64,000 nucleotides of DNA from Saprospiraceae bacterium (lineage in GTDB: Bacteria; Bacteroidota; Bacteroidia; Chitinophagales; Saprospiraceae), in NCBI GenBank assembly GCA_020631235.1, contig JAHDHQ010000009.1:39757-103756 (forward strand). Reading direction: 5' to 3'. Shown here one piece after another: positions 1 to 64,000 of this stretch. The position numbers were made by a program, and so were the translations under genes. Within the stretch, counting starts at the first letter, position 1, and each line of letters begins with the position of its first letter. Below the pieces are notes generated by a model, which searched no databases, had not been told where the DNA came from, and saw only the letters and a program-made list of their open reading frames with translations.

Positions 1-3000
1 GCCCTGTACAACTGCTACTGTTTCCTGCTGCATCTACTGCCGTAAACTGATAAACCTGCTCAAAAGAATTGCCGCAACTACTGATATCTGTAAGCAACAT
101 TGAACTAAAAGCCAATGCTCCAGTACAATTATCTGTCATCGTAGATTCTATGCTCATAAACCAAGCTGATAAATCTTCTAATCCACATGCCACATCTAAT
201 ACATCATTACATTCTATTTGTGGTGCTTCACAATCTTCTACCAATACTCTAAAATCACAACTCGCTTCATTACCACTCCCATCTTCTATTGTATATTCTA
301 TCGTGTTAATACCTAGATTAAACACTACATTATCTGCCGCCACTGTATTCGTACCACTGGATGATGAACTTCCTGTTGTCTCTCCACTAATCTCATATGT
401 CAAGGTCAATCCATCACAGTTTTCATTAAATAAGGGATCTGTTTGGTCATCTGATAACCACGTGCATCCTCCTGCATCTGTACAAACTACCACTTGATTA
501 CTTGGACAGCTAACTGTAGGTATGCCACTGTCTTCAACTGTAATAGTAAAACTACATTCACTTGTGTTATCGCAATCATCTATCGCTTCATACGTCACCG
601 TAGTCGTCCCTAATTCAAAAGCAGTACCACTCGCCGGTCCATCAATCAAATTCACTTCCAAATTAGAATCACATCCATCAACAGCAACAGGTATACTATA
701 CACTACATTGCTCTCACATAAATCTACATCCACATTTACCGTCATATCCAATGGACAGTTTACAAAGCTTGGAGCCGTCGTATCTTCCATCTTGATCATA
801 GATGTACATTCATCTTCATTACCACATGCATCCGTAGCCGTAAACGTAACCGTCAATCCACTCGATAAATCACAATCTAAAACTGGTAAACTACCTGGAT
901 CCGTACTTGTTATACTCACATCACTGCAATCATTAGCGTCTTCAGCACTTGCTAAATTTAACCAAGCCGTAATTATTTGATCATTGTTTGCAGATCCACA
1001 TTCTATCGTCAGATCGGCTGGACAGGTGATGCTTGGTGAACTTGAGTCTGTCGTACCATAATTAGCAAATCCAGTCGTCTCATTGCCACATGCATCTGTG
1101 GCAGTAAATAAATAGACTTGTGTGGAATTATCTCCACAGCCACTGATCGTATTCCATAAGCTTGCTTCTATACTCACATCGCCACATGCATCTGTAGCTG
1201 TTGCTTCTGCTAACCATTCTTCTACCGTTTTACTGATCGCACCACACTCTACTACCTCTTCACTTGGTACATTTAATGTTGGTGGGGTCGTATCTTCTAT
1301 TCGTACACTCGCTGATGTAGTGTTTGTATTGCCACAATCATCTTCGATCGTAAACGTATACAATGTTGTTGTCGTGTTGCCACAAACCACTACACTTTCT
1401 ATCTCTTCATACGTCCAGGTCTCATCGATATTCATCGTACCAGAACATGGGTCATTAGCCAAAGCTCCTCCATGGTTGCCTAACCAAAATGCAATCGATA
1501 TCGTATTATTTGGATCATTACATTCTAAGACTAAATCTTCTGCCTCTTCTACTATCGTCGGTGAAGTCGTATCCTCGATGGTTATCAATGCCTCACAGCT
1601 CGTACCATTCGAACAATCATCCGTAACACTAAATGTCACTCTATGAACGCCCGTATTGTTACAGCTTTCTTCGAACACCGCACCATAATCATTGCGTATG
1701 TCTAAATCAACCGAACAATTATCACTCACACTCGCTCCACTTAACCAGCTCTCTATTATGCTTTCATTGTTCAATGAAGCACATTCTAATGTTATATCAT
1801 TCGGACATGACAACACTGGCTCCGTCGTATCTTCTATCGTAAATCTTGCCGATGTACTATTACTATTGCCACATGCATCCGTAGCCGTAAATACTACATC
1901 TACAAATGATGTCGATCCACATACACTCGTTAATCCTCCAGTATAATTATTTGTCCAACTCACAGGACCACTGCATGCATCACTGGCTACAGCTCCGCCT
2001 ACATTATTTAACCATGCTAATAATGATGCATTCTCCGTGCTGCCATTACATTCTATTGTTTCGTTGGCTGCTGGGGTATCTATCGTTGGTGATACCGTAT
2101 CATCCGTCTCATATCGCCCTGTACAACTGCTACTGTTTCCTGCTGCATCTACTGCCGTAAACTGATAAACTCGCTCAAACGTAGATCCACAACTGCTAAT
2201 ATCTGTCAACATCAGTGTCTCCATACTTATTGAACCACTGCAATTATCACTCATTGTCGATGCTATACTTGATTCCCAAGCAGCTATATCTTCTAAACCA
2301 CATGCCACATTTAATACATCACTACAGCTAATCTGGGGATCTTCACAATCCTCCACTATCACATTGAAACTACAACTACTTGTATTGCCACTCCCATCTT
2401 CTATAGTGTACTCTATACTACTCAAGCCTAGATTTAATATTCTTGAATCCCCTGATACTGTGTTCTCTCCAGCACTAGCCGAACTAAAACTACTCGCTCC
2501 ACTAATCTCATATGTCAAGGTCAATCCATCACAGTTCTCATTAAACAAAGGATCTGTTTGGTCATCTGATAACCACGTGCATCCTCCTGCATCTGTACAA
2601 ACTACCACTTGATTACTTGGACAGCTAACTGTAGGTATGCCACTGTCTTCAACTGTAATAGTAAAACTACATTCACTTGTGTTATCGCAATCATCTATCG
2701 CTTCATACGTCACCGTAGTCGTCCCTAATTCAAAAGCAGTACCACTCGCCGGTCCATCAATCAAATTCACTTCCAAATTAGAATCACATCCATCAACAGC
2801 AACAGGTATACTATACACTACATTGCTCTCACATAAATCTACATCCACATTTACCGTCATATCCAATGGACAGTTTACAAAGCTTGGAGCCGTCGTATCT
2901 TCCATCTTGATCATAGATGTACATTCATCTTCATTACCACATGCATCCGTAGCCGTAAACGTAACCGTCAATCCACTCGATAAATCACAATCTAAAACTG

Positions 3001-6000
3001 GTAAACTACCTGGATCTGTATTTGTTATAGTCACATCGCTACAGTTATTTGCATCCATCGCACTTGCCGTGTTTAACCACGCTAATATGATCTGATCATT
3101 GTTAGGATTTCCACATTCTATTGTTAATTCTGCCGGACAAGTGATGCTTGGTTCAGCTGTATCAATAGTTGTATAACTTGCTAGTCCCGTTGATTCATTA
3201 CCACATGCATCTGTGGCTGTAAATAAATAGACTTCTTCTGAGGTGCCTCCACAAGAAGATACCGTATTCCACAATTGAGTAGAAATGCTGGTCGAACCAC
3301 AAATATCAGTTGCTTCAGCTTGAGCCAACCAGTCCACCAAACTAAGGCTTATGTCGTTACATTGATCTGTGTGATCTAAAGGCAGCATCAAAGCAGGTGG
3401 TGTACTATCTTCGATGATCACTTGCGCTTGTTGGCTTGTTGCATTGGTACAATCATCTGTTACAGTAAATGAATAGTTGATAGTATTAGTGTTTCCACAA
3501 TTGCTTTCACTAGATACTTCCGCATTAGACCATGTAAGTGAATTATCGCACTGATCAAAAGCCGTTGCTCCAGCATTGTTAGCTAACCATAAAGCAATCT
3601 CTGCAGCATTTCCCGAACCATCACACTCTAAATACAAATCTTGCGGTGATACTACAAAAATCGGTTGTATGCTATCTTCTATAACTATGCTTGCTTGGCA
3701 ATTGCTTTCATTATCACATTCATCAGATGCCGTGAATGTAACTGTATATGTTCCAGTCAATCCACAAGCCGCTGCAAAAGTGGTATTATAATCATTAGTA
3801 AATTGTATGCTGGTCTCACAGTTATCAGAAGCAGCAACATTGGACAACCAATTAGTTATGATCGCATCTTGATTGTCTGAACCACATTCTATACTTATGT
3901 CCTCTGGACACGTTATGGATGGAGCGGTCGTATCTTCTATTATAACCATTCCAGTGGTCGTCGTCGCATTTCCACAATCATCGCTTACTGTAAAATCAAC
4001 CTCAAACATCGAACTAAATCCACATCCTTCAAGGTTTGCTGGATCTACAGAATACTCATGAGTCCAAGTTAATGATCCACAACCATCTGTGGCAGTTGCA
4101 CCTCCATTATTTGCTATCCAATCTTCTATCAGTGCCATTTGGATAGCTGGATTACATTCTATGGTCAATGTGCTGGCAGGATTTGTAACAACAGGTGCCA
4201 CACGATCTAAAACCGTATATGTAGCAAAATCTGAGGCTGTATTTCCACATTCATCAATGGCAGTAAACTCGTAAATCCATCTAAAAGTATTTCCACAAGT
4301 TGCATCATTACTTACAATATTATTGCTTACAACAATATCACAATTGTCACTGGCGACTGCTTCATCAAACCATTCTAAATAAGCAAATCCACATTCAACA
4401 GTCACATCTGCAGGTGCAGTAATAGTTGGTAATTCTTGATCGGTTTGTAAGTTGTATGTATAAGTATTTGTACAACCATTAGAACTATTAAGTGTGTAGC
4501 TTATCGCAAAAACTCCGCAAGAAGGTACTGTAAAACTGGCTCCAGTTCCCAGACCATCATCTACTAAACCAGAAGCATTAAATACACCTCCAGGTGTAGC
4601 TGGTGTGAAATTTACCACATCGCCAATACATGGTGTGGTATTATCCACAGTAAATGATGCATCTAAACTGGTTCCATCTTGCACATTAATGCTTTGTTCG
4701 TATACCGATGAACAAACAACAGCTGGTAAAGATCCGCAAGCTGCTGCATTTATATTTTCTTCTAATCTCAATATTACAGTACCTGTACCGGTCACTGATA
4801 TTTCTCCAGTTATTGGGTTGTCCAATGTCGCTGGACCTGAAACAACCGTCCAATTTCGAGAAGGAGCACCGGATAAGTAATCCTGACTGTTTATAAGTGG
4901 TGTATATACATGACTTAAAGGATCATCTCCCGCTGACCAACACACTTGATCTTGAATCGAAAAAATGGCTTGAGGTGATTCTGCAATTTGGATAAATGCA
5001 ACATCTTCAGCCCTACAATCACCTGTGGCCCCTTCGTATGCTTCCACTTCATATTGTACCTCATAACATCCAGGTCCTCCATAGGATAAGGTATTCCCTG
5101 TAATCATACCAAATGCTCCCGGACCACTAAATGATACTAAGCTAAAAGTGCCTCCTGGTGTTGTGTCATCTGCAAATAAACTTGACAAAGAGATGCTGCC
5201 ACTCGGAGATTGATTACAAGGAAAAGCTAAGTCGTTTATCGTAGCAACAGGGTTAGAATCTGAATCAATATTGAAACTCAATATTTCTTCGCATCCATTT
5301 GCATCTGTCACTGTGACACTATAACTGCCAGGAGAAAGATCTTCTGCAATCACATTGCCTGCATTATTATTTACATCATTGCTTGCTCCACCACTAAAAT
5401 CAAAATCATAGGGAACCAATCCTCCATCCACATCAATTTCTATCTTACCATCTGTTCCATCAGAACATGAAGCATTGGTAATTTCTACTACATCAGCCAC
5501 CATTTCGTATGCTTCAATTATTTGATATTGAGCAGTGGAAGTACATCCCCAATTATTCGTCACTGTAACCGTATAATAGTCAGGTGAAAGATTAGTGAGG
5601 TCTTGAGTTGTAGCACCATTGGACCACTCATAAGTCATCGGTCCATTTCCACCAGTTATGCTAATATTAATAGAACCATCATTTTCATTTTCACATGATT
5701 CATTATTAACGGCAATTGGGTTGATACCAGGAGACTCATACATACTTAATACCGCTTGATCCGTTTGGTAGCATAAACCACCTACCTCTTCGTTGCCTAC
5801 TGCGTATTGCACAGTGACAGTTCCAGCTTCACTAAAAGTAACAATATCTCCATTTAAGTTAACTCCCGCAGGCACTGCTCCCACAAACGAAAATACTCCA
5901 CCTCCAGTAGTTGTGCCGCTAAACATCGATTGCAAATCAACTTGCATATTATTATCCACACAAGCTTCAATATTGTTGATCATTGCATTGACCCTAGGAA

Positions 6001-9000
6001 CTACCTCTATCGTATGCGTTCTAAAAATATTACAAGAATTATCTCCTACTAAATAGCTTACAGAATACACCCCAGGAACACTTGAATCAAAAATACCCGA
6101 GGATGTAACATTGTCCCCTGTCCACTCTCCACAATCAGCTGATCCTGCGTCCAACCATGTTTTGAGATCTATATTCCCCGCTTCGCAAATGGGGCTTTGG
6201 TTCGTCCAATCTGCTAAGGTTTCGTCTTTGATTACATTAACAGAACAAGTTTTAGGATCCGAAATATTACCACTGCAATCCACCACACGAATTTCAAATT
6301 CTGCCAAACCTATATCCGCACAAGTAAAGCGAACTGATTCGTCTAATAGCTCTACTGCCGTTCCACAATTATCACTGGCTGTTAGTCCTAAATTGCTTAA
6401 GTTAATTGTATAATCACTATAATTAAACATGCATGTACTTTCATCCAAACTGAGTACTATATCTGGAAGCGCATCCGGATCACTGCATGTCCCACTGACC
6501 ACTGGTTGGGTTTCGTCCACAATATGTATTAATTGGTGGCACATCACTGAATAATCACATTTATCTGATGCTGTAAAGGTCCTAACAATACTTATATCAT
6601 TGGCACAATCCATATCGACCATCACTTCGTCTTTGTAGCTTATTTCTTCGATTTCGCATGCAGATTCTGCATCACCGCCTAAGCTTGCAAACTGAGCTTC
6701 ACTGATTAAGGTTTCTGATAGTGATAAAGCCAGACTTTCTGAAGAAACGTCTGCAGCCTCACATGCTTCAATTTCTAAGGTAACTGGACAAGAAATAAAA
6801 GGTACACCTCCCGGTATAGCAAAGGTGATTATTTGTTCACAAGTAGTCATATTCCCACATTGATCACTTACAGTATATGATCGAGTAATAACCGTATTTG
6901 TTCCAGTACAAAAATCATCAGCTGCAGGATCTGGGTTATCGATAGAAGCAAGTGTTAGATTTGCACTAGCCGAGCAATTATCTGACCCGCTGGCACCTTC
7001 CAATGCTAAATATTCTGTAATATTGGCTGCTGCAGCAGGGACTTCATCTACATTACAAGTTAGCCCTTCAATGTCCGTAGGACAGGTCATGACAGGGACT
7101 GTTGTATCTTCAATATCAAAATATTGACTACAGGTTGTGGCTACATTTAAACAGGCATCCCTAGCCCACCATAATCTTCTTACTCTTATTTCTTGTGCAC
7201 ACGACCCGGTAGAGACAATATCTCGATATCTCAATAAATCAAGATTACACTCTTCGACTACGCTTCCACCTTCAGCTACTAACTGTGCTTCAGTCACCGT
7301 CACCCAAGCCGTGGAAAAGGCTAAGCTTGTTTCACCATTGATCGCGCTTGCTTCGCAACCTTCGATGTTAGCAATGTCTGCAGGGCAAGATAGTACTGGT
7401 CTAGTCGTATCATCGATAATGATAGTAGCCGTACACGTGGTCATATTACCACAACCATCTGTTGCTGTAAAAGTTACTTCTTGGGTACCTGTTCCATCTC
7501 CACCGAAACTTGTTACGCTTCTATTTGATCTCAAGTATTTAAGATATTTATGGTGGTTTGGAACTTGAGCATTTTGCTTACCAGATGTATTAAATATTTG
7601 GTCTTCCGACTCTATATATCTGAATTCAAAATCATCTTCATCATAACTATTAGTAATATTAACCGTGCTCCCTTCTGGATCCGTCGCTGAAGCGCTTGAT
7701 AACCATGTATTGATCATAGCATCATTAGAAGGATTAGCACATTCTAAAGTTAAATCATCAGGACAAGTAATGCTAGGTGCGCTGTTATTTATAAATACTT
7801 GAATACTGCAATTATCTTCATTGTCTAATATATCCGTAAGCTTTACATTGATTGTTTTAGTGGTATTTTGATCGACGCATCCATAACTTGCACAGTTTTC
7901 GCAAGTTACCGTATAGTCATCCGGATCACAATCATAATCTACCATTACATTTAAATCTGCTAAATAAAGAGTAGCTTCATCATTCTCATCTAGATTGATC
8001 GTTAAGTTACTCGGACAAACTAGACTCGGAGGGTTTGCATCGACTTCTACTTCGATATCTATGATTTGTTCGCAATCATTGTCATCGACGATAGTCACTG
8101 TGTATACTTCATTTGTCAAGCCTGAAATATCTTCAGTGGTAGCACCCGTAGACCAAGCAAATGTATAAGGAGCTGAAGTTGGGTCTACCGTAAGATTAAT
8201 GGCTCCATCATTATCCCCTGGACATTCTACATTAGTTATATCTACTTCATTTTCATTAGGACAACAAGAAGGTTGGGAGTCACCGCACTGAATCCGAACT
8301 GGCTCGCTAGAAGAGTTAAAAGTAAAATAATCTGGATCTGCTAAATCTCCTGAAGCCCATCTAATCGCATCTATACCTGCCGGGAAATTTGGATAAAAAT
8401 CAAAGGTAGTTCCACAACCCACATTTCCGATTAAAGCACCATCTGTACAACAATCAGCCCACCGCCAGTTGGCAGTTACTGTAGGAAAAATACCACTTAT
8501 TTCGCCTGGATCATCTGAAAAATCCAACGTAGCCGATGATGGCAAACAATAAAAGTCTATAGTCCCATTCCCTCCATCACCGCCACCTGCTGCATCAATG
8601 ATTACAAATAAACTAATCTCACCAGTCAAGGTGTTTTCATAGAGAAATAAGGTAACATGATTATTTAATTCTAAACCGGTATTAGAAGAAGCTCCATCGG
8701 GTGTTCCATACTGATAAAAAGCCACATCATCTTCAGCATTTTGGATTGCGGTGATATCAAACTCTTGACCACCTTGTGTTGCTGTACAATTACAATCCAT
8801 AAGGCTATTTGAAGCCTTTATTGGTTTGTCTAAAACTTCCTTTGGAATGGATGCTTTTTTTGGACTTATTGCATTTATTTCTTTTTGGCCAATGTTGCTG
8901 CTATTTACAATTCCTTCTGCTAACCATTTTGTTGATGATAAACCTATATTAAAATAACCATTTAAATAGGTTTCAGAAGTTTCTTGGATCATTGAAAAAC

Positions 9001-10783
9001 CATCAGGGTTATAGTTATGACTGATGGTTACATCATCCCCACAAAAATCACTCCCCGTCACGGAACTCAACCATGCTGAAATAAGCGCATCATTATTAGG
9101 GTCGGCACATTCCAAAATCAAATTATCAGGACATACAATGCTTGGTGCTGGGTCTTCTACTGTAATGGTTTGGCTACCCATAGAAGTATTTCCACATACA
9201 TCCGTAAAAATCCATGTTCTTGTTTTTATATAATCTGTATCGCAATCCCCTTCCACAATAGATTCACTAGGACTCACTGTAATGTTTCCATCACAATTAT
9301 CTACCGCAGTCAGTGCTGTAGCTGATGGTTCATCGTCAACACAAGCTATAGTAATATCCGCAGGAATAACGGGTAGCGCTGGATTTATATCATCATTAAC
9401 GGTGATCGTCTGTGAAGTGGAACTCGAATTTCCACAAGCATCGGTAAAGGTCCAAGTACGAACCAAGTTATATTGATTGAGACAACTATTTGCTGTAATG
9501 TTTTCTGTAGGAGCAACGGTAATTACTCCATCGCATTGATCGTTTGCTGATAAGTTGGAAGCTGCTGGTACCTCGGCACTACAACTGTAGGTAACATTGG
9601 CGGGTGCTGGGTTAGGTATCGGATCTTGAGTATCTCTAATTCTGAGAAGTGCAGAACACATGTCACTTCCACAGCTATTCGTTGCAGTGAAGTTTACCGT
9701 CTGATTACCCGTTTCTGAGCAGCCATCACTAAACCCTCCAGCACTATAGGTATTTGTAAAAACCACACCTGTATCATCACCGACAACATCGACTGAATTT
9801 AACCAATTATTTATAATCGTAGTTTCATTTGGATCACCACATTCTACATCTAATGCACTTGGACAAACTATAGTTATATCTGCTTCTACGTTAGTACAAT
9901 ATTCGATAGTAACTTCTACCCTATCAATACACATAACACCGGCAGAAGAAAGATTGATCGTATTTGTTCCTCCATAATTATAGAAAGAAGGCTCTCCACA
10001 CTCATCCCAATTTTCTGTAATGTTCGTATCGAAACAAGTATCACAACCACAAGATCCTCCCATGGTGCTGCTACCAATATTGGTTCCGTTTAGAGCTACT
10101 TGAACATCATTTCCACCACCACATCCATGAACTCCAAATACGGTTACAGACATTGAGCTTACTTCCGCACCTGCAGGTAATGGATCTGTAAAACTTTTAT
10201 CTCCATTATTCCAATCCGTAAAGTAATCAGGATTAGTATTACAGGCGTAGTCATTAGTAGGCGTACAAACCGTACAATGGCCACCTACCCAATTTAGGGT
10301 TAGTGAGGTAGAACTAGGAGAATCACAAGAAGTTCTTGAAGACTTATTGCTCGACATATTTCGGATAAGCATACCATCTTGGATGGGCAACTCATAATTC
10401 CTGGCTTCTATTTGCATCATCTGGTCAAAGAGAATAGATGGTATCGCCAGAGTTGTTTGTACCTTTCCTTGAACCGTTTTCTTTTCAGACGGTATTTTAA
10501 CATTACTCCCAGGAAAATAGTAAGACACATTTGATACAGATAAACCCGGTGAGCTTTGGTCTTCCATCAAAAAGTAACTAATGCCCGATTTTTCTTGTAT
10601 CCGCTGATTCGAAAACAAATTAATGCTTTCATTGATTCCTGCTTGCAATGCATCTTGAGCTTTGAGCTCATAATTGTACATCATCAGTACACAAAGAAAG
10701 AAATAACTGGAATTCGACTTAGTTAGGGAAAGTATATTAGCAATTATTATTTGAACCTTTCCTCTTGAAAATAAATACCCCAT
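1..10783 (-). CDS. Giant secreted HYR/SprB-repeat surface protein (3' end outside window)
   Basis: Open frame from ATG at 10781-10783 to the left edge with no stop: at least 3594 codons, C-terminus not visible. A signal peptide-like N-terminus with a long n-region ends near FLCVLMMYNYELKAQ; the start is the first in-frame ATG and a later one (codons 37-38) is possible. Residues about 150-290 form a Cys/Gly-rich beta-sandwich-like segment. Then come about 27 HYR-like modules, each with a core such as ITCPxDLTIECG, DNC and FTATDACGN. An unrecognised domain sits at about 649-831. SprB-like repeats (PYTFAWSTGATTEDISGL type) lie near 842-913, 1689-1755 and 1758-1835. From about residue 2110 the modules form 705-residue super-repeats. 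HYR and SprB repeats are typical of Bacteroidota adhesins, so a surface or adhesive role is inferred. A T9SS sorting domain would be expected beyond the edge. It lies 206 bp downstream of the OmpA gene, with no convincing promoter seen in the gap. Confidence 0.9.
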   Translation of the reverse strand, partial: MGYLFSRGKVQIIIANILSLTKSNSSYFFLCVLMMYNYELKAQDALQAGINESINLFSNQRIQEKSGISYFLMEDQSSPGLSVSNVSYYFPGSNVKIPSEKKTVQGKVQTTLAIPSILFDQMMQIEARNYELPIQDGMLIRNMSSNKSSRTSCDSPSSTSLTLNWVGGHCTVCTPTNDYACNTNPDYFTDWNNGDKSFTDPLPAGAEVSSMSVTVFGVHGCGGGNDVQVALNGTNIGSSTMGGSCGCDTCFDTNITENWDECGEPSFYNYGGTNTINLSSAGVMCIDRVEVTIEYCTNVEADITIVCPSALDVECGDPNETTIINNWLNSVDVVGDDTGVVFTNTYSAGGFSDGCSETGNQTVNFTATNSCGSDMCSALLRIRDTQDPIPNPAPANVTYSCSAEVPAASNLSANDQCDGVITVAPTENITANSCLNQYNLVRTWTFTDACGNSSSTSQTITVNDDINPALPVIPADITIACVDDEPSATALTAVDNCDGNITVSPSESIVEGDCDTDYIKTRTWIFTDVCGNTSMGSQTITVEDPAPSIVCPDNLILECADPNNDALISAWLSSVTGSDFCGDDVTISHNYNPDGFSMIQETSETYLNGYFNIGLSSTKWLAEGIVNSSNIGQKEINAISPKKASIPKEVLDKPIKASNSLMDCNCTATQGGQEFDITAIQNAEDDVAFYQYGTPDGASSNTGLELNNHVTLFLYENTLTGEISLFVIIDAAGGGDGGNGTIDFYCLPSSATLDFSDDPGEISGIFPTVTANWRWADCCTDGALIGNVGCGTTFDFYPNFPAGIDAIRWASGDLADPDYFTFNSSSEPVRIQCGDSQPSCCPNENEVDITNVECPGDNDGAINLTVDPTSAPYTFAWSTGATTEDISGLTNEVYTVTIVDDNDCEQIIDIEVEVDANPPSLVCPSNLTINLDENDEATLYLADLNVMVDYDCDPDDYTVTCENCASYGCVDQNTTKTINVKLTDILDNEDNCSIQVFINNSAPSITCPDDLTLECANPSNDAMINTWLSSASATDPEGSTVNITNSYDEDDFEFRYIESEDQIFNTSGKQNAQVPNHHKYLKYLRSNRSVTSFGGDGTGTQEVTFTATDGCGNMTTCTATIIIDDTTRPVLSCPADIANIEGCEASAINGETSLAFSTAWVTVTEAQLVAEGGSVVEECNLDLLRYRDIVSTGSCAQEIRVRRLWWARDACLNVATTCSQYFDIEDTTVPVMTCPTDIEGLTCNVDEVPAAAANITEYLALEGASGSDNCSASANLTLASIDNPDPAADDFCTGTNTVITRSYTVSDQCGNMTTCEQIITFAIPGGVPFISCPVTLEIEACEAADVSSESLALSLSETLISEAQFASLGGDAESACEIEEISYKDEVMVDMDCANDISIVRTFTASDKCDYSVMCHQLIHIVDETQPVVSGTCSDPDALPDIVLSLDESTCMFNYSDYTINLSNLGLTASDNCGTAVELLDESVRFTCADIGLAEFEIRVVDCSGNISDPKTCSVNVIKDETLADWTNQSPICEAGNIDLKTWLDAGSADCGEWTGDNVTSSGIFDSSVPGVYSVSYLVGDNSCNIFRTHTIEVVPRVNAMINNIEACVDNNMQVDLQSMFSGTTTGGGVFSFVGAVPAGVNLNGDIVTFSEAGTVTVQYAVGNEEVGGLCYQTDQAVLSMYESPGINPIAVNNESCENENDGSINISITGGNGPMTYEWSNGATTQDLTNLSPDYYTVTVTNNWGCTSTAQYQIIEAYEMVADVVEITNASCSDGTDGKIEIDVDGGLVPYDFDFSGGASNDVNNNAGNVIAEDLSPGSYSVTVTDANGCEEILSFNIDSDSNPVATINDLAFPCNQSPSGSISLSSLFADDTTPGGTFSLVSFSGPGAFGMITGNTLSYGGPGCYEVQYEVEAYEGATGDCRAEDVAFIQIAESPQAIFSIQDQVCWSAGDDPLSHVYTPLINSQDYLSGAPSRNWTVVSGPATLDNPITGEISVTGTGTVILRLEENINAAACGSLPAVVCSSVYEQSINVQDGTSLDASFTVDNTTPCIGDVVNFTPATPGGVFNASGLVDDGLGTGASFTVPSCGVFAISYTLNSSNGCTNTYTYNLQTDQELPTITAPADVTVECGFAYLEWFDEAVASDNCDIVVSNNIVSNDATCGNTFRWIYEFTAIDECGNTASDFATYTVLDRVAPVVTNPASTLTIECNPAIQMALIEDWIANNGGATATDGCGSLTWTHEYSVDPANLEGCGFSSMFEVDFTVSDDCGNATTTTGMVIIEDTTAPSITCPEDISIECGSDNQDAIITNWLSNVAASDNCETSIQFTNDYNTTFAAACGLTGTYTVTFTASDECDNESNCQASIVIEDSIQPIFVVSPQDLYLECDGSGNAAEIALWLANNAGATAFDQCDNSLTWSNAEVSSESNCGNTNTINYSFTVTDDCTNATSQQAQVIIEDSTPPALMLPLDHTDQCNDISLSLVDWLAQAEATDICGSTSISTQLWNTVSSCGGTSEEVYLFTATDACGNESTGLASYTTIDTAEPSITCPAELTIECGNPNNDQIILAWLNTASAMDANNCSDVTITNTDPGSLPVLDCDLSSGLTVTFTATDACGNEDECTSMIKMEDTTAPSFVNCPLDMTVNVDVDLCESNVVYSIPVAVDGCDSNLEVNLIDGPASGTAFELGTTTVTYEAIDDCDNTSECSFTITVEDSGIPTVSCPSNQVVVCTDAGGCTWLSDDQTDPLFNENCDGLTLTYEISGASSFSSASAGENTVSGDSRILNLGLSSIEYTIEDGSGNTSSCSFNVIVEDCEDPQISCSDVLNVACGLEDIAAWESSIASTMSDNCSGSISMETLMLTDISSCGSTFERVYQFTAVDAAGNSSSCTGRYETDDTVSPTIDTPAANETIECNGSTENASLLAWLNNVGGAVASDACSGPVSWTNNYTGGLTSVCGSTSFVDVVFTATDACGNSNSTSARFTIEDTTEPVLSCPNDITLECASLNNESIIESWLSGASVSDNCSVDLDIRNDYGAVFEESCNNTGVHRVTFSVTDDCSNGTSCEALITIEDTTSPTIVEEAEDLVLECNDPNNTISIAFWLGNHGGALANDPCSGTMNIDETWTYEEIESVVVCGNTTTTLYTFTIEDDCGNTNTTSASVRIEDTTPPTLNVPSEEVVECGAISKTVEEWLAEATATDACGDVSIEASLWNTISGCGDNSTQVYLFTATDACGNETTGFANYGTTDSSSPSITCPADLTIECGSANNDQIITAWLNLASAEDANDCSDVSITSTDPGSLPVLDCDLSSGLTVTFTATDACGNEDECTSMIKMEDTTAPSFVNCPLDMTVNVDVDLCESNVVYSIPVAVDGCDSNLEVNLIDGPASGTAFELGTTTVTYEAIDDCDNTSECSFTITVEDSGIPTVSCPSNQVVVCTDAGGCTWLSDDQTDPLFNENCDGLTLTYEISGETTGSSSSSGTNTVAADNVVFNLGINTIEYTIEDGSGNEASCDFRVLVEDCEAPQIECNDVLDVACGLEDLSAWFMSIESTMTDNCTGALAFSSMLLTDISSCGNSFEQVYQFTAVDAAGNSSSCTG
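435..901 (-). repeat. 467-bp perfect repeat, copy in the left super-repeat
   Basis: Every base of 435-901 is identical to 2550-3016, checked base by base. Mismatches flank it at 422, 431 and 434 on one side and at 902 on the other. It encodes residues about 3295-3450 of the giant protein. Confidence 0.97.
2550..3016 (-). repeat. 467-bp perfect repeat, copy in the right super-repeat
   Basis: Partner of 435-901 at an offset of exactly 2115 bp. Beyond 3016 the two copies diverge quickly at both synonymous and non-synonymous positions. Confidence 0.97.
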
Positions 10784-10989
10784 TTAGATAATACATTTAA
10801 ATAAACATGTATTACTGCTTTTGGTATGGGTACAGCTAAATAGGGCTGATGAGCACCAAATGCAATCAATAACCTTTTTTAGCCTTTTAAATCGATAAAT
10901 GGAATACATCGCAAGATACATATATCATATTAAATAATATAATAATATGTAATAATTTAACTAGATCCTACAACTGGCAAATGGTTAGA

Positions 10990-12669
10990 CTATTTATTTT
11001 CAAGAATTTTTACTTCTGTTCGACGATTATATTGATGTTCATCTTCGGAACAAAATACTCCATCTTCACAATGGTTTCGCAGCCTACTTTCACCAAACCC
11101 AACCGTATAAATTCGGCTAGATAAAATGCCTTTTCGGACCAAATATTCCTTGGCAGATTGCGCTCTCTGGTCAGATAGTTTCTGATTAGCAACATCGGAT
11201 CCTCTGGCATCTGTATGTGCACTAAGCTGGACCTTTATTTGGGGGTTATCGAGCATTGCTGTTGCTAATAAATCTAATTCTCTAAAGGCACTAGGTTTTA
11301 GCTCAGCACTATTAAACTCGTAGTAAATGTTATTAAATACGATGACGGAACCTTTTTCCACTGGCACATCTAGAATCGTAATTTTTTTCTTTGGTACAGG
11401 CTTTATTTTTTTAACCTTCTTAGAAATATTTAAGGAAACTGTATCATCTTGAGTTATCAACGCCAGCCCTTCTAAGGGATTAAATGTACCATCGAGTATT
11501 TGGTAAAAAACCATTTGATTTTCTTCGAGGTATAAGTTTAATTCATTGTTTAGTAAAAACGTATCTAGAGACTTTTCGAAGCTAATGTTTTCTAAATCAT
11601 ACTGAATTTTATTTGCAAATACCTCCCAAGAATTATAATCAGACAAAACTATATGATCGAGTGGTGTCCACATTAAACGTATTGGAATTCTTGTGTCAAT
11701 ATCCGACTCATTCTTAAAACTAATTTTATATACTTCTGGCTCTGGCACAAAAAATATGCTGGTATCTGCTTGCCATTTATAGATATCATCCATCCCTACT
11801 CCACCTGAGCGATTAGAAGAAAAATAACCTTCGGCCTCATTATCAGCCACAATAAAACCAAAATCATCTTTGGGCGAATTTATCGGAGGCGGTAATTTAG
11901 ATGGTAGTTCAAGGTTCTCATTATTCACTTTGGACACAAAAATATCTAAACCGCCCAAAGAGTCTCGATCAGAAGCAAAAAATACGCTTCCATCTTTCAA
12001 ATGACCAAACCAGTCATTAGCCTCAGAATTTAAGGCGACCAGTGGTTTTGGTGGTGACCAGATTCCCTGATGTTTAGTACTTATATACAAATCCATTTTA
12101 CCTTTACCTCCTGGCATATTAGAAGCAAAAACTAAGCTATCTCCTCCCGCTGAAATACTTGGATGAGTATACGAGTACTCTGTCTGACAATGTACCCATC
12201 GTTGCTTTTTACCCCACTGATTTCCTGTACGCTGACTTGTATAAATTTGTAAATGTGTCACCCCATCTTCATCAGCAATTAATTGCTCTTCTTCGGTGTT
12301 ATCACTCGTAAAATACATCAGTCCTGAATCGTCTATGCTCGCTTGACCTTCATGATAAGAAGAATTAATCGACTTAGGTAAATAGGCAGACTTAATAAAC
12401 GTCCCTTCAAGTCCCTTCACCGCAAATTTTAAGTCAAAATAGGGCTCATTGATTTTTTTATCCAAAGAAGCATTTTCGGATCCACTATGCACAAAAACCA
12501 ATTCATCTCCCCAGAATGCAGGAGAAAAATCTCGGACTGAAGTGTTTAAATTTTGTTCGTTGGTTATTTGAATATTTTGTACTATTTCCTCATTCAACAA
12601 CTGCGCAAAAATGGAATGGTTTGACACTAAAAACAGTAACCAGATAATATGTTTTATGAGTCTTAACAT
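10990..12669 (-). CDS. OmpA-domain outer-membrane-associated protein with PD40-like repeats
   Basis: 559 aa with a signal peptide (LLFLVSNHSIFAQ). Residues about 100-300 contain PD40/WD40-like blades (SISAGGDSLVFASNMPGG, DGSVFFASDRDSLGGLDIF, GFIVADNEAEGYFSSNR). A C-terminal OmpA/peptidoglycan-binding domain spans about 433-559, with YYEFNSAELKPSA, the TDARGS motif and RRTEVKIL. Its ATG overlaps the stop of the SprF gene by 1 bp (TAATG), so translation is probably coupled. OmpA-domain proteins of this layout (SprD, PorE types) accompany SprF and type B adhesins and are thought to tie the outer-membrane complex to peptidoglycan. It lacks the TPR region of PorE, so a SprD-like role is the better guess; the exact name is uncertain. 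Confidence 0.88.
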   Translation of the reverse strand: MLRLIKHIIWLLFLVSNHSIFAQLLNEEIVQNIQITNEQNLNTSVRDFSPAFWGDELVFVHSGSENASLDKKINEPYFDLKFAVKGLEGTFIKSAYLPKSINSSYHEGQASIDDSGLMYFTSDNTEEEQLIADEDGVTHLQIYTSQRTGNQWGKKQRWVHCQTEYSYTHPSISAGGDSLVFASNMPGGKGKMDLYISTKHQGIWSPPKPLVALNSEANDWFGHLKDGSVFFASDRDSLGGLDIFVSKVNNENLELPSKLPPPINSPKDDFGFIVADNEAEGYFSSNRSGGVGMDDIYKWQADTSIFFVPEPEVYKISFKNESDIDTRIPIRLMWTPLDHIVLSDYNSWEVFANKIQYDLENISFEKSLDTFLLNNELNLYLEENQMVFYQILDGTFNPLEGLALITQDDTVSLNISKKVKKIKPVPKKKITILDVPVEKGSVIVFNNIYYEFNSAELKPSAFRELDLLATAMLDNPQIKVQLSAHTDARGSDVANQKLSDQRAQSAKEYLVRKGILSSRIYTVGFGESRLRNHCEDGVFCSEDEHQYNRRTEVKILENK

Positions 12670-13616
12670 TAAAAGAATCGAGGGTTAATAATTTCAGGAT
12701 TAGTTGCTTTTTTGCCAATGCTGTATTGCATTAAAAGTTCGAGTGAACCTGTATCATATCTTCTTAAAGATGACAAAGTAAAATCGTAAGAAAAGCCAAT
12801 AAATAATGGATCAAAGGGAGATATACCAAAAAGTAATGCCACAGACTCCCCTGCACTTTCTCTATTACCACCAAGCCTATAATTTATGCCAAGGTGGTAG
12901 TCATTTTTATAGATAAATCCTGTTTGTAAATCTAAATCATAAGGCGCATTTTCAGCCTTTTTGTATAAAATTTGAGTGCTTAAGTTCCAATCTCCTTTAA
13001 GTTCAAAAAGATTCCCAATCATAGCATAGATATGCCTTACTTCTCTTGTGCTGAGGCTAGATTTGTTTTCATCGAAAGATACTTTTATCAGCCTTGGTGA
13101 AGACAAACTTGCATAAAAAGACTTAGTCTTAAAATAGGCACCAAAACCAGTATTAAAGGTAAAATTGCTAAACTGTGTTTGACTCAAATTAGGGTCTGGA
13201 TCTATACCATCTATGGCAAGTAATCGGTCGTCCGTAAAATCTGTCACATATCTTCTACCTGATGCTTCTAAACCTAAACTTAATTTTCCTGGACCTACAT
13301 CAAAACGGTAGGCATACATTCCCCTAAAAGTAATCCGTTCTTGTATTCCAATGGTATATCTTGATGCAATAATTCCAATTCCGATCCTTTTTGGAGCAAA
13401 GGGAATAGAAGCGGAAACCAATTGGTTAGTGGGTGCACCTACAATTCCATTCCATTGATCTCGCACAATCATACTGATGGTGGTATGTTTCTCTATTCCT
13501 GAATAAGCAGCATTAAATGCTAATTTGTTATACCCAAACTGAGTATTCAAAATTTCTTGTTGGGCTCCCAACGTGAAACTACATAAACAAGCTATATAGA
13601 TTAATATTCGTCTCAT
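12669..13616 (-). CDS. PorP/SprF family type IX secretion outer-membrane protein
   Basis: 315 aa. A signal peptide ends at TLGAQQ. The N-terminal block (QFGYNKLAFNAAYSGI, then RDQWNGIVGAP) and the run of amphipathic beta strands to the C-terminus are characteristic of PorP/SprF. Family members sit in the outer membrane and are needed for export or anchoring of type B sorting-domain proteins encoded next to them. The start overlaps the adhesin stop by 4 bp (ATGA) and its stop overlaps the OmpA gene by 1 bp, so the three genes form one translationally coupled unit. The partner of this protein is inferred to be the 2094-aa adhesin directly upstream. Confidence 0.93.
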   Translation of the reverse strand: MRRILIYIACLCSFTLGAQQEILNTQFGYNKLAFNAAYSGIEKHTTISMIVRDQWNGIVGAPTNQLVSASIPFAPKRIGIGIIASRYTIGIQERITFRGMYAYRFDVGPGKLSLGLEASGRRYVTDFTDDRLLAIDGIDPDPNLSQTQFSNFTFNTGFGAYFKTKSFYASLSSPRLIKVSFDENKSSLSTREVRHIYAMIGNLFELKGDWNLSTQILYKKAENAPYDLDLQTGFIYKNDYHLGINYRLGGNRESAGESVALLFGISPFDPLFIGFSYDFTLSSLRRYDTGSLELLMQYSIGKKATNPEIINPRFF

Positions 13617-16600
13617 TCGTGTAATACTATAAATCCTTGGATGGGTTCTCTATTTGTACCAAAATCTATGACATAAAAATAGGTGTCAGCAGGCAATGAC
13701 TGCCCATTAAATTGACCAGCCCAATCATTTTCATAAGGTTGTGCTCTAAATACTTCATCTCCCCATTGATTAAACACAATCAACTTATTATCAGGATAAA
13801 GATTAGTGTTTAAACAAGGAATTTCGAAAAAATCATTAAACCCATCTCCATTAGGTGTAACGACATTGGAAATAAAACAATCCTCTTCATTACCTACTCT
13901 AACCACCACGATAGCCTCATCACAGATATTAGGACACTCATTACTGCAAATCTCATATCGAAAACTATCTTGTCCCAAAAATCTGTTATTTGTGATGATA
14001 TTGATTCCATCTAAAGACCATTCTATTTCAAACTCACTTGGTTGTGTGATAATGGTGGCCGTAAATTCATTAACGGACTCGTCATTGGCAAAAATATCGA
14101 ATACTTTTTCACTTTCTATATCTGTCTGTATGATCTCATCTAGAGCCTTAATGTTATCCTCATACAAAATATGTAAGGTATCTCTACCAATCACTCCGCA
14201 GCGATCATTAGAAGTTTCTAGATACAACTCATAATTACCAAACTCTTTAACTATTACATCAGTAAACATGGCGTTAGTCTCACTAAAAAGCACTTGTTCA
14301 CTATTTGAGGACCATTCTATATTTAATGGATCATTGCTTGGCAAAATAGCTTGTAAATCATAGATTATAGTATCACAAAGGTATAGAGAGTCCATCGCGA
14401 TATCAGCGATTAAAGATATGTCATCAAAGATTTCAACATTTAAAAATTCAGAAGCCTCTGACCGGCAATCATCTTTAATACTCACAAAATAAAAGCTAAA
14501 ATTACTTTGACCATTTTGACTCAGATCTAAGCTTATGCAAGCATCGTCAAGATCGGTAAGGTATGTATTATCATCGGCAAACACTTCTACTTTATCAAAA
14601 GTGTCGATCATTATACCGTCAAAGCAAAACTCCCAGTTAGCCGCATTGGTTCTACAAACTGTATCTTGAATAGATGAAACAAACAATGGTTCTGGATGTT
14701 CCAGCACATCGACAAAAAACGGTGGTGAAGGTTCAGAAACACATCCGTTTACTTCCAAGGTAACCGTATAATTTCCTTCATTTTCAAGTTCAGCATTTGG
14801 AATCTCAACAATATTGACTTGATTTGTAAAATTATTAGGACCCATCCAAGTAATGTTGCCAGATTCGTTGAATGCTTCTAAGAGTATCGTTTCTCCTATG
14901 CACAAAACATCTGTACCTATTATATTAGGTGGTGATGGAATTGAAAAAACCTCCAATGCATATTCGCTAGAGACAACCGAGTTACATCCTTCTTTGTTAA
15001 CGGTCACTGTATAAATTCCGGCATCAGTTACGGCTGCATTGAAGATATTAAGAATACCTGTCTCATTTGTTATTTGCCCTACAGGTGTTTGCCAAGTGAA
15101 TGTACAATCCTCTTGCAAGCTATAATTAGTCTCTAAAACTATATCATCTCCTTGGCAAGCAGAACCTATATCGAGAATTACTGGATCTACTGGACTTAAA
15201 ACCATAGAAACAGTCGTACTTACCTCTTCAGAAGGACAACCATTATTTATTAATTGTAAAGTATAAACACCATTTTGATCTAAACTTACATTTTCAATGA
15301 TGGGGCTCGGATCTGACGAATTAAAATTATTAGGTCCTGTCCATAAATATTGATAATTCCCTGGCGGAAAAACCGTAGCAAAAAATTGAATATTCGTATT
15401 AGGATTTAAACAATTAGGTGCTGAATTACTCAAGGATGTAATAGTCGGAATTTCTATTAAGTCTACAACCGTTACTGCATCACTAGTGCAACCATTAGAA
15501 GAAGTTACCGTCACTGAATACTCTCCTGGAACGGCTAACACCTCTGGTCTTTGTCCACTAAACATCTCATTATTAGGCGAAGTCCATAAATAAGAAGCAT
15601 CAGGGACAAAAGTGGCATTTAATTGTACTGAGTCACCCACACAAACAGGTCCTTCGTTATTTGCACCTAAAGGAATTTGAGCCTCCACTGATACATTAAA
15701 TGATGTGGACAAATCAGATTCGCAGTTACCCACCTTCGCAATTACTTCCCATGATCCACTCAAGCTAGACTGAGCATCTTCTACCATTAAACTATTTGCA
15801 TCATTGACTGTACTGAATAGCACTCCATCTTTAAACCAGATATATTGATCAGCATTGGTAATATTAGAAACCGAAAGAAAAAAGTTGCTGCCTTCACATA
15901 AAATGGTTTCTCCATTTATGATAGGAGTAACTGGTTTAGAAAAAACGGTTACTTGAAAGGTAGTTGTGTCTGACAAACAACCATTGTCTTCAATATATAA
16001 ACTGTAACTACCTTGGTTAGACTCATCTGCAGTCTCAATACCTTCTGGAAACTGTCCACTTCCAGTGTATCCATTAGGACCTAACCAATAATAAATATAA
16101 TTCGGATCGAAGACATCCGAAGAAAATACAATTGGTTCGCCATCACAAACATTGATAAAAAATTCATTGACGCTCGCTTCTGGTTTAGCTACTACAGATA
16201 GTTCTATAACCTCTGAAGCGTTAGAAACACACTCTGCTCCTTCTACAATAACGTAATATTGATGGGTTCCTTCTATAGGACTAATTTCTATAACTGGTCC
16301 ATTACTTTCTTGAAATAGAATGCCATTGGGTGGTAATCCTTCATACCAAGAATAATCAACATTACCAGTGTAACTTGTAGAACTCAGTAATATGGTTTCA
16401 CCCTTACAAATACTGCTTTGACTTGCCTCGATAACAGGGTCTGCCAATTGTTCCACCAGTACTTCTATAGAACTCGAAGTAAAGCAATCATTAAATCCTT
16501 CGACTTCCAAAATGTACGTCCCTGAATAGCTCGCATCTGGGCTAATAATAAATGGTTCTTTTTCATTAGAAATAAATCCATTGGGTCCACTCCAAGAATA

Positions 16601-19600
16601 TTGGTACGCATTGGAAATTGGCGGGTCTGGAATATTACTGCTTAAAAGCAGTGTATCTCCTACACATAAGCCCGAAGAAAATGATAATTCTAAATCGAAA
16701 GGTCGAATATTTACTAGAGTTTGGCAAGTGTTCTCATTGCCACTAGCATCTTCGATAGTGGCTATTATTATTGCTTCTGTGTCAATATCCTCGCAAGTGA
16801 AACTTGGTGGATCAAAACTAATAGTAGTACCAGCACAGTTATCGCTAAAAGAGGATACAAAGACTAATTCATCTAGCTCATATTCTATTAAACCACTTGG
16901 ATCTATTTCAACTGTCGCAGCTTCTACACACTCAATCAAAGGCAATTGTTCGTCCTGTACCTCAATGGTAAACTCACAAAATCCATCGTTATCAGAATTA
17001 TCTTTGACTTGATATACTAAATTATATACACCTACTTCTAATTCAATAGTAGGTGTATTTATGATATCGTCAAAACTGCCTTGAAGCGTGGTATCTCCAG
17101 TAATTTCATAATTAGGAAGAACTTCTTGGTAAATGAGTTTCAATAATGCATAACTGGATCCATCAATGTTTTCATCATTTACTGTTCCACAGGGTTTCAC
17201 ATTACCTACAGTCGCTAAAGTAAAACTGATTGTTCCATCACTGATCCAAGTCTCAAAATCATTAACTGACAAGATAATTTCTGTTGATTCCATCCTTAGA
17301 CAAGCTTCTTCGGAATTAAAGCTACTTAATAACTGGCCTTCTTCATCGTATAATTCCCAACCCGCATTATCGCTCAAATCAGCAACATATTCGATGCTAA
17401 CTTTGGGTTCATATAATTTTCCAACTATTCCACTAATAGGTACATTATAGACCACATCATTTGCAAAATAGTCATCCGTATCTTCATCGTAAGCAAATTG
17501 TAGCCACGCTTGATCTTGACTTTCTGGACTCAGAACACTCGTTACGGATTCGCCAAGACAATTATCGCTATATGTAAAATCATTAGATAATTGTATTTCC
17601 AAACTGCATTCATCTTCATCTACAATTAAGCTTTGATTCGACGGGCAGCTTATCGTTGGCGGCACAACATCTACTATTTCTATATTGGTTCGGCACGTAT
17701 TGCTATTGCCCGAACAATCTGTGGCATATATTTCCACAATGTGCGATCCGGGAGCCAAGGCAACTTCCAATTCATTTTGATTAATTAAATCAAAAGTGGG
17801 TCCGTCATCAATGGCATATGAATAGCTCAAATCCAAGCTTGCAACACTTGGTAATTGTACTATTATCTCGATACCTGCTCCTGGGCAAACATCATTTACA
17901 CCCAATACATCATCAATAGGAATATTCGGATAAAAGTCGATTTCTAAAACATTATCACTTAACCAATCTTCCCATAGTTCTGCCTCTATATTTTCCAAAG
18001 TGAAAATGGTATCTGAGCATTCTACCAACAAAATGGGCGTGGAATCCACCACAACACCTTCAATTTCAATAATAAAAAACTCTTCTAAGGAATTAGCATC
18101 CAAATTGTTCATAGCAATCGTAATCACCCCTTGTTCATTTGCATTTAAGCCTTCTGCATAAGGGCCAAAGACAAAAGCCATGGTGTCCACCAAAACCGAA
18201 GCATCCCCTGGAGACGGAGAAGTAATCAATTGATTTATTGTATCGTTGATCGTTTCTGGAAACTGGATACAATTATCCGTGGCAGTAGGAACACTCAAAA
18301 TGATGTCTTCTATGCAATCATCTGCTTCTAACTGAATATCTATATCTTCAGGACAAAAATCAAATAAAGGAGCTACATCATCAATAATTTGAACACTGGC
18401 TTGTGTGGCGATTGCATTTCCACAACCATCATAATACACAAAATCTGCTATTTGCTCGTAGAAAATACCTTCTACAACATTGGCACATAAATCATCAAAG
18501 GTCAATACAAAGTTGTCACCTGGGAAGCTTGTAGGATCATTTATATCATAAGATCCTGGCATAGCTACAAAACTATTAAGTGCAGTACACTCATCTATGG
18601 CTTGAGTACCCGCAAGGTTTGCCATCCAATCTTGTACTTGATCATCTAAATCGCTCACATCTCCACATGTGATCATTAAGTTTTGGGGTTCGCTGCTTAT
18701 AATCGGAGCTTCATTATCTTGCAGCTGGATATTTTGGGTAAATTCAGTGGTGTTTCCACAGATATCGGTTAAGGTCCATACCCGATCAAATTCGTCCACA
18801 CATACATTATTAATGAGCATACCATCGGTATAACTAATCGCTATGGTTCCGCAATCTTCTTCTAACTCAAAAAACAAACTGGCATCCTCTAGATCCGCAC
18901 TGCATGATACTGAAATCGAGTTTTGATAAACGACCTGTGGTTCGAGCGTATCGATAACTACTAATGATTGAACCATAGAATCCTTATTGCCGCATTGGTC
19001 TTCAAAAACCCATTTCCTGGCTATTTCGAACTGGTAATGCCCACAACTATCTGGGTTTGGATTTTGTGTAGTTTCCTCAACAATTTCACCGGCTAAGATG
19101 CCGTCACATCCATCTATAATTTGATAAGTATTCAAGGGAGGAATGGCATTGCATTGAACCGTTAAATCGACAGGTAAAGGATCCACAACTGGGGCTAATG
19201 TATCCATAATGGAAAACTGACCAGTTGTTACACTTAAGTTTTCGCATTCATCTCTGACAAAAAAAGAAACAGTGACTGACCAATCACAATTAGCACGATC
19301 TATGACAATTTCTGTTTCTTCACTTAATTTCCCAAAACCATTGTTTCCTGAACTGTCATTCCAAATGTAATCATCCCAAATTACACCACCACATTGATCA
19401 ACGGCTGTAGCACCACCTGCAGATTGCAACCACGTTTCTAAAGTATCTTTTATCCCAAATCCACAACCAGCCAGTCGATCTTCACTTGGAACAATTATTT
19501 CGGGTTTCACAATATCGAAAGTGTTAAATAATGCATAGCTCGTATCAGAACTATTCCCACAGTTGTCCAGAGCAAAAAAACCTATGGTTAGAAAAACATT

Positions 19601-19897
19601 ATTGCCACAAAAACCTTCTGAGCCATTACTCAGTGTGTCTAATGCATCTAAAAAACTTACCGTTTGTCCGATGGTAAAATCTCCGCTATTATCCATGACT
19701 TGCATGCCACCTGAATCATTATACCAAGCTGCAAAATTTGCTTCTGTATTGTCATCACAGGATGTTTCTAAACTAGTAGCACCTTGCAGTATTACTGGTG
19801 GTATGGAATCTTCTGACATAGGGTGCAGTACCATACCATAGCTTATGGTAGGCAATAAAAAAAAGATACTTAAAGAATATAAAATCCTTTTTCCCAT
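13613..19897 (-). CDS. Large multidomain adhesin with T9SS type B (gliding-motility-type) C-terminal domain
   Basis: 2094 aa. A signal peptide (LYSLSIFFLLPTISYG) is followed by HYR-like modules to about residue 1050. Ig/PKD-like modules with recurring ISPDASYSGTYILEVEG or GTYTVTV patterns fill about 1050-1880. A cadherin-like Big_9-type domain (VFDIFANDESVN) spans about 1895-1990. The C-terminus (about 2005-2094) is a type B sorting domain with NVVTPNGDGFNDFFEI, FNQWGDEVFRA and PADTYFYVIDFG. Such domains route proteins through the T9SS and need an SprF-type partner, which follows with a 4-bp overlap. It has roughly the domain plan, but not the size, of SprB-like gliding adhesins. A surface adhesin role is inferred; the ligand is unknown. 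It starts 56 bp after the 60-aa gene. Confidence 0.92.
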   Translation of the reverse strand: MGKRILYSLSIFFLLPTISYGMVLHPMSEDSIPPVILQGATSLETSCDDNTEANFAAWYNDSGGMQVMDNSGDFTIGQTVSFLDALDTLSNGSEGFCGNNVFLTIGFFALDNCGNSSDTSYALFNTFDIVKPEIIVPSEDRLAGCGFGIKDTLETWLQSAGGATAVDQCGGVIWDDYIWNDSSGNNGFGKLSEETEIVIDRANCDWSVTVSFFVRDECENLSVTTGQFSIMDTLAPVVDPLPVDLTVQCNAIPPLNTYQIIDGCDGILAGEIVEETTQNPNPDSCGHYQFEIARKWVFEDQCGNKDSMVQSLVVIDTLEPQVVYQNSISVSCSADLEDASLFFELEEDCGTIAISYTDGMLINNVCVDEFDRVWTLTDICGNTTEFTQNIQLQDNEAPIISSEPQNLMITCGDVSDLDDQVQDWMANLAGTQAIDECTALNSFVAMPGSYDINDPTSFPGDNFVLTFDDLCANVVEGIFYEQIADFVYYDGCGNAIATQASVQIIDDVAPLFDFCPEDIDIQLEADDCIEDIILSVPTATDNCIQFPETINDTINQLITSPSPGDASVLVDTMAFVFGPYAEGLNANEQGVITIAMNNLDANSLEEFFIIEIEGVVVDSTPILLVECSDTIFTLENIEAELWEDWLSDNVLEIDFYPNIPIDDVLGVNDVCPGAGIEIIVQLPSVASLDLSYSYAIDDGPTFDLINQNELEVALAPGSHIVEIYATDCSGNSNTCRTNIEIVDVVPPTISCPSNQSLIVDEDECSLEIQLSNDFTYSDNCLGESVTSVLSPESQDQAWLQFAYDEDTDDYFANDVVYNVPISGIVGKLYEPKVSIEYVADLSDNAGWELYDEEGQLLSSFNSEEACLRMESTEIILSVNDFETWISDGTISFTLATVGNVKPCGTVNDENIDGSSYALLKLIYQEVLPNYEITGDTTLQGSFDDIINTPTIELEVGVYNLVYQVKDNSDNDGFCEFTIEVQDEQLPLIECVEAATVEIDPSGLIEYELDELVFVSSFSDNCAGTTISFDPPSFTCEDIDTEAIIIATIEDASGNENTCQTLVNIRPFDLELSFSSGLCVGDTLLLSSNIPDPPISNAYQYSWSGPNGFISNEKEPFIISPDASYSGTYILEVEGFNDCFTSSSIEVLVEQLADPVIEASQSSICKGETILLSSTSYTGNVDYSWYEGLPPNGILFQESNGPVIEISPIEGTHQYYVIVEGAECVSNASEVIELSVVAKPEASVNEFFINVCDGEPIVFSSDVFDPNYIYYWLGPNGYTGSGQFPEGIETADESNQGSYSLYIEDNGCLSDTTTFQVTVFSKPVTPIINGETILCEGSNFFLSVSNITNADQYIWFKDGVLFSTVNDANSLMVEDAQSSLSGSWEVIAKVGNCESDLSTSFNVSVEAQIPLGANNEGPVCVGDSVQLNATFVPDASYLWTSPNNEMFSGQRPEVLAVPGEYSVTVTSSNGCTSDAVTVVDLIEIPTITSLSNSAPNCLNPNTNIQFFATVFPPGNYQYLWTGPNNFNSSDPSPIIENVSLDQNGVYTLQLINNGCPSEEVSTTVSMVLSPVDPVILDIGSACQGDDIVLETNYSLQEDCTFTWQTPVGQITNETGILNIFNAAVTDAGIYTVTVNKEGCNSVVSSEYALEVFSIPSPPNIIGTDVLCIGETILLEAFNESGNITWMGPNNFTNQVNIVEIPNAELENEGNYTVTLEVNGCVSEPSPPFFVDVLEHPEPLFVSSIQDTVCRTNAANWEFCFDGIMIDTFDKVEVFADDNTYLTDLDDACISLDLSQNGQSNFSFYFVSIKDDCRSEASEFLNVEIFDDISLIADIAMDSLYLCDTIIYDLQAILPSNDPLNIEWSSNSEQVLFSETNAMFTDVIVKEFGNYELYLETSNDRCGVIGRDTLHILYEDNIKALDEIIQTDIESEKVFDIFANDESVNEFTATIITQPSEFEIEWSLDGINIITNNRFLGQDSFRYEICSNECPNICDEAIVVVRVGNEEDCFISNVVTPNGDGFNDFFEIPCLNTNLYPDNKLIVFNQWGDEVFRAQPYENDWAGQFNGQSLPADTYFYVIDFGTNREPIQGFIVLHE

Positions 19898-19953
19898 GGT
19901 CGATTTTGATAGCTTCTTACTTCGATTAAAACGAAATAAATGTAGTAAATGTC

Positions 19954-20136
19954 TTACTCTTCTTCTCCTACTTTATTGCCTATTTTTTTGTCCTCTACAT
20001 TTTCATTCAGAAACTCATTCAATTTGTCAATGTTGTAGTTAGCCTGAATTTCACCAAAACTATTAATTCGAACATCGAATCCTTCGAGTTCCTCGTGCAA
20101 ATCAGGTTTCTCTTTTGGCAATTTCTTCTTTACCAT
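19954..20136 (-). CDS. Small conserved hypothetical protein next to gltX
   Basis: 60 aa, highly charged, no signal peptide or membrane segment (MVKKKLPKEKPDLHEELEGF at the start, Asn/Glu/Lys-rich tail ending EEE). The ATG lies 3 bp after the gltX stop, so co-transcription is very likely. Short proteins of this look occur in other Bacteroidota; I do not know a function. A cytoplasmic location is inferred from composition. Confidence 0.72.
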   Translation of the reverse strand: MVKKKLPKEKPDLHEELEGFDVRINSFGEIQANYNIDKLNEFLNENVEDKKIGNKVGEEE

Positions 20137-20139
20137 ATA

Positions 20140-21666
20140 TTAATTATTAAGTTGTTGAAAAAACATATTCCATCTTTCCAACACTTCTTTCCTTCCGAGT
20201 AGTTCCAAGCTAGCAAATAAGTCGGGCCCTTGCATGGTGCCCATTGATGCAATCCGCATCACGGGGAGAATTTCCCCGAATTTTAGGTTTTCATCAGAAA
20301 TATACGATTTTATTTTTGATTGGATTTCCTCTGCATCAAATTTTGCAAGGTTTTCTAGTATCGTATACATTCTATCAAAATGCGGCTGATTTTCAATTTT
20401 GTACTTCTTCCTAATCGTTTTTTCATCATAATTTTTAGGCTTCTCAAAGAAGAATGCCGCTTTCGAATAAAAATCAGGCATCAATTCTACTCTTTCTTTC
20501 ATCAGCTCGATAAACCTTAAAATGAAGGTATCATCTTTGTCCATCACTCCATTAGAAGAGAGTGCGGCTTTTACATCATTTAGTAAGTCGTTTGATGATT
20601 GTTCTATAATGTATTGTTGATTAAACCATTTAGCCTTATCATAATCGAATCGAGCTCCAGATTTTATGATCCTTGACAAGTCAAATGCCTCAATCATTTC
20701 TGTAAGTGTATATTTTTCTATGTCATCACCTGAAGACCATCCTAATAGAAGTAAAAAGTTTAATAAGGCTTCTTTAGTAAAACCGGCTTCCTTAAATCCA
20801 AGATAAACTCCATCTTCGCCACCATCCCACTCCAATGGGAATACTGGAAAACCAAATTTTGCACCATCCCTTTTGCTTAATTTACCTTTACCGCTGGGTT
20901 TTAATATGAGTGGAAGGTGTGCAAATGATGGTGGTGCCCAGTCAAAAAATTGGTACATTAACACATGATGTGCAGTACTAGAAAGCCATTCTTCCCCACG
21001 TATGACATGAGAAATTTGCATGAGGTGATCATCCACAATATTTGCAAGGTGATAAGTAGGCATACCGTCTGCTTTGAGAATGACCTTATCGTCTAATTCG
21101 TTACTATTAAAACTTACTTCACCTCGCACAATGTCCTTAAAAATAATGGTTTGGTCCCGAGGGATATTTAATCGAATGGTTACATTATCTGATGTTTGGA
21201 GTAAGTGGTTTGTATCCGCTTCTGTTAAACTCATACTATTTTTCATAGTCATACGAGTTGTTGCATCATATTTTAATGTATGTATGCCTTGTTCCTTGGC
21301 TTTTTCTCGAGCTGCTGTTAATTCTTCAGGAGTATCAAAAGCATAATAAGCATCTCCCTGTTGTACAAGTTGCTTTGCATAAGTAGCGTACAAATCTTTT
21401 CTTTCTGACTGACGATATGGTCCAAGGTCGCCGCCCGTGCCTGGACCTTCATCTAGACTAAGTCCTAACCATTGTAATGATTGTTTTATATAATCTTCTG
21501 CTCCTTCCACATATCTTGTCTGGTCGGTATCTTCGATTCTTAAAATGAAGTCACCCTTCATTTTTTTAGCAAATAGGTAGTTATATAAAGCGGTACGTAC
21601 TCCACCAATATGAAGTGGCCCAGTAGGACTAGGGGCAAATCGCACACGAGTTTTTTCAAAGGACAT
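20140..21666 (-). CDS. gltX: Glutamyl-tRNA synthetase
   Basis: 508 aa, the usual length for bacterial GluRS. It charges tRNA-Glu with glutamate in the cytoplasm. The class I signatures are intact: FAPSPTGPLHIGGVRTAL (HIGH-type) at about residues 9-26 and KLSKRDGAKFGFP (KMSKS-type) in the middle. The C-terminal anticodon-binding part ends in the 508th residue just upstream of the 60-aa gene. The start at 21664-21666 places the HIGH motif at the normal distance from the N-terminus. It is divergent from the deacetylase gene with 45 bp between starts; no clear TAnnTTTG box was found there. Confidence 0.97.
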   Translation of the reverse strand: MSFEKTRVRFAPSPTGPLHIGGVRTALYNYLFAKKMKGDFILRIEDTDQTRYVEGAEDYIKQSLQWLGLSLDEGPGTGGDLGPYRQSERKDLYATYAKQLVQQGDAYYAFDTPEELTAAREKAKEQGIHTLKYDATTRMTMKNSMSLTEADTNHLLQTSDNVTIRLNIPRDQTIIFKDIVRGEVSFNSNELDDKVILKADGMPTYHLANIVDDHLMQISHVIRGEEWLSSTAHHVLMYQFFDWAPPSFAHLPLILKPSGKGKLSKRDGAKFGFPVFPLEWDGGEDGVYLGFKEAGFTKEALLNFLLLLGWSSGDDIEKYTLTEMIEAFDLSRIIKSGARFDYDKAKWFNQQYIIEQSSNDLLNDVKAALSSNGVMDKDDTFILRFIELMKERVELMPDFYSKAAFFFEKPKNYDEKTIRKKYKIENQPHFDRMYTILENLAKFDAEEIQSKIKSYISDENLKFGEILPVMRIASMGTMQGPDLFASLELLGRKEVLERWNMFFQQLNN

Positions 21667-21711
21667 AGTATAATTTTAATTCTGTATTTTTATTACTTCT
21701 TCAGAACAGCT

Positions 21712-22350
21712 ATGTATTTTATAAAGACACCCAACTATCTTAAAAAGATATTCCCCGATTGCCTTTGGAATGAAGAATCAGATGATAAAGTAATTTATTT
21801 AACTTTTGATGATGGCCCCATTCCCGAATCTACACCATTCATTTTAGAAACTTTGCGAAGATACAATGCCAAGGCTACTTTTTTTTGTGTTGGTCATAAT
21901 ATTGAAAAACACAATGATCTTTTTGCTTTAACAAAGCGTGAAGGTCACAGCATCGGGAGTCATACTTTTAATCATTTATCAGGCTGGCAAACTCCAAATA
22001 AACACTATTATAAAAACGTAGACAAGGGAGCAAAAGTCGCTGAATCCATTTTATTTAGACCCCCATATGGTCGCATCACACCCAAGCAAATTAAGCATCT
22101 TTCTAAAAAATATACTATTGTGATGTGGGATATTCTAAGTGGTGATTTTGACCTTAAACTGGATGCAGATCAATGTCTTGAAAATGTAATAAATCACGCA
22201 ACAAATGGATCCATTATTGTCTTTCATGACAATTTAAAATCCATACAAAAACTAAAAATAGTCTTACCTAAAGTATTGCAATATTATACAGAAAAGGGCT
22301 TTACTTTTGTGGCCATACAACAAACTAAGCCTTGTTCATTAGTTCTGTGA
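21712..22350 (+). CDS. Polysaccharide deacetylase family (NodB-homology) protein
   Basis: 212 aa from ATG at 21712. An in-frame ATG at 21610 exists but would run 57 bp into gltX and add a tail without homology, so it was not used. NodB motif 1 (YLTFDDGPIPESTP) supplies the catalytic and metal Asp residues. Motif 2 (GHSIGSHTFNHL) supplies the two metal His. Motif 3 is FRPPYGR and motif 5-like IIVFHDN lies near the end. These enzymes remove N-acetyl groups from polysaccharide or peptidoglycan GlcNAc/MurNAc residues using a divalent metal. There is no clear signal peptide, so location is uncertain. The 3' end overlaps the convergent membrane-protein gene by 26 bp. Confidence 0.93.
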   Translation: MYFIKTPNYLKKIFPDCLWNEESDDKVIYLTFDDGPIPESTPFILETLRRYNAKATFFCVGHNIEKHNDLFALTKREGHSIGSHTFNHLSGWQTPNKHYYKNVDKGAKVAESILFRPPYGRITPKQIKHLSKKYTIVMWDILSGDFDLKLDADQCLENVINHATNGSIIVFHDNLKSIQKLKIVLPKVLQYYTEKGFTFVAIQQTKPCSLVL

Positions 22351-22882
22351 GATCGTCTTCAAAATAAAGTAAGTCTTCTTTATCTCCATTAAAGAAGAAT
22401 AACCAAAATAACCCACCTATAATAAAGGCCATACACCATTGGAATAGTAAAGCTCCTATACCAACAATAGGACCTACCAAGATTTCTCTAAGCATGATAA
22501 ATAAAAAAGGCACTAAAACTAAATAGATGTATTTTACTGCATTGATTCTAGTCAACTTAACATTGACTCCATCCAGTAGATATTGGATTTTAGATCGAAT
22601 GTACATTCCTTGGTCTACTTGATGATAACTTTCGTAGTTACTGTTGTTTTCTACTTCTTTCATTGGCCCTATCATAGTAAATCTGAAGTAGACAGCAGCC
22701 ATGGGCAGCAAGAGAAAATACACTAGTATATATCCAGAAAAACCAAACTGAATATAGTACCAAATTAGAGAAAGAATATATATTCCAAGAAGAATATATA
22801 AGGCGCTAGACACGTAAGAAGTGGATTCGTTATTTTTAATTTTATCAAATAGTTGATCTATTTTTTGCACCATTTTGTCCAT
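22325..22882 (-). CDS. Hypothetical membrane protein
   Basis: 185 aa, not recognised. Four hydrophobic segments are visible: YVSSALYILLGIYILSLIWY, the following FSGYILVYFLLLPMAAVYF, YIYLVLVPFLFIMLREI and ALLFQWCMAFIIGGLFWLFF. They are separated by a charged central loop (about residues 72-112), and the N-terminal and C-terminal tails are soluble and acidic. An inner-membrane location is inferred. It follows atpC with an 87-bp gap holding a terminator-like hairpin, so it may be a separate transcript. It is convergent with the deacetylase gene. Confidence 0.75.
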   Translation of the reverse strand: MDKMVQKIDQLFDKIKNNESTSYVSSALYILLGIYILSLIWYYIQFGFSGYILVYFLLLPMAAVYFRFTMIGPMKEVENNSNYESYHQVDQGMYIRSKIQYLLDGVNVKLTRINAVKYIYLVLVPFLFIMLREILVGPIVGIGALLFQWCMAFIIGGLFWLFFFNGDKEDLLYFEDDLTELMNKA

Positions 22883-22910
22883 TGGAGATCGATATTACAT
22901 TAAAGTCAAT

Positions 22911-22946
22911 AAAAAAAGCTATACTCTAAAGTAAGAATATAGCTTT
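22911..22946 (-). terminator. Intrinsic terminator after atpDC
   Basis: Perfect 9-bp inverted repeat AAAGCTATA / TATAGCTTT with a 14-nt loop. On the minus strand it is followed by a run of T (22911-22917). It lies 24 bp past the atpC stop. Confidence 0.8.
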
Positions 22947-22969
22947 AATCATTCGTTCTATTTTTAGTA

Positions 22970-23218
22970 TTATTCCACGACTCCTTGTACAAGTAATGAA
23001 ATTTCGTTGTTTAGCATTTCTATAAATCCCTGTTCAATGGTAAAACTTGTTCGATTACCAGAATTTTCTATAATTCTGACCTCTCCAGCTACCAATGCAG
23101 AAACAATGGGTGCGTGATTGTTCAAGATCTCAAATTGCCCGTTAACACCTGGCACTTTGACTGATTGAATTTCTCCATTATATATTTCCTTTTCAGGAGT
23201 AAGTACTAAAATATTCAT
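22970..23218 (-). CDS. atpC: ATP synthase F1 epsilon subunit
   Basis: 82 aa: the N-terminal beta-barrel domain only (MNILVLTPEKEIYNGEIQSV, LNNHAPIVSALVAGEVRI). The C-terminal helical hairpin found in longer epsilon subunits is missing, as is common in Bacteroidota. Epsilon links the gamma stalk to the c ring in F1Fo. The gene starts 2 bp after the atpD stop, so they are one transcript. In this phylum atpD-atpC is often separate from the remaining atp genes, and none of the others is visible here. Confidence 0.95.
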   Translation of the reverse strand: MNILVLTPEKEIYNGEIQSVKVPGVNGQFEILNNHAPIVSALVAGEVRIIENSGNRTSFTIEQGFIEMLNNEISLLVQGVVE

Positions 23219-23220
23219 AT

Positions 23221-24762
<1,542 letters not shown>

Positions 24763-24792
24763 TTAATTCTCAGAAGGTTTTAAAATTCGAGG

Positions 24793-24800
24793 CAAAGGTA
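24793..24800 (-). promoter_or_regulatory. -7 box TACCTTTG of the atpDC promoter
   Basis: Reads TACCTTTG on the minus strand, a perfect match to the Bacteroidota TAnnTTTG element. Expected transcript start is near 24786, about 45 nt before the atpD ATG. The best upstream TTG lies 26 nt away, longer than the usual spacing. Confidence 0.65.
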
Positions 24801-24943
24801 TGTTTTTCTAGTTAAAATATACCATTCAACATCAGTGTTTTACATAATTTAAAAAATATGTTTTTAAGGCAATTTTAAGAAACAATTTTTTCTTTTTCTC
24901 TCCAATGGCGAAGCTAATTAGGCGTAGTGAATAAATTGCCTAA

Positions 24944-25681
24944 TTAAGTTTTACTTAGGTAAAAACTGTTGCTATTTTCAGCACTGATAATTTTTACTTT
25001 ATGTGCGTTTAACAACTCAAGCAAAGCTAGAAATGTAACCACTGCTTCCATTCTTGTTTTAATAGGCCCAAAAATTTCTTGGAAGCCAGACTTGACATTT
25101 ATCTTGATTTTACTCAATAAATATTTTTGTTGGGTTTCTACTGTATATGGATTTACTGCAATCTCATGGACTTTTCTGTTTCCACTATCCATATCTTCCA
25201 ATAATCTTTGATAGGTCTGAAATAATTTAAATAGATTTAGACTTTCAAGCTCTAAATCCACTAAAGCTTTTTGAGCAATGCTTTTCATCTCATGGACCAC
25301 ACTTCCTCTTTCTTTAAGTTTTGCTCTGAGTTCAGACATTTCAGAAAACTCAGGAATTATTTCTTTAAATCGCTTATACTCGATTAGTTTTTGAACCAAT
25401 TCCTCTCGAGGGTCAATTTCCTCACCGGCATCATTCAGTTCTTTTCTTGGCAATAATAATTTGGCTTTTATACGCATCAATTTAGCAGCAACTAGAATAA
25501 ACTCACTGGCTAAATCGATGTTTAACTCCTCTACGGATGCCATGTATTGCAAATAGTCATCCGTAATTTTAGAAATGGGTATATCTTGAATATCCAACTC
25601 ATCACGTTCGATAAAAAACAATAATAAATCGAAGGGTCCTTCGAATGGTTCAGTTTTTATTTTGAATTGTAAATCCTCCAT
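24944..25681 (-). CDS. scpA: Segregation and condensation protein A (ScpA kleisin)
   Basis: 245 aa from ATG at 25679-25681 (MEDLQFKIKTEPFEGPFDLL). A longer frame to 25765 would overlap the divergent purU start and add unrelated residues, so it was rejected. The N-terminal FEGPFDLLLFFIERDELDI and the helix SEFILVAAKLMRIKAKLLLP are classic ScpA. The C-terminal winged-helix-like part (VVTFLALLELLNAHKVKI) binds the SMC head. ScpA bridges SMC and ScpB in chromosome condensation. scpB is not visible in the window. Confidence 0.94.
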   Translation of the reverse strand: MEDLQFKIKTEPFEGPFDLLLFFIERDELDIQDIPISKITDDYLQYMASVEELNIDLASEFILVAAKLMRIKAKLLLPRKELNDAGEEIDPREELVQKLIEYKRFKEIIPEFSEMSELRAKLKERGSVVHEMKSIAQKALVDLELESLNLFKLFQTYQRLLEDMDSGNRKVHEIAVNPYTVETQQKYLLSKIKINVKSGFQEIFGPIKTRMEAVVTFLALLELLNAHKVKIISAENSNSFYLSKT

Positions 25682-25689
25682 CCTATTAG

Positions 25690-25697
25690 CAAATGTA
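25690..25697 (-). promoter_or_regulatory. -7 box TACATTTG upstream of scpA
   Basis: TACATTTG on the minus strand matches TAnnTTTG and ends 8 nt before the scpA ATG. If used, the transcript would start within a few bases of the ATG (leaderless or nearly so). Position also falls 32-39 nt upstream of the divergent purU ATG. Confidence 0.4.
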
Positions 25698-25728
25698 TGT
25701 ATTTTGCCGAAGTTTAATTTTAAAGAAT

Positions 25729-26583
25729 ATGAAAGAAAGAGCAATTCTTCTGGCTCACTGTGCAAGTGTCGAAGGCATCATGGTAGATATTACCGATTTT
25801 TTATACAAAAACAATGGGACTATTGTTCGTTTTGATCAACATGTAGACACAGACATCCAACACTTTTTTATTAGAGCAGAATGGTTATTGGACGGCTTTA
25901 ATATTCCGGCAGAAAAAATTCAAGACTTTTTTCAAACGCTGGTAGCCGATAAATACGAAATGAAATGGGAAATCCAGTTTCTTCCATCCAAACCTAGAAT
26001 TGCTCTTTTTGTTTCTAAATATGGTCATTGTTTTTATGACATACTATCTCGATATGACAATGGGGAGTGGAATATTGATATTCCATTGATCATCAGTAAT
26101 CATGAAAAATTTAGTGACACTGCAGAGAAGTTTAACATCCCTTATTATCATATTCCTAAATCAAAAACGAACAAAAAGGAGCAGGAAGCTAAAGAGCTTG
26201 AGCTATTAAAACAATACGACATAGATCTTATAATACTGGCTAGATACATGCAAATTTTGAGTGGTCAATTTATTGCGGAATATCCAGAGAGAATCATTAA
26301 CATACACCATTCGTCTCTTCCTGCCTTTCCAGGCTCCAACCCTTACAAATCAGCTTACATTCGTGGAGTAAAGTTTATGGGTGCAACGGCTCACTATGTA
26401 ACAGAAGAACTGGACGCTGGTCCTATTATAAATCAAAATGTTATTCCGATTTCGCATAGAGAAAATATTTCTCAAATGAAACGAAAGGGTAAGGATATTG
26501 AAAAGGTGGTTTTAGCTGAGGCTATATGGTCGCACATTAATCATAGAGTCCTGGTTTATAAGAATAAAACAGTAGTTTTCTAG
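25729..26583 (+). CDS. purU: Formyltetrahydrofolate deformylase
   Basis: 284 aa from ATG 25729 (MKERAILLAHCASVEGIMVD). An upstream in-frame ATG at 25693 gives 12 extra residues that do not look like the family. The N-terminal ACT domain covers about 1-85. The C-terminal formyltransferase-like domain holds NIHHSSLPAFPGSNPY (catalytic Asn/His) and GATAHYVTEELDAGPII (catalytic Asp). It hydrolyses 10-formyl-THF to THF and formate, balancing one-carbon pools and feeding formate to purine synthesis. It is divergent from scpA with 47 bp between starts. Confidence 0.95.
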   Translation: MKERAILLAHCASVEGIMVDITDFLYKNNGTIVRFDQHVDTDIQHFFIRAEWLLDGFNIPAEKIQDFFQTLVADKYEMKWEIQFLPSKPRIALFVSKYGHCFYDILSRYDNGEWNIDIPLIISNHEKFSDTAEKFNIPYYHIPKSKTNKKEQEAKELELLKQYDIDLIILARYMQILSGQFIAEYPERIINIHHSSLPAFPGSNPYKSAYIRGVKFMGATAHYVTEELDAGPIINQNVIPISHRENISQMKRKGKDIEKVVLAEAIWSHINHRVLVYKNKTVVF

Positions 26584-26716
26584 GGGTAAAGGACTATAAA
26601 AAACAGCCAAAAGCTCCTTAAAAGTTTGGTATATTGTTAAATATTATATATTAGATTAATTACTATATATATTTACATCAACTTGAAAACAATACTTATA
26701 ATTAAATCAACTAATC

Positions 26717-27097
26717 ATGTTAAAAGAATTTAAAAATTTTATCCTAACTGGTAATGTAATCGATTTTGCAGTGGCTGTTATCCTAGCTGGAGCTGTAGGA
26801 CTAGTAGTTAATGGTTTCGTAAACGATATCGTAATGCCTATAGTGGGACATTTTGCTGGAGGAATGGATTTCGCTAGTATGAAAACTGTATTGACAGCTG
26901 CAACAGATACTACTCCTGAAAATGCCATTAGATATGGTGCTTGGATTAATACAATTATCAATCTTATTATTGTAGGATTTGTAATGTTTATGATAGTAAA
27001 AGCTTACAACAAAGCTTCAAAGAAAAAAGAAGAAGAGCCAGCTGGTCCAACTGCTGAAGATTTATTAGCAGAAATCAGAGACTCTCTTAAAAAGTAA
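26717..27097 (+). CDS. mscL: Large-conductance mechanosensitive channel
   Basis: 126 aa, typical length. The N-terminal amphipathic helix and TM1 (MLKEFKNFILTGNVIDFAVA, then VILAGAVGLVVNGFVNDIVMP) and TM2 (INTIINLIIVGFVMFMIVKA) are clear. The Lys/Glu-rich C-terminal helix (about residues 92-126) matches the pentameric bundle. It releases solutes on hypo-osmotic shock at the inner membrane. It is a single-gene transcript: 133 bp after purU and followed at once by a strong terminator. Confidence 0.96.
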   Translation: MLKEFKNFILTGNVIDFAVAVILAGAVGLVVNGFVNDIVMPIVGHFAGGMDFASMKTVLTAATDTTPENAIRYGAWINTIINLIIVGFVMFMIVKAYNKASKKKEEEPAGPTAEDLLAEIRDSLKK

Positions 27098-27123
27098 TTT
27101 CTTAACCGATTTGCTTACACAGG

Positions 27124-27158
27124 TACCTCATGCTCTACAGTATGAGGTATTTTTTTTT
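27124..27158 (+). terminator. Intrinsic terminator after mscL
   Basis: Perfect 8-bp stem TACCTCAT / ATGAGGTA with a 10-nt loop followed by nine T residues. Begins 27 bp past the mscL stop. Confidence 0.92.
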
Positions 27159-27365
27159 GCATAAATGAGAATGAATACTTTGATTATTGAGTCTCATCAC
27201 TCAAAAATGTGATTAGACAATAAATGAGATTCGTTACTTTTAAAAAAGGCAACTCATTTTATTAATGCGCCCAATGCTAAAATTGCATCAGACGCATTAT
27301 TTACTCTTCTTAGTATTTGTCAAACCGTGGTTTTGAGAAACCTACTTTAGTTATAAATGATTAGC

Positions 27366-28289
27366 TTATTTGCAGTTATTATCCAGTTCTATTGTTTGGC
27401 AAACTAGACCTGTTGAAGAGTTCGTTAACACTATTTCTACTGTTTCATCATCTTCGCAAACTAAAACAGAAAGCAATGGAGTAGTCTCACCTGGACCAAT
27501 AATAATTTCTTCTCCTCTAATATCAAGGCTACCGGAACAACTTGAATTATTTTTTACTTTAAACTTGTATAAGCAACAATCATTAATGATTTGCCCTTGA
27601 CCACCCCAATCAATAATCATTTCGCCATCTTCACAACATTCTTCACAAACTTCGCTGAATGGTAGAGCACCACATAGATCTTTTCCTGAGTTAATTTCTA
27701 CCAATGGACTTTCGCCATCACATACCACAAAATCGTGATAACTAATCCCAGATGGTAAAGTGCCTAACTCACTAGAGTAGGCGCCACAGGTAGATTGATT
27801 ATCTATTGCATAAGTATAGGTGCAGCAATTTTCTTGTTTTTGCAAATCTATTAGATTAGCGGAAATTCCAGAACAACACCCTCTTAAACAATGCAGAGGT
27901 ATGGCATGACACTCAACAGACTGATGGAATCGATCCACTCCATAAATGCTGAGCGTTTCTGATCCACAGCTAGTAAATTCGAAAACATGTACATCCCCAT
28001 TATCTGACAATGATTGGATCAATACACCTTCAATAAAAATAATTGGGTTACATAGTTTTACACCTTCTTGTCCCACAGTGAGTCTGAATAAACAACATTC
28101 ATCCGTGGAAACTAATTGCTCTAAGAAAAAAGGGGTACTGTTGCACCAAAAATAGCATCCTTCTCTGGATTCAATTTCTGTGTCTACGTCTATATACTTT
28201 GATTCAAGAAAAGATAGGTCCTCTGTATAATTGTTCTCAGAACAAGAAAATATACATAGGCTTAAACATAAAAGAAAAAATAGCCTCAT
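27366..28289 (-). CDS. Cysteine-rich putative lipoprotein of unknown function
   Basis: 307 aa, not recognised. A lipoprotein signal ends at SLCIFSC (Cys16). The mature part has about 25 cysteines, many in CC pairs. There appear to be three related segments of 80-100 residues, each with a CC followed by a short beta strand (ECCLFRLTVG, NCCTYTYAID, DCCLYKFKVK) and a later single Cys. This suggests a disulfide-stabilised repeat of small beta domains. It is likely anchored in the outer membrane or periplasm. It stands alone: 268 bp from mscL on one side and 86 bp from exbD on the other, with no operon partner evident. Confidence 0.8.
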   Translation of the reverse strand: MRLFFLLCLSLCIFSCSENNYTEDLSFLESKYIDVDTEIESREGCYFWCNSTPFFLEQLVSTDECCLFRLTVGQEGVKLCNPIIFIEGVLIQSLSDNGDVHVFEFTSCGSETLSIYGVDRFHQSVECHAIPLHCLRGCCSGISANLIDLQKQENCCTYTYAIDNQSTCGAYSSELGTLPSGISYHDFVVCDGESPLVEINSGKDLCGALPFSEVCEECCEDGEMIIDWGGQGQIINDCCLYKFKVKNNSSCSGSLDIRGEEIIIGPGETTPLLSVLVCEDDETVEIVLTNSSTGLVCQTIELDNNCK

Positions 28290-28375
28290 TAGTATTTAGT
28301 TTTATTTGAAAAATAATTTGATAATGACTGTTGGTCATTTCAGAATACTAATGGAGCTATTTCTCCTACATATTG

Positions 28376-28843
28376 TTAGTCTACTCTAGGCTTAGCTGAA
28401 TAGTTAACTTTTAATTGGTTTGCTTTTCTAAGTTCAGTTTTTACATCACTGACTATACCCATAGTTACTTCACCGTCCACTTTAAGTGATGCAGTGATTC
28501 CAGTACGCTGATTTTCAGGAACTGTATTTCTATGCTGTTCTAAGAACAAAGGAATATCACTGATTTTTGCAATTTTGTCTCCTAATTGCAAGGATGGTTT
28601 AGTCCCATACAATTCACGATAATTATCTAGTGGTTTTCCAATGTGCAAGTAATTTACAAGAGATTTTTTTTCCAGTTTGGTTAGTTCTGTTGCATTAGGA
28701 ACATTTACCGAAACCTTCAATGATGCATCTCTCAGGACTGTTACCACCATAAAGAAGAATAACAGCATGAATATAATATCTGGTAAAGAAGCCGTCGAGA
28801 TCTCCGGCGATGACTTCCCTCTCTTTTTTTGAAATTTTGACAT
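28376..28843 (-). CDS. ExbD/TolR-type biopolymer transport protein (second copy)
   Basis: 155 aa. A short basic cytoplasmic N-terminus is followed by the single TM helix SLPDIIFMLLFFFMVVTVL with the conserved Asp that carries protons. The periplasmic domain (DASLKVSVNVPNATEL onward) matches ExbD. With ExbB it uses the proton gradient to power outer-membrane transport or other envelope work. The last gene of the block, 9 bp after the first exbD. Tandem exbD genes after exbB and a small membrane protein are common in Bacteroidota. Confidence 0.92.
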   Translation of the reverse strand: MSKFQKKRGKSSPEISTASLPDIIFMLLFFFMVVTVLRDASLKVSVNVPNATELTKLEKKSLVNYLHIGKPLDNYRELYGTKPSLQLGDKIAKISDIPLFLEQHRNTVPENQRTGITASLKVDGEVTMGIVSDVKTELRKANQLKVNYSAKPRVD

Positions 28844-28852
28844 ATTAAAGGT

Positions 28853-29404
28853 TTATTCTTCTCCGAAATCAGATGGTTCTGCCTCAGACAATACAAGAGG
28901 TATATCCTTTCGTATTGCTTTACGCTCATCATCAGTTATATACTCAAATGACTTACCATGTCTCTTTTGCGCTTCTTCTTCTCGAAGTTCGTTATAAGCT
29001 GCTTTTAATTCATTGTATACTTCCAAATATGTTTTGTACTCGGTACCTCTATCATTTTTGAGAGAAACAATGGCTTGCTTTGGACTTTTAGATAAATCAG
29101 GTCTTCCTGCTGGGTTCATGATAAATTCCTTCGCCCTTTCTCGTAACTCACCAATATCCGTTAATTGATCACGGACAAGAAGTTGATTTTCTGAGTTTAC
29201 TAAAACAGAAAAAACATTTCTTTCATTTAATTCTAATTCTGGTGGTGGCTCATCCGACCAAGGTGGTAGTTTTACCAATACCCCCTTGTCGATGTCAATA
29301 GTTGTGGTCACCAAGAAGAAAATTAATAGCAAGAATGCGATGTCTGCCATCGAACCTGCATTAATTTCATTGGAGACTCTGTCTCTTGAACTTGTTTTCC
29401 CCAT
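28853..29404 (-). CDS. ExbD/TolR-type biopolymer transport protein (first copy)
   Basis: 183 aa. The N-terminus (MGKTSSRDRVSNEINAGSMA) leads into the TM helix ADIAFLLLIFFLVTTTID with the conserved membrane Asp, and then the periplasmic domain with KLPPWSDEPP. Differs from the second copy mainly in a longer Lys/Glu-rich periplasmic part (residues about 130-175). It lies 6 bp after the small membrane protein and 9 bp before the second exbD, so all four genes form one transcript. Confidence 0.93.
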   Translation of the reverse strand: MGKTSSRDRVSNEINAGSMADIAFLLLIFFLVTTTIDIDKGVLVKLPPWSDEPPPELELNERNVFSVLVNSENQLLVRDQLTDIGELRERAKEFIMNPAGRPDLSKSPKQAIVSLKNDRGTEYKTYLEVYNELKAAYNELREEEAQKRHGKSFEYITDDERKAIRKDIPLVLSEAEPSDFGEE

Positions 29405-29410
29405 GGTAAT

Positions 29411-29917
29411 TTATTTAAAGAAGTTATAAATCTCCATGACCACGATACCTACAAATGCCAATATTGCCAATCCGACTGTAGTTTTAATTCCACCACTTAT
29501 TCGCTGACTTACGCCATCGGACATATCATATTTTTGCATTAAGTTGGCTATTTTACCACTCGATTCTACTTCTGACGTTTGTGTTAAAAGTAAAAATAAA
29601 CCTAAAAGAATACCGACAGCTATTATCACTGTGATAGAGCCTTTTGGGTTAGTTATTAAACCTACTACCCCGAAGATAGCAATGACGACAACAGCCAAGA
29701 TGGCCAATAAAACAGGGATAGTAATCGCTCCATTAAAAAAGTTAAAACCATCTCCACCACCTTCTTTTAATACTGCATTTAAGTCAGTAGATGTGTCGAA
29801 GCCAGCACTACCCAAGCCACCAAATATTCCAGCAAATGCTACTAGAATACATAGCAATCCTAAACCTAAGGCGATAAGCTGACCATGTTTATTAAAAATA
29901 TTATAAATAGACTTCAT
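29411..29917 (-). CDS. Small membrane protein of the ExbB/ExbD block
   Basis: 168 aa with four hydrophobic segments: LIALGLGLLCILVAFAGIFG, the following TIPVLLAILAVVVIAIFGVV, ITVIIAVGILLGLFLLL and VGLAILAFVGIVVMEIYNFF. A protein like this sits between exbB and exbD in many Bacteroidota, suggesting it is part of the same inner-membrane motor; its job is not known to me. 51 bp after exbB, 6 bp before exbD. Confidence 0.82.
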   Translation of the reverse strand: MKSIYNIFNKHGQLIALGLGLLCILVAFAGIFGGLGSAGFDTSTDLNAVLKEGGGDGFNFFNGAITIPVLLAILAVVVIAIFGVVGLITNPKGSITVIIAVGILLGLFLLLTQTSEVESSGKIANLMQKYDMSDGVSQRISGGIKTTVGLAILAFVGIVVMEIYNFFK

Positions 29918-29968
29918 TTCTGTGTGTTTTTTAGTTGATAAAAGAAATCGCTAATTGTAGTTTATGTC

Positions 29969-30718
29969 CTATTTGAACACACCATTTTTAGCCATAACAT
30001 CAACTAAACCAATTGAAGCATCTTCCATTTTATTTACAATGCCATCAATTTTTGAAATGATGTAATTGTAAAATATTTGAAGAATAATTGCCACTATCAA
30101 ACCAAATACGGTGGTAAGTAAGGCAACTTTAATACCTCCTGCAACAACTGAAGGAGATAAATCACCCACAGCCTCGATTCTATCGAAAGCCTGAATCATC
30201 CCGATTACCGTACCCATAAACCCGAGCATCGGTGCAATCGCAACGAAAAGTGATATCCAAACAAGTCCTTTTTCTAAAAGTCCCATTTGTACTGAACCAT
30301 AAGATACGATTGACTTTTCAACGGCTTCAGGTCCTCCTGCAGCACTTTTTAGTCCTTCATGTAATATACTTGCTGTTGGACCAGGCGTTGATTTAGCAAC
30401 TTCCATTGCACCTGCCATGTCACCATTAGCTAGATTGCTATCGATTCTTGCCAATAATTTATCTGTATTGGTTGTAGCTATATTCAATGTAATAATTCGT
30501 TCAATACAAAATGCTAATCCTAGGATTAAACAAACAAGTACTAAACTCATGAATCTCCAATCTCCCTCAATGAATTTTTCTTTTAATGTTTGGAAAGCGG
30601 ATCCTGAAGACTCCACAGCCGCATCTTGGGCTAAAATCTCTGTTGCTCCGAAAGCAGCTAAAAGACAAAAAATAATACTGAATGCTAAAAGTTTACGCAT
30701 GATTCGTTTTGTTTTCAA
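29969..30718 (-). CDS. exbB: ExbB/TolQ/MotA-type proton channel protein
   Basis: 249 aa. An N-terminal hydrophobic segment (KLLAFSIIFCLLAAFGATEI, possibly a signal sequence) is followed by three TM helices: MSLVLVCLILGLAFCIERII; the MotA/ExbB core GLVWISLFVAIAPMLGFMGT; and ALLTTVFGLIVAIILQIFYN. The GTVIGMIQAF motif is typical. It forms the proton channel with ExbD. First gene of a four-gene block; the 147 bp upstream lead to the tRNA-Ser gene. Confidence 0.93.
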   Translation of the reverse strand: MKTKRIMRKLLAFSIIFCLLAAFGATEILAQDAAVESSGSAFQTLKEKFIEGDWRFMSLVLVCLILGLAFCIERIITLNIATTNTDKLLARIDSNLANGDMAGAMEVAKSTPGPTASILHEGLKSAAGGPEAVEKSIVSYGSVQMGLLEKGLVWISLFVAIAPMLGFMGTVIGMIQAFDRIEAVGDLSPSVVAGGIKVALLTTVFGLIVAIILQIFYNYIISKIDGIVNKMEDASIGLVDVMAKNGVFK

Positions 30719-30865
30719 ATTCGTTTAAACAATAAATACTAAATGAGACCCTAATTTAGAAATATTTAATTTCCCATTGGAATAATCTTTCTAATGTTTT
30801 TATCAAGTCTGCTCAAATTTAACAATGAGTTCAATTTTTACAAAAAAATGACAAATGTTTTCCAG

Positions 30866-30953
30866 CGGAGGAAGAGGGATTCGAACCCCCGATACCCTTT
30901 TGAGGTATACACGCTTTCCAAGCGTGCCTCTTCAGCCACTCGAGCATTCCTCC
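30866..30953 (-). tRNA. tRNA-Ser(GGA)
   Basis: Class II tRNA of 88 nt without an encoded CCA. The acceptor stem GGAGGAA pairs with TTCCTCC, and the T arm is GGGGGTTCGAATCCCCC. The anticodon loop CTTGGAAAG gives GGA, reading UCC/UCU. The long variable arm TATACCTCAAAAGGGTATC is the serine hallmark. Confidence 0.96.
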
Positions 30954-31080
30954 GATTAATTTTTATGACTCTAAGATGAAAAAATTAATGATTTTGACGT
31001 ACGACAAATTCATATTTTTCTTTTCTTGATATATAGACTACTAATGATGAAGTAATTCTAAATTTAGAAATGTTTAATGT

Positions 31081-31845
31081 TTAAAATTCAAAAAGCTGAC
31101 GAGCATTTTTTGTCGTGTAGGCTGCTACTTCATTTATCGTTTCTTCTCTCACCTCGGCTAACTTATGGGCAATTATGGGTAAATAAACAGGAGTATTTTG
31201 TTTACCCCTATGAGGGTGAGGAGCCAAATAAGGTGCATCCGTCTCTAAGACTATGTTGTTTTCGTGTATGTGGGCAAGCATATCATCTAAACCAGCATTC
31301 TTAAAAGTAGCCACACCTCCTATTCCCATCATAAAGCCTGCATCCATTATCCTGTTTGCTTCTTCTATGGTTCCATTAAAACAATGAAATACACCTTTTA
31401 AGTTGCCGTTTTGGTGTTTTTCTACCATAGATATCGTCTCATTTAAGCTTTTCCTTGAATGGATGGCAAAAGGCAGTTTAAGTTCTTTGGCCCATTCTAT
31501 TTGCTGTTCAAAAGCCTGTATTTGCTCCTTTACAAAGCTTAAGTCCCAGTGTAAATCTATTCCTATTTCGCCAATGGCCGCATACTGATTATCATCAAAT
31601 TGCTGGTAAATAGTTTCTAATTGTTGTTTATAATTTTCTTTAACATAACATGGATGTAGCCCCATCATGGGTTTACAAGTTTCAGGATACCTACTGGCTA
31701 ATTCATGTACTTGAGTAATACTAGTTTCATCAATGTTGGGAAGATAAATCTCTATAACATTTTGTTCTTTACAATCAGCAATTAAACCTTCCCAGTCTTT
31801 TTTAAATTCATCTAAATAGATATGAGCATGTGTGTCAATGTACAT
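31081..31845 (-). CDS. tatD: TatD family metal-dependent hydrolase / DNase
   Basis: 254 aa from ATG 31843-31845 (MYIDTHAHIYLDEF). An upstream in-frame ATG at 31881 was rejected because it would overlap the divergent RNase H gene start. Metal-binding motifs: DTHAHIY near the start, AAIGEIGIDLHWD with the bridging Glu, PFAIHSRKS, GVFHCFNG and VLETDAPYLAPHPHRG. TatD proteins are divalent-metal nucleases or hydrolases linked to DNA repair and quality control. Divergent from rnhA with 19 bp between the starts. Confidence 0.94.
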   Translation of the reverse strand: MYIDTHAHIYLDEFKKDWEGLIADCKEQNVIEIYLPNIDETSITQVHELASRYPETCKPMMGLHPCYVKENYKQQLETIYQQFDDNQYAAIGEIGIDLHWDLSFVKEQIQAFEQQIEWAKELKLPFAIHSRKSLNETISMVEKHQNGNLKGVFHCFNGTIEEANRIMDAGFMMGIGGVATFKNAGLDDMLAHIHENNIVLETDAPYLAPHPHRGKQNTPVYLPIIAHKLAEVREETINEVAAYTTKNARQLFEF

Positions 31846-31851
31846 ATTTCT

Positions 31852-31859
31852 TACCTTCG
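31852..31859 (+). promoter_or_regulatory. -7 box TACCTTCG directly upstream of the RNase H gene
   Basis: TACCTTCG is one base off TAnnTTTG and ends 5 nt before the ATG at 31865, which predicts a leaderless transcript. No clear -33 TTG because the region is inside tatD. Confidence 0.4.
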
Positions 31860-31864
31860 TTTTA

Positions 31865-32503
31865 ATGTCTAAGAAAAGCAAAAGTAAGTATTATGTTGTT
31901 TGGGTTGGAATGAAACCTGGCATATATAAAACGTGGGACGAATGCAAAGCCCAGATTTTTGGATTTCCAAATGCAAAGTATCGATCATACAAAACTCTTA
32001 CCGATGCAAAAGAAGCTTTGGCTAAAGGATATACTCCGCCTTTAAAAAACAACAAGAAAACAGGCACGATAAGCAACATTGAACTACAAAAAATAATCCA
32101 AAAAAATAGCATATCTGTGGATGCAGCTTGTAGTGGAAATCCTGGCATCATGGAATATCGCGGTGTCTATACAAACAGTAAAGAAGAAATATTTAGAATG
32201 GGGCCTTTTAAAGATGGCACCAATAATATCGGTGAGTTTTTAGCACTGGTTCATGGCTTAGCTTGGTTGTATAAAAGATCAGATAACAAAACAGTGATTT
32301 ATTCTGATTCTAGGACGGCCATGGCTTGGGTTAGAAATGAAAAAGTAAAAACAAGCTTAAAAATAAATAGTGCTAATAAACCAATTTTTGAACTAGTAGA
32401 TCGTGCATTAAATTGGTTAAAGACACATAATTTCGAAACCCGAATTATCAAATGGCAAACAGAGAAATGGGGAGAAATTCCAGCTGACTTTGGCAGAAAG
32501 TAA
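31865..32503 (+). CDS. rnhA: Ribonuclease H with N-terminal viroplasmin-like (hybrid-binding) domain
   Basis: 212 aa from ATG 31865. An ATG at 31832 would overlap tatD and add hydrophobic residues outside the family, so it was not used. Residues about 5-50 (YYVVWVGMKPGIYKTWDECK) are the viroplasmin/RNase H1 N-terminal domain that holds RNA/DNA hybrids. The RNase H fold follows with catalytic acidic residues in SVDAACSGNPG, NNIGEFLALVHG, IYSDSRTAMAW and near the end IPADF. It cleaves RNA in RNA-DNA hybrids. The stop abuts the def stop with no gap, and the genes converge. Confidence 0.93.
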   Translation: MSKKSKSKYYVVWVGMKPGIYKTWDECKAQIFGFPNAKYRSYKTLTDAKEALAKGYTPPLKNNKKTGTISNIELQKIIQKNSISVDAACSGNPGIMEYRGVYTNSKEEIFRMGPFKDGTNNIGEFLALVHGLAWLYKRSDNKTVIYSDSRTAMAWVRNEKVKTSLKINSANKPIFELVDRALNWLKTHNFETRIIKWQTEKWGEIPADFGRK

Positions 32504-33055
32504 TCAAACAAACTTCATTCTATAATTTACATTTATTTCACCCTTTTTAATACTTTCTAATTTTCGTTTTATCCTTCTTTTTTTCAATGGCTTTAATTGT
32601 TCGATAAATAATTTGCCTTCTATATGATCATATTCATGCTGGATTACACGTGCATTTATGCCACTAAATGATTTTGTTTCTTTTTTAAAATCAGCATTTA
32701 AGTATTCAATAGTAATGGCATCTTGTCTTTCGACATTACCTCTTATATGAGGAATAGATAAGCATCCTTCTTCATAGGCCCATAACTCTCCAGTTTCTTT
32801 GATAATTTGAGCATTTATAAAAACTTCCTTGATGCCTTTAAAATCTTCTTCGTCTTCTTCTATCTGTATTGTATCAATAAGAAAAAGTCTAATTGATTTG
32901 CCTATTTGTGGTGCAGCTAAACCTACGCCTTGAGCATTATACATTGTTTCCCACATGTTGTCAATAAGGCTTGTCCAAGTATCTTCTTCCTTACTAATTT
33001 CTTTGCATACTTTTTTTAAGACTGGATGGCCATATGCGAAGATGGGTAAAATCAT
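32504..33055 (-). CDS. def: Peptide deformylase
   Basis: 183 aa. The three family motifs are complete: GVGLAAPQIG; EEGCLSIP with the metal-binding Cys; and QHEYDHIEGKLF with HExxH. It removes the formyl group from new N-terminal methionines using Fe2+. Starts 4 bp after the ruvX stop, so they are one transcript. Converges on the RNase H gene without intergenic DNA. Confidence 0.97.
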   Translation of the reverse strand: MILPIFAYGHPVLKKVCKEISKEEDTWTSLIDNMWETMYNAQGVGLAAPQIGKSIRLFLIDTIQIEEDEEDFKGIKEVFINAQIIKETGELWAYEEGCLSIPHIRGNVERQDAITIEYLNADFKKETKSFSGINARVIQHEYDHIEGKLFIEQLKPLKKRRIKRKLESIKKGEINVNYRMKFV

Positions 33056-33059
33056 ATCA

Positions 33060-33470
33060 CTAGTAGTTTAAATATCTTTTGATTAAAATAACAGCACTCA
33101 TCTGATCAATTTTTGATTTATCTCTTCGTTTTTTCTTTTTAACTCCTGAATCAAAAATGAGTTGTTTGGCTTCGAAAGAACTGAAAGATTCGTCAACAAA
33201 TTGTATTTCTAAGGCTTGCTTATATTTTTTCCTTAATTGGACTAGAAAGCTATCTATCTCTTTTTTTAAGTATGTTTCTGATCCATCAGCATGTAAAGGT
33301 AGTCCTAAAACAAGAGTAGAGATATCTTCCTCGTTTAATTTTTGTATGCACGTATTTAATAATTCTTTTTTAGGGACTGTCGGCAAAGGGTTTATGGAAA
33401 TTTGCAAGCTATCAGTCATAGCCATTCCACAACGCTTCATTCCAAAATCGATACCTAATATTCTTGCCAT
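33060..33470 (-). CDS. ruvX: Holliday-junction resolvase-like YqgF/RuvX
   Basis: 136 aa, the normal size. RNase H-like fold: MARILGIDFGMKRCGMAMTD with the first catalytic Asp, TLVLGLPLHADGSE, and FVDESFSSFEAKQ with acidic residues. Acts in pre-16S rRNA 5' end maturation and/or Holliday-junction processing. Followed by def at 4 bp. Confidence 0.94.
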   Translation of the reverse strand: MARILGIDFGMKRCGMAMTDSLQISINPLPTVPKKELLNTCIQKLNEEDISTLVLGLPLHADGSETYLKKEIDSFLVQLRKKYKQALEIQFVDESFSSFEAKQLIFDSGVKKKKRRDKSKIDQMSAVILIKRYLNY

Positions 33471-33514
33471 AAGCTAGTAACATATTACTGAGGAATTAAA
33501 GTTTCCATGGTACG

Positions 33515-33553
33515 AAAAAAAAGACCCCCTTCAAACTTTTTTGAAGAGGGGTC
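33515..33553 (-). terminator. Intrinsic terminator of the 1499-aa gene
   Basis: GACCCC-CTTCAAA pairs with TTTGAAG-A-GGGGTC: a 13-bp stem with one bulged base. On the minus strand it is followed by eight T (33515-33522). It starts 29 bp past the stop at 33583. The preceding sequence CATCCCAAAAAC (plus strand, 33555-33566) recurs at the terminator of the 2177-aa gene. Confidence 0.93.
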
Positions 33554-33582
33554 CCATCCCAAAAACAGTAAATCTTTATAAA

Positions 33583-36500
33583 TTATTTTAGCATAACCAT
33601 TTTCTTAGTTGCGCTAAAACCATTTGTTTTCATTGTATAGTATAATACTCCTGCATTGTTGCCCAAGGTTTCTTGATCTAACAATATAGAGTGATTACCT
33701 TTTGTATATTCTCCATTAATTCTGCTTACCACTTTACCTGCTAAATCTGTAATAACGAACTCAACATTTGATTGAGTCGGTACTGCAAACTTAATTTCAG
33801 TTGTTCCATTAAATGGATTCGGAGTGTTCTGGAATAAAGCGAAAGTAAATGGTGATTCGTTGCCAAATTTGTCTGTAATTTGGATTGTTGGTGTCTGTAT
33901 ACTCATATCACCTGTGTATACCTCTGCTCTTGCCATTTCAGAATTTATGGATATATTACTATAGATTGATCCTTCATTTATTGCTAAAGCAACCACAGTA
34001 AATAATGGCGATTTAACATCCATTAATTTAGCTTCTACGGTATTGTAACTGATGGCTACTTTACCTTTGATAGCTTGATCATAGTTTACATTGTCTGCTT
34101 CTATCGCCATTTGTCCAGCTTGGACATCTACGATTTGTAACACACTTTCATTTGTAGTGAATGTACCTTGAAGACCTATAAGCTCACCTGCAGCCGTTGC
34201 ATATACTGGAATTTCAACTGTCGCTCCCTTATTAAACGTTTGATCAGCTACATTTAACGAATAATTACTTCGTGTATCTGCATCTTCTGATAATCCATTG
34301 ATAGTTGCTGTATTATTTACATCACCTACTTTCAATCCGATAAAATCAATGTCCATGTCAGCTGATAAGTTTGCTATATTATATGTTTCATCAAATGATT
34401 CTATCAATGGATTCGTAGCATCAATAAATGAGAAACCTTTATCCACAAATCTCCAAGACTTATTATTAGGGAATGCAGATTCTATCTCTAAGATTACCTT
34501 TCTTACATCTGATAAATCTTGAGCAGTTACAGTTTCATCATTATTAATATCCGCAGCTATAATCTTATACGGTGAATCTAAATCACTGATCCCTAAGATG
34601 TGTCTCTGTATGTGTACGATATCTAAAGTAGATACACCATTTAAGTATTCATCTTCCTTTCCTGGCGCAACAATATATGTGCTTCCTTCATCCATTTCTG
34701 GGAAAGCGTACATTCCTGACTCATCGGTCATATCATTAATATCAGCTCCATTTAAAGCAACCATTACTTCTTCCATCATTTCTTCATTCTCTGTAGCAAC
34801 GTTTCCTCCAATGGCAAATCTTGAACCAGGTCCCATTTCAGGACAAGCGTTCATATTGTCTTGAACATCAAGCATTGTCTCACAGTATGATTGTAACAAT
34901 GTTCCATCAGGCAACTCTACGGTTGCCCAAATCTCTACAAGCACATCTGGTTCAACATGCTCACACCCGAATGTGAAGTTTATTTCTTCAACATTTGAAG
35001 AGAAAGACAAATGTACTTCATCATAGCATGGGTGGTAGCTTCCTGCATCAAAATCTGTTGCCCATAATTCCACCATTCCAAAATCTACAGTACCGTCATT
35101 ATCTTCATCAATCGGCATTAAATCAACAGCCAATCCATTCAAACAATAAGGTGTTGGAAGTTTACAGTTTTGAATGACAAACGGTTGAATACATGTTTCC
35201 ACATTTCCACATTTGTCAGTAAAAGACCAAATTACACAGTGTTCACCTATCGGATAATTACCACTTGCATCAGCAGCAGGACCTGTACCAGAGTATGTAG
35301 TTTCTAAGTCTCCGTCGAAAGAGCCATCGCAATCAAGATCTATTTGGGCAGTCCAAGCTAGATTTTCTGGTAAGGTACAGTCATCCGTAGCTGATTTTGT
35401 TAATTCAATATATCCTTCAGCACATGCAGCATCGTAAGTACATGCAAATACTTCATCACAATTATCGTCCAATACTGGGTCTACTGTATTGTGTACTTTT
35501 ATCACTTGTACATCTGAATCAGTTATTGGATCTCCATCACTGTCTAACTGACACCAATCGATGACTGTCCAAGTTCTTAATATTTTAAAGCATGCTTCTC
35601 CACTAGCATTATTAAAGTAAAATACTTCATCATAATAGTTTGAACCTAACAGGTCACATTGATCATCATTAAACTGAGGGTAACCTGTCGCATCAGGATC
35701 TAATGACTCTATAGTACTGCACTCGTATACTGTTGTATCAAGTGGCCAAATGATATCATCCCAATCAAACGGGTTAGAATTGTGGAAATAAATGTATTGT
35801 TTACAAGAATCTTGTCTTCCAAAATCATCTGTAGCTACAAATGATCTAATTAAATTTCCAACATTACACTGATTAAGTTCATTAACCATTGAAGTTTCAA
35901 CATCTGCTCCACAGTTATCAACTACTGTTGCTTCTCCAAAATCTTCATTTAAATGCTCTTCATCCCAGTATGTATCACACTCTACGGTTACATTCTCAGG
36001 ACAAGTTATCACAGGAGCAAGTTTGTCTTGAACATCAACGGTAACCATACAATCATTGTAGTTACCATAGTAATCGACTGCTCTAAAAACAACCATTTGT
36101 TCTTCACCTATATCTTCACAACAGAAGACAACAGCGCTACTGAAAGTACAAGGATCAGTTACTTCCATTACGTATTTACCTAATAAAGTCTCTCCGTGTA
36201 CATTAAACCATTCGCCATCAGCTCCTACTTGGCCAAATCTTCCTTCTAATGCATCAGGGTTTCCTGCTGCCCAATTATAATAGTTAGGAGTATATCCATC
36301 ATGATTGCTAAATATATCATCACAATTTTCATCTGTTAAATCGAAGTAATATGCACTTCCACCTACTGCATCGAAAACAAATTGATTTTCTTCTGCATTA
36401 TCTATTTTTAATAAGTTTCCTCCCATTGCATGTGCTAAATCATATGCGTGATACCATGTATGATCTTTATCAGACAAGTAATATAGACTACCTTCATGTT

Positions 36501-38082
36501 CACCCAACAAAGTCATATCTGGGTAATACGGAGTATGACAATCACAATTGTCAGTATTCATTCTTCTTACTAAAAACTTATTGAGTTTGCAATCATCGTG
36601 TGACCCATCGTCAAACGTTTCTGCATATACTTTTGCTTCACCAGTACTTGTTAATGAAGCTACTGTAAATTGATCACAAACTGCCGTTGGTGCAGTGTCA
36701 TCAATCACATCAATAGTGTATGTACATTCCGAAGAGTTATAACATTCATCATACACTGTCAGCGTTATTTCATTAAGTCCCATGGCCAAAACCAATGGAT
36801 CTGTTCCATCATAATCTTGAATCGATCCTCCTGGATAAGTATAATCGACTCTGAAGTTTTCCCCACAGTTATCAGTTATTTCTGGAGTTTCTGGAAAATA
36901 CTCCGCAGCACAATCTACCATTCCATAAGGTGATTCCATCTGGTAACCGTGTACATTAGTACTGATTGTAGTGTATCCTACACATTGCTCTAAATCAGGA
37001 CAAGTAAATGTTGGAGCTTCTTTATCTTTAATTTCAATAATTTGAATGCATAATTTTACAATTTCTTCACCGCACCACCATTCTCTAATTTCCCAGCGTC
37101 TCATAATTTTTCTAATACAACCTATAACTGGCAACTCTGTATCATTATAAAACACACCAATATTGCAATAGAAATCAGGGTTTGGCCATAAAGGAATTCC
37201 ATTATACATAGGTATACCTGTTTCCGTTTCTCCTGGATCAAATTCACCGTCGCCATCAATATCTACCCAAGGATCAGGGTAACCATCGCCATTTATATCC
37301 CACAATCCATCTGAATCTGTATCTAATACTCCATCATCATTTGTGTCAGTATCAAATAAAATTCCAGTTTGTCCAGGCCACCATTTACCATCACAAGAAA
37401 TTGCCTCATCTTCAGCATTTAAATAGTTTAATGGACAAACGATTAGACTCGTATCTATTCTCTCTAAGCTATAAGTAATAGTACATTGCTCTGCTTCATT
37501 ACCGAACTGGTCAAATGCAGTATATATTCTTGTTACTTCTTTAACATAATCTGGATGACAATTTAAAGGATTAATATCCTCACTTAATAACACAGGATCT
37601 ACCTCCCCTTCACAATCCATATAAACCGGACCTTCGAAAGTGGAAAAATCAACACAAGATAGAATAGAGTCGTTGCAACTTTCTATCATTGGTCCTAACT
37701 TGTCTTCAACAATAATGTCTCCCCAACAAGAATTACCCGAATTTGTGTCTAATACTTTTGCTACATGATTTGAACCTATGATAGATCCATCAATTAGTGG
37801 AAATCCATTAGGGCCAGCAGGAAATACAACTTCATTACCATAATGATCTTCAATGTGTACTTCAAAAACACCTAAAGGACAAGAAGCTCCTTCATCTTGA
37901 AGAATCATGTCCGGTGTAACTTCTGCTGTACAATCTGGATCAAGGGAAATTTGTGTTGTTCCATTACAAGCAAGAGAACATTGAGCAAGTGTTTGCTCTG
38001 AGGGTAGCAAGGTCAAAATGGCTGACAGCAATAGCGTCATACCCATCTTTAACCCACGAAAGGTTAAAAGATTGTTTTTCAT
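33583..38082 (-). CDS. Large T9SS type A secreted protein with C-type lectin-like, dockerin-like and cohesin-like modules
   Basis: 1499 aa. The signal peptide ends near SEQTLAQC. Cys-rich HYR-like modules fill the first two thirds. Residues about 240-280 hold a Ca-binding thrombospondin type 3-like stretch (DTNDDGVLDTDSDGLWDING). Residues about 524-647 look like a C-type lectin domain (HTWYHAYDLAHAMGGNLLKI, YNWAAGNPD, GEWFNV). About 1100-1140 resembles a carboxypeptidase-regulatory beta domain. About 1142-1200 is dockerin-like (STLDIVHIQRHILG, DINNDETVTAQDLSDVRK), and about 1274-1400 is cohesin-like. The C-terminus (FALFQNTPNPFNGTTEIKF onward, KKMVMLK end) is a type A sorting domain. It is exported through the T9SS and probably anchored at the surface or released. 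A structural or adhesive role is inferred. Paralogue of the 2177-aa gene upstream. Confidence 0.9.
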   Translation of the reverse strand: MKNNLLTFRGLKMGMTLLLSAILTLLPSEQTLAQCSLACNGTTQISLDPDCTAEVTPDMILQDEGASCPLGVFEVHIEDHYGNEVVFPAGPNGFPLIDGSIIGSNHVAKVLDTNSGNSCWGDIIVEDKLGPMIESCNDSILSCVDFSTFEGPVYMDCEGEVDPVLLSEDINPLNCHPDYVKEVTRIYTAFDQFGNEAEQCTITYSLERIDTSLIVCPLNYLNAEDEAISCDGKWWPGQTGILFDTDTNDDGVLDTDSDGLWDINGDGYPDPWVDIDGDGEFDPGETETGIPMYNGIPLWPNPDFYCNIGVFYNDTELPVIGCIRKIMRRWEIREWWCGEEIVKLCIQIIEIKDKEAPTFTCPDLEQCVGYTTISTNVHGYQMESPYGMVDCAAEYFPETPEITDNCGENFRVDYTYPGGSIQDYDGTDPLVLAMGLNEITLTVYDECYNSSECTYTIDVIDDTAPTAVCDQFTVASLTSTGEAKVYAETFDDGSHDDCKLNKFLVRRMNTDNCDCHTPYYPDMTLLGEHEGSLYYLSDKDHTWYHAYDLAHAMGGNLLKIDNAEENQFVFDAVGGSAYYFDLTDENCDDIFSNHDGYTPNYYNWAAGNPDALEGRFGQVGADGEWFNVHGETLLGKYVMEVTDPCTFSSAVVFCCEDIGEEQMVVFRAVDYYGNYNDCMVTVDVQDKLAPVITCPENVTVECDTYWDEEHLNEDFGEATVVDNCGADVETSMVNELNQCNVGNLIRSFVATDDFGRQDSCKQYIYFHNSNPFDWDDIIWPLDTTVYECSTIESLDPDATGYPQFNDDQCDLLGSNYYDEVFYFNNASGEACFKILRTWTVIDWCQLDSDGDPITDSDVQVIKVHNTVDPVLDDNCDEVFACTYDAACAEGYIELTKSATDDCTLPENLAWTAQIDLDCDGSFDGDLETTYSGTGPAADASGNYPIGEHCVIWSFTDKCGNVETCIQPFVIQNCKLPTPYCLNGLAVDLMPIDEDNDGTVDFGMVELWATDFDAGSYHPCYDEVHLSFSSNVEEINFTFGCEHVEPDVLVEIWATVELPDGTLLQSYCETMLDVQDNMNACPEMGPGSRFAIGGNVATENEEMMEEVMVALNGADINDMTDESGMYAFPEMDEGSTYIVAPGKEDEYLNGVSTLDIVHIQRHILGISDLDSPYKIIAADINNDETVTAQDLSDVRKVILEIESAFPNNKSWRFVDKGFSFIDATNPLIESFDETYNIANLSADMDIDFIGLKVGDVNNTATINGLSEDADTRSNYSLNVADQTFNKGATVEIPVYATAAGELIGLQGTFTTNESVLQIVDVQAGQMAIEADNVNYDQAIKGKVAISYNTVEAKLMDVKSPLFTVVALAINEGSIYSNISINSEMARAEVYTGDMSIQTPTIQITDKFGNESPFTFALFQNTPNPFNGTTEIKFAVPTQSNVEFVITDLAGKVVSRINGEYTKGNHSILLDQETLGNNAGVLYYTMKTNGFSATKKMVMLK

Positions 38083-38928
38083 AATAAGATCCTTTTAAAT
38101 TTTTATACTGTTTGGGATGCTCGTATCAACCAAATACAAAGCATAACCCTTTTCAATAATTAAATTGTTATTAAATTATCTAGGTTCGATAACTTCTATA
38201 GGTAGGTGAATTATTTAATATGTTAATTACTACATATTAACGTTATACAAATATATAATTAGTCTAATATGTTATGCTACCTATTTGTAGGTATTTTTAA
38301 AATAAATTGATCTTCTAAGTATTAAAAACAAATACGTACTCTCAAAACAATACACTGATTTACATTGAAACTATAAGAGTATCAGCTAAAACACTGACCC
38401 AAACAAATAGAGATATAGCCCTTCAATTATAGCTTTTAGTGAGTTTATCAAAGTTACTGGGGTAATAGTTTCAAAGTATTCTTAGTAACAGTATGTCAAC
38501 ATGTAATCTTCTGGCTACATATGTGATTAAAGAAAGGTATCCGTATGAATTAACTGTTTAATACCGAAGAGAATAAGGTCGATCAAGAATCAAAGCTTAG
38601 TTTAAAAACATTGTATAAGAATCTCCAACCGGGTAACATTAAACAACAAAATCTATAAACAATTAGCATTAATTAAGACTCAAAAGGATGGTAGCTGCTT
38701 GAAACTCCATAACCATCCGCTATTGTTTTGAATGCACTTATATCAGCAAGCCTGTAAGTATTAACCGCAAGAAGATCTAGATGTACTGTTGAACTTCAAT
38801 AATTAATCAGTGACTAAGTATTATTACCCAACTTAATATCGTCATTCTTTGCTAAAAGGTTATCCCACCCTTAGATGATTAATCATTACCAAAATCAATA
38901 CAATCAATATTATAGAGTATTTAAATAG
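38083..38928. other. Intergenic region between the two type A genes
   Basis: 846 bp without a supported gene. It contains the promoter-operator at 38248-38293 for the 1499-aa gene. A perfect 8-bp hairpin (TAATATGT-N8-ACATATTA, 38216-38239) sits at the expected 5' end of that transcript. Another inverted repeat (GGATGGT at 38686-38692, ACCATCC at 38712-38718) has no assigned role. The predicted leader is about 160 nt. From about 38300 to 38928 I see no coding frame, tRNA or known riboswitch. Confidence 0.7.
38248..38293 (-). promoter_or_regulatory. Promoter and palindromic operator of the 1499-aa gene
   Basis: TATATTTG (minus strand, 38248-38255) matches the TAnnTTTG -7 box. Exactly 22 bp upstream of it lies the perfect palindrome TACCTA-N4-TAGGTA (38278-38293), where a -33 TTG would be expected. 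The same box, spacing and palindrome occur upstream of the 124-aa/2177-aa genes. The palindrome centre would be near -43 from the start of transcription, a place typical of an activator. Confidence 0.75.
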
Positions 38929-38959
38929 AAAAAGCCCCCCTCCAAAATTGGAGAGAGGC
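38929..38959 (-). terminator. Intrinsic terminator of the 2177-aa gene
   Basis: GC-rich stem GCCTCTCTCCAA / TTGGAGGGGGGC on the minus strand with a T run after it (38929-38933). Two of the pairs are G-U only when read as minus-strand RNA, which fixes the orientation. It lies 36 bp past the stop at 38996. CATCCCAAAAAC (38960-38971) precedes it, as at 33555. Confidence 0.9.
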
Positions 38960-38995
38960 CATCCCAAAAACCGATTTTATCGAAATACCGAAGTA

Positions 38996-41900
38996 TTAGT
39001 CGATAAGAATCATTTTCTTAGTTGCAGTGAAGTCACCACTTTCAAGAGTATAGTAAAGAACACCTGATGCTCCTAACTCAGCTCTTTGTAAAGTAATTGT
39101 GTTCAATCCTGCAGTTGCATTATCGTTAACTACAGTTACAACCTTACCTGTTACATCGTATACTGTTAAAGTAGCCGCTGCAGCTGAAGGTACTGTGTAG
39201 TTTATCGCTGTTGTTTGATTGAAAGGGTTAGGCTCATTCTGAAGTAAAGTATAGCTTACTTCTCCTGTTCCTAATGTTACATTCATAGTTTCATAATCTG
39301 CATTGTATGCCTCAGCACCAGTTACAGCTGAACTAATAGTTACACCATCTAATACAGTTGTATTAGCAGTTGCTTTGAATGTCATTTCAAATAATACATC
39401 ATCAGTAGATATTGCTTCGATAGAGTTCCAAGAAACTGTTACTGTATTAGCATCTAATACTGCAAAGTTAGCTTCGTTCATTTCGATAGCTCCAGAAACA
39501 ACGTCTAATAACTCAACATTATTAGTGTTCATTGTGAACTGGTATCCAACGATATCTTCGAAATTAGCTGCTGTGAACTCAACAGTAAATTCTTCTCCAG
39601 CCGTAACTGCAGCATCCTCTACGATTAAGTTTAAGCTTGCATTTCTTGTATCTGCATCATCAGTTGCATTTAATACTACAGACTCATTAACATCACCAAT
39701 CTTCATTGCAACGAAATCCATTGCTAATTCATCCTGGCTTAACTGAGCAATGCTCAATAATTCGTCATAGTTAAATGCATTGTTGATTGTTAAGTTCTGG
39801 CTTGCATCAGCAAATCTCCAGCTATCGTTGCTAGGTAATTCACTGTATACATCTAGAATTAACTTTCTTAATTCAGATAAATCAAAAGCTGTAATAGCTT
39901 GATCATCATTTACATCGGCAGCGATCATCTTGTATGGACTAGTTAAATCAGCTAATCCTAAGATATGTCTCTGAATGATTACGATATCTAAAGTAGATAC
40001 ACCATTTAAGTAATCAACATCTTTAACAGCGTTGATTGCGTAGTCAGCATTGTTTAAGTGCTGTGTACCGTCATTAAACATACCATCAGCATCAGTCATG
40101 ATACTCATAGGGTAATCTGGTAATACTGAAGAGATAGTTACTTGAACATCCTCTACATCAGAACCAAACTCAGTTGCTACGTTACCAGCGATTCTAGAGT
40201 TTCCTCCTCCAGTCTCTTCACATGCTCCATTGTTATCTAGTAATCTGATTTCGATAGTACAGAAATCATAGTTTCCACACTCATCCCAAACATATATATC
40301 CTGCTCAATGATTCCATCCTCAGAAGACATTAAATCATCACAGTCAAATGTCTTAGATGTACATCTAGAATCAGCATTGTATAATGGGTTAGAATCTTCA
40401 GGAAGATCATCTTCTCCGAATGACCATCTTAATCTGTCATATGGAGTACAGTTATCGAAACTTCCTTGCTCGAAATCACATGCCCATAATTCTACATTAC
40501 CGAAAGGTGCTTGCATAACAGCAGTACTTACGTTTAAGCAGAATGGAGTTGGAGCTTTCTTGTCTTCAACAGTGAAGTAACTAGTGTGGCTTGTTACGTT
40601 TCCACATCCGTCACTTGCTTTCCATACAGCTCTGTGCTGGTATTTGCTACCTTCAACAATTTCAGGTAAAGTTAATCCCATAGTTGAACCTTGGTTCACT
40701 ACGTGATCACCTGGTGCTGTTGGCGGTACGTATAATTCGTTGATCGGTGTACCGAAGTTTTGGTCGAATGGAGACACATAACTACTGAATTCGTAGTCAA
40801 TTGTCCAGTCACCCCAAAGATCGATAAATACTTGCCACTTGATCCAAGCGCTCATACAATCGCTATCACCATCAGTTGCACTACCCCAAAGGTTAACTTC
40901 AGACTCACAACCATCAGTTCCAGATCCAGATCCACCTGCACCAGAACCTACAGCGATGCAAGTATCAGGAGCTACAACAATAGGATCTACATCATCGTAG
41001 AATTTCAATACTTGAGTATGAGTATAAGTACCAATCTCAATATCATCATCTGAACCTAAGATTCCGTCAGGACCTGGGTCATTATCGTATCTGCTATCTA
41101 TACACCAGTTGATTAGTGTCCAGTGCTTTAATACTTTGAAACAAGCAGGATCTCCTGACTCATTATTCTCATCTCCTTCTTCGAAGAAGAAAGTATCACA
41201 CTTAACGTTCCATCCGATTAGATCACAAGTTTCTGCCGGCCATGTTGGAGGCTCTACTTCGAAATCATCACAAACGATTTCATCATCATTTGGCCAATCA
41301 ATTAAGTCACCACAGTATGGCTGAGCTGCGTCAACACATCCTTTGTGCTCATATAATGATTCACCTGTAATAGGATCAAATTCTTCCAATGGTCCACCTG
41401 GCCATGTAGGATCCCAGCAGCTTTCCCACTCTACAGTGATAAACTGGTCACACTCATGATCGTACCAAGTAATAGCATCATCAGCAGTATTTAACACACC
41501 ATCAAGTCCAGCTTCTCTGCTTAATACGATATCCCAAGTTCTTCTGATAACACCTTCGTTACATACTGGATCGTATCCACCTAAAGGAGAATCATTCTTA
41601 ACTGCTACTTCGTAATGAGTACAAGTACCGTTAGCAAATCCTACACCCGTTTTAGATAGATCTTCTGGATCCCATCCACAACAAACTGTAACATCTGGAG
41701 GACAAACGATTGTTGGCCACAATTTATCTTCAACTCTTACATTAGCCCAAGTTTCATTGTAGTTATCATCCATTGTTCCAGGAATCATATCTGTACCATT
41801 ATCCCAAACTCTTAAGATAACTTGGTGCTCACCGAATGGCACTGGGTTACCTGTTGTAGGATCAGTATAAACATCAGTTAAATCATCACAACAGAACTTA

Positions 41901-44900
41901 ACATAAGCACCTCCGTCTGTATCGTTAGGATTATCAGACTCATCGCCATTGTTGTTATAAGTAACGTTATTGTTGTAACCATTTACTCCGTTATTTCCAC
42001 ACTGGTTAGCACCAGCAGGTCTTCTAATTTCGAATCTTACAGGACCACAATCTCCATCGTGTGAACCGTTATCAATACTTTCAGCGTATAATTTAGCTAC
42101 ACCTGTAGTATCATATCCACCAGAAGTTAATCCGATTACGATATCTTGCTTAGCGATAGGTGTTGGAGGAGTATCATCTACTACAGTAACTGTAATAGTA
42201 TCCAATCCAACATTACCACAACAATCTGTAGTTTCATAAATGTATTGGTGCTCACCTTTAGGTACACCAGTAGCAAAGTATGGAGCCATTCCGTCTCCGT
42301 TAACAGATCCAATTGTACCAGGACCACTTACCCAGTAATTAGATACTGTAGAACAATCATCATGTAAGTGCTCAGGAGCAGGGAACTGGAATGCAGCCTC
42401 ACAACCCCAAGGGTTAACACTTGCACCAAAATCGTTAGCTGTAATTTCTGGAGCAGTCTTATCAACAGACTTGATTAATTGTACGTAATCAATAGTTGAT
42501 GCAGTACACCAATCTAATACAGTCCATGTTCTGATAACTTTCTCATTACCTGGGCAATCAGAAGTACCATTCTCACAAGCTGGAATTACTTGATCAGCAT
42601 AAGTAACGTATAAGTTACAAATGTTGTTATCAATTGGCTGAGGGTGTACTGAGTTCTTAGCATTACATGAAGAGTTACAACCCCATGCAAAGTAGTAAGG
42701 ATATCCCATTGTTACACCTTCTTGGAATTCAATGATTCCAGCAGGACAATCTAAATCTGAATCTGGACAATCATCTATATCTGGTAAACCAGGAACATCC
42801 AAAGATCCATCACCAATGAAATCATAGATTCCATCCCAGTCAACATCAACAAAATCATCTAGTATTAAATCACCATCTGTATCGATACTGTCTTCCTGAA
42901 TTTCAACAAAGTTGTCGAAATAATCAGCAATATCTTGTGGAGAAGTACCCGTTCCACACGGTAAATAAATCAATGGTGGAGGTACGAACCAATCGCTTCC
43001 TAAACCATCAAAGCTTAATGGAGTAATTGTAATTGTCTGAACTACAGGGTCAGAAACATTACCACAAGCATCAGTACAAGTCCATGTTCTGATTACTTGA
43101 CCATTTTCACAGTCAGCATTGCTGTATGTGTCAACAAAGTCAAATGACTGACAATCACACTGATCAGCAGAAGCTAAGTAAGTTCCAACTGTATTAGGAT
43201 CAGAATCACAAGCAGTATCACCATCGTTAAAGTATACACTTAATTCGAATACTTCTGTTGCACCTGCAAACATGTCAGTTACATCAAAAGCAATACACCA
43301 CTCACCATTTAAGTTTTCTCCTTCGAAATCACCTAAAGATCCGTTTGCGTTTCCACAGAATCCTTCTGAATCCCATGTACCTCCTCCTTGGAAGTCAGCA
43401 CAAGAACACGGTAATTGTGGAGCATCATCATCAAACGTTAAGTCAGCAATACCTGTACCGAATGTCGGACAAGACCAAGTACCAAAAGCTCCTGGATCCC
43501 ATAAAGTAATTACTGTACCGTCTGGACTTGTAATTGTAAAAGTAGAGTTACCCCAAAGGATAGCAGCAAAAGATACATTAATATCAGTTACTGTTAAACA
43601 AGGAGAAGAAACCTCGAAACAGTACTCACCTACTGTGTTTTCAGCAAATACATCAGCAGTACCATCTTCTTCTTTAAGGATAATACCTTCAGATAAAGAA
43701 GCACCAACTGTTAATACATCATCTGGAATATCTTCAAAACATGTTACAGAGTAGTTAGAAACTGGGAAGCTAGGAGCTAACTTATCCTCAATAAGGAAAG
43801 TTCCCCAACAACAGTTTCCATTATTAGGATCACAAACTTCATATGTGTGCTCACCTTTAGGGTAAGTGATAGGAATTCCTCCTACGTTAGTAATCGCGTT
43901 AGCTTCAACACCAAACGGCCATACATTTACCATAAAGTCATCATAACACATATAAGGACCACCTTCTAAGAAATCATCAGCACCTAAAGCTACTTGACAA
44001 TTTTCATCCAAAGAGATGTTTACGTGATCGTTACAAGTTAAAGTAGATACTGGAGTATAACCAGCAATTACTTCAATATCAAAAGTACACTCAATAGGAG
44101 CGCCTAAACCATCTAAAGCAGGTGAACAGTCAACTGGGTTGATTGCAGCCCAAGTTACAGAAGTTACACCTTCAGGGAAACAACTTCCTGATAACAATGT
44201 AGTATCTACTTCACCAGCAGCATTTAAAGGCTGTAATTGTGGAGCTACTACATATTCGAAGTTACTTATTTCGAAGTTTACGTTACCAAAACCGTTCGCT
44301 GTGTTTCCTGCAAGGAATTCAACTGTTGGAGTTGGAGTCGCTTCACAATCGATGGTTGTAACTGGTAATGAACCAGCAGCAGGAGAACCTGCATCGCTAT
44401 CGATAGGTACCGAACCGTCAGGTAATGTTACTGTCCAATCAATCCATGGAGTACCATCACCAGCGCTAGCCGTATAATCAAAAGAGAAACTATCATCTAA
44501 CTGAGGAAGAGAGAAACCACATGGTGGCACAGCTCCTGGCTCAGGACAAGAAACAGGTAAAGCTACACTTGCAGTAGATGTAGTAGTTGGAGCAAAGAAA
44601 CCTACAGGACCTGGAGTAGTTAATGTTAACACACCACCAGCTACACCTGCAGTACCACCCATACCACCATCATCTAATGTGATAGCACCTAAAGCGTCTA
44701 AATCATCAAGTGTTAGTACAGCACCTTCACACGCACCTTCTAAAGCAACATCGTAAAAGATAGTTGCACAACACTCACCACCACCGATTACTTCAGTGAT
44801 TGTTTCTTCAGGACAAATTAAATTACACTCACAACAGTCAGTAGGATCGAAATCCACATCTAAAGGAGCGAAAGTTACTGTAACCGCTGAGATACAATGT

Positions 44901-45529
44901 GTATCTCCTCCAAAATTATCAGTCACAGTCAAAGACCATGCTCCATTTACATCGTCAGCAGGAAATGCAACTTGACCAGCCATACAAGTCAAACCTTCTG
45001 CAGGAGGAGGTATAACCATGTCATAAGGACCAGGATTCAAGCCATCAAAATCATCCTGATCAGCTCCTCCTGGAGCCCAAGAATAAGTTTCCACACCTGG
45101 TGGAACCTCATTAGGACCTAAATTGTCGCCACCTCCGACACCATCCATAAGAATGATATTCTGACCAGCTGGACCTACAAGAGCGACATCTAAATCACCC
45201 GCGAAAGATCCATCTGAAAAAGTGATATCAACTGAAGCTATAGTTACCGTTAATCCTAGAACAGGAGGAACCATTGCAGCATCCACTACAACAGATCCGT
45301 CTGGCGGACACGCTGCTTCAGGTAAATCAACACCAACTACACCAGCAACAGTAATAGGGATTCCCCCTACAATGTCACCACTTGAACCACTTATGCTTGT
45401 AGCACAATAAACATTTACATTACCATCTGGGTCTGTATCTGCACCGACTCCATCATCTGGAAACGCCTGTGCTGAAACCAATGAAATGGCTGCAAAAACG
45501 CAAAAAATACTTAATAAAATTTTCTTCAT
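38996..45529 (-). CDS. Very large T9SS type A secreted protein with P-domain-like, HYR-like, dockerin-like and cohesin-like modules
   Basis: 2177 aa. A clean signal peptide (LLSIFCVFAAISLVSAQ) is followed by a proprotein-convertase P-like beta-sandwich at about 50-230 (DVALVGPAGQNIILMDG, NGAWSLTVTDNFGGD). A second occurs at about 640-770 (STFTITSPDGTVITLWDPG, LNGEWCIAFDVTDMF). Many Cys-rich HYR-like modules follow. The C-terminal block parallels the 1499-aa protein: dockerin-like at about 1836-1895 (STLDIVIIQRHILGLADLTS, DVNDDQAITAFDLSELRK), cohesin-like at about 1960-2085, and a type A sorting domain at about 2095-2177 (YTLLQNEPNPFNQTTAINY, KKMILID). Exported by the T9SS. Role inferred as extracellular matrix or adhesin. 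It starts 12 bp after the 124-aa gene and shares its promoter. Confidence 0.91.
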   Translation of the reverse strand: MKKILLSIFCVFAAISLVSAQAFPDDGVGADTDPDGNVNVYCATSISGSSGDIVGGIPITVAGVVGVDLPEAACPPDGSVVVDAAMVPPVLGLTVTIASVDITFSDGSFAGDLDVALVGPAGQNIILMDGVGGGDNLGPNEVPPGVETYSWAPGGADQDDFDGLNPGPYDMVIPPPAEGLTCMAGQVAFPADDVNGAWSLTVTDNFGGDTHCISAVTVTFAPLDVDFDPTDCCECNLICPEETITEVIGGGECCATIFYDVALEGACEGAVLTLDDLDALGAITLDDGGMGGTAGVAGGVLTLTTPGPVGFFAPTTTSTASVALPVSCPEPGAVPPCGFSLPQLDDSFSFDYTASAGDGTPWIDWTVTLPDGSVPIDSDAGSPAAGSLPVTTIDCEATPTPTVEFLAGNTANGFGNVNFEISNFEYVVAPQLQPLNAAGEVDTTLLSGSCFPEGVTSVTWAAINPVDCSPALDGLGAPIECTFDIEVIAGYTPVSTLTCNDHVNISLDENCQVALGADDFLEGGPYMCYDDFMVNVWPFGVEANAITNVGGIPITYPKGEHTYEVCDPNNGNCCWGTFLIEDKLAPSFPVSNYSVTCFEDIPDDVLTVGASLSEGIILKEEDGTADVFAENTVGEYCFEVSSPCLTVTDINVSFAAILWGNSTFTITSPDGTVITLWDPGAFGTWSCPTFGTGIADLTFDDDAPQLPCSCADFQGGGTWDSEGFCGNANGSLGDFEGENLNGEWCIAFDVTDMFAGATEVFELSVYFNDGDTACDSDPNTVGTYLASADQCDCQSFDFVDTYSNADCENGQVIRTWTCTDACGNVSDPVVQTITITPLSFDGLGSDWFVPPPLIYLPCGTGTSPQDIADYFDNFVEIQEDSIDTDGDLILDDFVDVDWDGIYDFIGDGSLDVPGLPDIDDCPDSDLDCPAGIIEFQEGVTMGYPYYFAWGCNSSCNAKNSVHPQPIDNNICNLYVTYADQVIPACENGTSDCPGNEKVIRTWTVLDWCTASTIDYVQLIKSVDKTAPEITANDFGASVNPWGCEAAFQFPAPEHLHDDCSTVSNYWVSGPGTIGSVNGDGMAPYFATGVPKGEHQYIYETTDCCGNVGLDTITVTVVDDTPPTPIAKQDIVIGLTSGGYDTTGVAKLYAESIDNGSHDGDCGPVRFEIRRPAGANQCGNNGVNGYNNNVTYNNNGDESDNPNDTDGGAYVKFCCDDLTDVYTDPTTGNPVPFGEHQVILRVWDNGTDMIPGTMDDNYNETWANVRVEDKLWPTIVCPPDVTVCCGWDPEDLSKTGVGFANGTCTHYEVAVKNDSPLGGYDPVCNEGVIRRTWDIVLSREAGLDGVLNTADDAITWYDHECDQFITVEWESCWDPTWPGGPLEEFDPITGESLYEHKGCVDAAQPYCGDLIDWPNDDEIVCDDFEVEPPTWPAETCDLIGWNVKCDTFFFEEGDENNESGDPACFKVLKHWTLINWCIDSRYDNDPGPDGILGSDDDIEIGTYTHTQVLKFYDDVDPIVVAPDTCIAVGSGAGGSGSGTDGCESEVNLWGSATDGDSDCMSAWIKWQVFIDLWGDWTIDYEFSSYVSPFDQNFGTPINELYVPPTAPGDHVVNQGSTMGLTLPEIVEGSKYQHRAVWKASDGCGNVTSHTSYFTVEDKKAPTPFCLNVSTAVMQAPFGNVELWACDFEQGSFDNCTPYDRLRWSFGEDDLPEDSNPLYNADSRCTSKTFDCDDLMSSEDGIIEQDIYVWDECGNYDFCTIEIRLLDNNGACEETGGGNSRIAGNVATEFGSDVEDVQVTISSVLPDYPMSIMTDADGMFNDGTQHLNNADYAINAVKDVDYLNGVSTLDIVIIQRHILGLADLTSPYKMIAADVNDDQAITAFDLSELRKLILDVYSELPSNDSWRFADASQNLTINNAFNYDELLSIAQLSQDELAMDFVAMKIGDVNESVVLNATDDADTRNASLNLIVEDAAVTAGEEFTVEFTAANFEDIVGYQFTMNTNNVELLDVVSGAIEMNEANFAVLDANTVTVSWNSIEAISTDDVLFEMTFKATANTTVLDGVTISSAVTGAEAYNADYETMNVTLGTGEVSYTLLQNEPNPFNQTTAINYTVPSAAAATLTVYDVTGKVVTVVNDNATAGLNTITLQRAELGASGVLYYTLESGDFTATKKMILID

Positions 45530-45541
45530 GAGATTGAATTG

Positions 45542-45916
45542 TTAGTTTGAGATCAATGAGTCAACATATTCCAATGCTCCGAGTGCTTGCGTGTACTCCG
45601 GATACTGGGAATATTGAGTTAATTGGTTTCTAGTTTCGATAACACCTGTTTCTGCATCTTTTGCAGCCATCACGTTATCTAAGACCATAGTCGCTATTCG
45701 AAGCTTCATTGCAACGTCAGCTTGAGAATCACCACCAGTAGTCGCAGTAGCTGCTCCTACTCCTGGATCATTGGGTACTGACACAACATCACCTTCTAAG
45801 CTTTTCACTTCATTTTTCAATGTAGTCATTGCAAGATCTAGCCCCATATAAGACTGGGCAGAAATTCCAACGCTCATCAAGGCAAACAAAGCCACGAAAA
45901 AGAACTTAATTTTCAT
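45542..45916 (-). CDS. Small secreted protein of unknown function, first gene before the 2177-aa protein
   Basis: 124 aa. A signal peptide (FFFVALFALMSVGISAQ) is followed by an Ala/Thr/Gly-rich spacer (about residues 50-65) between two helical parts (LDLAMTTLKNEVKSLEG and DVAMKLRIATMVLDNVMAAK). No family recognised, no cysteine and no sorting domain, so it is likely periplasmic. 12 bp separate it from the giant gene, so they are co-transcribed. This position suggests a partner, such as a chaperone or accessory subunit, but that is a guess. Confidence 0.8.
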   Translation of the reverse strand: MKIKFFFVALFALMSVGISAQSYMGLDLAMTTLKNEVKSLEGDVVSVPNDPGVGAATATTGGDSQADVAMKLRIATMVLDNVMAAKDAETGVIETRNQLTQYSQYPEYTQALGALEYVDSLISN

Positions 45917-46406
45917 GAGATTGAGATTTTAAGTTTAATTAAATAATAAATTGTTAGTTCGATTTTAGCTAAATAAAATTATGGCATAGGACCCCAACAT
46001 CGTCATGTCAGACCTATTCCCTAAAAGGAATTAAGACTTAACTAATACAAGAAAATGCAATTGGCAAGCAAAGCGAAGTAGTGTACTGTTCGATTTTAGC
46101 TATAAGAGAGGATTTTCGTACACAACCTCGAGTTTTGATTTCGTCTTTAAAAGCTTAGCTTGTTGGTTTATTGCCTTTTTTATACTTAGTGATTCGCCTA
46201 TGTAACTACAAAGTCTATATACGTTATACAAACCTGTAAAACATCGTACAAATATAATCCTAACATCTACAATATTATTACCTAGTTGTAGGTATTTTGA
46301 TTATATGTTTTTTTTCTATATGTTCCACTATAATTATGAAAAAGGAAAGATAAGTGCCTGTTAATCAGTATGTTTAAACATCGAAAAACATAATTCTAAG
46401 CCAAGA
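45917..46406. other. Long leader and promoter region upstream of the 124-aa gene
   Basis: 490 bp. It holds the promoter-operator at 46249-46294, which predicts a leader of roughly 325 nt. A 15-nt direct repeat GTTCGATTTTAGCTA occurs at 45957-45971 and 46088-46102, both within the leader. No coding frame or known riboswitch was seen. The 112 bp from 46295 to 46406 form the 3' side of the lipoprotein array; no strong terminator was found there. Confidence 0.65.
46249..46294 (-). promoter_or_regulatory. Promoter and palindromic operator of the 124-aa/2177-aa genes
   Basis: TATATTTG (46249-46256, minus strand) lies 22 bp from the perfect palindrome TACCTA-GTTG-TAGGTA (46279-46294). Box sequence and spacing are identical to those at 38248-38293; only the 4-nt centre differs by one base. 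Confidence 0.75.
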
Positions 46407-49400
46407 TTACTGATAATCATACAAGGCTAGCTGGATAGGTCCTTTATTGTTGCCTACAATAATACCCTTCTGATTAGAGCCAAGAGAAATACGCTCCAAA
46501 CTATTAGTTATTTGGTCGCAGAAAAGGCCTACCTCCAGAGGGTCAGCTAGTGTTAATTTTGCATTTTTATCACCATAAAACAAAAAGCTTTCTCCTGCGT
46601 CACTCAAACTCATACTGGGGTTAGTAAACTGCACATTGCCTACACAAAAAGCATCCAAAAAACCATCTTTATTAAAATCTTCTAGCATGATCTGTTTTAT
46701 ACTTGATCGTTGTGTGATCTCTGGTAATTCTTTTACATTAAATGTTAAATCACCCTTATTAAGGGCCATTAAATGCGCAAAGCAATTGGCATCATACGTT
46801 TTTGCATTTAATAAGACTTGATCGCTGATTAATTCTTCTACAGGCATCGCGGCTACTGTGCTATAACCTTGCTGCCTTATTTTGTTTTTGATATATGGAA
46901 ACCACTCACTTAAAGTTTCTAAATCTTGCAAGGGAATATATCGATCATTATAGAGTTGGCTTAATATGACTTCTTGATCATTATTTAAACTCATATCGCC
47001 AGCATAAAGTCTCAGTGGATGTTCTGTCGTCGCTTCAAAGTCCAAGTTCTCACCTATATTGCCAAAAATCATATCCATATCACCGTCACCATCAATATCT
47101 CCAACTGCTACCGATTGCCACCAACCTTTATAAGCTTCTAAACCTGTATTTTTTTGCCTTGTAAATTTCTCATCCTCTCTAAGAAATATAGCTGGAGCAT
47201 CCCATTCGGAACAAATAATTAGGTCTTTCTTCTCGTCGCTATTTACGTCTATGTAGGCAACATCTGTTATAAAGTGCGGCAACTCTTCAAAGGCAAACCA
47301 TTTTGCAATTTGGTTTACATAGGGACCTCCAGTGTGCATTAACAAATAAGAGTCTGCTCTCTCTCCATATCTTTTTGGTTTATTTCGTCCAGCAACAAAC
47401 AAGTCCTGCAGTCCATCACCATTAAAATCATCGGCAATAATGTTTGTAGAAGCCGAACGAATGTCAGGCAATACTCCATCCACTCTCAGCATTTGGCCAC
47501 CACCATTATTAAAGTAAAGTCTATCTTGAAGAAGGCTATCATGATCCACAAGCATATCTCCACCTGAAGCCACATATAAATCTAGCCGACCGTCATTATT
47601 GTAGTCAAAAAAGGTGGCTCCAGTGTCATTATAAGCTATATCATCATAAAATACTTGATTTTTTAGTGTTCTAAAGTTATTCTCTTTTTGTACAATTACT
47701 TTTCCTGTGATATTTTCAGCCCCTCCCATATAAAAATCATCAAAACCATCATTATCCACATCACCTACTGCTAATGTGGGACCATCATAACTTACTTGAT
47801 AAGGTGCATTTAGGTTTGTGTTTTTTAAAGAAACATTTGCCTGGACATGGGCATAATTGTATGTATCTATTCGGTCTGTTAAATCGAGAAAAACACCTGG
47901 TTCTACTACGATTTTTCGTGGAGTTCTATTGATGGATATTTCTTTAGACAAAACATGGTGCTTATTTGACTCGATATTGGAAAACACATTCAAGGCACCA
48001 TCCAGATAATTAATTTTGATGCTATCTACGCGCTTCTCCTTTCTTAGACCAAAATGTAATCGTCTGCTCGAACTAGATCTAAAGCCTCTATCAAACTGGA
48101 ATTCTTGATATTGTGCTAATTTTCCAGCGTACACCGTCACCTTTGCATGCATAACACTAGTAACTCGTGTAGTATCCTTAAGCTGGACGGAAATCCAGTT
48201 TCCACTTTTGCTTTTATTTTCTAGAACTGTTGCTGTGGTGCCAATGTTGTTTACGATAATATCAAGATCACCATCATTATCTAAATCTGCATAAGCAGCT
48301 CCTCTGCTGTCTTTTTTAGGGCTTGATTTGCTCAAGATATCTTGCTTGAGCATTTGTAAACCATCCATATTTTTAAACCATACGTTATTAGCGGCTTCTG
48401 CTTTCGCTTCTTTAAGATGATTATAAGCTTCTATAGAATCTAATGGTGATCCTTTTTTGCGTTCGAGCTCTTCTCTTTGACTAATGTATTCTAAATGGTT
48501 TATATTCTGCGTCAAACCATTAGTTACAAAAACATCTTTTAGTCCATCGTTATCAAAATCGGCAATCAGTGGAGACCAGCTAAACCCTGTACTAGCTAGT
48601 CCAGCATAATTAGCCAAATTTGAGAGTTTACTTTTTTTATTAACGAGCATGGTATTGGTTTTATATTGGAATGGAAAACCAAAACCACTGTGCAACATAA
48701 AAAACTCCTCCGTATTTATATTCTTGCGATATAGATTTTTCTTAAACGGATCCATGGTGACTTGATCCATAACTAAGATATCTACACTTAAGTCATTATT
48801 TAGATCATTAATATCCACACCTTTACTGTCTTTAGAGATTTGTGTAAATAGTGTGTTATTCATCTGATCGAGTGAACCTTTACGATTATTGTAATAAACA
48901 TAGTCAGGTACAAAAAAATCATTGCTTACAAACAAATCTAGCCATCCATCTTTGTTAATATCCGAAGCTACTGCACCTCTTCCAAAAACCAGTGAAGAGA
49001 CATTCTTTTCCTTTGATTGATTATTAAAAACACCTTCATTATTTTCAAAATACATACTATACATATATTTTGATCTTTCTTTATTTATGCCATTATTTAT
49101 GCTTCTGATAAAATGCTTTATGTCCTTTCCTATGGACCTAAGCATAGTATTGGAGATGTATAAGTCTAAGTCATTATCTCTATCAAAATCTGCAAACACA
49201 CAATGGGTAGAAAGGCTGGCAATGTCTAAACCATAGGCTGAAGCCGACTCTTTAAAGGTTCCATCTTTTTGATTAATATAAAGGTCATTAGTCATGTCTT
49301 CCATATCAAAACCAGGCCCTCCATTGCAAACGTAAATATCTAACCATCCATCACCGTTGATATCAATGATGCTTGCGCTATTAGACCATTTTTTGGATTC

Positions 49401-49763
49401 TAAGCCTGCAAAACGGGTGACATCTTCAAATTGTAGATTTCCTTTATTTACATATAGACGATTACTTACATCATTACCCGTAAAAAAGACATCTTCTAAG
49501 CCATCATTATTATAGTCAATAATGCTCACTCCACCACCATGTTGTAATGGGTCAAAATAGAGGATATTTCTATCCCTTGATTCTTCATATTTATTTATGA
49601 AATCAATACCCGTGGAACTTGGATCCAGTGCAACAAAATTAAAGGATTCTGAAGTGTCATTTTTAGCCACATTGGACAACACCTCTCGATCATCATCACA
49701 AGAAATCAATATACAAGAAATCAATAAAATAAAGATTGCGTATTTTATCCAGTCACCCATCAT
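46407..49763 (-). CDS. VCBS/FG-GAP repeat lipoprotein with ASPIC/UnbV domain (divergent fifth copy)
   Basis: 1118 aa. A lipoprotein signal ends at LLISCILISC (Cys22). The first ATG is followed at once by a second; either could be used. Asp-rich FG-GAP/VCBS loops such as IDINGDGWLDIYVCNGG and ADFDNDGLKDVFVTNG build two predicted beta-propellers. Between them (about residues 530-620) lies an ASPIC/UnbV-like domain (FDRGFRSSSSRRLHFGL, DSIKINYLDG). It lacks the RGKECSTEQMPF segment of its four paralogues and has an altered SMDV region, so it is the most divergent copy. Calcium-binding surface lipoprotein inferred; ligand unknown. Last gene of the array, 12 bp after the fourth. Confidence 0.88.
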   Translation of the reverse strand: MMGDWIKYAIFILLISCILISCDDDREVLSNVAKNDTSESFNFVALDPSSTGIDFINKYEESRDRNILYFDPLQHGGGVSIIDYNNDGLEDVFFTGNDVSNRLYVNKGNLQFEDVTRFAGLESKKWSNSASIIDINGDGWLDIYVCNGGPGFDMEDMTNDLYINQKDGTFKESASAYGLDIASLSTHCVFADFDRDNDLDLYISNTMLRSIGKDIKHFIRSINNGINKERSKYMYSMYFENNEGVFNNQSKEKNVSSLVFGRGAVASDINKDGWLDLFVSNDFFVPDYVYYNNRKGSLDQMNNTLFTQISKDSKGVDINDLNNDLSVDILVMDQVTMDPFKKNLYRKNINTEEFFMLHSGFGFPFQYKTNTMLVNKKSKLSNLANYAGLASTGFSWSPLIADFDNDGLKDVFVTNGLTQNINHLEYISQREELERKKGSPLDSIEAYNHLKEAKAEAANNVWFKNMDGLQMLKQDILSKSSPKKDSRGAAYADLDNDGDLDIIVNNIGTTATVLENKSKSGNWISVQLKDTTRVTSVMHAKVTVYAGKLAQYQEFQFDRGFRSSSSRRLHFGLRKEKRVDSIKINYLDGALNVFSNIESNKHHVLSKEISINRTPRKIVVEPGVFLDLTDRIDTYNYAHVQANVSLKNTNLNAPYQVSYDGPTLAVGDVDNDGFDDFYMGGAENITGKVIVQKENNFRTLKNQVFYDDIAYNDTGATFFDYNNDGRLDLYVASGGDMLVDHDSLLQDRLYFNNGGGQMLRVDGVLPDIRSASTNIIADDFNGDGLQDLFVAGRNKPKRYGERADSYLLMHTGGPYVNQIAKWFAFEELPHFITDVAYIDVNSDEKKDLIICSEWDAPAIFLREDEKFTRQKNTGLEAYKGWWQSVAVGDIDGDGDMDMIFGNIGENLDFEATTEHPLRLYAGDMSLNNDQEVILSQLYNDRYIPLQDLETLSEWFPYIKNKIRQQGYSTVAAMPVEELISDQVLLNAKTYDANCFAHLMALNKGDLTFNVKELPEITQRSSIKQIMLEDFNKDGFLDAFCVGNVQFTNPSMSLSDAGESFLFYGDKNAKLTLADPLEVGLFCDQITNSLERISLGSNQKGIIVGNNKGPIQLALYDYQ

Positions 49764-49775
49764 CCTCTTTATGTA

Positions 49776-52700
49776 TTATTTTAAAGCCAATAATAATTGG
49801 ACACGTTCATTATTATTGGCTACAATTATGCCTTTTTGATTACCACCTAAGTTGATTTCGACCATATCAGTTACGTTTCCATTACACAATACTCCAGCAA
49901 AATCAATATTAGATTTAGAATTAAATGTGCAGCTTCCCTGGCCTAACAATAATAATCCATTCCCTGCATCATAAGCTGTCGTTTCAGGCTCGGTTTCTAA
50001 AATGTTGCCCGCACAGAACACATCCATATATCCATCAAAATTCACGTCGGAAAGCACCATGGATTTAATGGGTGCCCATTGTGCGTGAACGGGTAATTTA
50101 CGAAGTTCAAAACCAAGTTCGCCTTTGTTTTCTGCAATATAGTGAGCGAAAGTATTTACACTAAATTGATCCAATTGTTCTAGGTTTTCTTCCCCTAGTA
50201 TTTCATTAATGGAAGCATTTGCAAAAGATGAGTAACTCTCAAATTTTTCTTTCAAAAAAGGCATTTGTTCCGTGCTACATTCTTTACCTCTGACAGGCAC
50301 TGTTTTATTTTGGTATTTTTTAGTTAGTACGATGTCATGAGATCCATTCCCATCAACATCACCGGCATACAAGCCTAAAGGTTTCTCCTCAGAAGGATGA
50401 AATTTGTTGTTTTCTCCCAAATTACCCAAAATTAAATCTAAATCGCCATCTCTATCAAAATCATGTGCAGCAACAGATTGCCACCATCCAGATTTATTTT
50501 TAAAACTACTAACCTCTTGTTTTGTAAATGAATCTCCGGTCCTTGTAAACAATGCGGGTTCGTCCCATTCCGAAACGAATAAAAAATCTTTCTTGGTGTC
50601 GCCATTAAAATCTTCATATATAATCCCCGTAATCATTCCTGGCAATTCCTGGACATTAAAATAATCTTCTATTTGATTTTCAAATTGCTGATTATTCTGA
50701 ATCAGCAGATAGGAACTTGCTTTTTGCGGGTAAGCTCCTGGATTATTTCTTCCACCGACAAAGAGATCTATTTGTCCATCATCATTAAAATCCCCTGAAA
50801 TAATTTTAGCTGTAGAGGATGTGATTTTAGGCAAGGCCTTGATAGCTCGGGTAAATTTTCCTTCACCTTTATTTATGTAAAGTCTGTCTTGTAATAAATC
50901 AGGATTTTTAACATCTCCTCCCCCTCCACTGGCCACATATAAATCCATCAAGCCATCCTTATTGACATCGAAAAAATGTGCACCTAAATCTTCATATTTA
51001 GCGTCATTTAAGAAGACGTTATTTTTAGTAGTTTCGAATGAATTTGTTTTTTGACTGGCCAAAATTCCCGCATATCCTGCTGATCCGCCCAAATAAAAAT
51101 CTTCTAATCTATCGCCATTAATATCAGCTTTTGCTAAACAAGGGCCGAGGTTTGAATATTTGTGAGGCAATAAAACTTCTACATTAAAATCATTAAAATT
51201 TTTCTCTTTGTGCGAAAAGTTAAATCCTTTTGCTTGATGGGTTACATCCATTAATGGTGCCCTAAGCTGTTCTTGTTTGCTAGCTTGGGTTGCTCTATTT
51301 GTTTTATCGAGAACATGTAGTTGATTAACAGCCAGATTCTCAAATGTTTGTTCAGTACCATCTAAATAATTGATAATGACTTTATCTACTTTGACTTTAT
51401 CACGAAGGCCAAAATGTAATCTTTGGCCCATGGAAGAATTATAGCCCCTTGTAAAGTAATATTCTTGATACTGCACTAAATCGTCAGCAAAAACTTTGAC
51501 TTTGGCATTTAAAACTGAAGCAGGGTTTGTTTTATTTTCTAATCGAATAGACACATAATTTTGTCGACCGTTTGACAAGTTTTCTAGTAAGCTAATTTTG
51601 TCTTTTAGATTGTTGCATACAAGATCCAAATCACCATCTAAATCGAGATCACTGAAAGCGGCACCACTTGAAAATGTAGGGCTAAAAACTCCTGAATTTT
51701 GTTCGATTTTTTGAAAATCTTTCCCTTCTATATTTTTAAAAACTATATTTTTTATAGGATTTGATGGTGTGTTTTGAAGATGGTCAAACCATTCAAGTTT
51801 ACTTAAAGTCCTACCCAACTCTTTTTCTTTGGCTTCCTTTTTAAGTCGATAATCATTGTTTAAAAGTTCTCTTAAATATCCGGTGGATACAAAGTAATCT
51901 TTCCATCCGTCATTATCTATATCAAATAATAAAGGGGCCCAACTCCACTCTGTTTGAGAGACTCCTAGATAATGAGATATATCAGAAAAATGACCTTTAC
52001 CGACATTGACAAAAAAAGAATTAAACATATACTGTTCTGGAAAATTTAACTCCTCTTTTAAGTAATTAAACATGTCTACATCCATGGAGCGCATAAGTGT
52101 TTTATTACGCACATGGTCTGAAGGAGTCATATCTAAGACAGCTAAGTCAATGAGCTGATCATTATTAAAATCATTAGCGTCAATTCCCATCGAATAAAAA
52201 GGCATATGGCTTAATAATCGATCTCCAACATGATTAAATTTGCCTGTCTTATCGTTTTGATAGTAAAAATCCGGAATAAAAAAATCGTTTGTAGCATATA
52301 TATCTAACCAACCGTCATTATTTAGATCAGCGATGCAAGCACCAAGTCCAAAACCATAATCATGCACACCTTTTTCTTTGCTTTTTAACACAAAAAAACC
52401 ATCCACGTTTTCGTAAAACATGTTAGTCATCATATTAAGCTCCTCTTTAGGAATTTCTGATAATATTATTTTCAGAAATTTAGGTATATTTTGTTCAATG
52501 TTGCGTTGAAGATGATTAATCAAGTAAAGATCCAAATCCCCATCATTATCAAAATCAGCAAAATTAGCTTGCATAGATTTACTGGCAATATCTAATCCAT
52601 ACTTGCTGGCTGATTCAGTAAAGCTCAGGTTTTTATTATTTATGTAAAGCTGATTTGTCAGTGCCATTTTTGAATCTGAGGGCCCACCATTGCAAACGTA

Positions 52701-53102
52701 AATATCTAACCAACCATCATTGTTTATATCTACCATGCACACACCATTAACCCAACGATCTGATGTTAATCCAGCATTTTCAGTAATATCATCAAAAACT
52801 AATTTCCCTTTATTTAGATACAATCTGCTTTGTACATGATTGCCGCCCATAAAAATTTCGTCTAAGCCGTCATTGTTTAGATCTCCGACCGCCACTCCTG
52901 AGCCATTATAGAAATTGTGGAAATGAAAGGCATTTAAATCTGGGGTTTCCTTAATGTCGTTTACAAAATCTAAGCCTGATTCAGAAGCAGGGATCTCACG
53001 GAATAATGATGTATTTTCTTCAGTATTATTACCGTTGACATCATTTTCATTATTTGAACATGAAACAAAAAAGAAAAGTGAAATAAACAGTAAGATTCTC
53101 AT
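49776..53102 (-). CDS. VCBS/FG-GAP repeat lipoprotein with ASPIC/UnbV domain (fourth copy)
   Basis: 1108 aa. Lipobox LFFFVSC gives Cys15. Asp-rich loops (GDLNNDGLDEIFMGG, VDINNDGWLDIYVCNGG, FDIDNDGWKDYFVSTG) mark FG-GAP/VCBS blades in two halves. An ASPIC/UnbV domain (YFTRGYNSSMGQRLHFGL, KVIINYLDGTEQTF) sits at about 540-620. The segment VPVRGKECSTEQMPFLKEKF lies near residue 937. It shares MRSMDVxxFNxL with the third copy and so is its closest relative. Starts 20 bp after it. A surface-exposed, calcium-binding role is inferred from the family. Confidence 0.9.
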   Translation of the reverse strand: MRILLFISLFFFVSCSNNENDVNGNNTEENTSLFREIPASESGLDFVNDIKETPDLNAFHFHNFYNGSGVAVGDLNNDGLDEIFMGGNHVQSRLYLNKGKLVFDDITENAGLTSDRWVNGVCMVDINNDGWLDIYVCNGGPSDSKMALTNQLYINNKNLSFTESASKYGLDIASKSMQANFADFDNDGDLDLYLINHLQRNIEQNIPKFLKIILSEIPKEELNMMTNMFYENVDGFFVLKSKEKGVHDYGFGLGACIADLNNDGWLDIYATNDFFIPDFYYQNDKTGKFNHVGDRLLSHMPFYSMGIDANDFNNDQLIDLAVLDMTPSDHVRNKTLMRSMDVDMFNYLKEELNFPEQYMFNSFFVNVGKGHFSDISHYLGVSQTEWSWAPLLFDIDNDGWKDYFVSTGYLRELLNNDYRLKKEAKEKELGRTLSKLEWFDHLQNTPSNPIKNIVFKNIEGKDFQKIEQNSGVFSPTFSSGAAFSDLDLDGDLDLVCNNLKDKISLLENLSNGRQNYVSIRLENKTNPASVLNAKVKVFADDLVQYQEYYFTRGYNSSMGQRLHFGLRDKVKVDKVIINYLDGTEQTFENLAVNQLHVLDKTNRATQASKQEQLRAPLMDVTHQAKGFNFSHKEKNFNDFNVEVLLPHKYSNLGPCLAKADINGDRLEDFYLGGSAGYAGILASQKTNSFETTKNNVFLNDAKYEDLGAHFFDVNKDGLMDLYVASGGGGDVKNPDLLQDRLYINKGEGKFTRAIKALPKITSSTAKIISGDFNDDGQIDLFVGGRNNPGAYPQKASSYLLIQNNQQFENQIEDYFNVQELPGMITGIIYEDFNGDTKKDFLFVSEWDEPALFTRTGDSFTKQEVSSFKNKSGWWQSVAAHDFDRDGDLDLILGNLGENNKFHPSEEKPLGLYAGDVDGNGSHDIVLTKKYQNKTVPVRGKECSTEQMPFLKEKFESYSSFANASINEILGEENLEQLDQFSVNTFAHYIAENKGELGFELRKLPVHAQWAPIKSMVLSDVNFDGYMDVFCAGNILETEPETTAYDAGNGLLLLGQGSCTFNSKSNIDFAGVLCNGNVTDMVEINLGGNQKGIIVANNNERVQLLLALK

Positions 53103-53122
53103 AAAAACCCGTGCTTTTTTTG

Positions 53123-56100
53123 TTAGAATTTTAAGGGTAAAAGAATTTGAGCTGAGCTATTGTTATTAGCCACAATGATGCCTGTTTGACTCCTACCAAG
53201 GCGTATCGTTTTCATGTCTGTGACGTTACCATTACAACGCGCTCCTGCAAAATCAATATTCAGGCTTGTTGTGAAATTTCCATCTCCTTTTCCTAATAGC
53301 ATCAATCCTCCACCTGCGTCGTAGGATGTTGTTTCCGGTTCTGTTTCTTGTATATTTCCTGCACAAAAAACATCTGTATATCCATCCGCATTAAAATCAA
53401 GTACAACCATGGCTTTGATCGGAGCTAATTGTGCTTCAAATGGCAGTTTGACCATTTCATAACTCAGGCCATTTCCTTGATTTATAGCTATATAACTTGC
53501 AAAGTCATTTACTGAAAAGGAATCTACTTTTTCTATATTTTCTTTGCCCAATATTTCATTTATAGAAGAGCTTGCAAAATCATTGTAGTATTTGTATTTA
53601 TCTGCTAAAAAAGGCATTTGTTCAGTACTACACTCCTTGCCTCTTACAGGAACAACCATGTTTTTATAGTGTTTGGTTAGCACGATATCATGACTCCCAT
53701 TGTGGTCGACATCACCTGCATAGATGCCTAATGGTTTTTTATTGCTTGGGTGAAATTTGTTGTTTTCGCCAATGTTTCCAAACATTAAATCTTTGTCTCC
53801 ATCTTTGTCAAAATCATGAATAGCTATCGACTGCCACCAACCTTTAACATTGTCGAAGCCTGTGTTATCTTGCTTTTTGAAGCCTTTATCACTTCGCAAG
53901 AAGATACTTGGTGCCTCCCACTCAGCAGTAAAAACAAGATCTTTTTGTTGGTCACCATTTACATCTTCATAAGCTATTCCTGTGATCATTCCTGGTAATG
54001 ATTCCGAGAAATAAGTTGATGTCTTATCTACAAAAACTCCATTTTCCTGAATCAATAAGTATGATTGGGCAGCTAGAGGATATTTTTTAGGTTTGTTTCT
54101 ACCTGCAACAAATAAATCCATTTGTCCATCTCCATTAAAATCATCGGAAATAATTTGGGAAGTGCTTGATGCTATGGTAGGTAATGCATTTCTACTCCTT
54201 CTAAAGGTGCCATCTTTTTGATTGATGTATAATCGGTCTTGAAGAAAGCTTGGTTTAGAGACATCTCCTCCACCACCACTAGCAACATAAAGGTCCGGGT
54301 AACCATCTTTGTTAAAGTCAAAAAAATGAGCCCCTATGTCTTCATAGGCTGCATCTTTGTCAAAAGAAGGCATAGGGATTGCTTCAAACTTAGATCCTCT
54401 TTGGTAAGCGATCATGCCAGGATAGCCTGCAGAGCCGCCCAAATAAAAATCTTCTAGGCCATCACCATTTACATCAGCTATAGCTAGACAAGGTCCTAAA
54501 TTGGAATATTTATGAGGCAATAAAATTTCTTCTTCGAAATCGTTAAACGTATCTTCTGTGTGCTCAAATTTAAAGCCTCCAACTCTTGGGGTCAGATCTA
54601 TCAGTATTCGGTCCGTTTCTTTGGTATCCTTTTTTCTTGTTTTTGCTTCTGATTTGTCAAGTATAAGATGTTTATTTACTTCAGGATTAACCATTGTCTG
54701 GATAGTGCCATCTAAGTAATTAACAACGATACTATCTATTTTGTCAGCACCTGCTAAACCAAAATGGAGACGGTGACCCATAGAAGAGTTAAAGCCTCTG
54801 GTAAAGGTATAATCTTGGTATTGGATTAAACTATCTATGTGTACGGAAACTTTCGCATGATAAACGGCATTTGGATTTTGAGTATTTCTTAATTGTACTG
54901 AAGTAAAAGCATTAGAACCATTGATGTTTTCTAGCAAGCTTGCATTAGCATTTAAGTTATTAATCACTAAATCTAAATCACCATCTAAGTCTAAATCACT
55001 GTAGGCTGCTCCATTAGAAAAAGTTGGAGTTTGTATGCCCCAATCATCTGTTTTATCGATCAGCTTTTTACCTTCATAGTTGCTAAAAACCATGTTTTTT
55101 ATCGGAGTGGAAGGCATTTCTTGGAGATGCTGGTACCATTCTTCTTCATTTAAACTTCTACCCAATATTTTTTCTTTATCTGCCTTTGCAACTCCATGGT
55201 CATTATCCATAAAATCCCTTAAATATCCATTAGAAACAAAGTAATCCTTCCAACCATCATTGTCAATATCAAATAACAATGGAGCCCAACTCCAATCCGT
55301 TTGTGAAACCCGCAAGTAATGAGCCACATCCATCAAGTACCCATCTCCGGCATTGAGATAAAATGAATTGTTCATATACTGCTTAGGAAATTTTAAGGTT
55401 TCACTTAAGGTATTAAACAGTCCTACATCCATGGATCGCATTACTGTTTTGTTACGTACATGATCTTCCGGAGTCATGTCCAAGATAGCTAAATCGTGGT
55501 GCCCATCATTATTAAAATCATTAGCATCTATCCCCATGGCAAAATAGGATATATGACTTATTAGCCTATCTGAGGCATGCTCGAAAGCGCCTTGCTTGTT
55601 ATTTATGTAATAGAAATCAGGAAGAAAAAAATCATTCGTAGCATAGATATCCAGCCAGCCATCTTGATTTAGATCTGCAATTGCTGCACCTAAACCAAAA
55701 GCCAAGTTTGCTAGGCCTTTTTCGACACTTTTGTTGGTAAACTTCCCATTCTCATTCTCGAAATACATGTTACTAACTTTGGCTAGTTCAGATTCTGGAA
55801 ACTCTTCGAGAAGTCGTTTTAGGAAAAGTACAGGATCTTTTTCAAAGCCTCTATCTAAGTGGTTAAGCAAGTACATATCTAGATCGCCATCTTTATCCAT
55901 ATCTGCGAAAAAAGCTTGATTAGAATGGCTTTCCACGTCTAAACCATATTGTGCCGCTGATTCTGTAAAGCTTAAATCTTTGTTGTTTATAAATAATTGG
56001 TTTTTAAAGTCGGCATTTTCCCGAGATGGTCCGGCATTACAAACGTAAATGTCCAACCATCCATCATTATTTATATCCACCATAGAAACACCATTCACCC

Positions 56101-56464
56101 ACTTATCGGCCACAATTTTCGAACTTGAAGTGATGTCCTTAAATTGTAGATTTCCTTCGTTTAAAAATAGTTTACTTGTAGCATCGTTTCCTCCTAGAAA
56201 AATCTCATCTAGTCCATCATTGTTTAAGTCACCTATTGCTACCCCTGAACCATTGTACATATACAGAAAATGGTTAACATTGAGTGATTGTGTTTCTTCA
56301 ACAAAATTGGTAAAATCTAAACCTGTTTGCTTTGCATCTAATTCTTGGAATCCTTTTTTGCCAGAACCAAGGCTATGTCCCTTATCCTGAGTGCATTGTA
56401 GGTTTATCAAACAGATAAAAAGTATACACACAAAAAGGGCAATATATGATCTAATTGTTTTCAA
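53123..56464 (-). CDS. VCBS/FG-GAP repeat lipoprotein with ASPIC/UnbV domain (third copy)
   Basis: 1113 aa. The lipoprotein signal is FVCILFICLINLQC (Cys24). Blades contain GDLNNDGLDEIFLGG, VDINNDGWLDIYVCNAG and FDIDNDGWKDYFVSNG. The ASPIC/UnbV domain lies at about 540-620 (FTRGFNSSMGHRLHFGL, DSIVVNYLDGTIQTM). VPVRGKECSTEQMPFLADKY is near residue 938, followed by FASSSINEILG. Closest to the fourth copy by shared blocks such as QTDWSWAPLLFDIDNDGWKD. 5 bp after the 180-aa gene, so translated from the same transcript. Confidence 0.9.
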   Translation of the reverse strand: MKTIRSYIALFVCILFICLINLQCTQDKGHSLGSGKKGFQELDAKQTGLDFTNFVEETQSLNVNHFLYMYNGSGVAIGDLNNDGLDEIFLGGNDATSKLFLNEGNLQFKDITSSSKIVADKWVNGVSMVDINNDGWLDIYVCNAGPSRENADFKNQLFINNKDLSFTESAAQYGLDVESHSNQAFFADMDKDGDLDMYLLNHLDRGFEKDPVLFLKRLLEEFPESELAKVSNMYFENENGKFTNKSVEKGLANLAFGLGAAIADLNQDGWLDIYATNDFFLPDFYYINNKQGAFEHASDRLISHISYFAMGIDANDFNNDGHHDLAILDMTPEDHVRNKTVMRSMDVGLFNTLSETLKFPKQYMNNSFYLNAGDGYLMDVAHYLRVSQTDWSWAPLLFDIDNDGWKDYFVSNGYLRDFMDNDHGVAKADKEKILGRSLNEEEWYQHLQEMPSTPIKNMVFSNYEGKKLIDKTDDWGIQTPTFSNGAAYSDLDLDGDLDLVINNLNANASLLENINGSNAFTSVQLRNTQNPNAVYHAKVSVHIDSLIQYQDYTFTRGFNSSMGHRLHFGLAGADKIDSIVVNYLDGTIQTMVNPEVNKHLILDKSEAKTRKKDTKETDRILIDLTPRVGGFKFEHTEDTFNDFEEEILLPHKYSNLGPCLAIADVNGDGLEDFYLGGSAGYPGMIAYQRGSKFEAIPMPSFDKDAAYEDIGAHFFDFNKDGYPDLYVASGGGGDVSKPSFLQDRLYINQKDGTFRRSRNALPTIASSTSQIISDDFNGDGQMDLFVAGRNKPKKYPLAAQSYLLIQENGVFVDKTSTYFSESLPGMITGIAYEDVNGDQQKDLVFTAEWEAPSIFLRSDKGFKKQDNTGFDNVKGWWQSIAIHDFDKDGDKDLMFGNIGENNKFHPSNKKPLGIYAGDVDHNGSHDIVLTKHYKNMVVPVRGKECSTEQMPFLADKYKYYNDFASSSINEILGKENIEKVDSFSVNDFASYIAINQGNGLSYEMVKLPFEAQLAPIKAMVVLDFNADGYTDVFCAGNIQETEPETTSYDAGGGLMLLGKGDGNFTTSLNIDFAGARCNGNVTDMKTIRLGRSQTGIIVANNNSSAQILLPLKF

Positions 56465-56469
56465 GGCTT

Positions 56470-57012
56470 CTATTCTTCAGTTATAATTTCTTGCGTTTTA
56501 AATCCAATAGGTGCTATGCCCATTTTTTCTGGCACATCATCATCGTAATCTTCCCATTCTATCACATCTTTTAAAAATTCTTCTACATGCCTTATGATGT
56601 ATGCTTCTTTTAGTTCTTCAGGTCTTAGAATTTCAACCATTCTAGGTGGTTTTGGTTGTCCATAACCTTCGATAAATGGATAAGAAATCATGATCATTAA
56701 TTTACCATTAAATAATTGTTGGTAAATGAGCGAACCATTTGATTTGATAAACGGACGTTTGGAATTGGAATTGGGTATTTTTTCTGCGATACCGCTATTG
56801 TCTGAACCTAGAGATAAAACAATAACTTCCAAATTCTCTATTTCATCTTGAATATCCAAATTTGCGTTCAAGTTGGTTTCTTTAATGATTTTCTCTAGCG
56901 TTTTAGTAATTAGTTGCTTAAGATGATCATGCCAATCTTGTCTATAGGAAGCTGTGTTTCCTAATATTTGCTTATACCTTTCTACCTTCGATACTAAACT
57001 TCCTAAATCCAT
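56470..57012 (-). CDS. Hypothetical soluble protein inside the lipoprotein array
   Basis: 180 aa, not recognised. No signal peptide, lipobox or membrane helix, so probably cytoplasmic. The first 60 residues look helical (LVSKVERYKQILGN, HLKQLITKTLEKIIKETN). The centre has beta-type sequence (LIYQQLFNGKLMIMISYPF), and the C-terminal third is acidic (DVIEWEDYDDDVPEKM). It is the only non-repeat gene in the array, 12 bp after copy two and 5 bp before copy three. It was probably kept for a regulatory or assembly reason, or is simply a hitchhiker; the sequence does not decide. Confidence 0.78.
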   Translation of the reverse strand: MDLGSLVSKVERYKQILGNTASYRQDWHDHLKQLITKTLEKIIKETNLNANLDIQDEIENLEVIVLSLGSDNSGIAEKIPNSNSKRPFIKSNGSLIYQQLFNGKLMIMISYPFIEGYGQPKPPRMVEILRPEELKEAYIIRHVEEFLKDVIEWEDYDDDVPEKMGIAPIGFKTQEIITEE

Positions 57013-57024
57013 TTATTTACTCTT

Positions 57025-60000
57025 TTATTTGGTGGCTAATAATAGCTGTGTTGCTTCGTTATTGTTTCCTACTAAAATACCCTTTTGGCCAGAACCAAGT
57101 GTGATGTTGGCTAATCCTGAAACATTTCCTCTCAATAATACACCGACAGATTCAAAGGACTGATTTGCAACAAAATTTCCTTTTCCATCGCCTTTCATCA
57201 GAACACCACAACCCGCATCATAGGATGTTGTTTCTGGTTCTGTTTCTTTGATGCTTCCGGCGGCAAAAATATCTAGATGGCCATCCGCATTATAATCTTG
57301 GATAGCAATTCCTTTCATTGGCGACATTTGAGCTGCAAAAGGTAAGCGATTGATGGTGAAATTTCCTTTTCCATCGTTCAAAGCTACATAACTAGAGAAA
57401 GTAGTTACTGAAAATTCTTCAGCATCTTTTATACTTTCTGCTCCTAAAATTTCTTGAACTGAAGAATTAGCGAAGTCTGAATAAGAACTAAATTTTTCTT
57501 GTAAAAATGGCATCTGTTCTGTGCTACATTCTTTGCCTCGAGTAGGTACAATTCTATCTTTATAGGTTTTAGTTAAAACAACATCATGGGTACCATTGTC
57601 GTCAAAATCTGAAGCTAAAACGCCTAATGGTTTTTTAAACGAAGGATGGAATTTGTTGTTCTCTCCGAGATTACCTAGTACTAAGTCTAAATCTCCGTCC
57701 TTATCTAGATCAGCGGCTTTAGCATTCATCCACCAGCCTTTATAATTATCAAAAGAGCTGGATACTTTTGTAAATTTATTTTTGTTGTTTGTAAATAGTT
57801 TAGGTTCATCCCATTCAGAAACTAAAAATAAATCTTGAGCTTTGTCGCCATTAAAGTCCTCACTCAGTGCCGAAGTAATCATACCTGGCAATTCTTCTTC
57901 ATTAAAATAGTCGCTAATCTTATCTTCGAAATTCCCATTGTTGTTAATCAACAGGTATGATTTAGCCTTTAATGGGTATTCGCCTGGAACATTTCTTCCA
58001 CCTACAAATAGATCTTGAAGTCCATCTCCATTAAAATCATGTGCCGCTATTGCGGCCGTACTAGAGGTAATACGAGGTAGTTTTTTTGAGGCTACTGTAA
58101 ATATGCCCTTACCGTCATTTATATAGAGTCGATCTTGAAGTAATGATTCGAATTTCACATCTCCTCCTCCTCCACTGGCAACATACAAGTCCAAATCTTT
58201 GTCATTATCGATATCCACAAATTGAGCACCTAAATCCTCATACTGTTTATCAAATGAGAAGGTTTCGTTCTCTAATTCCACAAACTGGTTACCAGATTGG
58301 GTAATGATTTTTCCTGGATAACCATTAGAGCCACCTAAATAAAAGTCATCAAAACCATCTCCATTGACATCTCCTACGGCTAAACAAGGGCCAAGGTTTG
58401 AATATTTGTGTGGTAGTAAAACTTCTTTTTCAAAATCATCAAAAGAATCTTCATTATGCTTGAAATTAAAAGAAGGAATTCTGGAGGTTAATTCTATAAT
58501 CACAGGAGCAGGTCTTTCTTTTGCTGCTGCGATAGGTAGATTTGTCTTTCTTTCAATGTTGTGCAAGGTATTAATGGCAAGATTTTTCTCTATTTGTTTA
58601 CTACCATCTAAATATTCTATGACTAATTCATCGACCATTTTATTTTTGCCAATACCTACTACAATTCTATCTGCCATACATGACTGATAACCACGAACAA
58701 AAGAATAGTCAAAGCGTTGAGTTAACTGGCCTGATTTGATAGTTAGTTTTGCATGCATCACAGAAGCTGGATTGTTTTTGTCGCTTAATTTTATGCTGAC
58801 ATGATTGTTTCTCCCATTACTCAAGTTTTCCATGAACGTAACCTCTTGACTAAGATTATTAATGACTAAATCTAAATCCCCATCGTTGTCAAAATCTCCG
58901 TAAGCCGCACCATTGGAGAAAGTAGGTGTTTTTATGCCCCATGTGTCTGAAACATCACTTAATTGTTCTCCTTTTATGTTTTTAAATAAGTAGTTGTTTA
59001 AGGGTTGAGATGGTACTTTTTGCATATGCTCAAAAACTTCAGCTGGCGTTAATTGTCGCCCTTTTTCTTGTTCTAGCTTTTGCATTTTTATACCGTAATC
59101 ATTGTTTTTAGTATCCCTTAGAAAACCATTAGTTACGAAGTAATCTTTAAAACCATCTTGATCTAAATCCACCAGTAAAGAAGTCCAACTCCAATCCGTC
59201 TGTGCTATTTTTAACTGGTGAGCAATATCTGATAGTTTCCCTTGTCCTCTATTTAGATAAAACCCATTAAACATGTATTGTTTTGGGTATTTTTTGACTT
59301 CATGCAAATACCTAAAGCGTCTAACATCCATGGATTCCATTAAGACTTTATTTCTTACATGGTCTGATGGTGTCATATCTACCACGGCAACATCCAATAA
59401 CCCATCGTTATTAAAATCATTAGCGTCGACTCCCATAGAATAAAAAGAATTGTGATCCATAAGTGCATTGGTTACTTTTTTAAATCCACCCTTATGGTCA
59501 TTTACGTAGTAAAAATCAGGAAGGAAATAATCATTAGCACAATAGACATCTAGCCAGCCATCATCATTCAAATCTGCAATGGCTAAACCCAGAGAAAAAG
59601 CAAATTCATTGACTTCTTTTTCTTCACTTTTGTTTACAAATTTTCCATCAACGTTTTCGAAATACATATTCTTCATCCGTTGTTTGTTTTCTTCGTAAAC
59701 CGTGTTTTCTAAGTTATCAAAAAACACATGTACTTGCCCACCAATTCTTCTTCTTAAATGGTTATTTAGCCATAAGTCTAGATCGCCATCTTTGTCGAAA
59801 TCTGCAAAACCAGCTTGGACTGATCTTGCACCATCTTCTAAACCATACTTAATTAAAGACTCTGTAAAAGTATTGTCCCCATTGTTAATAAATAGGTCAT
59901 TATTCAACATTTGGTTACCATTAAATGGACCTGAATTACATACATAAATATCTAAAAAACCATCTTGATTAATATCCACTACAGATGCACCAGTTGCCCA

Positions 60001-60357
60001 TTTATTAGTCTCAATGCCTGCTGATGCTGAGATATCTTTGAAAGATAAACCGCCCTCATTTAGGTATAACTTATTTTTTGCGTTGTTCCCTGTAAAGAAT
60101 AAATCATCTAGACCATCATTATTGATATCTATGACTGCGACACCAGAACCATTATAATAATAGTCGTAAATGGTGATGTTGCTTTCAGGTGTTTCATTGA
60201 CTACATTTTTAAACTTTAAGCCAGTTTTTTCCGAACTTAATTCTTCGAATAGTTTGAAAGTCTCCTTCGTTTCGGAGTTTGAGCTTTCTTGTTTCTTGTC
60301 TGAGGTACAAGAGTATAGAATGCAAGCAGTCAAAAGCAAGATTGCAATTGTTCTCAT
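57025..60357 (-). CDS. VCBS/FG-GAP repeat lipoprotein with ASPIC/UnbV domain (second copy)
   Basis: 1110 aa. Lipobox LTACILYSC gives Cys17. Blade loops include IDINNDGLDDLFFTG, VDINQDGFLDIYVCNSG and GDFDNDGDLDLVINNL. The ASPIC/UnbV domain lies at about 540-615 (FVRGYQSCMADRIVVGI, DELVIEYLDGS); the usual Gly-Leu end is altered here. VPTRGKECSTEQMPFLQEKF is near residue 937. It shares MESMDVxRFRYL and NRGQGKLS with the first copy and is its nearest relative. 171 bp after copy one, a gap with a strong hairpin. Confidence 0.9.
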   Translation of the reverse strand: MRTIAILLLTACILYSCTSDKKQESSNSETKETFKLFEELSSEKTGLKFKNVVNETPESNITIYDYYYNGSGVAVIDINNDGLDDLFFTGNNAKNKLYLNEGGLSFKDISASAGIETNKWATGASVVDINQDGFLDIYVCNSGPFNGNQMLNNDLFINNGDNTFTESLIKYGLEDGARSVQAGFADFDKDGDLDLWLNNHLRRRIGGQVHVFFDNLENTVYEENKQRMKNMYFENVDGKFVNKSEEKEVNEFAFSLGLAIADLNDDGWLDVYCANDYFLPDFYYVNDHKGGFKKVTNALMDHNSFYSMGVDANDFNNDGLLDVAVVDMTPSDHVRNKVLMESMDVRRFRYLHEVKKYPKQYMFNGFYLNRGQGKLSDIAHQLKIAQTDWSWTSLLVDLDQDGFKDYFVTNGFLRDTKNNDYGIKMQKLEQEKGRQLTPAEVFEHMQKVPSQPLNNYLFKNIKGEQLSDVSDTWGIKTPTFSNGAAYGDFDNDGDLDLVINNLSQEVTFMENLSNGRNNHVSIKLSDKNNPASVMHAKLTIKSGQLTQRFDYSFVRGYQSCMADRIVVGIGKNKMVDELVIEYLDGSKQIEKNLAINTLHNIERKTNLPIAAAKERPAPVIIELTSRIPSFNFKHNEDSFDDFEKEVLLPHKYSNLGPCLAVGDVNGDGFDDFYLGGSNGYPGKIITQSGNQFVELENETFSFDKQYEDLGAQFVDIDNDKDLDLYVASGGGGDVKFESLLQDRLYINDGKGIFTVASKKLPRITSSTAAIAAHDFNGDGLQDLFVGGRNVPGEYPLKAKSYLLINNNGNFEDKISDYFNEEELPGMITSALSEDFNGDKAQDLFLVSEWDEPKLFTNNKNKFTKVSSSFDNYKGWWMNAKAADLDKDGDLDLVLGNLGENNKFHPSFKKPLGVLASDFDDNGTHDVVLTKTYKDRIVPTRGKECSTEQMPFLQEKFSSYSDFANSSVQEILGAESIKDAEEFSVTTFSSYVALNDGKGNFTINRLPFAAQMSPMKGIAIQDYNADGHLDIFAAGSIKETEPETTSYDAGCGVLMKGDGKGNFVANQSFESVGVLLRGNVSGLANITLGSGQKGILVGNNNEATQLLLATK

Positions 60358-60477
60358 GTTGTTTTCTTTTACCTTAAATCTGAATTAAACCAAGTCTAAT
60401 TCATTGTAGTTCTTTTATCAAAATTCGGGCACACAATGCCGCATCACTTAAACAGTGTCCAAAAATACTAATTTCTT

Positions 60478-60515
60478 CAAATATTTGATTTTATTCATTT
60501 TCAATCAAATATTTG
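60478..60515. repeat. Perfect 13-bp inverted repeat between lipoprotein copies one and two
   Basis: CAAATATTTGATT and AATCAAATATTTG separated by 12 nt. It lies 14 nt past the stop of copy one on the minus strand, and the 171-bp gap continues to copy two. There is no T run, so it is not a standard terminator. It may modulate read-through or stabilise the upstream mRNA. Confidence 0.6.
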
Positions 60516-60528
60516 CGTTTTCGTCCCT

Positions 60529-63500
60529 CTATGAGCCTTGCATGGAGTGTGTTGTAATAAATAGTTGTACAGCTGAGTCATTATTACCTACAATTACACC
60601 TCTTTTGTTACTTCCAAGCTTAATCAATTCTATATCTGTTACATTGCCATTACAGAACACTCCTGAATGTTCAAAGGATTGGTTTGTGGTAAAATCTCCA
60701 TTTCCCTTACCCAATAACAAAGTTCCTAAACCTGCATCATATGGGGAGGTTTCTGGTTCTGTTTCTATAATATTTCCTGCTCCAAAAATATCGATGTGCC
60801 CATCACCATTAAAATCTTGACAAACCATTGATTTCAAAGGCGCAATCTGAGCTGTAAAAGGTAATTTTTTAATCGTGTAATTTGCACTTCCTTCATTCAA
60901 AACGATATAGTGAGAAAATGTATTGACAGAATATTGATCTGCACTTTGTACTTTTTCTTGGCCTAATATTTCTTGTATTGAGGAGTTAGCAAAGCTGCTA
61001 TACGTACTGAATTTTTCTTCTAAAAAAGGCATTTGTTCAGTACTGCATTCTTTACCTCGGACTGGCACCACTTTGTTTTTATAATGTTTTGTAAGCACAA
61101 CATCATGTGTGCCGTTTTTATCAAAATCTGCGGCTAGCACACCTAAAGGCTTTTTCTCTGATGGATGAAATTTATTGTTTTCTCCCATATTCCCGATAAC
61201 AAAATCAAGATCGCCGTCTTTGTCAAAATCGGCAGCGGCCAAACTCATCCACCATCCTTTCAACTTATTAAAAGCAGGAATTTCCATTTTACTAAACTTG
61301 TTGCCTTTTATTTCGAATAAGGCTGGTGCTTCCCACTCTGAAACAAACAGAAGGTTAAGCTTATCATCACCTGTAAAGTCACCCATCTCTACGCCAGTAA
61401 TCATACCCGGCAACTCATCAACGGCAAAAAAGGTCGCCGTTACATCCTCAAATGCACTTCCACGGTTCATCAATACATATGATTGTGCTTTAAGCGGATA
61501 TTTCCCCGGAGTATTTCTTCCTCCAACGATTAAATCTAATTTTTTATCACCATTTAGATCGACAGATTTTATGACTGATGTGCTTGATGATATCTGCGGA
61601 AGCACTGATTTTTGTGCTGAAAACACACCTTTACCATTATTCAGGTAAAGCCGATCTTGCAGGAGTGCTTTATTGTTAATCTCTCCTCCTCCTCCACTGG
61701 CTACATATAAATCTAAATCGCCGTCGCCGTCAAAATCAAAAAAGTGAGCACCTAAATCCTCAAACCTTTTATCTGTTTCAAATACTGGGTTTCTGATCTC
61801 ACTAAAATTTTGCCCTACCTGAGCAATTAACTTTGCCGCTCTATCTTTTGAGCCTCCGAGATAAAAATCATCATAGCCATCTTTATTTACATCACCGACT
61901 GCAATGCAGGGTCCTAAGTTTGAATATTTATGGGGTAATAAAACCTCTTCAGCAAAATCATCAAAACTGTTTTCTTTATGACTAAAGTCAAAAGATGCCA
62001 CTTTATCAGTTATATCCAAAAAGTGAGGTCTGGGTTTAGAAGGTGATACTAATTTTCCTGAAGTAGCTTTTTTCTCTATGATATTGAGTTTATTTAAGTT
62101 TACTTGATGAATGGTTTGGACACTGCCATCTAAATATTCGATTTCTATTTTATCAATTTGAGTTTTGTCTCCTAAACCAATAAGTAATTTCTGCCCCATG
62201 CTGGATAAATAGCCTCTCACAAAAGAGTAGTCATATCGTTGTACTTGGCTACCCGAATGGACCATGATTTTAGCGTGTAACACACTAGAAGGTGCAGATT
62301 TATCGACTAAGCTAATGCCTATGTAATTATGCTTACCATTAGTTTCGTTTTCCAATATGCTGGCCGGCTGGCTTAAATTGTTTACTACTAAATCTAGGTC
62401 TCCATCATTGTCTAAATCTGCATAAGCAGCACCATTAGAAAATGTGGGTGTTTTAATACCCCATTCTTTACTAACATCCACTAATTGTTTGCCCTTGATA
62501 TTCCTAAATAAATGATTGTTTAATGGATTAGACGGAAAACTATCCTTATAAAACTCAAAAGCCTCTTCAGGAAGGAGGTTTCTTCCTTTTTCTTTAGCCA
62601 TTGCATTAAGAGCGCGAATACGATCGTTATCTTTTACATCTTTTAGTAGTCCGTTTGTCACAAAATAGTCTTTATATCCATCCATATCGAAATCTGCCAT
62701 TAAAGAGGACCAGCTCCAATCTGTTTGCGCCATGTTTAATTGATGCCCAATATTGGACAACTTCCCTTGCCCTCTATTTAAAAAGAAGGAATTAAACATA
62801 TACTGTTTTGTATATTTTTTCTCTTCCGACAAATATCTAAATCGCTCGACATCCATAGACTCCATGAGCACTTTATTTCTTACGTGGTCTGACGGCGTCA
62901 TATCCACTACAGCAATATCCAATAAATTGTCATTGTTAAAATCACTGGCATCTACTCCCATAGAATAAAAAGAGGTGTGATCTTGTAATGATTTATTCGC
63001 TTGGGTAAAACCTCCTTGTTGGTCATTGATATAATAATAATCAGGAATGAAATAATCATTCGTTGTATAGACATCCAACCAACCGTCATCATTAAAATCA
63101 GCAATGGACAAACCTAAACCAAAAGCGAATAAATCTAATCCTTTTTCTTTGCTCTTTTCTACAAATTTACCCTCGACATTTTCGAAATACATGTTTTGCA
63201 TTTTCCGTTTATCCGCTGCTGAGGTATTTTGTTCTAAATTGCTTAAAAATTCTTGTGGAGTATTCCCAATGGAACGCAAGCAATGGTTGTTTAACCACAT
63301 ATCAAGATCTCCATCTTTATCAAAATCAGCAAATCCAGCTTGTACAGATCTAGCTCCATCAACTAAGCCATATTTAGCCGCTGATTCGGTAAAGGTATTA
63401 TCTCCGTTATTTATATATAGGTCATTGTCTAAACCCTTTCCTTTACCTATGGGACCTGAATTACAGACGTATATGTCTAAAAATCCATCATTGTTAATAT

Positions 63501-63915
63501 CGACCATGGTAGCACCCATTGCCCATTTTTTACCTTGAATTCCTGCTTTGGAAGATATGTTTTCAAAGGTCATTTTACCCTTGTTTAGAAACAAACCATT
63601 TGCCGCATCGTTGCCGCTAAAAAATACATCTTCTAAGCCATCATTATTAATATCTCCAATAGCCACACCTGCTCCATTGTAATAATAATCGTAAATAGAA
63701 AAATTCCGCTTGGGAGTTTCAAACACTTGATTCGTGAAATCAATACCCGTAAGCGATGGTTTTAATTCTTTAAAAACAGCAAATGATGGCTTAGAAGATT
63801 GGGTGTTACTTGTCTTTGCCTTTTGGCTAGTTGTAGACTCAGAATTATTTTTTTCTGATGAACATGCAAATAAAAATAGACACAATAAAATTGTGCATGT
63901 AAGTGTAGTTCTCAT
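60529..63915 (-). CDS. VCBS/FG-GAP repeat lipoprotein with ASPIC/UnbV domain (first copy)
   Basis: 1128 aa. The lipoprotein signal is ILLCLFLFAC (Cys18), followed by a Ser/Asn/Lys-rich linker. Two sets of FG-GAP/VCBS blades with Asp-rich loops: GDINNDGLEDVFFSG, VDINNDGFLDIYVCNSG and ADLDNDGDLDLVVNNL in the first; GDVNKDGYDDFYLGGS and FDFDGDGDLDLYVASGG in the second. An ASPIC/UnbV domain lies at about 545-615 (FVRGYLSSMGQKLLIGL, IDKIEIEYLDGSVQT). VPVRGKECSTEQMPFLEEKF is near residue 948. Surface lipoprotein inferred; such genes often lie near nutrient-uptake loci in Bacteroidota, but no SusC/SusD is present in the window. First gene of the array here. Confidence 0.9.
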   Translation of the reverse strand: MRTTLTCTILLCLFLFACSSEKNNSESTTSQKAKTSNTQSSKPSFAVFKELKPSLTGIDFTNQVFETPKRNFSIYDYYYNGAGVAIGDINNDGLEDVFFSGNDAANGLFLNKGKMTFENISSKAGIQGKKWAMGATMVDINNDGFLDIYVCNSGPIGKGKGLDNDLYINNGDNTFTESAAKYGLVDGARSVQAGFADFDKDGDLDMWLNNHCLRSIGNTPQEFLSNLEQNTSAADKRKMQNMYFENVEGKFVEKSKEKGLDLFAFGLGLSIADFNDDGWLDVYTTNDYFIPDYYYINDQQGGFTQANKSLQDHTSFYSMGVDASDFNNDNLLDIAVVDMTPSDHVRNKVLMESMDVERFRYLSEEKKYTKQYMFNSFFLNRGQGKLSNIGHQLNMAQTDWSWSSLMADFDMDGYKDYFVTNGLLKDVKDNDRIRALNAMAKEKGRNLLPEEAFEFYKDSFPSNPLNNHLFRNIKGKQLVDVSKEWGIKTPTFSNGAAYADLDNDGDLDLVVNNLSQPASILENETNGKHNYIGISLVDKSAPSSVLHAKIMVHSGSQVQRYDYSFVRGYLSSMGQKLLIGLGDKTQIDKIEIEYLDGSVQTIHQVNLNKLNIIEKKATSGKLVSPSKPRPHFLDITDKVASFDFSHKENSFDDFAEEVLLPHKYSNLGPCIAVGDVNKDGYDDFYLGGSKDRAAKLIAQVGQNFSEIRNPVFETDKRFEDLGAHFFDFDGDGDLDLYVASGGGGEINNKALLQDRLYLNNGKGVFSAQKSVLPQISSSTSVIKSVDLNGDKKLDLIVGGRNTPGKYPLKAQSYVLMNRGSAFEDVTATFFAVDELPGMITGVEMGDFTGDDKLNLLFVSEWEAPALFEIKGNKFSKMEIPAFNKLKGWWMSLAAADFDKDGDLDFVIGNMGENNKFHPSEKKPLGVLAADFDKNGTHDVVLTKHYKNKVVPVRGKECSTEQMPFLEEKFSTYSSFANSSIQEILGQEKVQSADQYSVNTFSHYIVLNEGSANYTIKKLPFTAQIAPLKSMVCQDFNGDGHIDIFGAGNIIETEPETSPYDAGLGTLLLGKGNGDFTTNQSFEHSGVFCNGNVTDIELIKLGSNKRGVIVGNNDSAVQLFITTHSMQGS

Positions 63916-63930
63916 GTTGTTTTCTTAGAC

Positions 63931-63964
63931 CAAAAATAGATCTAGCTAAAAATAGTTAGACCAA
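63931..63964 (-). promoter_or_regulatory. Candidate promoter of the lipoprotein array
   Basis: TATTTTTG at 63931-63938 (minus strand) matches TAnnTTTG, with a TTG (63962-63964) 23 nt upstream, at the long end of the accepted range. Expected transcript start is about 10 nt before the ATG. Confidence 0.4.
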
Positions 63965-64000
63965 TAAATATAGTTTAAAACTAATAATTTATTAGCTTTT

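Follow-up and report, generated by a model that had tools for sequence, protein, structure and literature searches.

Within the 64,000-nucleotide stretch of Saprospiraceae DNA analyzed here (the window), the promoters of two genes or operons for giant exported proteins carry the same palindrome, which raises the question of what binds it and what it controls. The evidence below argues, with a good degree of confidence, that the two sites are operators of a NarL-type class II activator, most likely the protein L199, driving giants exported by the T9SS.

Both copies of TACCTA-N4-TAGGTA described in the initial annotation were found, at 38278-38293 (TACCTATTTGTAGGTA in window coordinates) and at 46279-46294 (TACCTAGTTGTAGGTA). 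At both loci the palindrome is followed after exactly 22 bp by TATATTTG, as had been claimed, when read on the minus strand, which is the gene strand. In promoter 1 the operator reads TACCTACAAATAGGTA on that strand, with an A-tract (38294-38298) directly upstream of TACC, a 22-bp spacer (38256-38277) and the -7 box at 38248-38255, giving a predicted +1 at about 38243 and a leader of about 161 nt. In promoter 2, also on the minus strand, the operator reads TACCTACAACTAGGTA, the A-tract upstream of TACC occupies 46295-46298, the 22-bp spacer 46257-46278 and the -7 box 46249-46256, with a predicted +1 at about 46244 and a leader of about 328 nt. Both +1 positions were derived from the -7 box position of -12 to -5 given for F. 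psychrophilum in an excerpt of PMC9723704. Both boxes are of the TAnnTTTG type of Bacteroidota sigma-A promoters, and by eye the two promoters have little in common apart from the element, A-tract and box.

Gene 1 (33583-38082, minus strand) encodes a 1499-aa exported giant with HYR, a weak C-type-lectin match, a dockerin, a cohesin-like fold (from a structural model) and a T9SS type A tail. Operon 2 consists of a first gene (45542-45916, minus strand) for a 124-aa secreted protein of unknown function and a second (38996-45529, minus strand) for a 2177-aa exported giant with a dockerin and a T9SS type A tail. The 124-aa protein has homologues in the congeners G002 (44%) and G001 (48% identity), and in G302 (28%) and G349 (17%), too, the element is followed by a small secreted first gene. 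The two loci had been called paralogous; this holds for the giants, which are 37% identical over a C-terminal segment, but operon 2 starts with the small secreted protein.

The description of both giants as cohesin/dockerin-like type A proteins was borne out for the dockerin and the type A tail. The TIGR04183 sorting domain scored 28.9 and 42.7 bits (cut-off 23), and type I dockerin (PF00404) scored 23.4 and 39.0 bits in the C-terminal parts (cut-off 22.9); with whole proteins, PF00404 scored 21.6 bits for gene 1, below the cut-off, and 24.6 bits for the other giant. Pfam cohesin had no match in the window giants; the cohesin-like fold of gene 1 comes from its model, whose best 50 matches in the PDB were all cohesin-containing entries (best E 1.5e-7, probability 1.00), with a target-normalized TM mostly of 0.3-0.6. 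A cellulosome, which needs a cohesin scaffoldin and dockerin-bearing enzymes, was considered and rejected, as no catalytic module was detected in the window giants at E 0.001.

In the genome of 4,185,856 bases the exact palindrome has two occurrences, both in the window, in line with the initial annotation, which had noticed no other copy. The backwards control also gave 2 matches in this genome, a level at which the palindrome by itself could be due to chance, and it was set aside as evidence at 39 forward versus 36 reversed matches in 60 genomes, own genome included (hand count). The composite of TACC-N8-GGTA followed by TANNTTTG at a spacing of 10-34 (25 spacings) gave 2 matches genome-wide, both window sites and both at 22 (reversed control, 6 matches), and the family consensus described below, with up to 3 mismatches, returned the two window sites alone, each with 0 mismatches (control, 0). 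Neither the composite nor the consensus scan found a site at gene-1 paralogues elsewhere in this genome. Apart from the two window sites, each matched on both strands, nine near-miss sites (2-3 mismatches) were present; they were rejected as further operators, being mostly within ORFs, with two preceding unrelated genes (L009 and L014).

Comparison across the family defined the full element as an A-tract, TACC-N8-GGTA, N22 (or N23) and TATMTTTG. This consensus was matched in 153 of 398 family genomes (reversed control, 1), and with spacings of 12-32 allowed (21 spacings), 22 or 23 was found in 146/150 among the matches listed. With TACCYA-N4-TRGGTA at spacings of 10-34, the same 398 genomes gave 57 matches, 16 at N22 and 16 at N23, with 25 at all other 23 spacings together (28 in the reversed control, hand count). 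Among 60 upstream regions picked by protein similarity to gene 1, an exact core was present in 13 (11 at N22, 1 at N21, 1 at N23), with none at the other 37 spacings between 5 and 44 and 0 in the reversed control, while 47/60 regions had no core. The palindromes and their spacing are as first described, but what is conserved is TACC-N8-GGTA with the A-tract, which from this protein-picked set superseded the exact TACCTA/TAGGTA as the motif. In 38 aligned promoters, A was found at 74-100% across the five A-tract positions.

Bacteroidota sigma-A promoters have a -33 TTG element. No conserved TTG was found in the spacers of the 38 aligned promoters, in keeping with the proposal that the palindrome replaces the -33 element, and this absence would fit an activator-dependent promoter. 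A -7 box at -12 to -5, as reported for F. psychrophilum, and a 22-bp spacer would put the operator center at about -42.5, close to the -43 first suggested and within the range of about -41.5 to -44 expected of a class II site; the N22/N23 spacing of 146/150 among the matches listed is consistent with class II geometry, the value of -42.5 depending on the assumed box position. The position would also suit a dimeric activator of another family such as the CRP/FNR type, for which class II sites around -41.5 are typical. However, both the half-site and the 16-bp layout are those of NarL (PMC4549865), and a NarL-type gene is linked to the element (see below), leaving an activator of another family very improbable.

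As the initial annotation had noticed, both window sites are inverted TACC-ended heptamers 2 bp apart, the 7-2-7 layout of NarL/LuxR-type sites. In PMC4549865 the NarL 7-2-7 site is TACCCCTAAAGGGGTA, and NarL acts as an activator at napF, with a 7-2-7 site at -40 to -49, and at yeaR, with one at -38 to -47; the site of locus L144, TACCCCGAAAGGGGTA, is 1 base from the engineered NarL 7-2-7 site of that source. Sequence comparison supports the element as a putative operator of a NarL/LuxR-type class II activator. The same element could instead be a repressor operator at which the regulator blocks RNA polymerase, given the overlap of a -42.5 site with the -33 region and the ability of NarL to repress as well as activate (PMC4549865). 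Repression appears quite improbable nevertheless: the spacing hardly departs from 22-23 bp, the spacer has no conserved -33 TTG, and the 7-2-7 sites from which NarL activates at napF and yeaR have nearly the same position.

The congeners G001 and G002 carry the element at spacing 22 at both promoters. At the gene 1 promoter both have TGGGTA as the right half and retain AACATATTA in the spacer, conservation among congeners beginning abruptly at AAAATACCTA. At the operon 2 promoter the palindrome is exact in G001 and has 1 mismatch in G002, where the right half is TAGTTA; at this promoter the spacer has diverged between congeners and the element and box are retained. These comparisons bear on the idea that the promoters are alike merely through duplication of a giant-gene module together with its promoter, the palindrome being functionless. 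The giants are indeed paralogues, but their promoters share little else than element, A-tract and box, the element is better kept across species than the sequence around it, and it stands ahead of differently built operons (for example cohesin-SprB-PorP), so that this explanation is hardly credible. A terminator or RNA hairpin was rejected in view of the element's place ahead of the -7 box at a constant distance; in 31000-47000, none of the Rfam families scored above its cut-off.

The gene of the candidate regulator, L199, lies at G000:C18:132671-133333, some 29 kb past the end of the window, and precedes a gene-1 paralogue. The protein has the NarL/FixJ architecture, Response_reg (1.3e-18) followed by GerE (1.3e-20; Pfam), and a profile of the regulator gives near full-length matches to VraR and NarL 1a04 (E 8e-39). 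Among 28 aligned orthologues the recognition helix is nearly invariant. The L199 receiver keeps the phospho-Asp and the Lys, and its acidic pair reads IADQQ (by eye), which makes a phosphorylation switch doubtful; the phospho-Asp is replaced by E, N or A in 6/28 orthologues (by eye).

In related genomes the core lies directly after a NarL-type regulator gene, on the same strand, in 16/30 loci. A survey of 80 named loci (860,582 bp) gave 18 cores at N22/N23, all 30-408 bp past the end of the regulator match and on the same strand; the remaining 38 spacings together gave 3 cores, and the reversed control 0. The 30-locus, 80-locus and 398-genome counts come from overlapping samples and are not independent, the first two sets sharing taxa. 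Locus L218, whose regulator ends at 1353, had no core listed anywhere, and none was found by the regulator gene in L229-L275 (47 loci, mostly the closest matches). Between L199 and the giant in its own genome the best score for the element was 9/14, with no adjacent site. In L229-L275 and in this genome the link therefore rests on orthology. The dedicated LuxR-type regulator proposed initially is favored by a NarL-type gene linked to the element in relatives, but the L199 gene is not within the window, and no site adjoins it here. An L199 orthologue was found in 22/30 genomes rich in gene-1-like proteins and in 0/6 poor ones (Fisher p 0.0015, with thresholds chosen after the results were seen). 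Across G001-G036, 6/22 regulator-positive genomes had no consensus site and 5/21 site-positive genomes had no clear orthologue (Fisher p 0.03).

The five site-positive genomes without a clear orthologue (G002, G012, G020, G026 and G033) are among the observations suggesting that a different NarL/LuxR-type paralogue, or several sharing the operator, could act in place of the L199 orthologue. The site of G020 lies about 70 bp past the end of a divergent regulator (31% identity), and the only two exact palindromes of G021 flank a NarL-type regulator 36% identical to L199, a 73-aa LuxR HTH protein and a 7TMR-DISM histidine kinase. Near pattern-picked palindromes in L018, L027, L081, L118 and L138 there are also GerE proteins that do not belong to the orthologous group, and the genome of the window itself has nine GerE-domain matches. 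Set against this, the element is repeatedly linked to the L199 group (16/30 and 18/80 loci, in a survey covering this group alone), and control by another paralogue seems unlikely.

Elsewhere, exported dockerin/HYR giants or cohesin operons follow 12/27 and 14/30 sampled sites (mostly by eye); in the 30-site sample, 10/30 had no such downstream gene, 3/30 had short proteins and 3/30 were unreadable. In relatives the element precedes operons of a cohesin protein, an SprB-repeat type B giant and PorP/SprF, with HMM matches to type I dockerin and cohesin. The element is often linked to cohesin/dockerin-like proteins, but the predicted regulon elsewhere also includes other genes. In the first sample (27 sites), feoAB and imelysin-like operons were also seen downstream by eye.

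We propose that a dimer of a NarL/FixJ-type response regulator, most likely L199, many Saprospiraceae orthologues of which adjoin the same element, would bind TACC-N8-GGTA centered near -42.5 in place of the missing -33 element, perhaps aided by the A-tract just upstream. The bound regulator would recruit housekeeping sigma and RNA polymerase to the -7 box TATATTTG, turning on the T9SS-exported dockerin giants, including gene 1 with its additional cohesin-like fold, and, in relatives, the cohesin-SprB-PorP/SprF operons. The target proteins could build a cohesin-dockerin surface assembly. A bolder version, which we put forward tentatively and think somewhat less probable than its negation, is that this NarL-type protein, with a receiver losing its fitness for phosphorylation but an HTH and operator that hardly vary across the family, is the dedicated master switch for a T9SS-exported cohesin-dockerin surface assembly, in which proteins with both dockerin and cohesin could polymerize, anchored via SprB/PorP-SprF.

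A search of the open-access literature found no publication joining TAnnTTTG promoters, an activator and a palindrome, none linking cohesin/dockerin proteins to LuxR response regulators, and none combining any three of Saprospiraceae, response regulators, T9SS and HYR domains. For a mostly uncultured environmental family, sequence alone has yielded a likely regulator together with its site, promoter geometry and many targets. This puts a name to a likely controller of T9SS-exported cohesin/dockerin surface proteins and makes their regulation directly testable, and the architecture of A-tract, TACC-N8-GGTA, N22 and TATMTTTG is a search pattern for further members. The apparently eroding receiver pocket raises the question of what would drive such a NarL-type activator.

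The system resembles E. coli NarL at napF and yeaR in its candidate regulator (receiver plus GerE/LuxR HTH), its 16-bp palindromic TACC...GGTA operator and a similar promoter position (PMC4549865). It differs from NarL in the Bacteroidota -7 box promoter with a conserved A-tract, in a regulator whose receiver residues drift and which in most cases has no kinase gene next to it, and in predicted targets that are surface proteins rather than those of nitrate respiration. CsgD-type LuxR regulators have a LuxR-type HTH and an atypical receiver and control extracellular matrix proteins (curli). By that general description the candidate is like CsgD in HTH, receiver and putative extracellular structural targets, whereas its proposed targets are T9SS-exported dockerin/cohesin proteins and not curli. 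Type I dockerin matches, cohesin in the operons of relatives and the cohesin-like fold of gene 1 recall the cellulosomes of Clostridia, in contrast to which the window giants show no catalytic module (E 0.001), are exported by the T9SS and, in gene 1, unite dockerin and cohesin-like fold in one protein. The cohesin/SprB-repeat type B/PorP-SprF operons behind the element in relatives are like SprB/PorP-SprF T9SS adhesin operons, unlike which the two operons of the window are without SprB and PorP/SprF genes.

Both palindromes lie where the initial annotation had placed them in the window, in promoters on the minus strand. Promoter 1 (38248-38298) precedes gene 1 (33583-38082, minus strand), which encodes a 1499-aa giant; promoter 2 (46249-46298) precedes operon 2, whose first gene (45542-45916) encodes a secreted protein of 124 aa and whose second (38996-45529) encodes a giant of 2177 aa, both on the minus strand. 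Each promoter reads, on that strand, A-tract, TACCTACAA[A/C]TAGGTA, 22 bp and TATATTTG. Each giant has a dockerin domain plus a T9SS type A tail; the gene 1 dockerin falls below the Pfam cut-off if the whole protein is scanned. Pfam detected no cohesin in the gene 1 segment past the dockerin. When this segment was modelled (best of five models, mean pLDDT 83; the other four 59-70), all 50 PDB matches shown by Foldseek were cohesin-containing entries (best E 1.5e-7, probability 1.00, target-normalised TM mostly 0.3-0.6).

The long leader of operon 2 (45917-46244, minus) is itself conserved among three congeners, which keep both of its copies of TAGCTAAAATCGAA (45958-45971 and 46089-46102, minus); it had no Rfam match at cut-off. 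The gene 1 leader (38083-38243, minus) is nearly identical in the own genome and congener G002 and well conserved in congener G001, ACCTACCTATAGA included. Elsewhere in the window, two 152-aa ORFs (507-980 and 2622-3095), 2115 bp apart and each preceded by the identical 16-mer CAGCTAACTGTAGGTA, form an apparent tandem duplication. Five lipoprotein-like genes of similar look (1108-1128 aa) occupy 46407-63915 on the minus strand, a 180-aa ORF separating the third from the fourth; the member tested, at 46407-49763, contains FG-GAP repeats together with a UnbV_ASPIC domain.

The bare palindrome was rejected as a remarkable feature, since the own genome had 2 copies versus 2 in a reversed control (the pattern read backwards), and 60 genomes had 39 forward versus 36 reversed. 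Unlike it, the composite of core, spacing and box is remarkable. A genome scan with TACC-N8-GGTA followed at 10-34 bp by TANNTTTG matched twice in 4.19 Mb, only at these two promoters and both times at 22 bp; the reversed control gave 6 matches. With the family consensus described below, allowing up to 3 mismatches, the sole matches in the own genome were again these promoters, each perfect, and the control gave 0.

Both genes and both elements were present in G001 and G002, every spacing being 22 bp. In both congeners the gene 1 element has TGGGTA as its right half-site; in the operon 2 element of G002 this half is TAGTTA. Conservation of the gene 1 promoter begins abruptly at AAAATACCTA; in the operon 2 promoter most of the spacer has diverged, with element and box kept. 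In two further family genomes (G107 and G164), gene 1 and its element lie in kept synteny with ruvX and def.

When 398 family genomes, the own included, were first scanned with TACCYA-N4-TRGGTA-N{10,34}-TANNTTTG, 50 genomes gave 57 matches (16 at N22, 16 at N23 and 25 over the other 23 spacings); the reversed control gave 28. A motif-independent set was then taken from listed protein matches reaching the C-terminus: 60 regions upstream of gene-1-like giants, including gene 1 of both congeners, three own-genome paralogues and one region of 300 bases only. The exact core occurred in 13 of them (N22 in 11, N21 and N23 in one each), two being the congeners' gene 1; it was found at none of the other 37 spacings (range 5-44) nor in the three paralogues, and the reversed control gave 0. 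Alignment of 38 distinct N22 promoters yielded AAAAA-TACC-NNN-WW-NN-GGGTA-N22-TATMTTTG, with no conserved -33 TTG. The sites of the initial annotation stand, and its motif TACCTA-N4-TAGGTA is corrected to TACC-N8-GGTA plus an A-tract. With 21 spacings allowed, the consensus from the alignment matched 153 of the 398 genomes (reversed control, 1); among the 150 matches listed, 120 were at N22, 26 at N23 and 4 elsewhere.

Downstream genes were read by eye in two samples. In the first, 27 N22/N23 matches outside the genus, 12 preceded HYR/dockerin-type giants, operons pairing a small secreted protein with a giant, or short exported proteins related to these; the rest included a LuxR HTH gene as well as feoAB and imelysin-like operons, several being chance-like or incomplete. 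The second comprised 30 consensus sites: HYR/dockerin-type giants or cohesin operons followed 14 of them, short proteins 3 and no such gene 10, and 3 were unreadable. Downstream of second-sample sites there were also operons of a cohesin T9SS-A protein, a SprB-repeat T9SS-B giant and PorP/SprF, with HMM support for part of them; such an arrangement followed the element in L325, L332, L339 and L350, SprB repeats and the PorP/SprF-like protein being tested in L325. Short secreted first genes precede a giant, as in operon 2, at three loci (L331 in G104, L105 in G302, L106 in G349), and two of these proteins aligned to the 124-aa protein with 28% and 17% identity. By-eye naming placed feoAB (L119 and L120, two genomes of genus g64) and imelysin-like operons (L115 and L116, genus g17) after TACCTA-type palindromes at spacing 23, possibly reflecting a separate, iron-related regulator.

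With a GerE-domain HMM run over the collected loci, giants were seen to have a NarL-type response regulator just upstream in three of the 60 protein-picked regions (L147, L180, L185), in the site-picked L108 and in the own genome (L125). GerE proteins of other groups lay near pattern-picked palindromes (L018, L027, L081, L118, L138 and two in G021). At L136 of G021 (C9:6000-15589), a different NarL-type two-component system (73-aa LuxR HTH protein, response regulator and 7TMR-DISM histidine kinase) is flanked by two exact TACCTA-N4-TAGGTA palindromes, the sole ones in that genome; this looks like autoregulation.

Searching 53 genomes (G000-G036 plus 16 selected for their sites) defined one orthologous group of candidate regulators, with best E ≤1.1e-39 in 35 and the next match at 3.3e-33. 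In 16 of 30 regulator loci a perfect core at N21-23 directly follows the regulator gene and shares its strand; the remaining loci scored at most 11/14, L218 excepted. Where the next gene was legible (12 of the 16), inspection by eye suggested an exported protein, either a cohesin or a giant; Pfam, run on one of the 12, that of L214, identified a cohesin. In a named collection of GTDB contigs overlapping the earlier genomes, the best 80 of 356 relatives, mostly Saprospiraceae MAGs, were kept (860,582 bp). Within this sequence there were 17 N22 cores and one N23 core, each same-stranded with the regulator match and 30-408 bp downstream of it, versus 3 over the other 38 spacings and 0 reversed. 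All 18 fell in L276-L308 (18 of 33 loci); the scan found none in L229-L275, a set of 47 loci to which the closest matches to the own regulator (L199) belong. A downstream same-strand giant with a gene-1-like C-terminus was present in 32 of those 47 and in 37 of the 80 overall. By eye, the phospho-Asp was absent in 6 of 28 orthologues (L199-L228 without L218 and L226), and the own receiver has IADQQ at the acidic pair. Across the same 28, receiver domains drift and the recognition helix is almost invariant.

Among G001-G036, the regulator orthologue occurred in 22 of 30 genomes rich in gene-1-like proteins (best E ≤1e-40) versus 0 of 6 poor ones (p 0.0015), and the consensus site, with all allowed spacings counted, in 21 of 30 versus 0 of 6 (p 0.0026), all thresholds having been set after the results were seen. 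Site and regulator were found together in 16 genomes, site only in 5, regulator only in 6 and neither in 9 (p 0.03, thresholds likewise post hoc). Since a giant paralogue of G002 sits at a contig edge, absence of the regulator there may be an assembly gap.

PMC9723704 places the TAnnTTTG box of Flavobacterium psychrophilum at -12 to -5; with N22 the palindrome centre is therefore at -42.5, in agreement with the class II position near -43 proposed initially. NarL 7-2-7 sites, TACCCCTAAAGGGGTA being an engineered one, are described in PMC4549865, where Escherichia coli NarL activates napF from -40 to -49 and yeaR from -38 to -47. The regulator profile aligned over nearly full length with VraR and NarL 1a04. 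Because of this centre, the 7-2-7 activation sites of NarL and the profile alignment, the operator's protein is best read as a putative class II NarL-type activator. The earlier proposal of a dedicated regulator for both loci is supported by sequence comparison, with a corrected motif and a named candidate. The predicted regulon is counted as new, its kind being already known.
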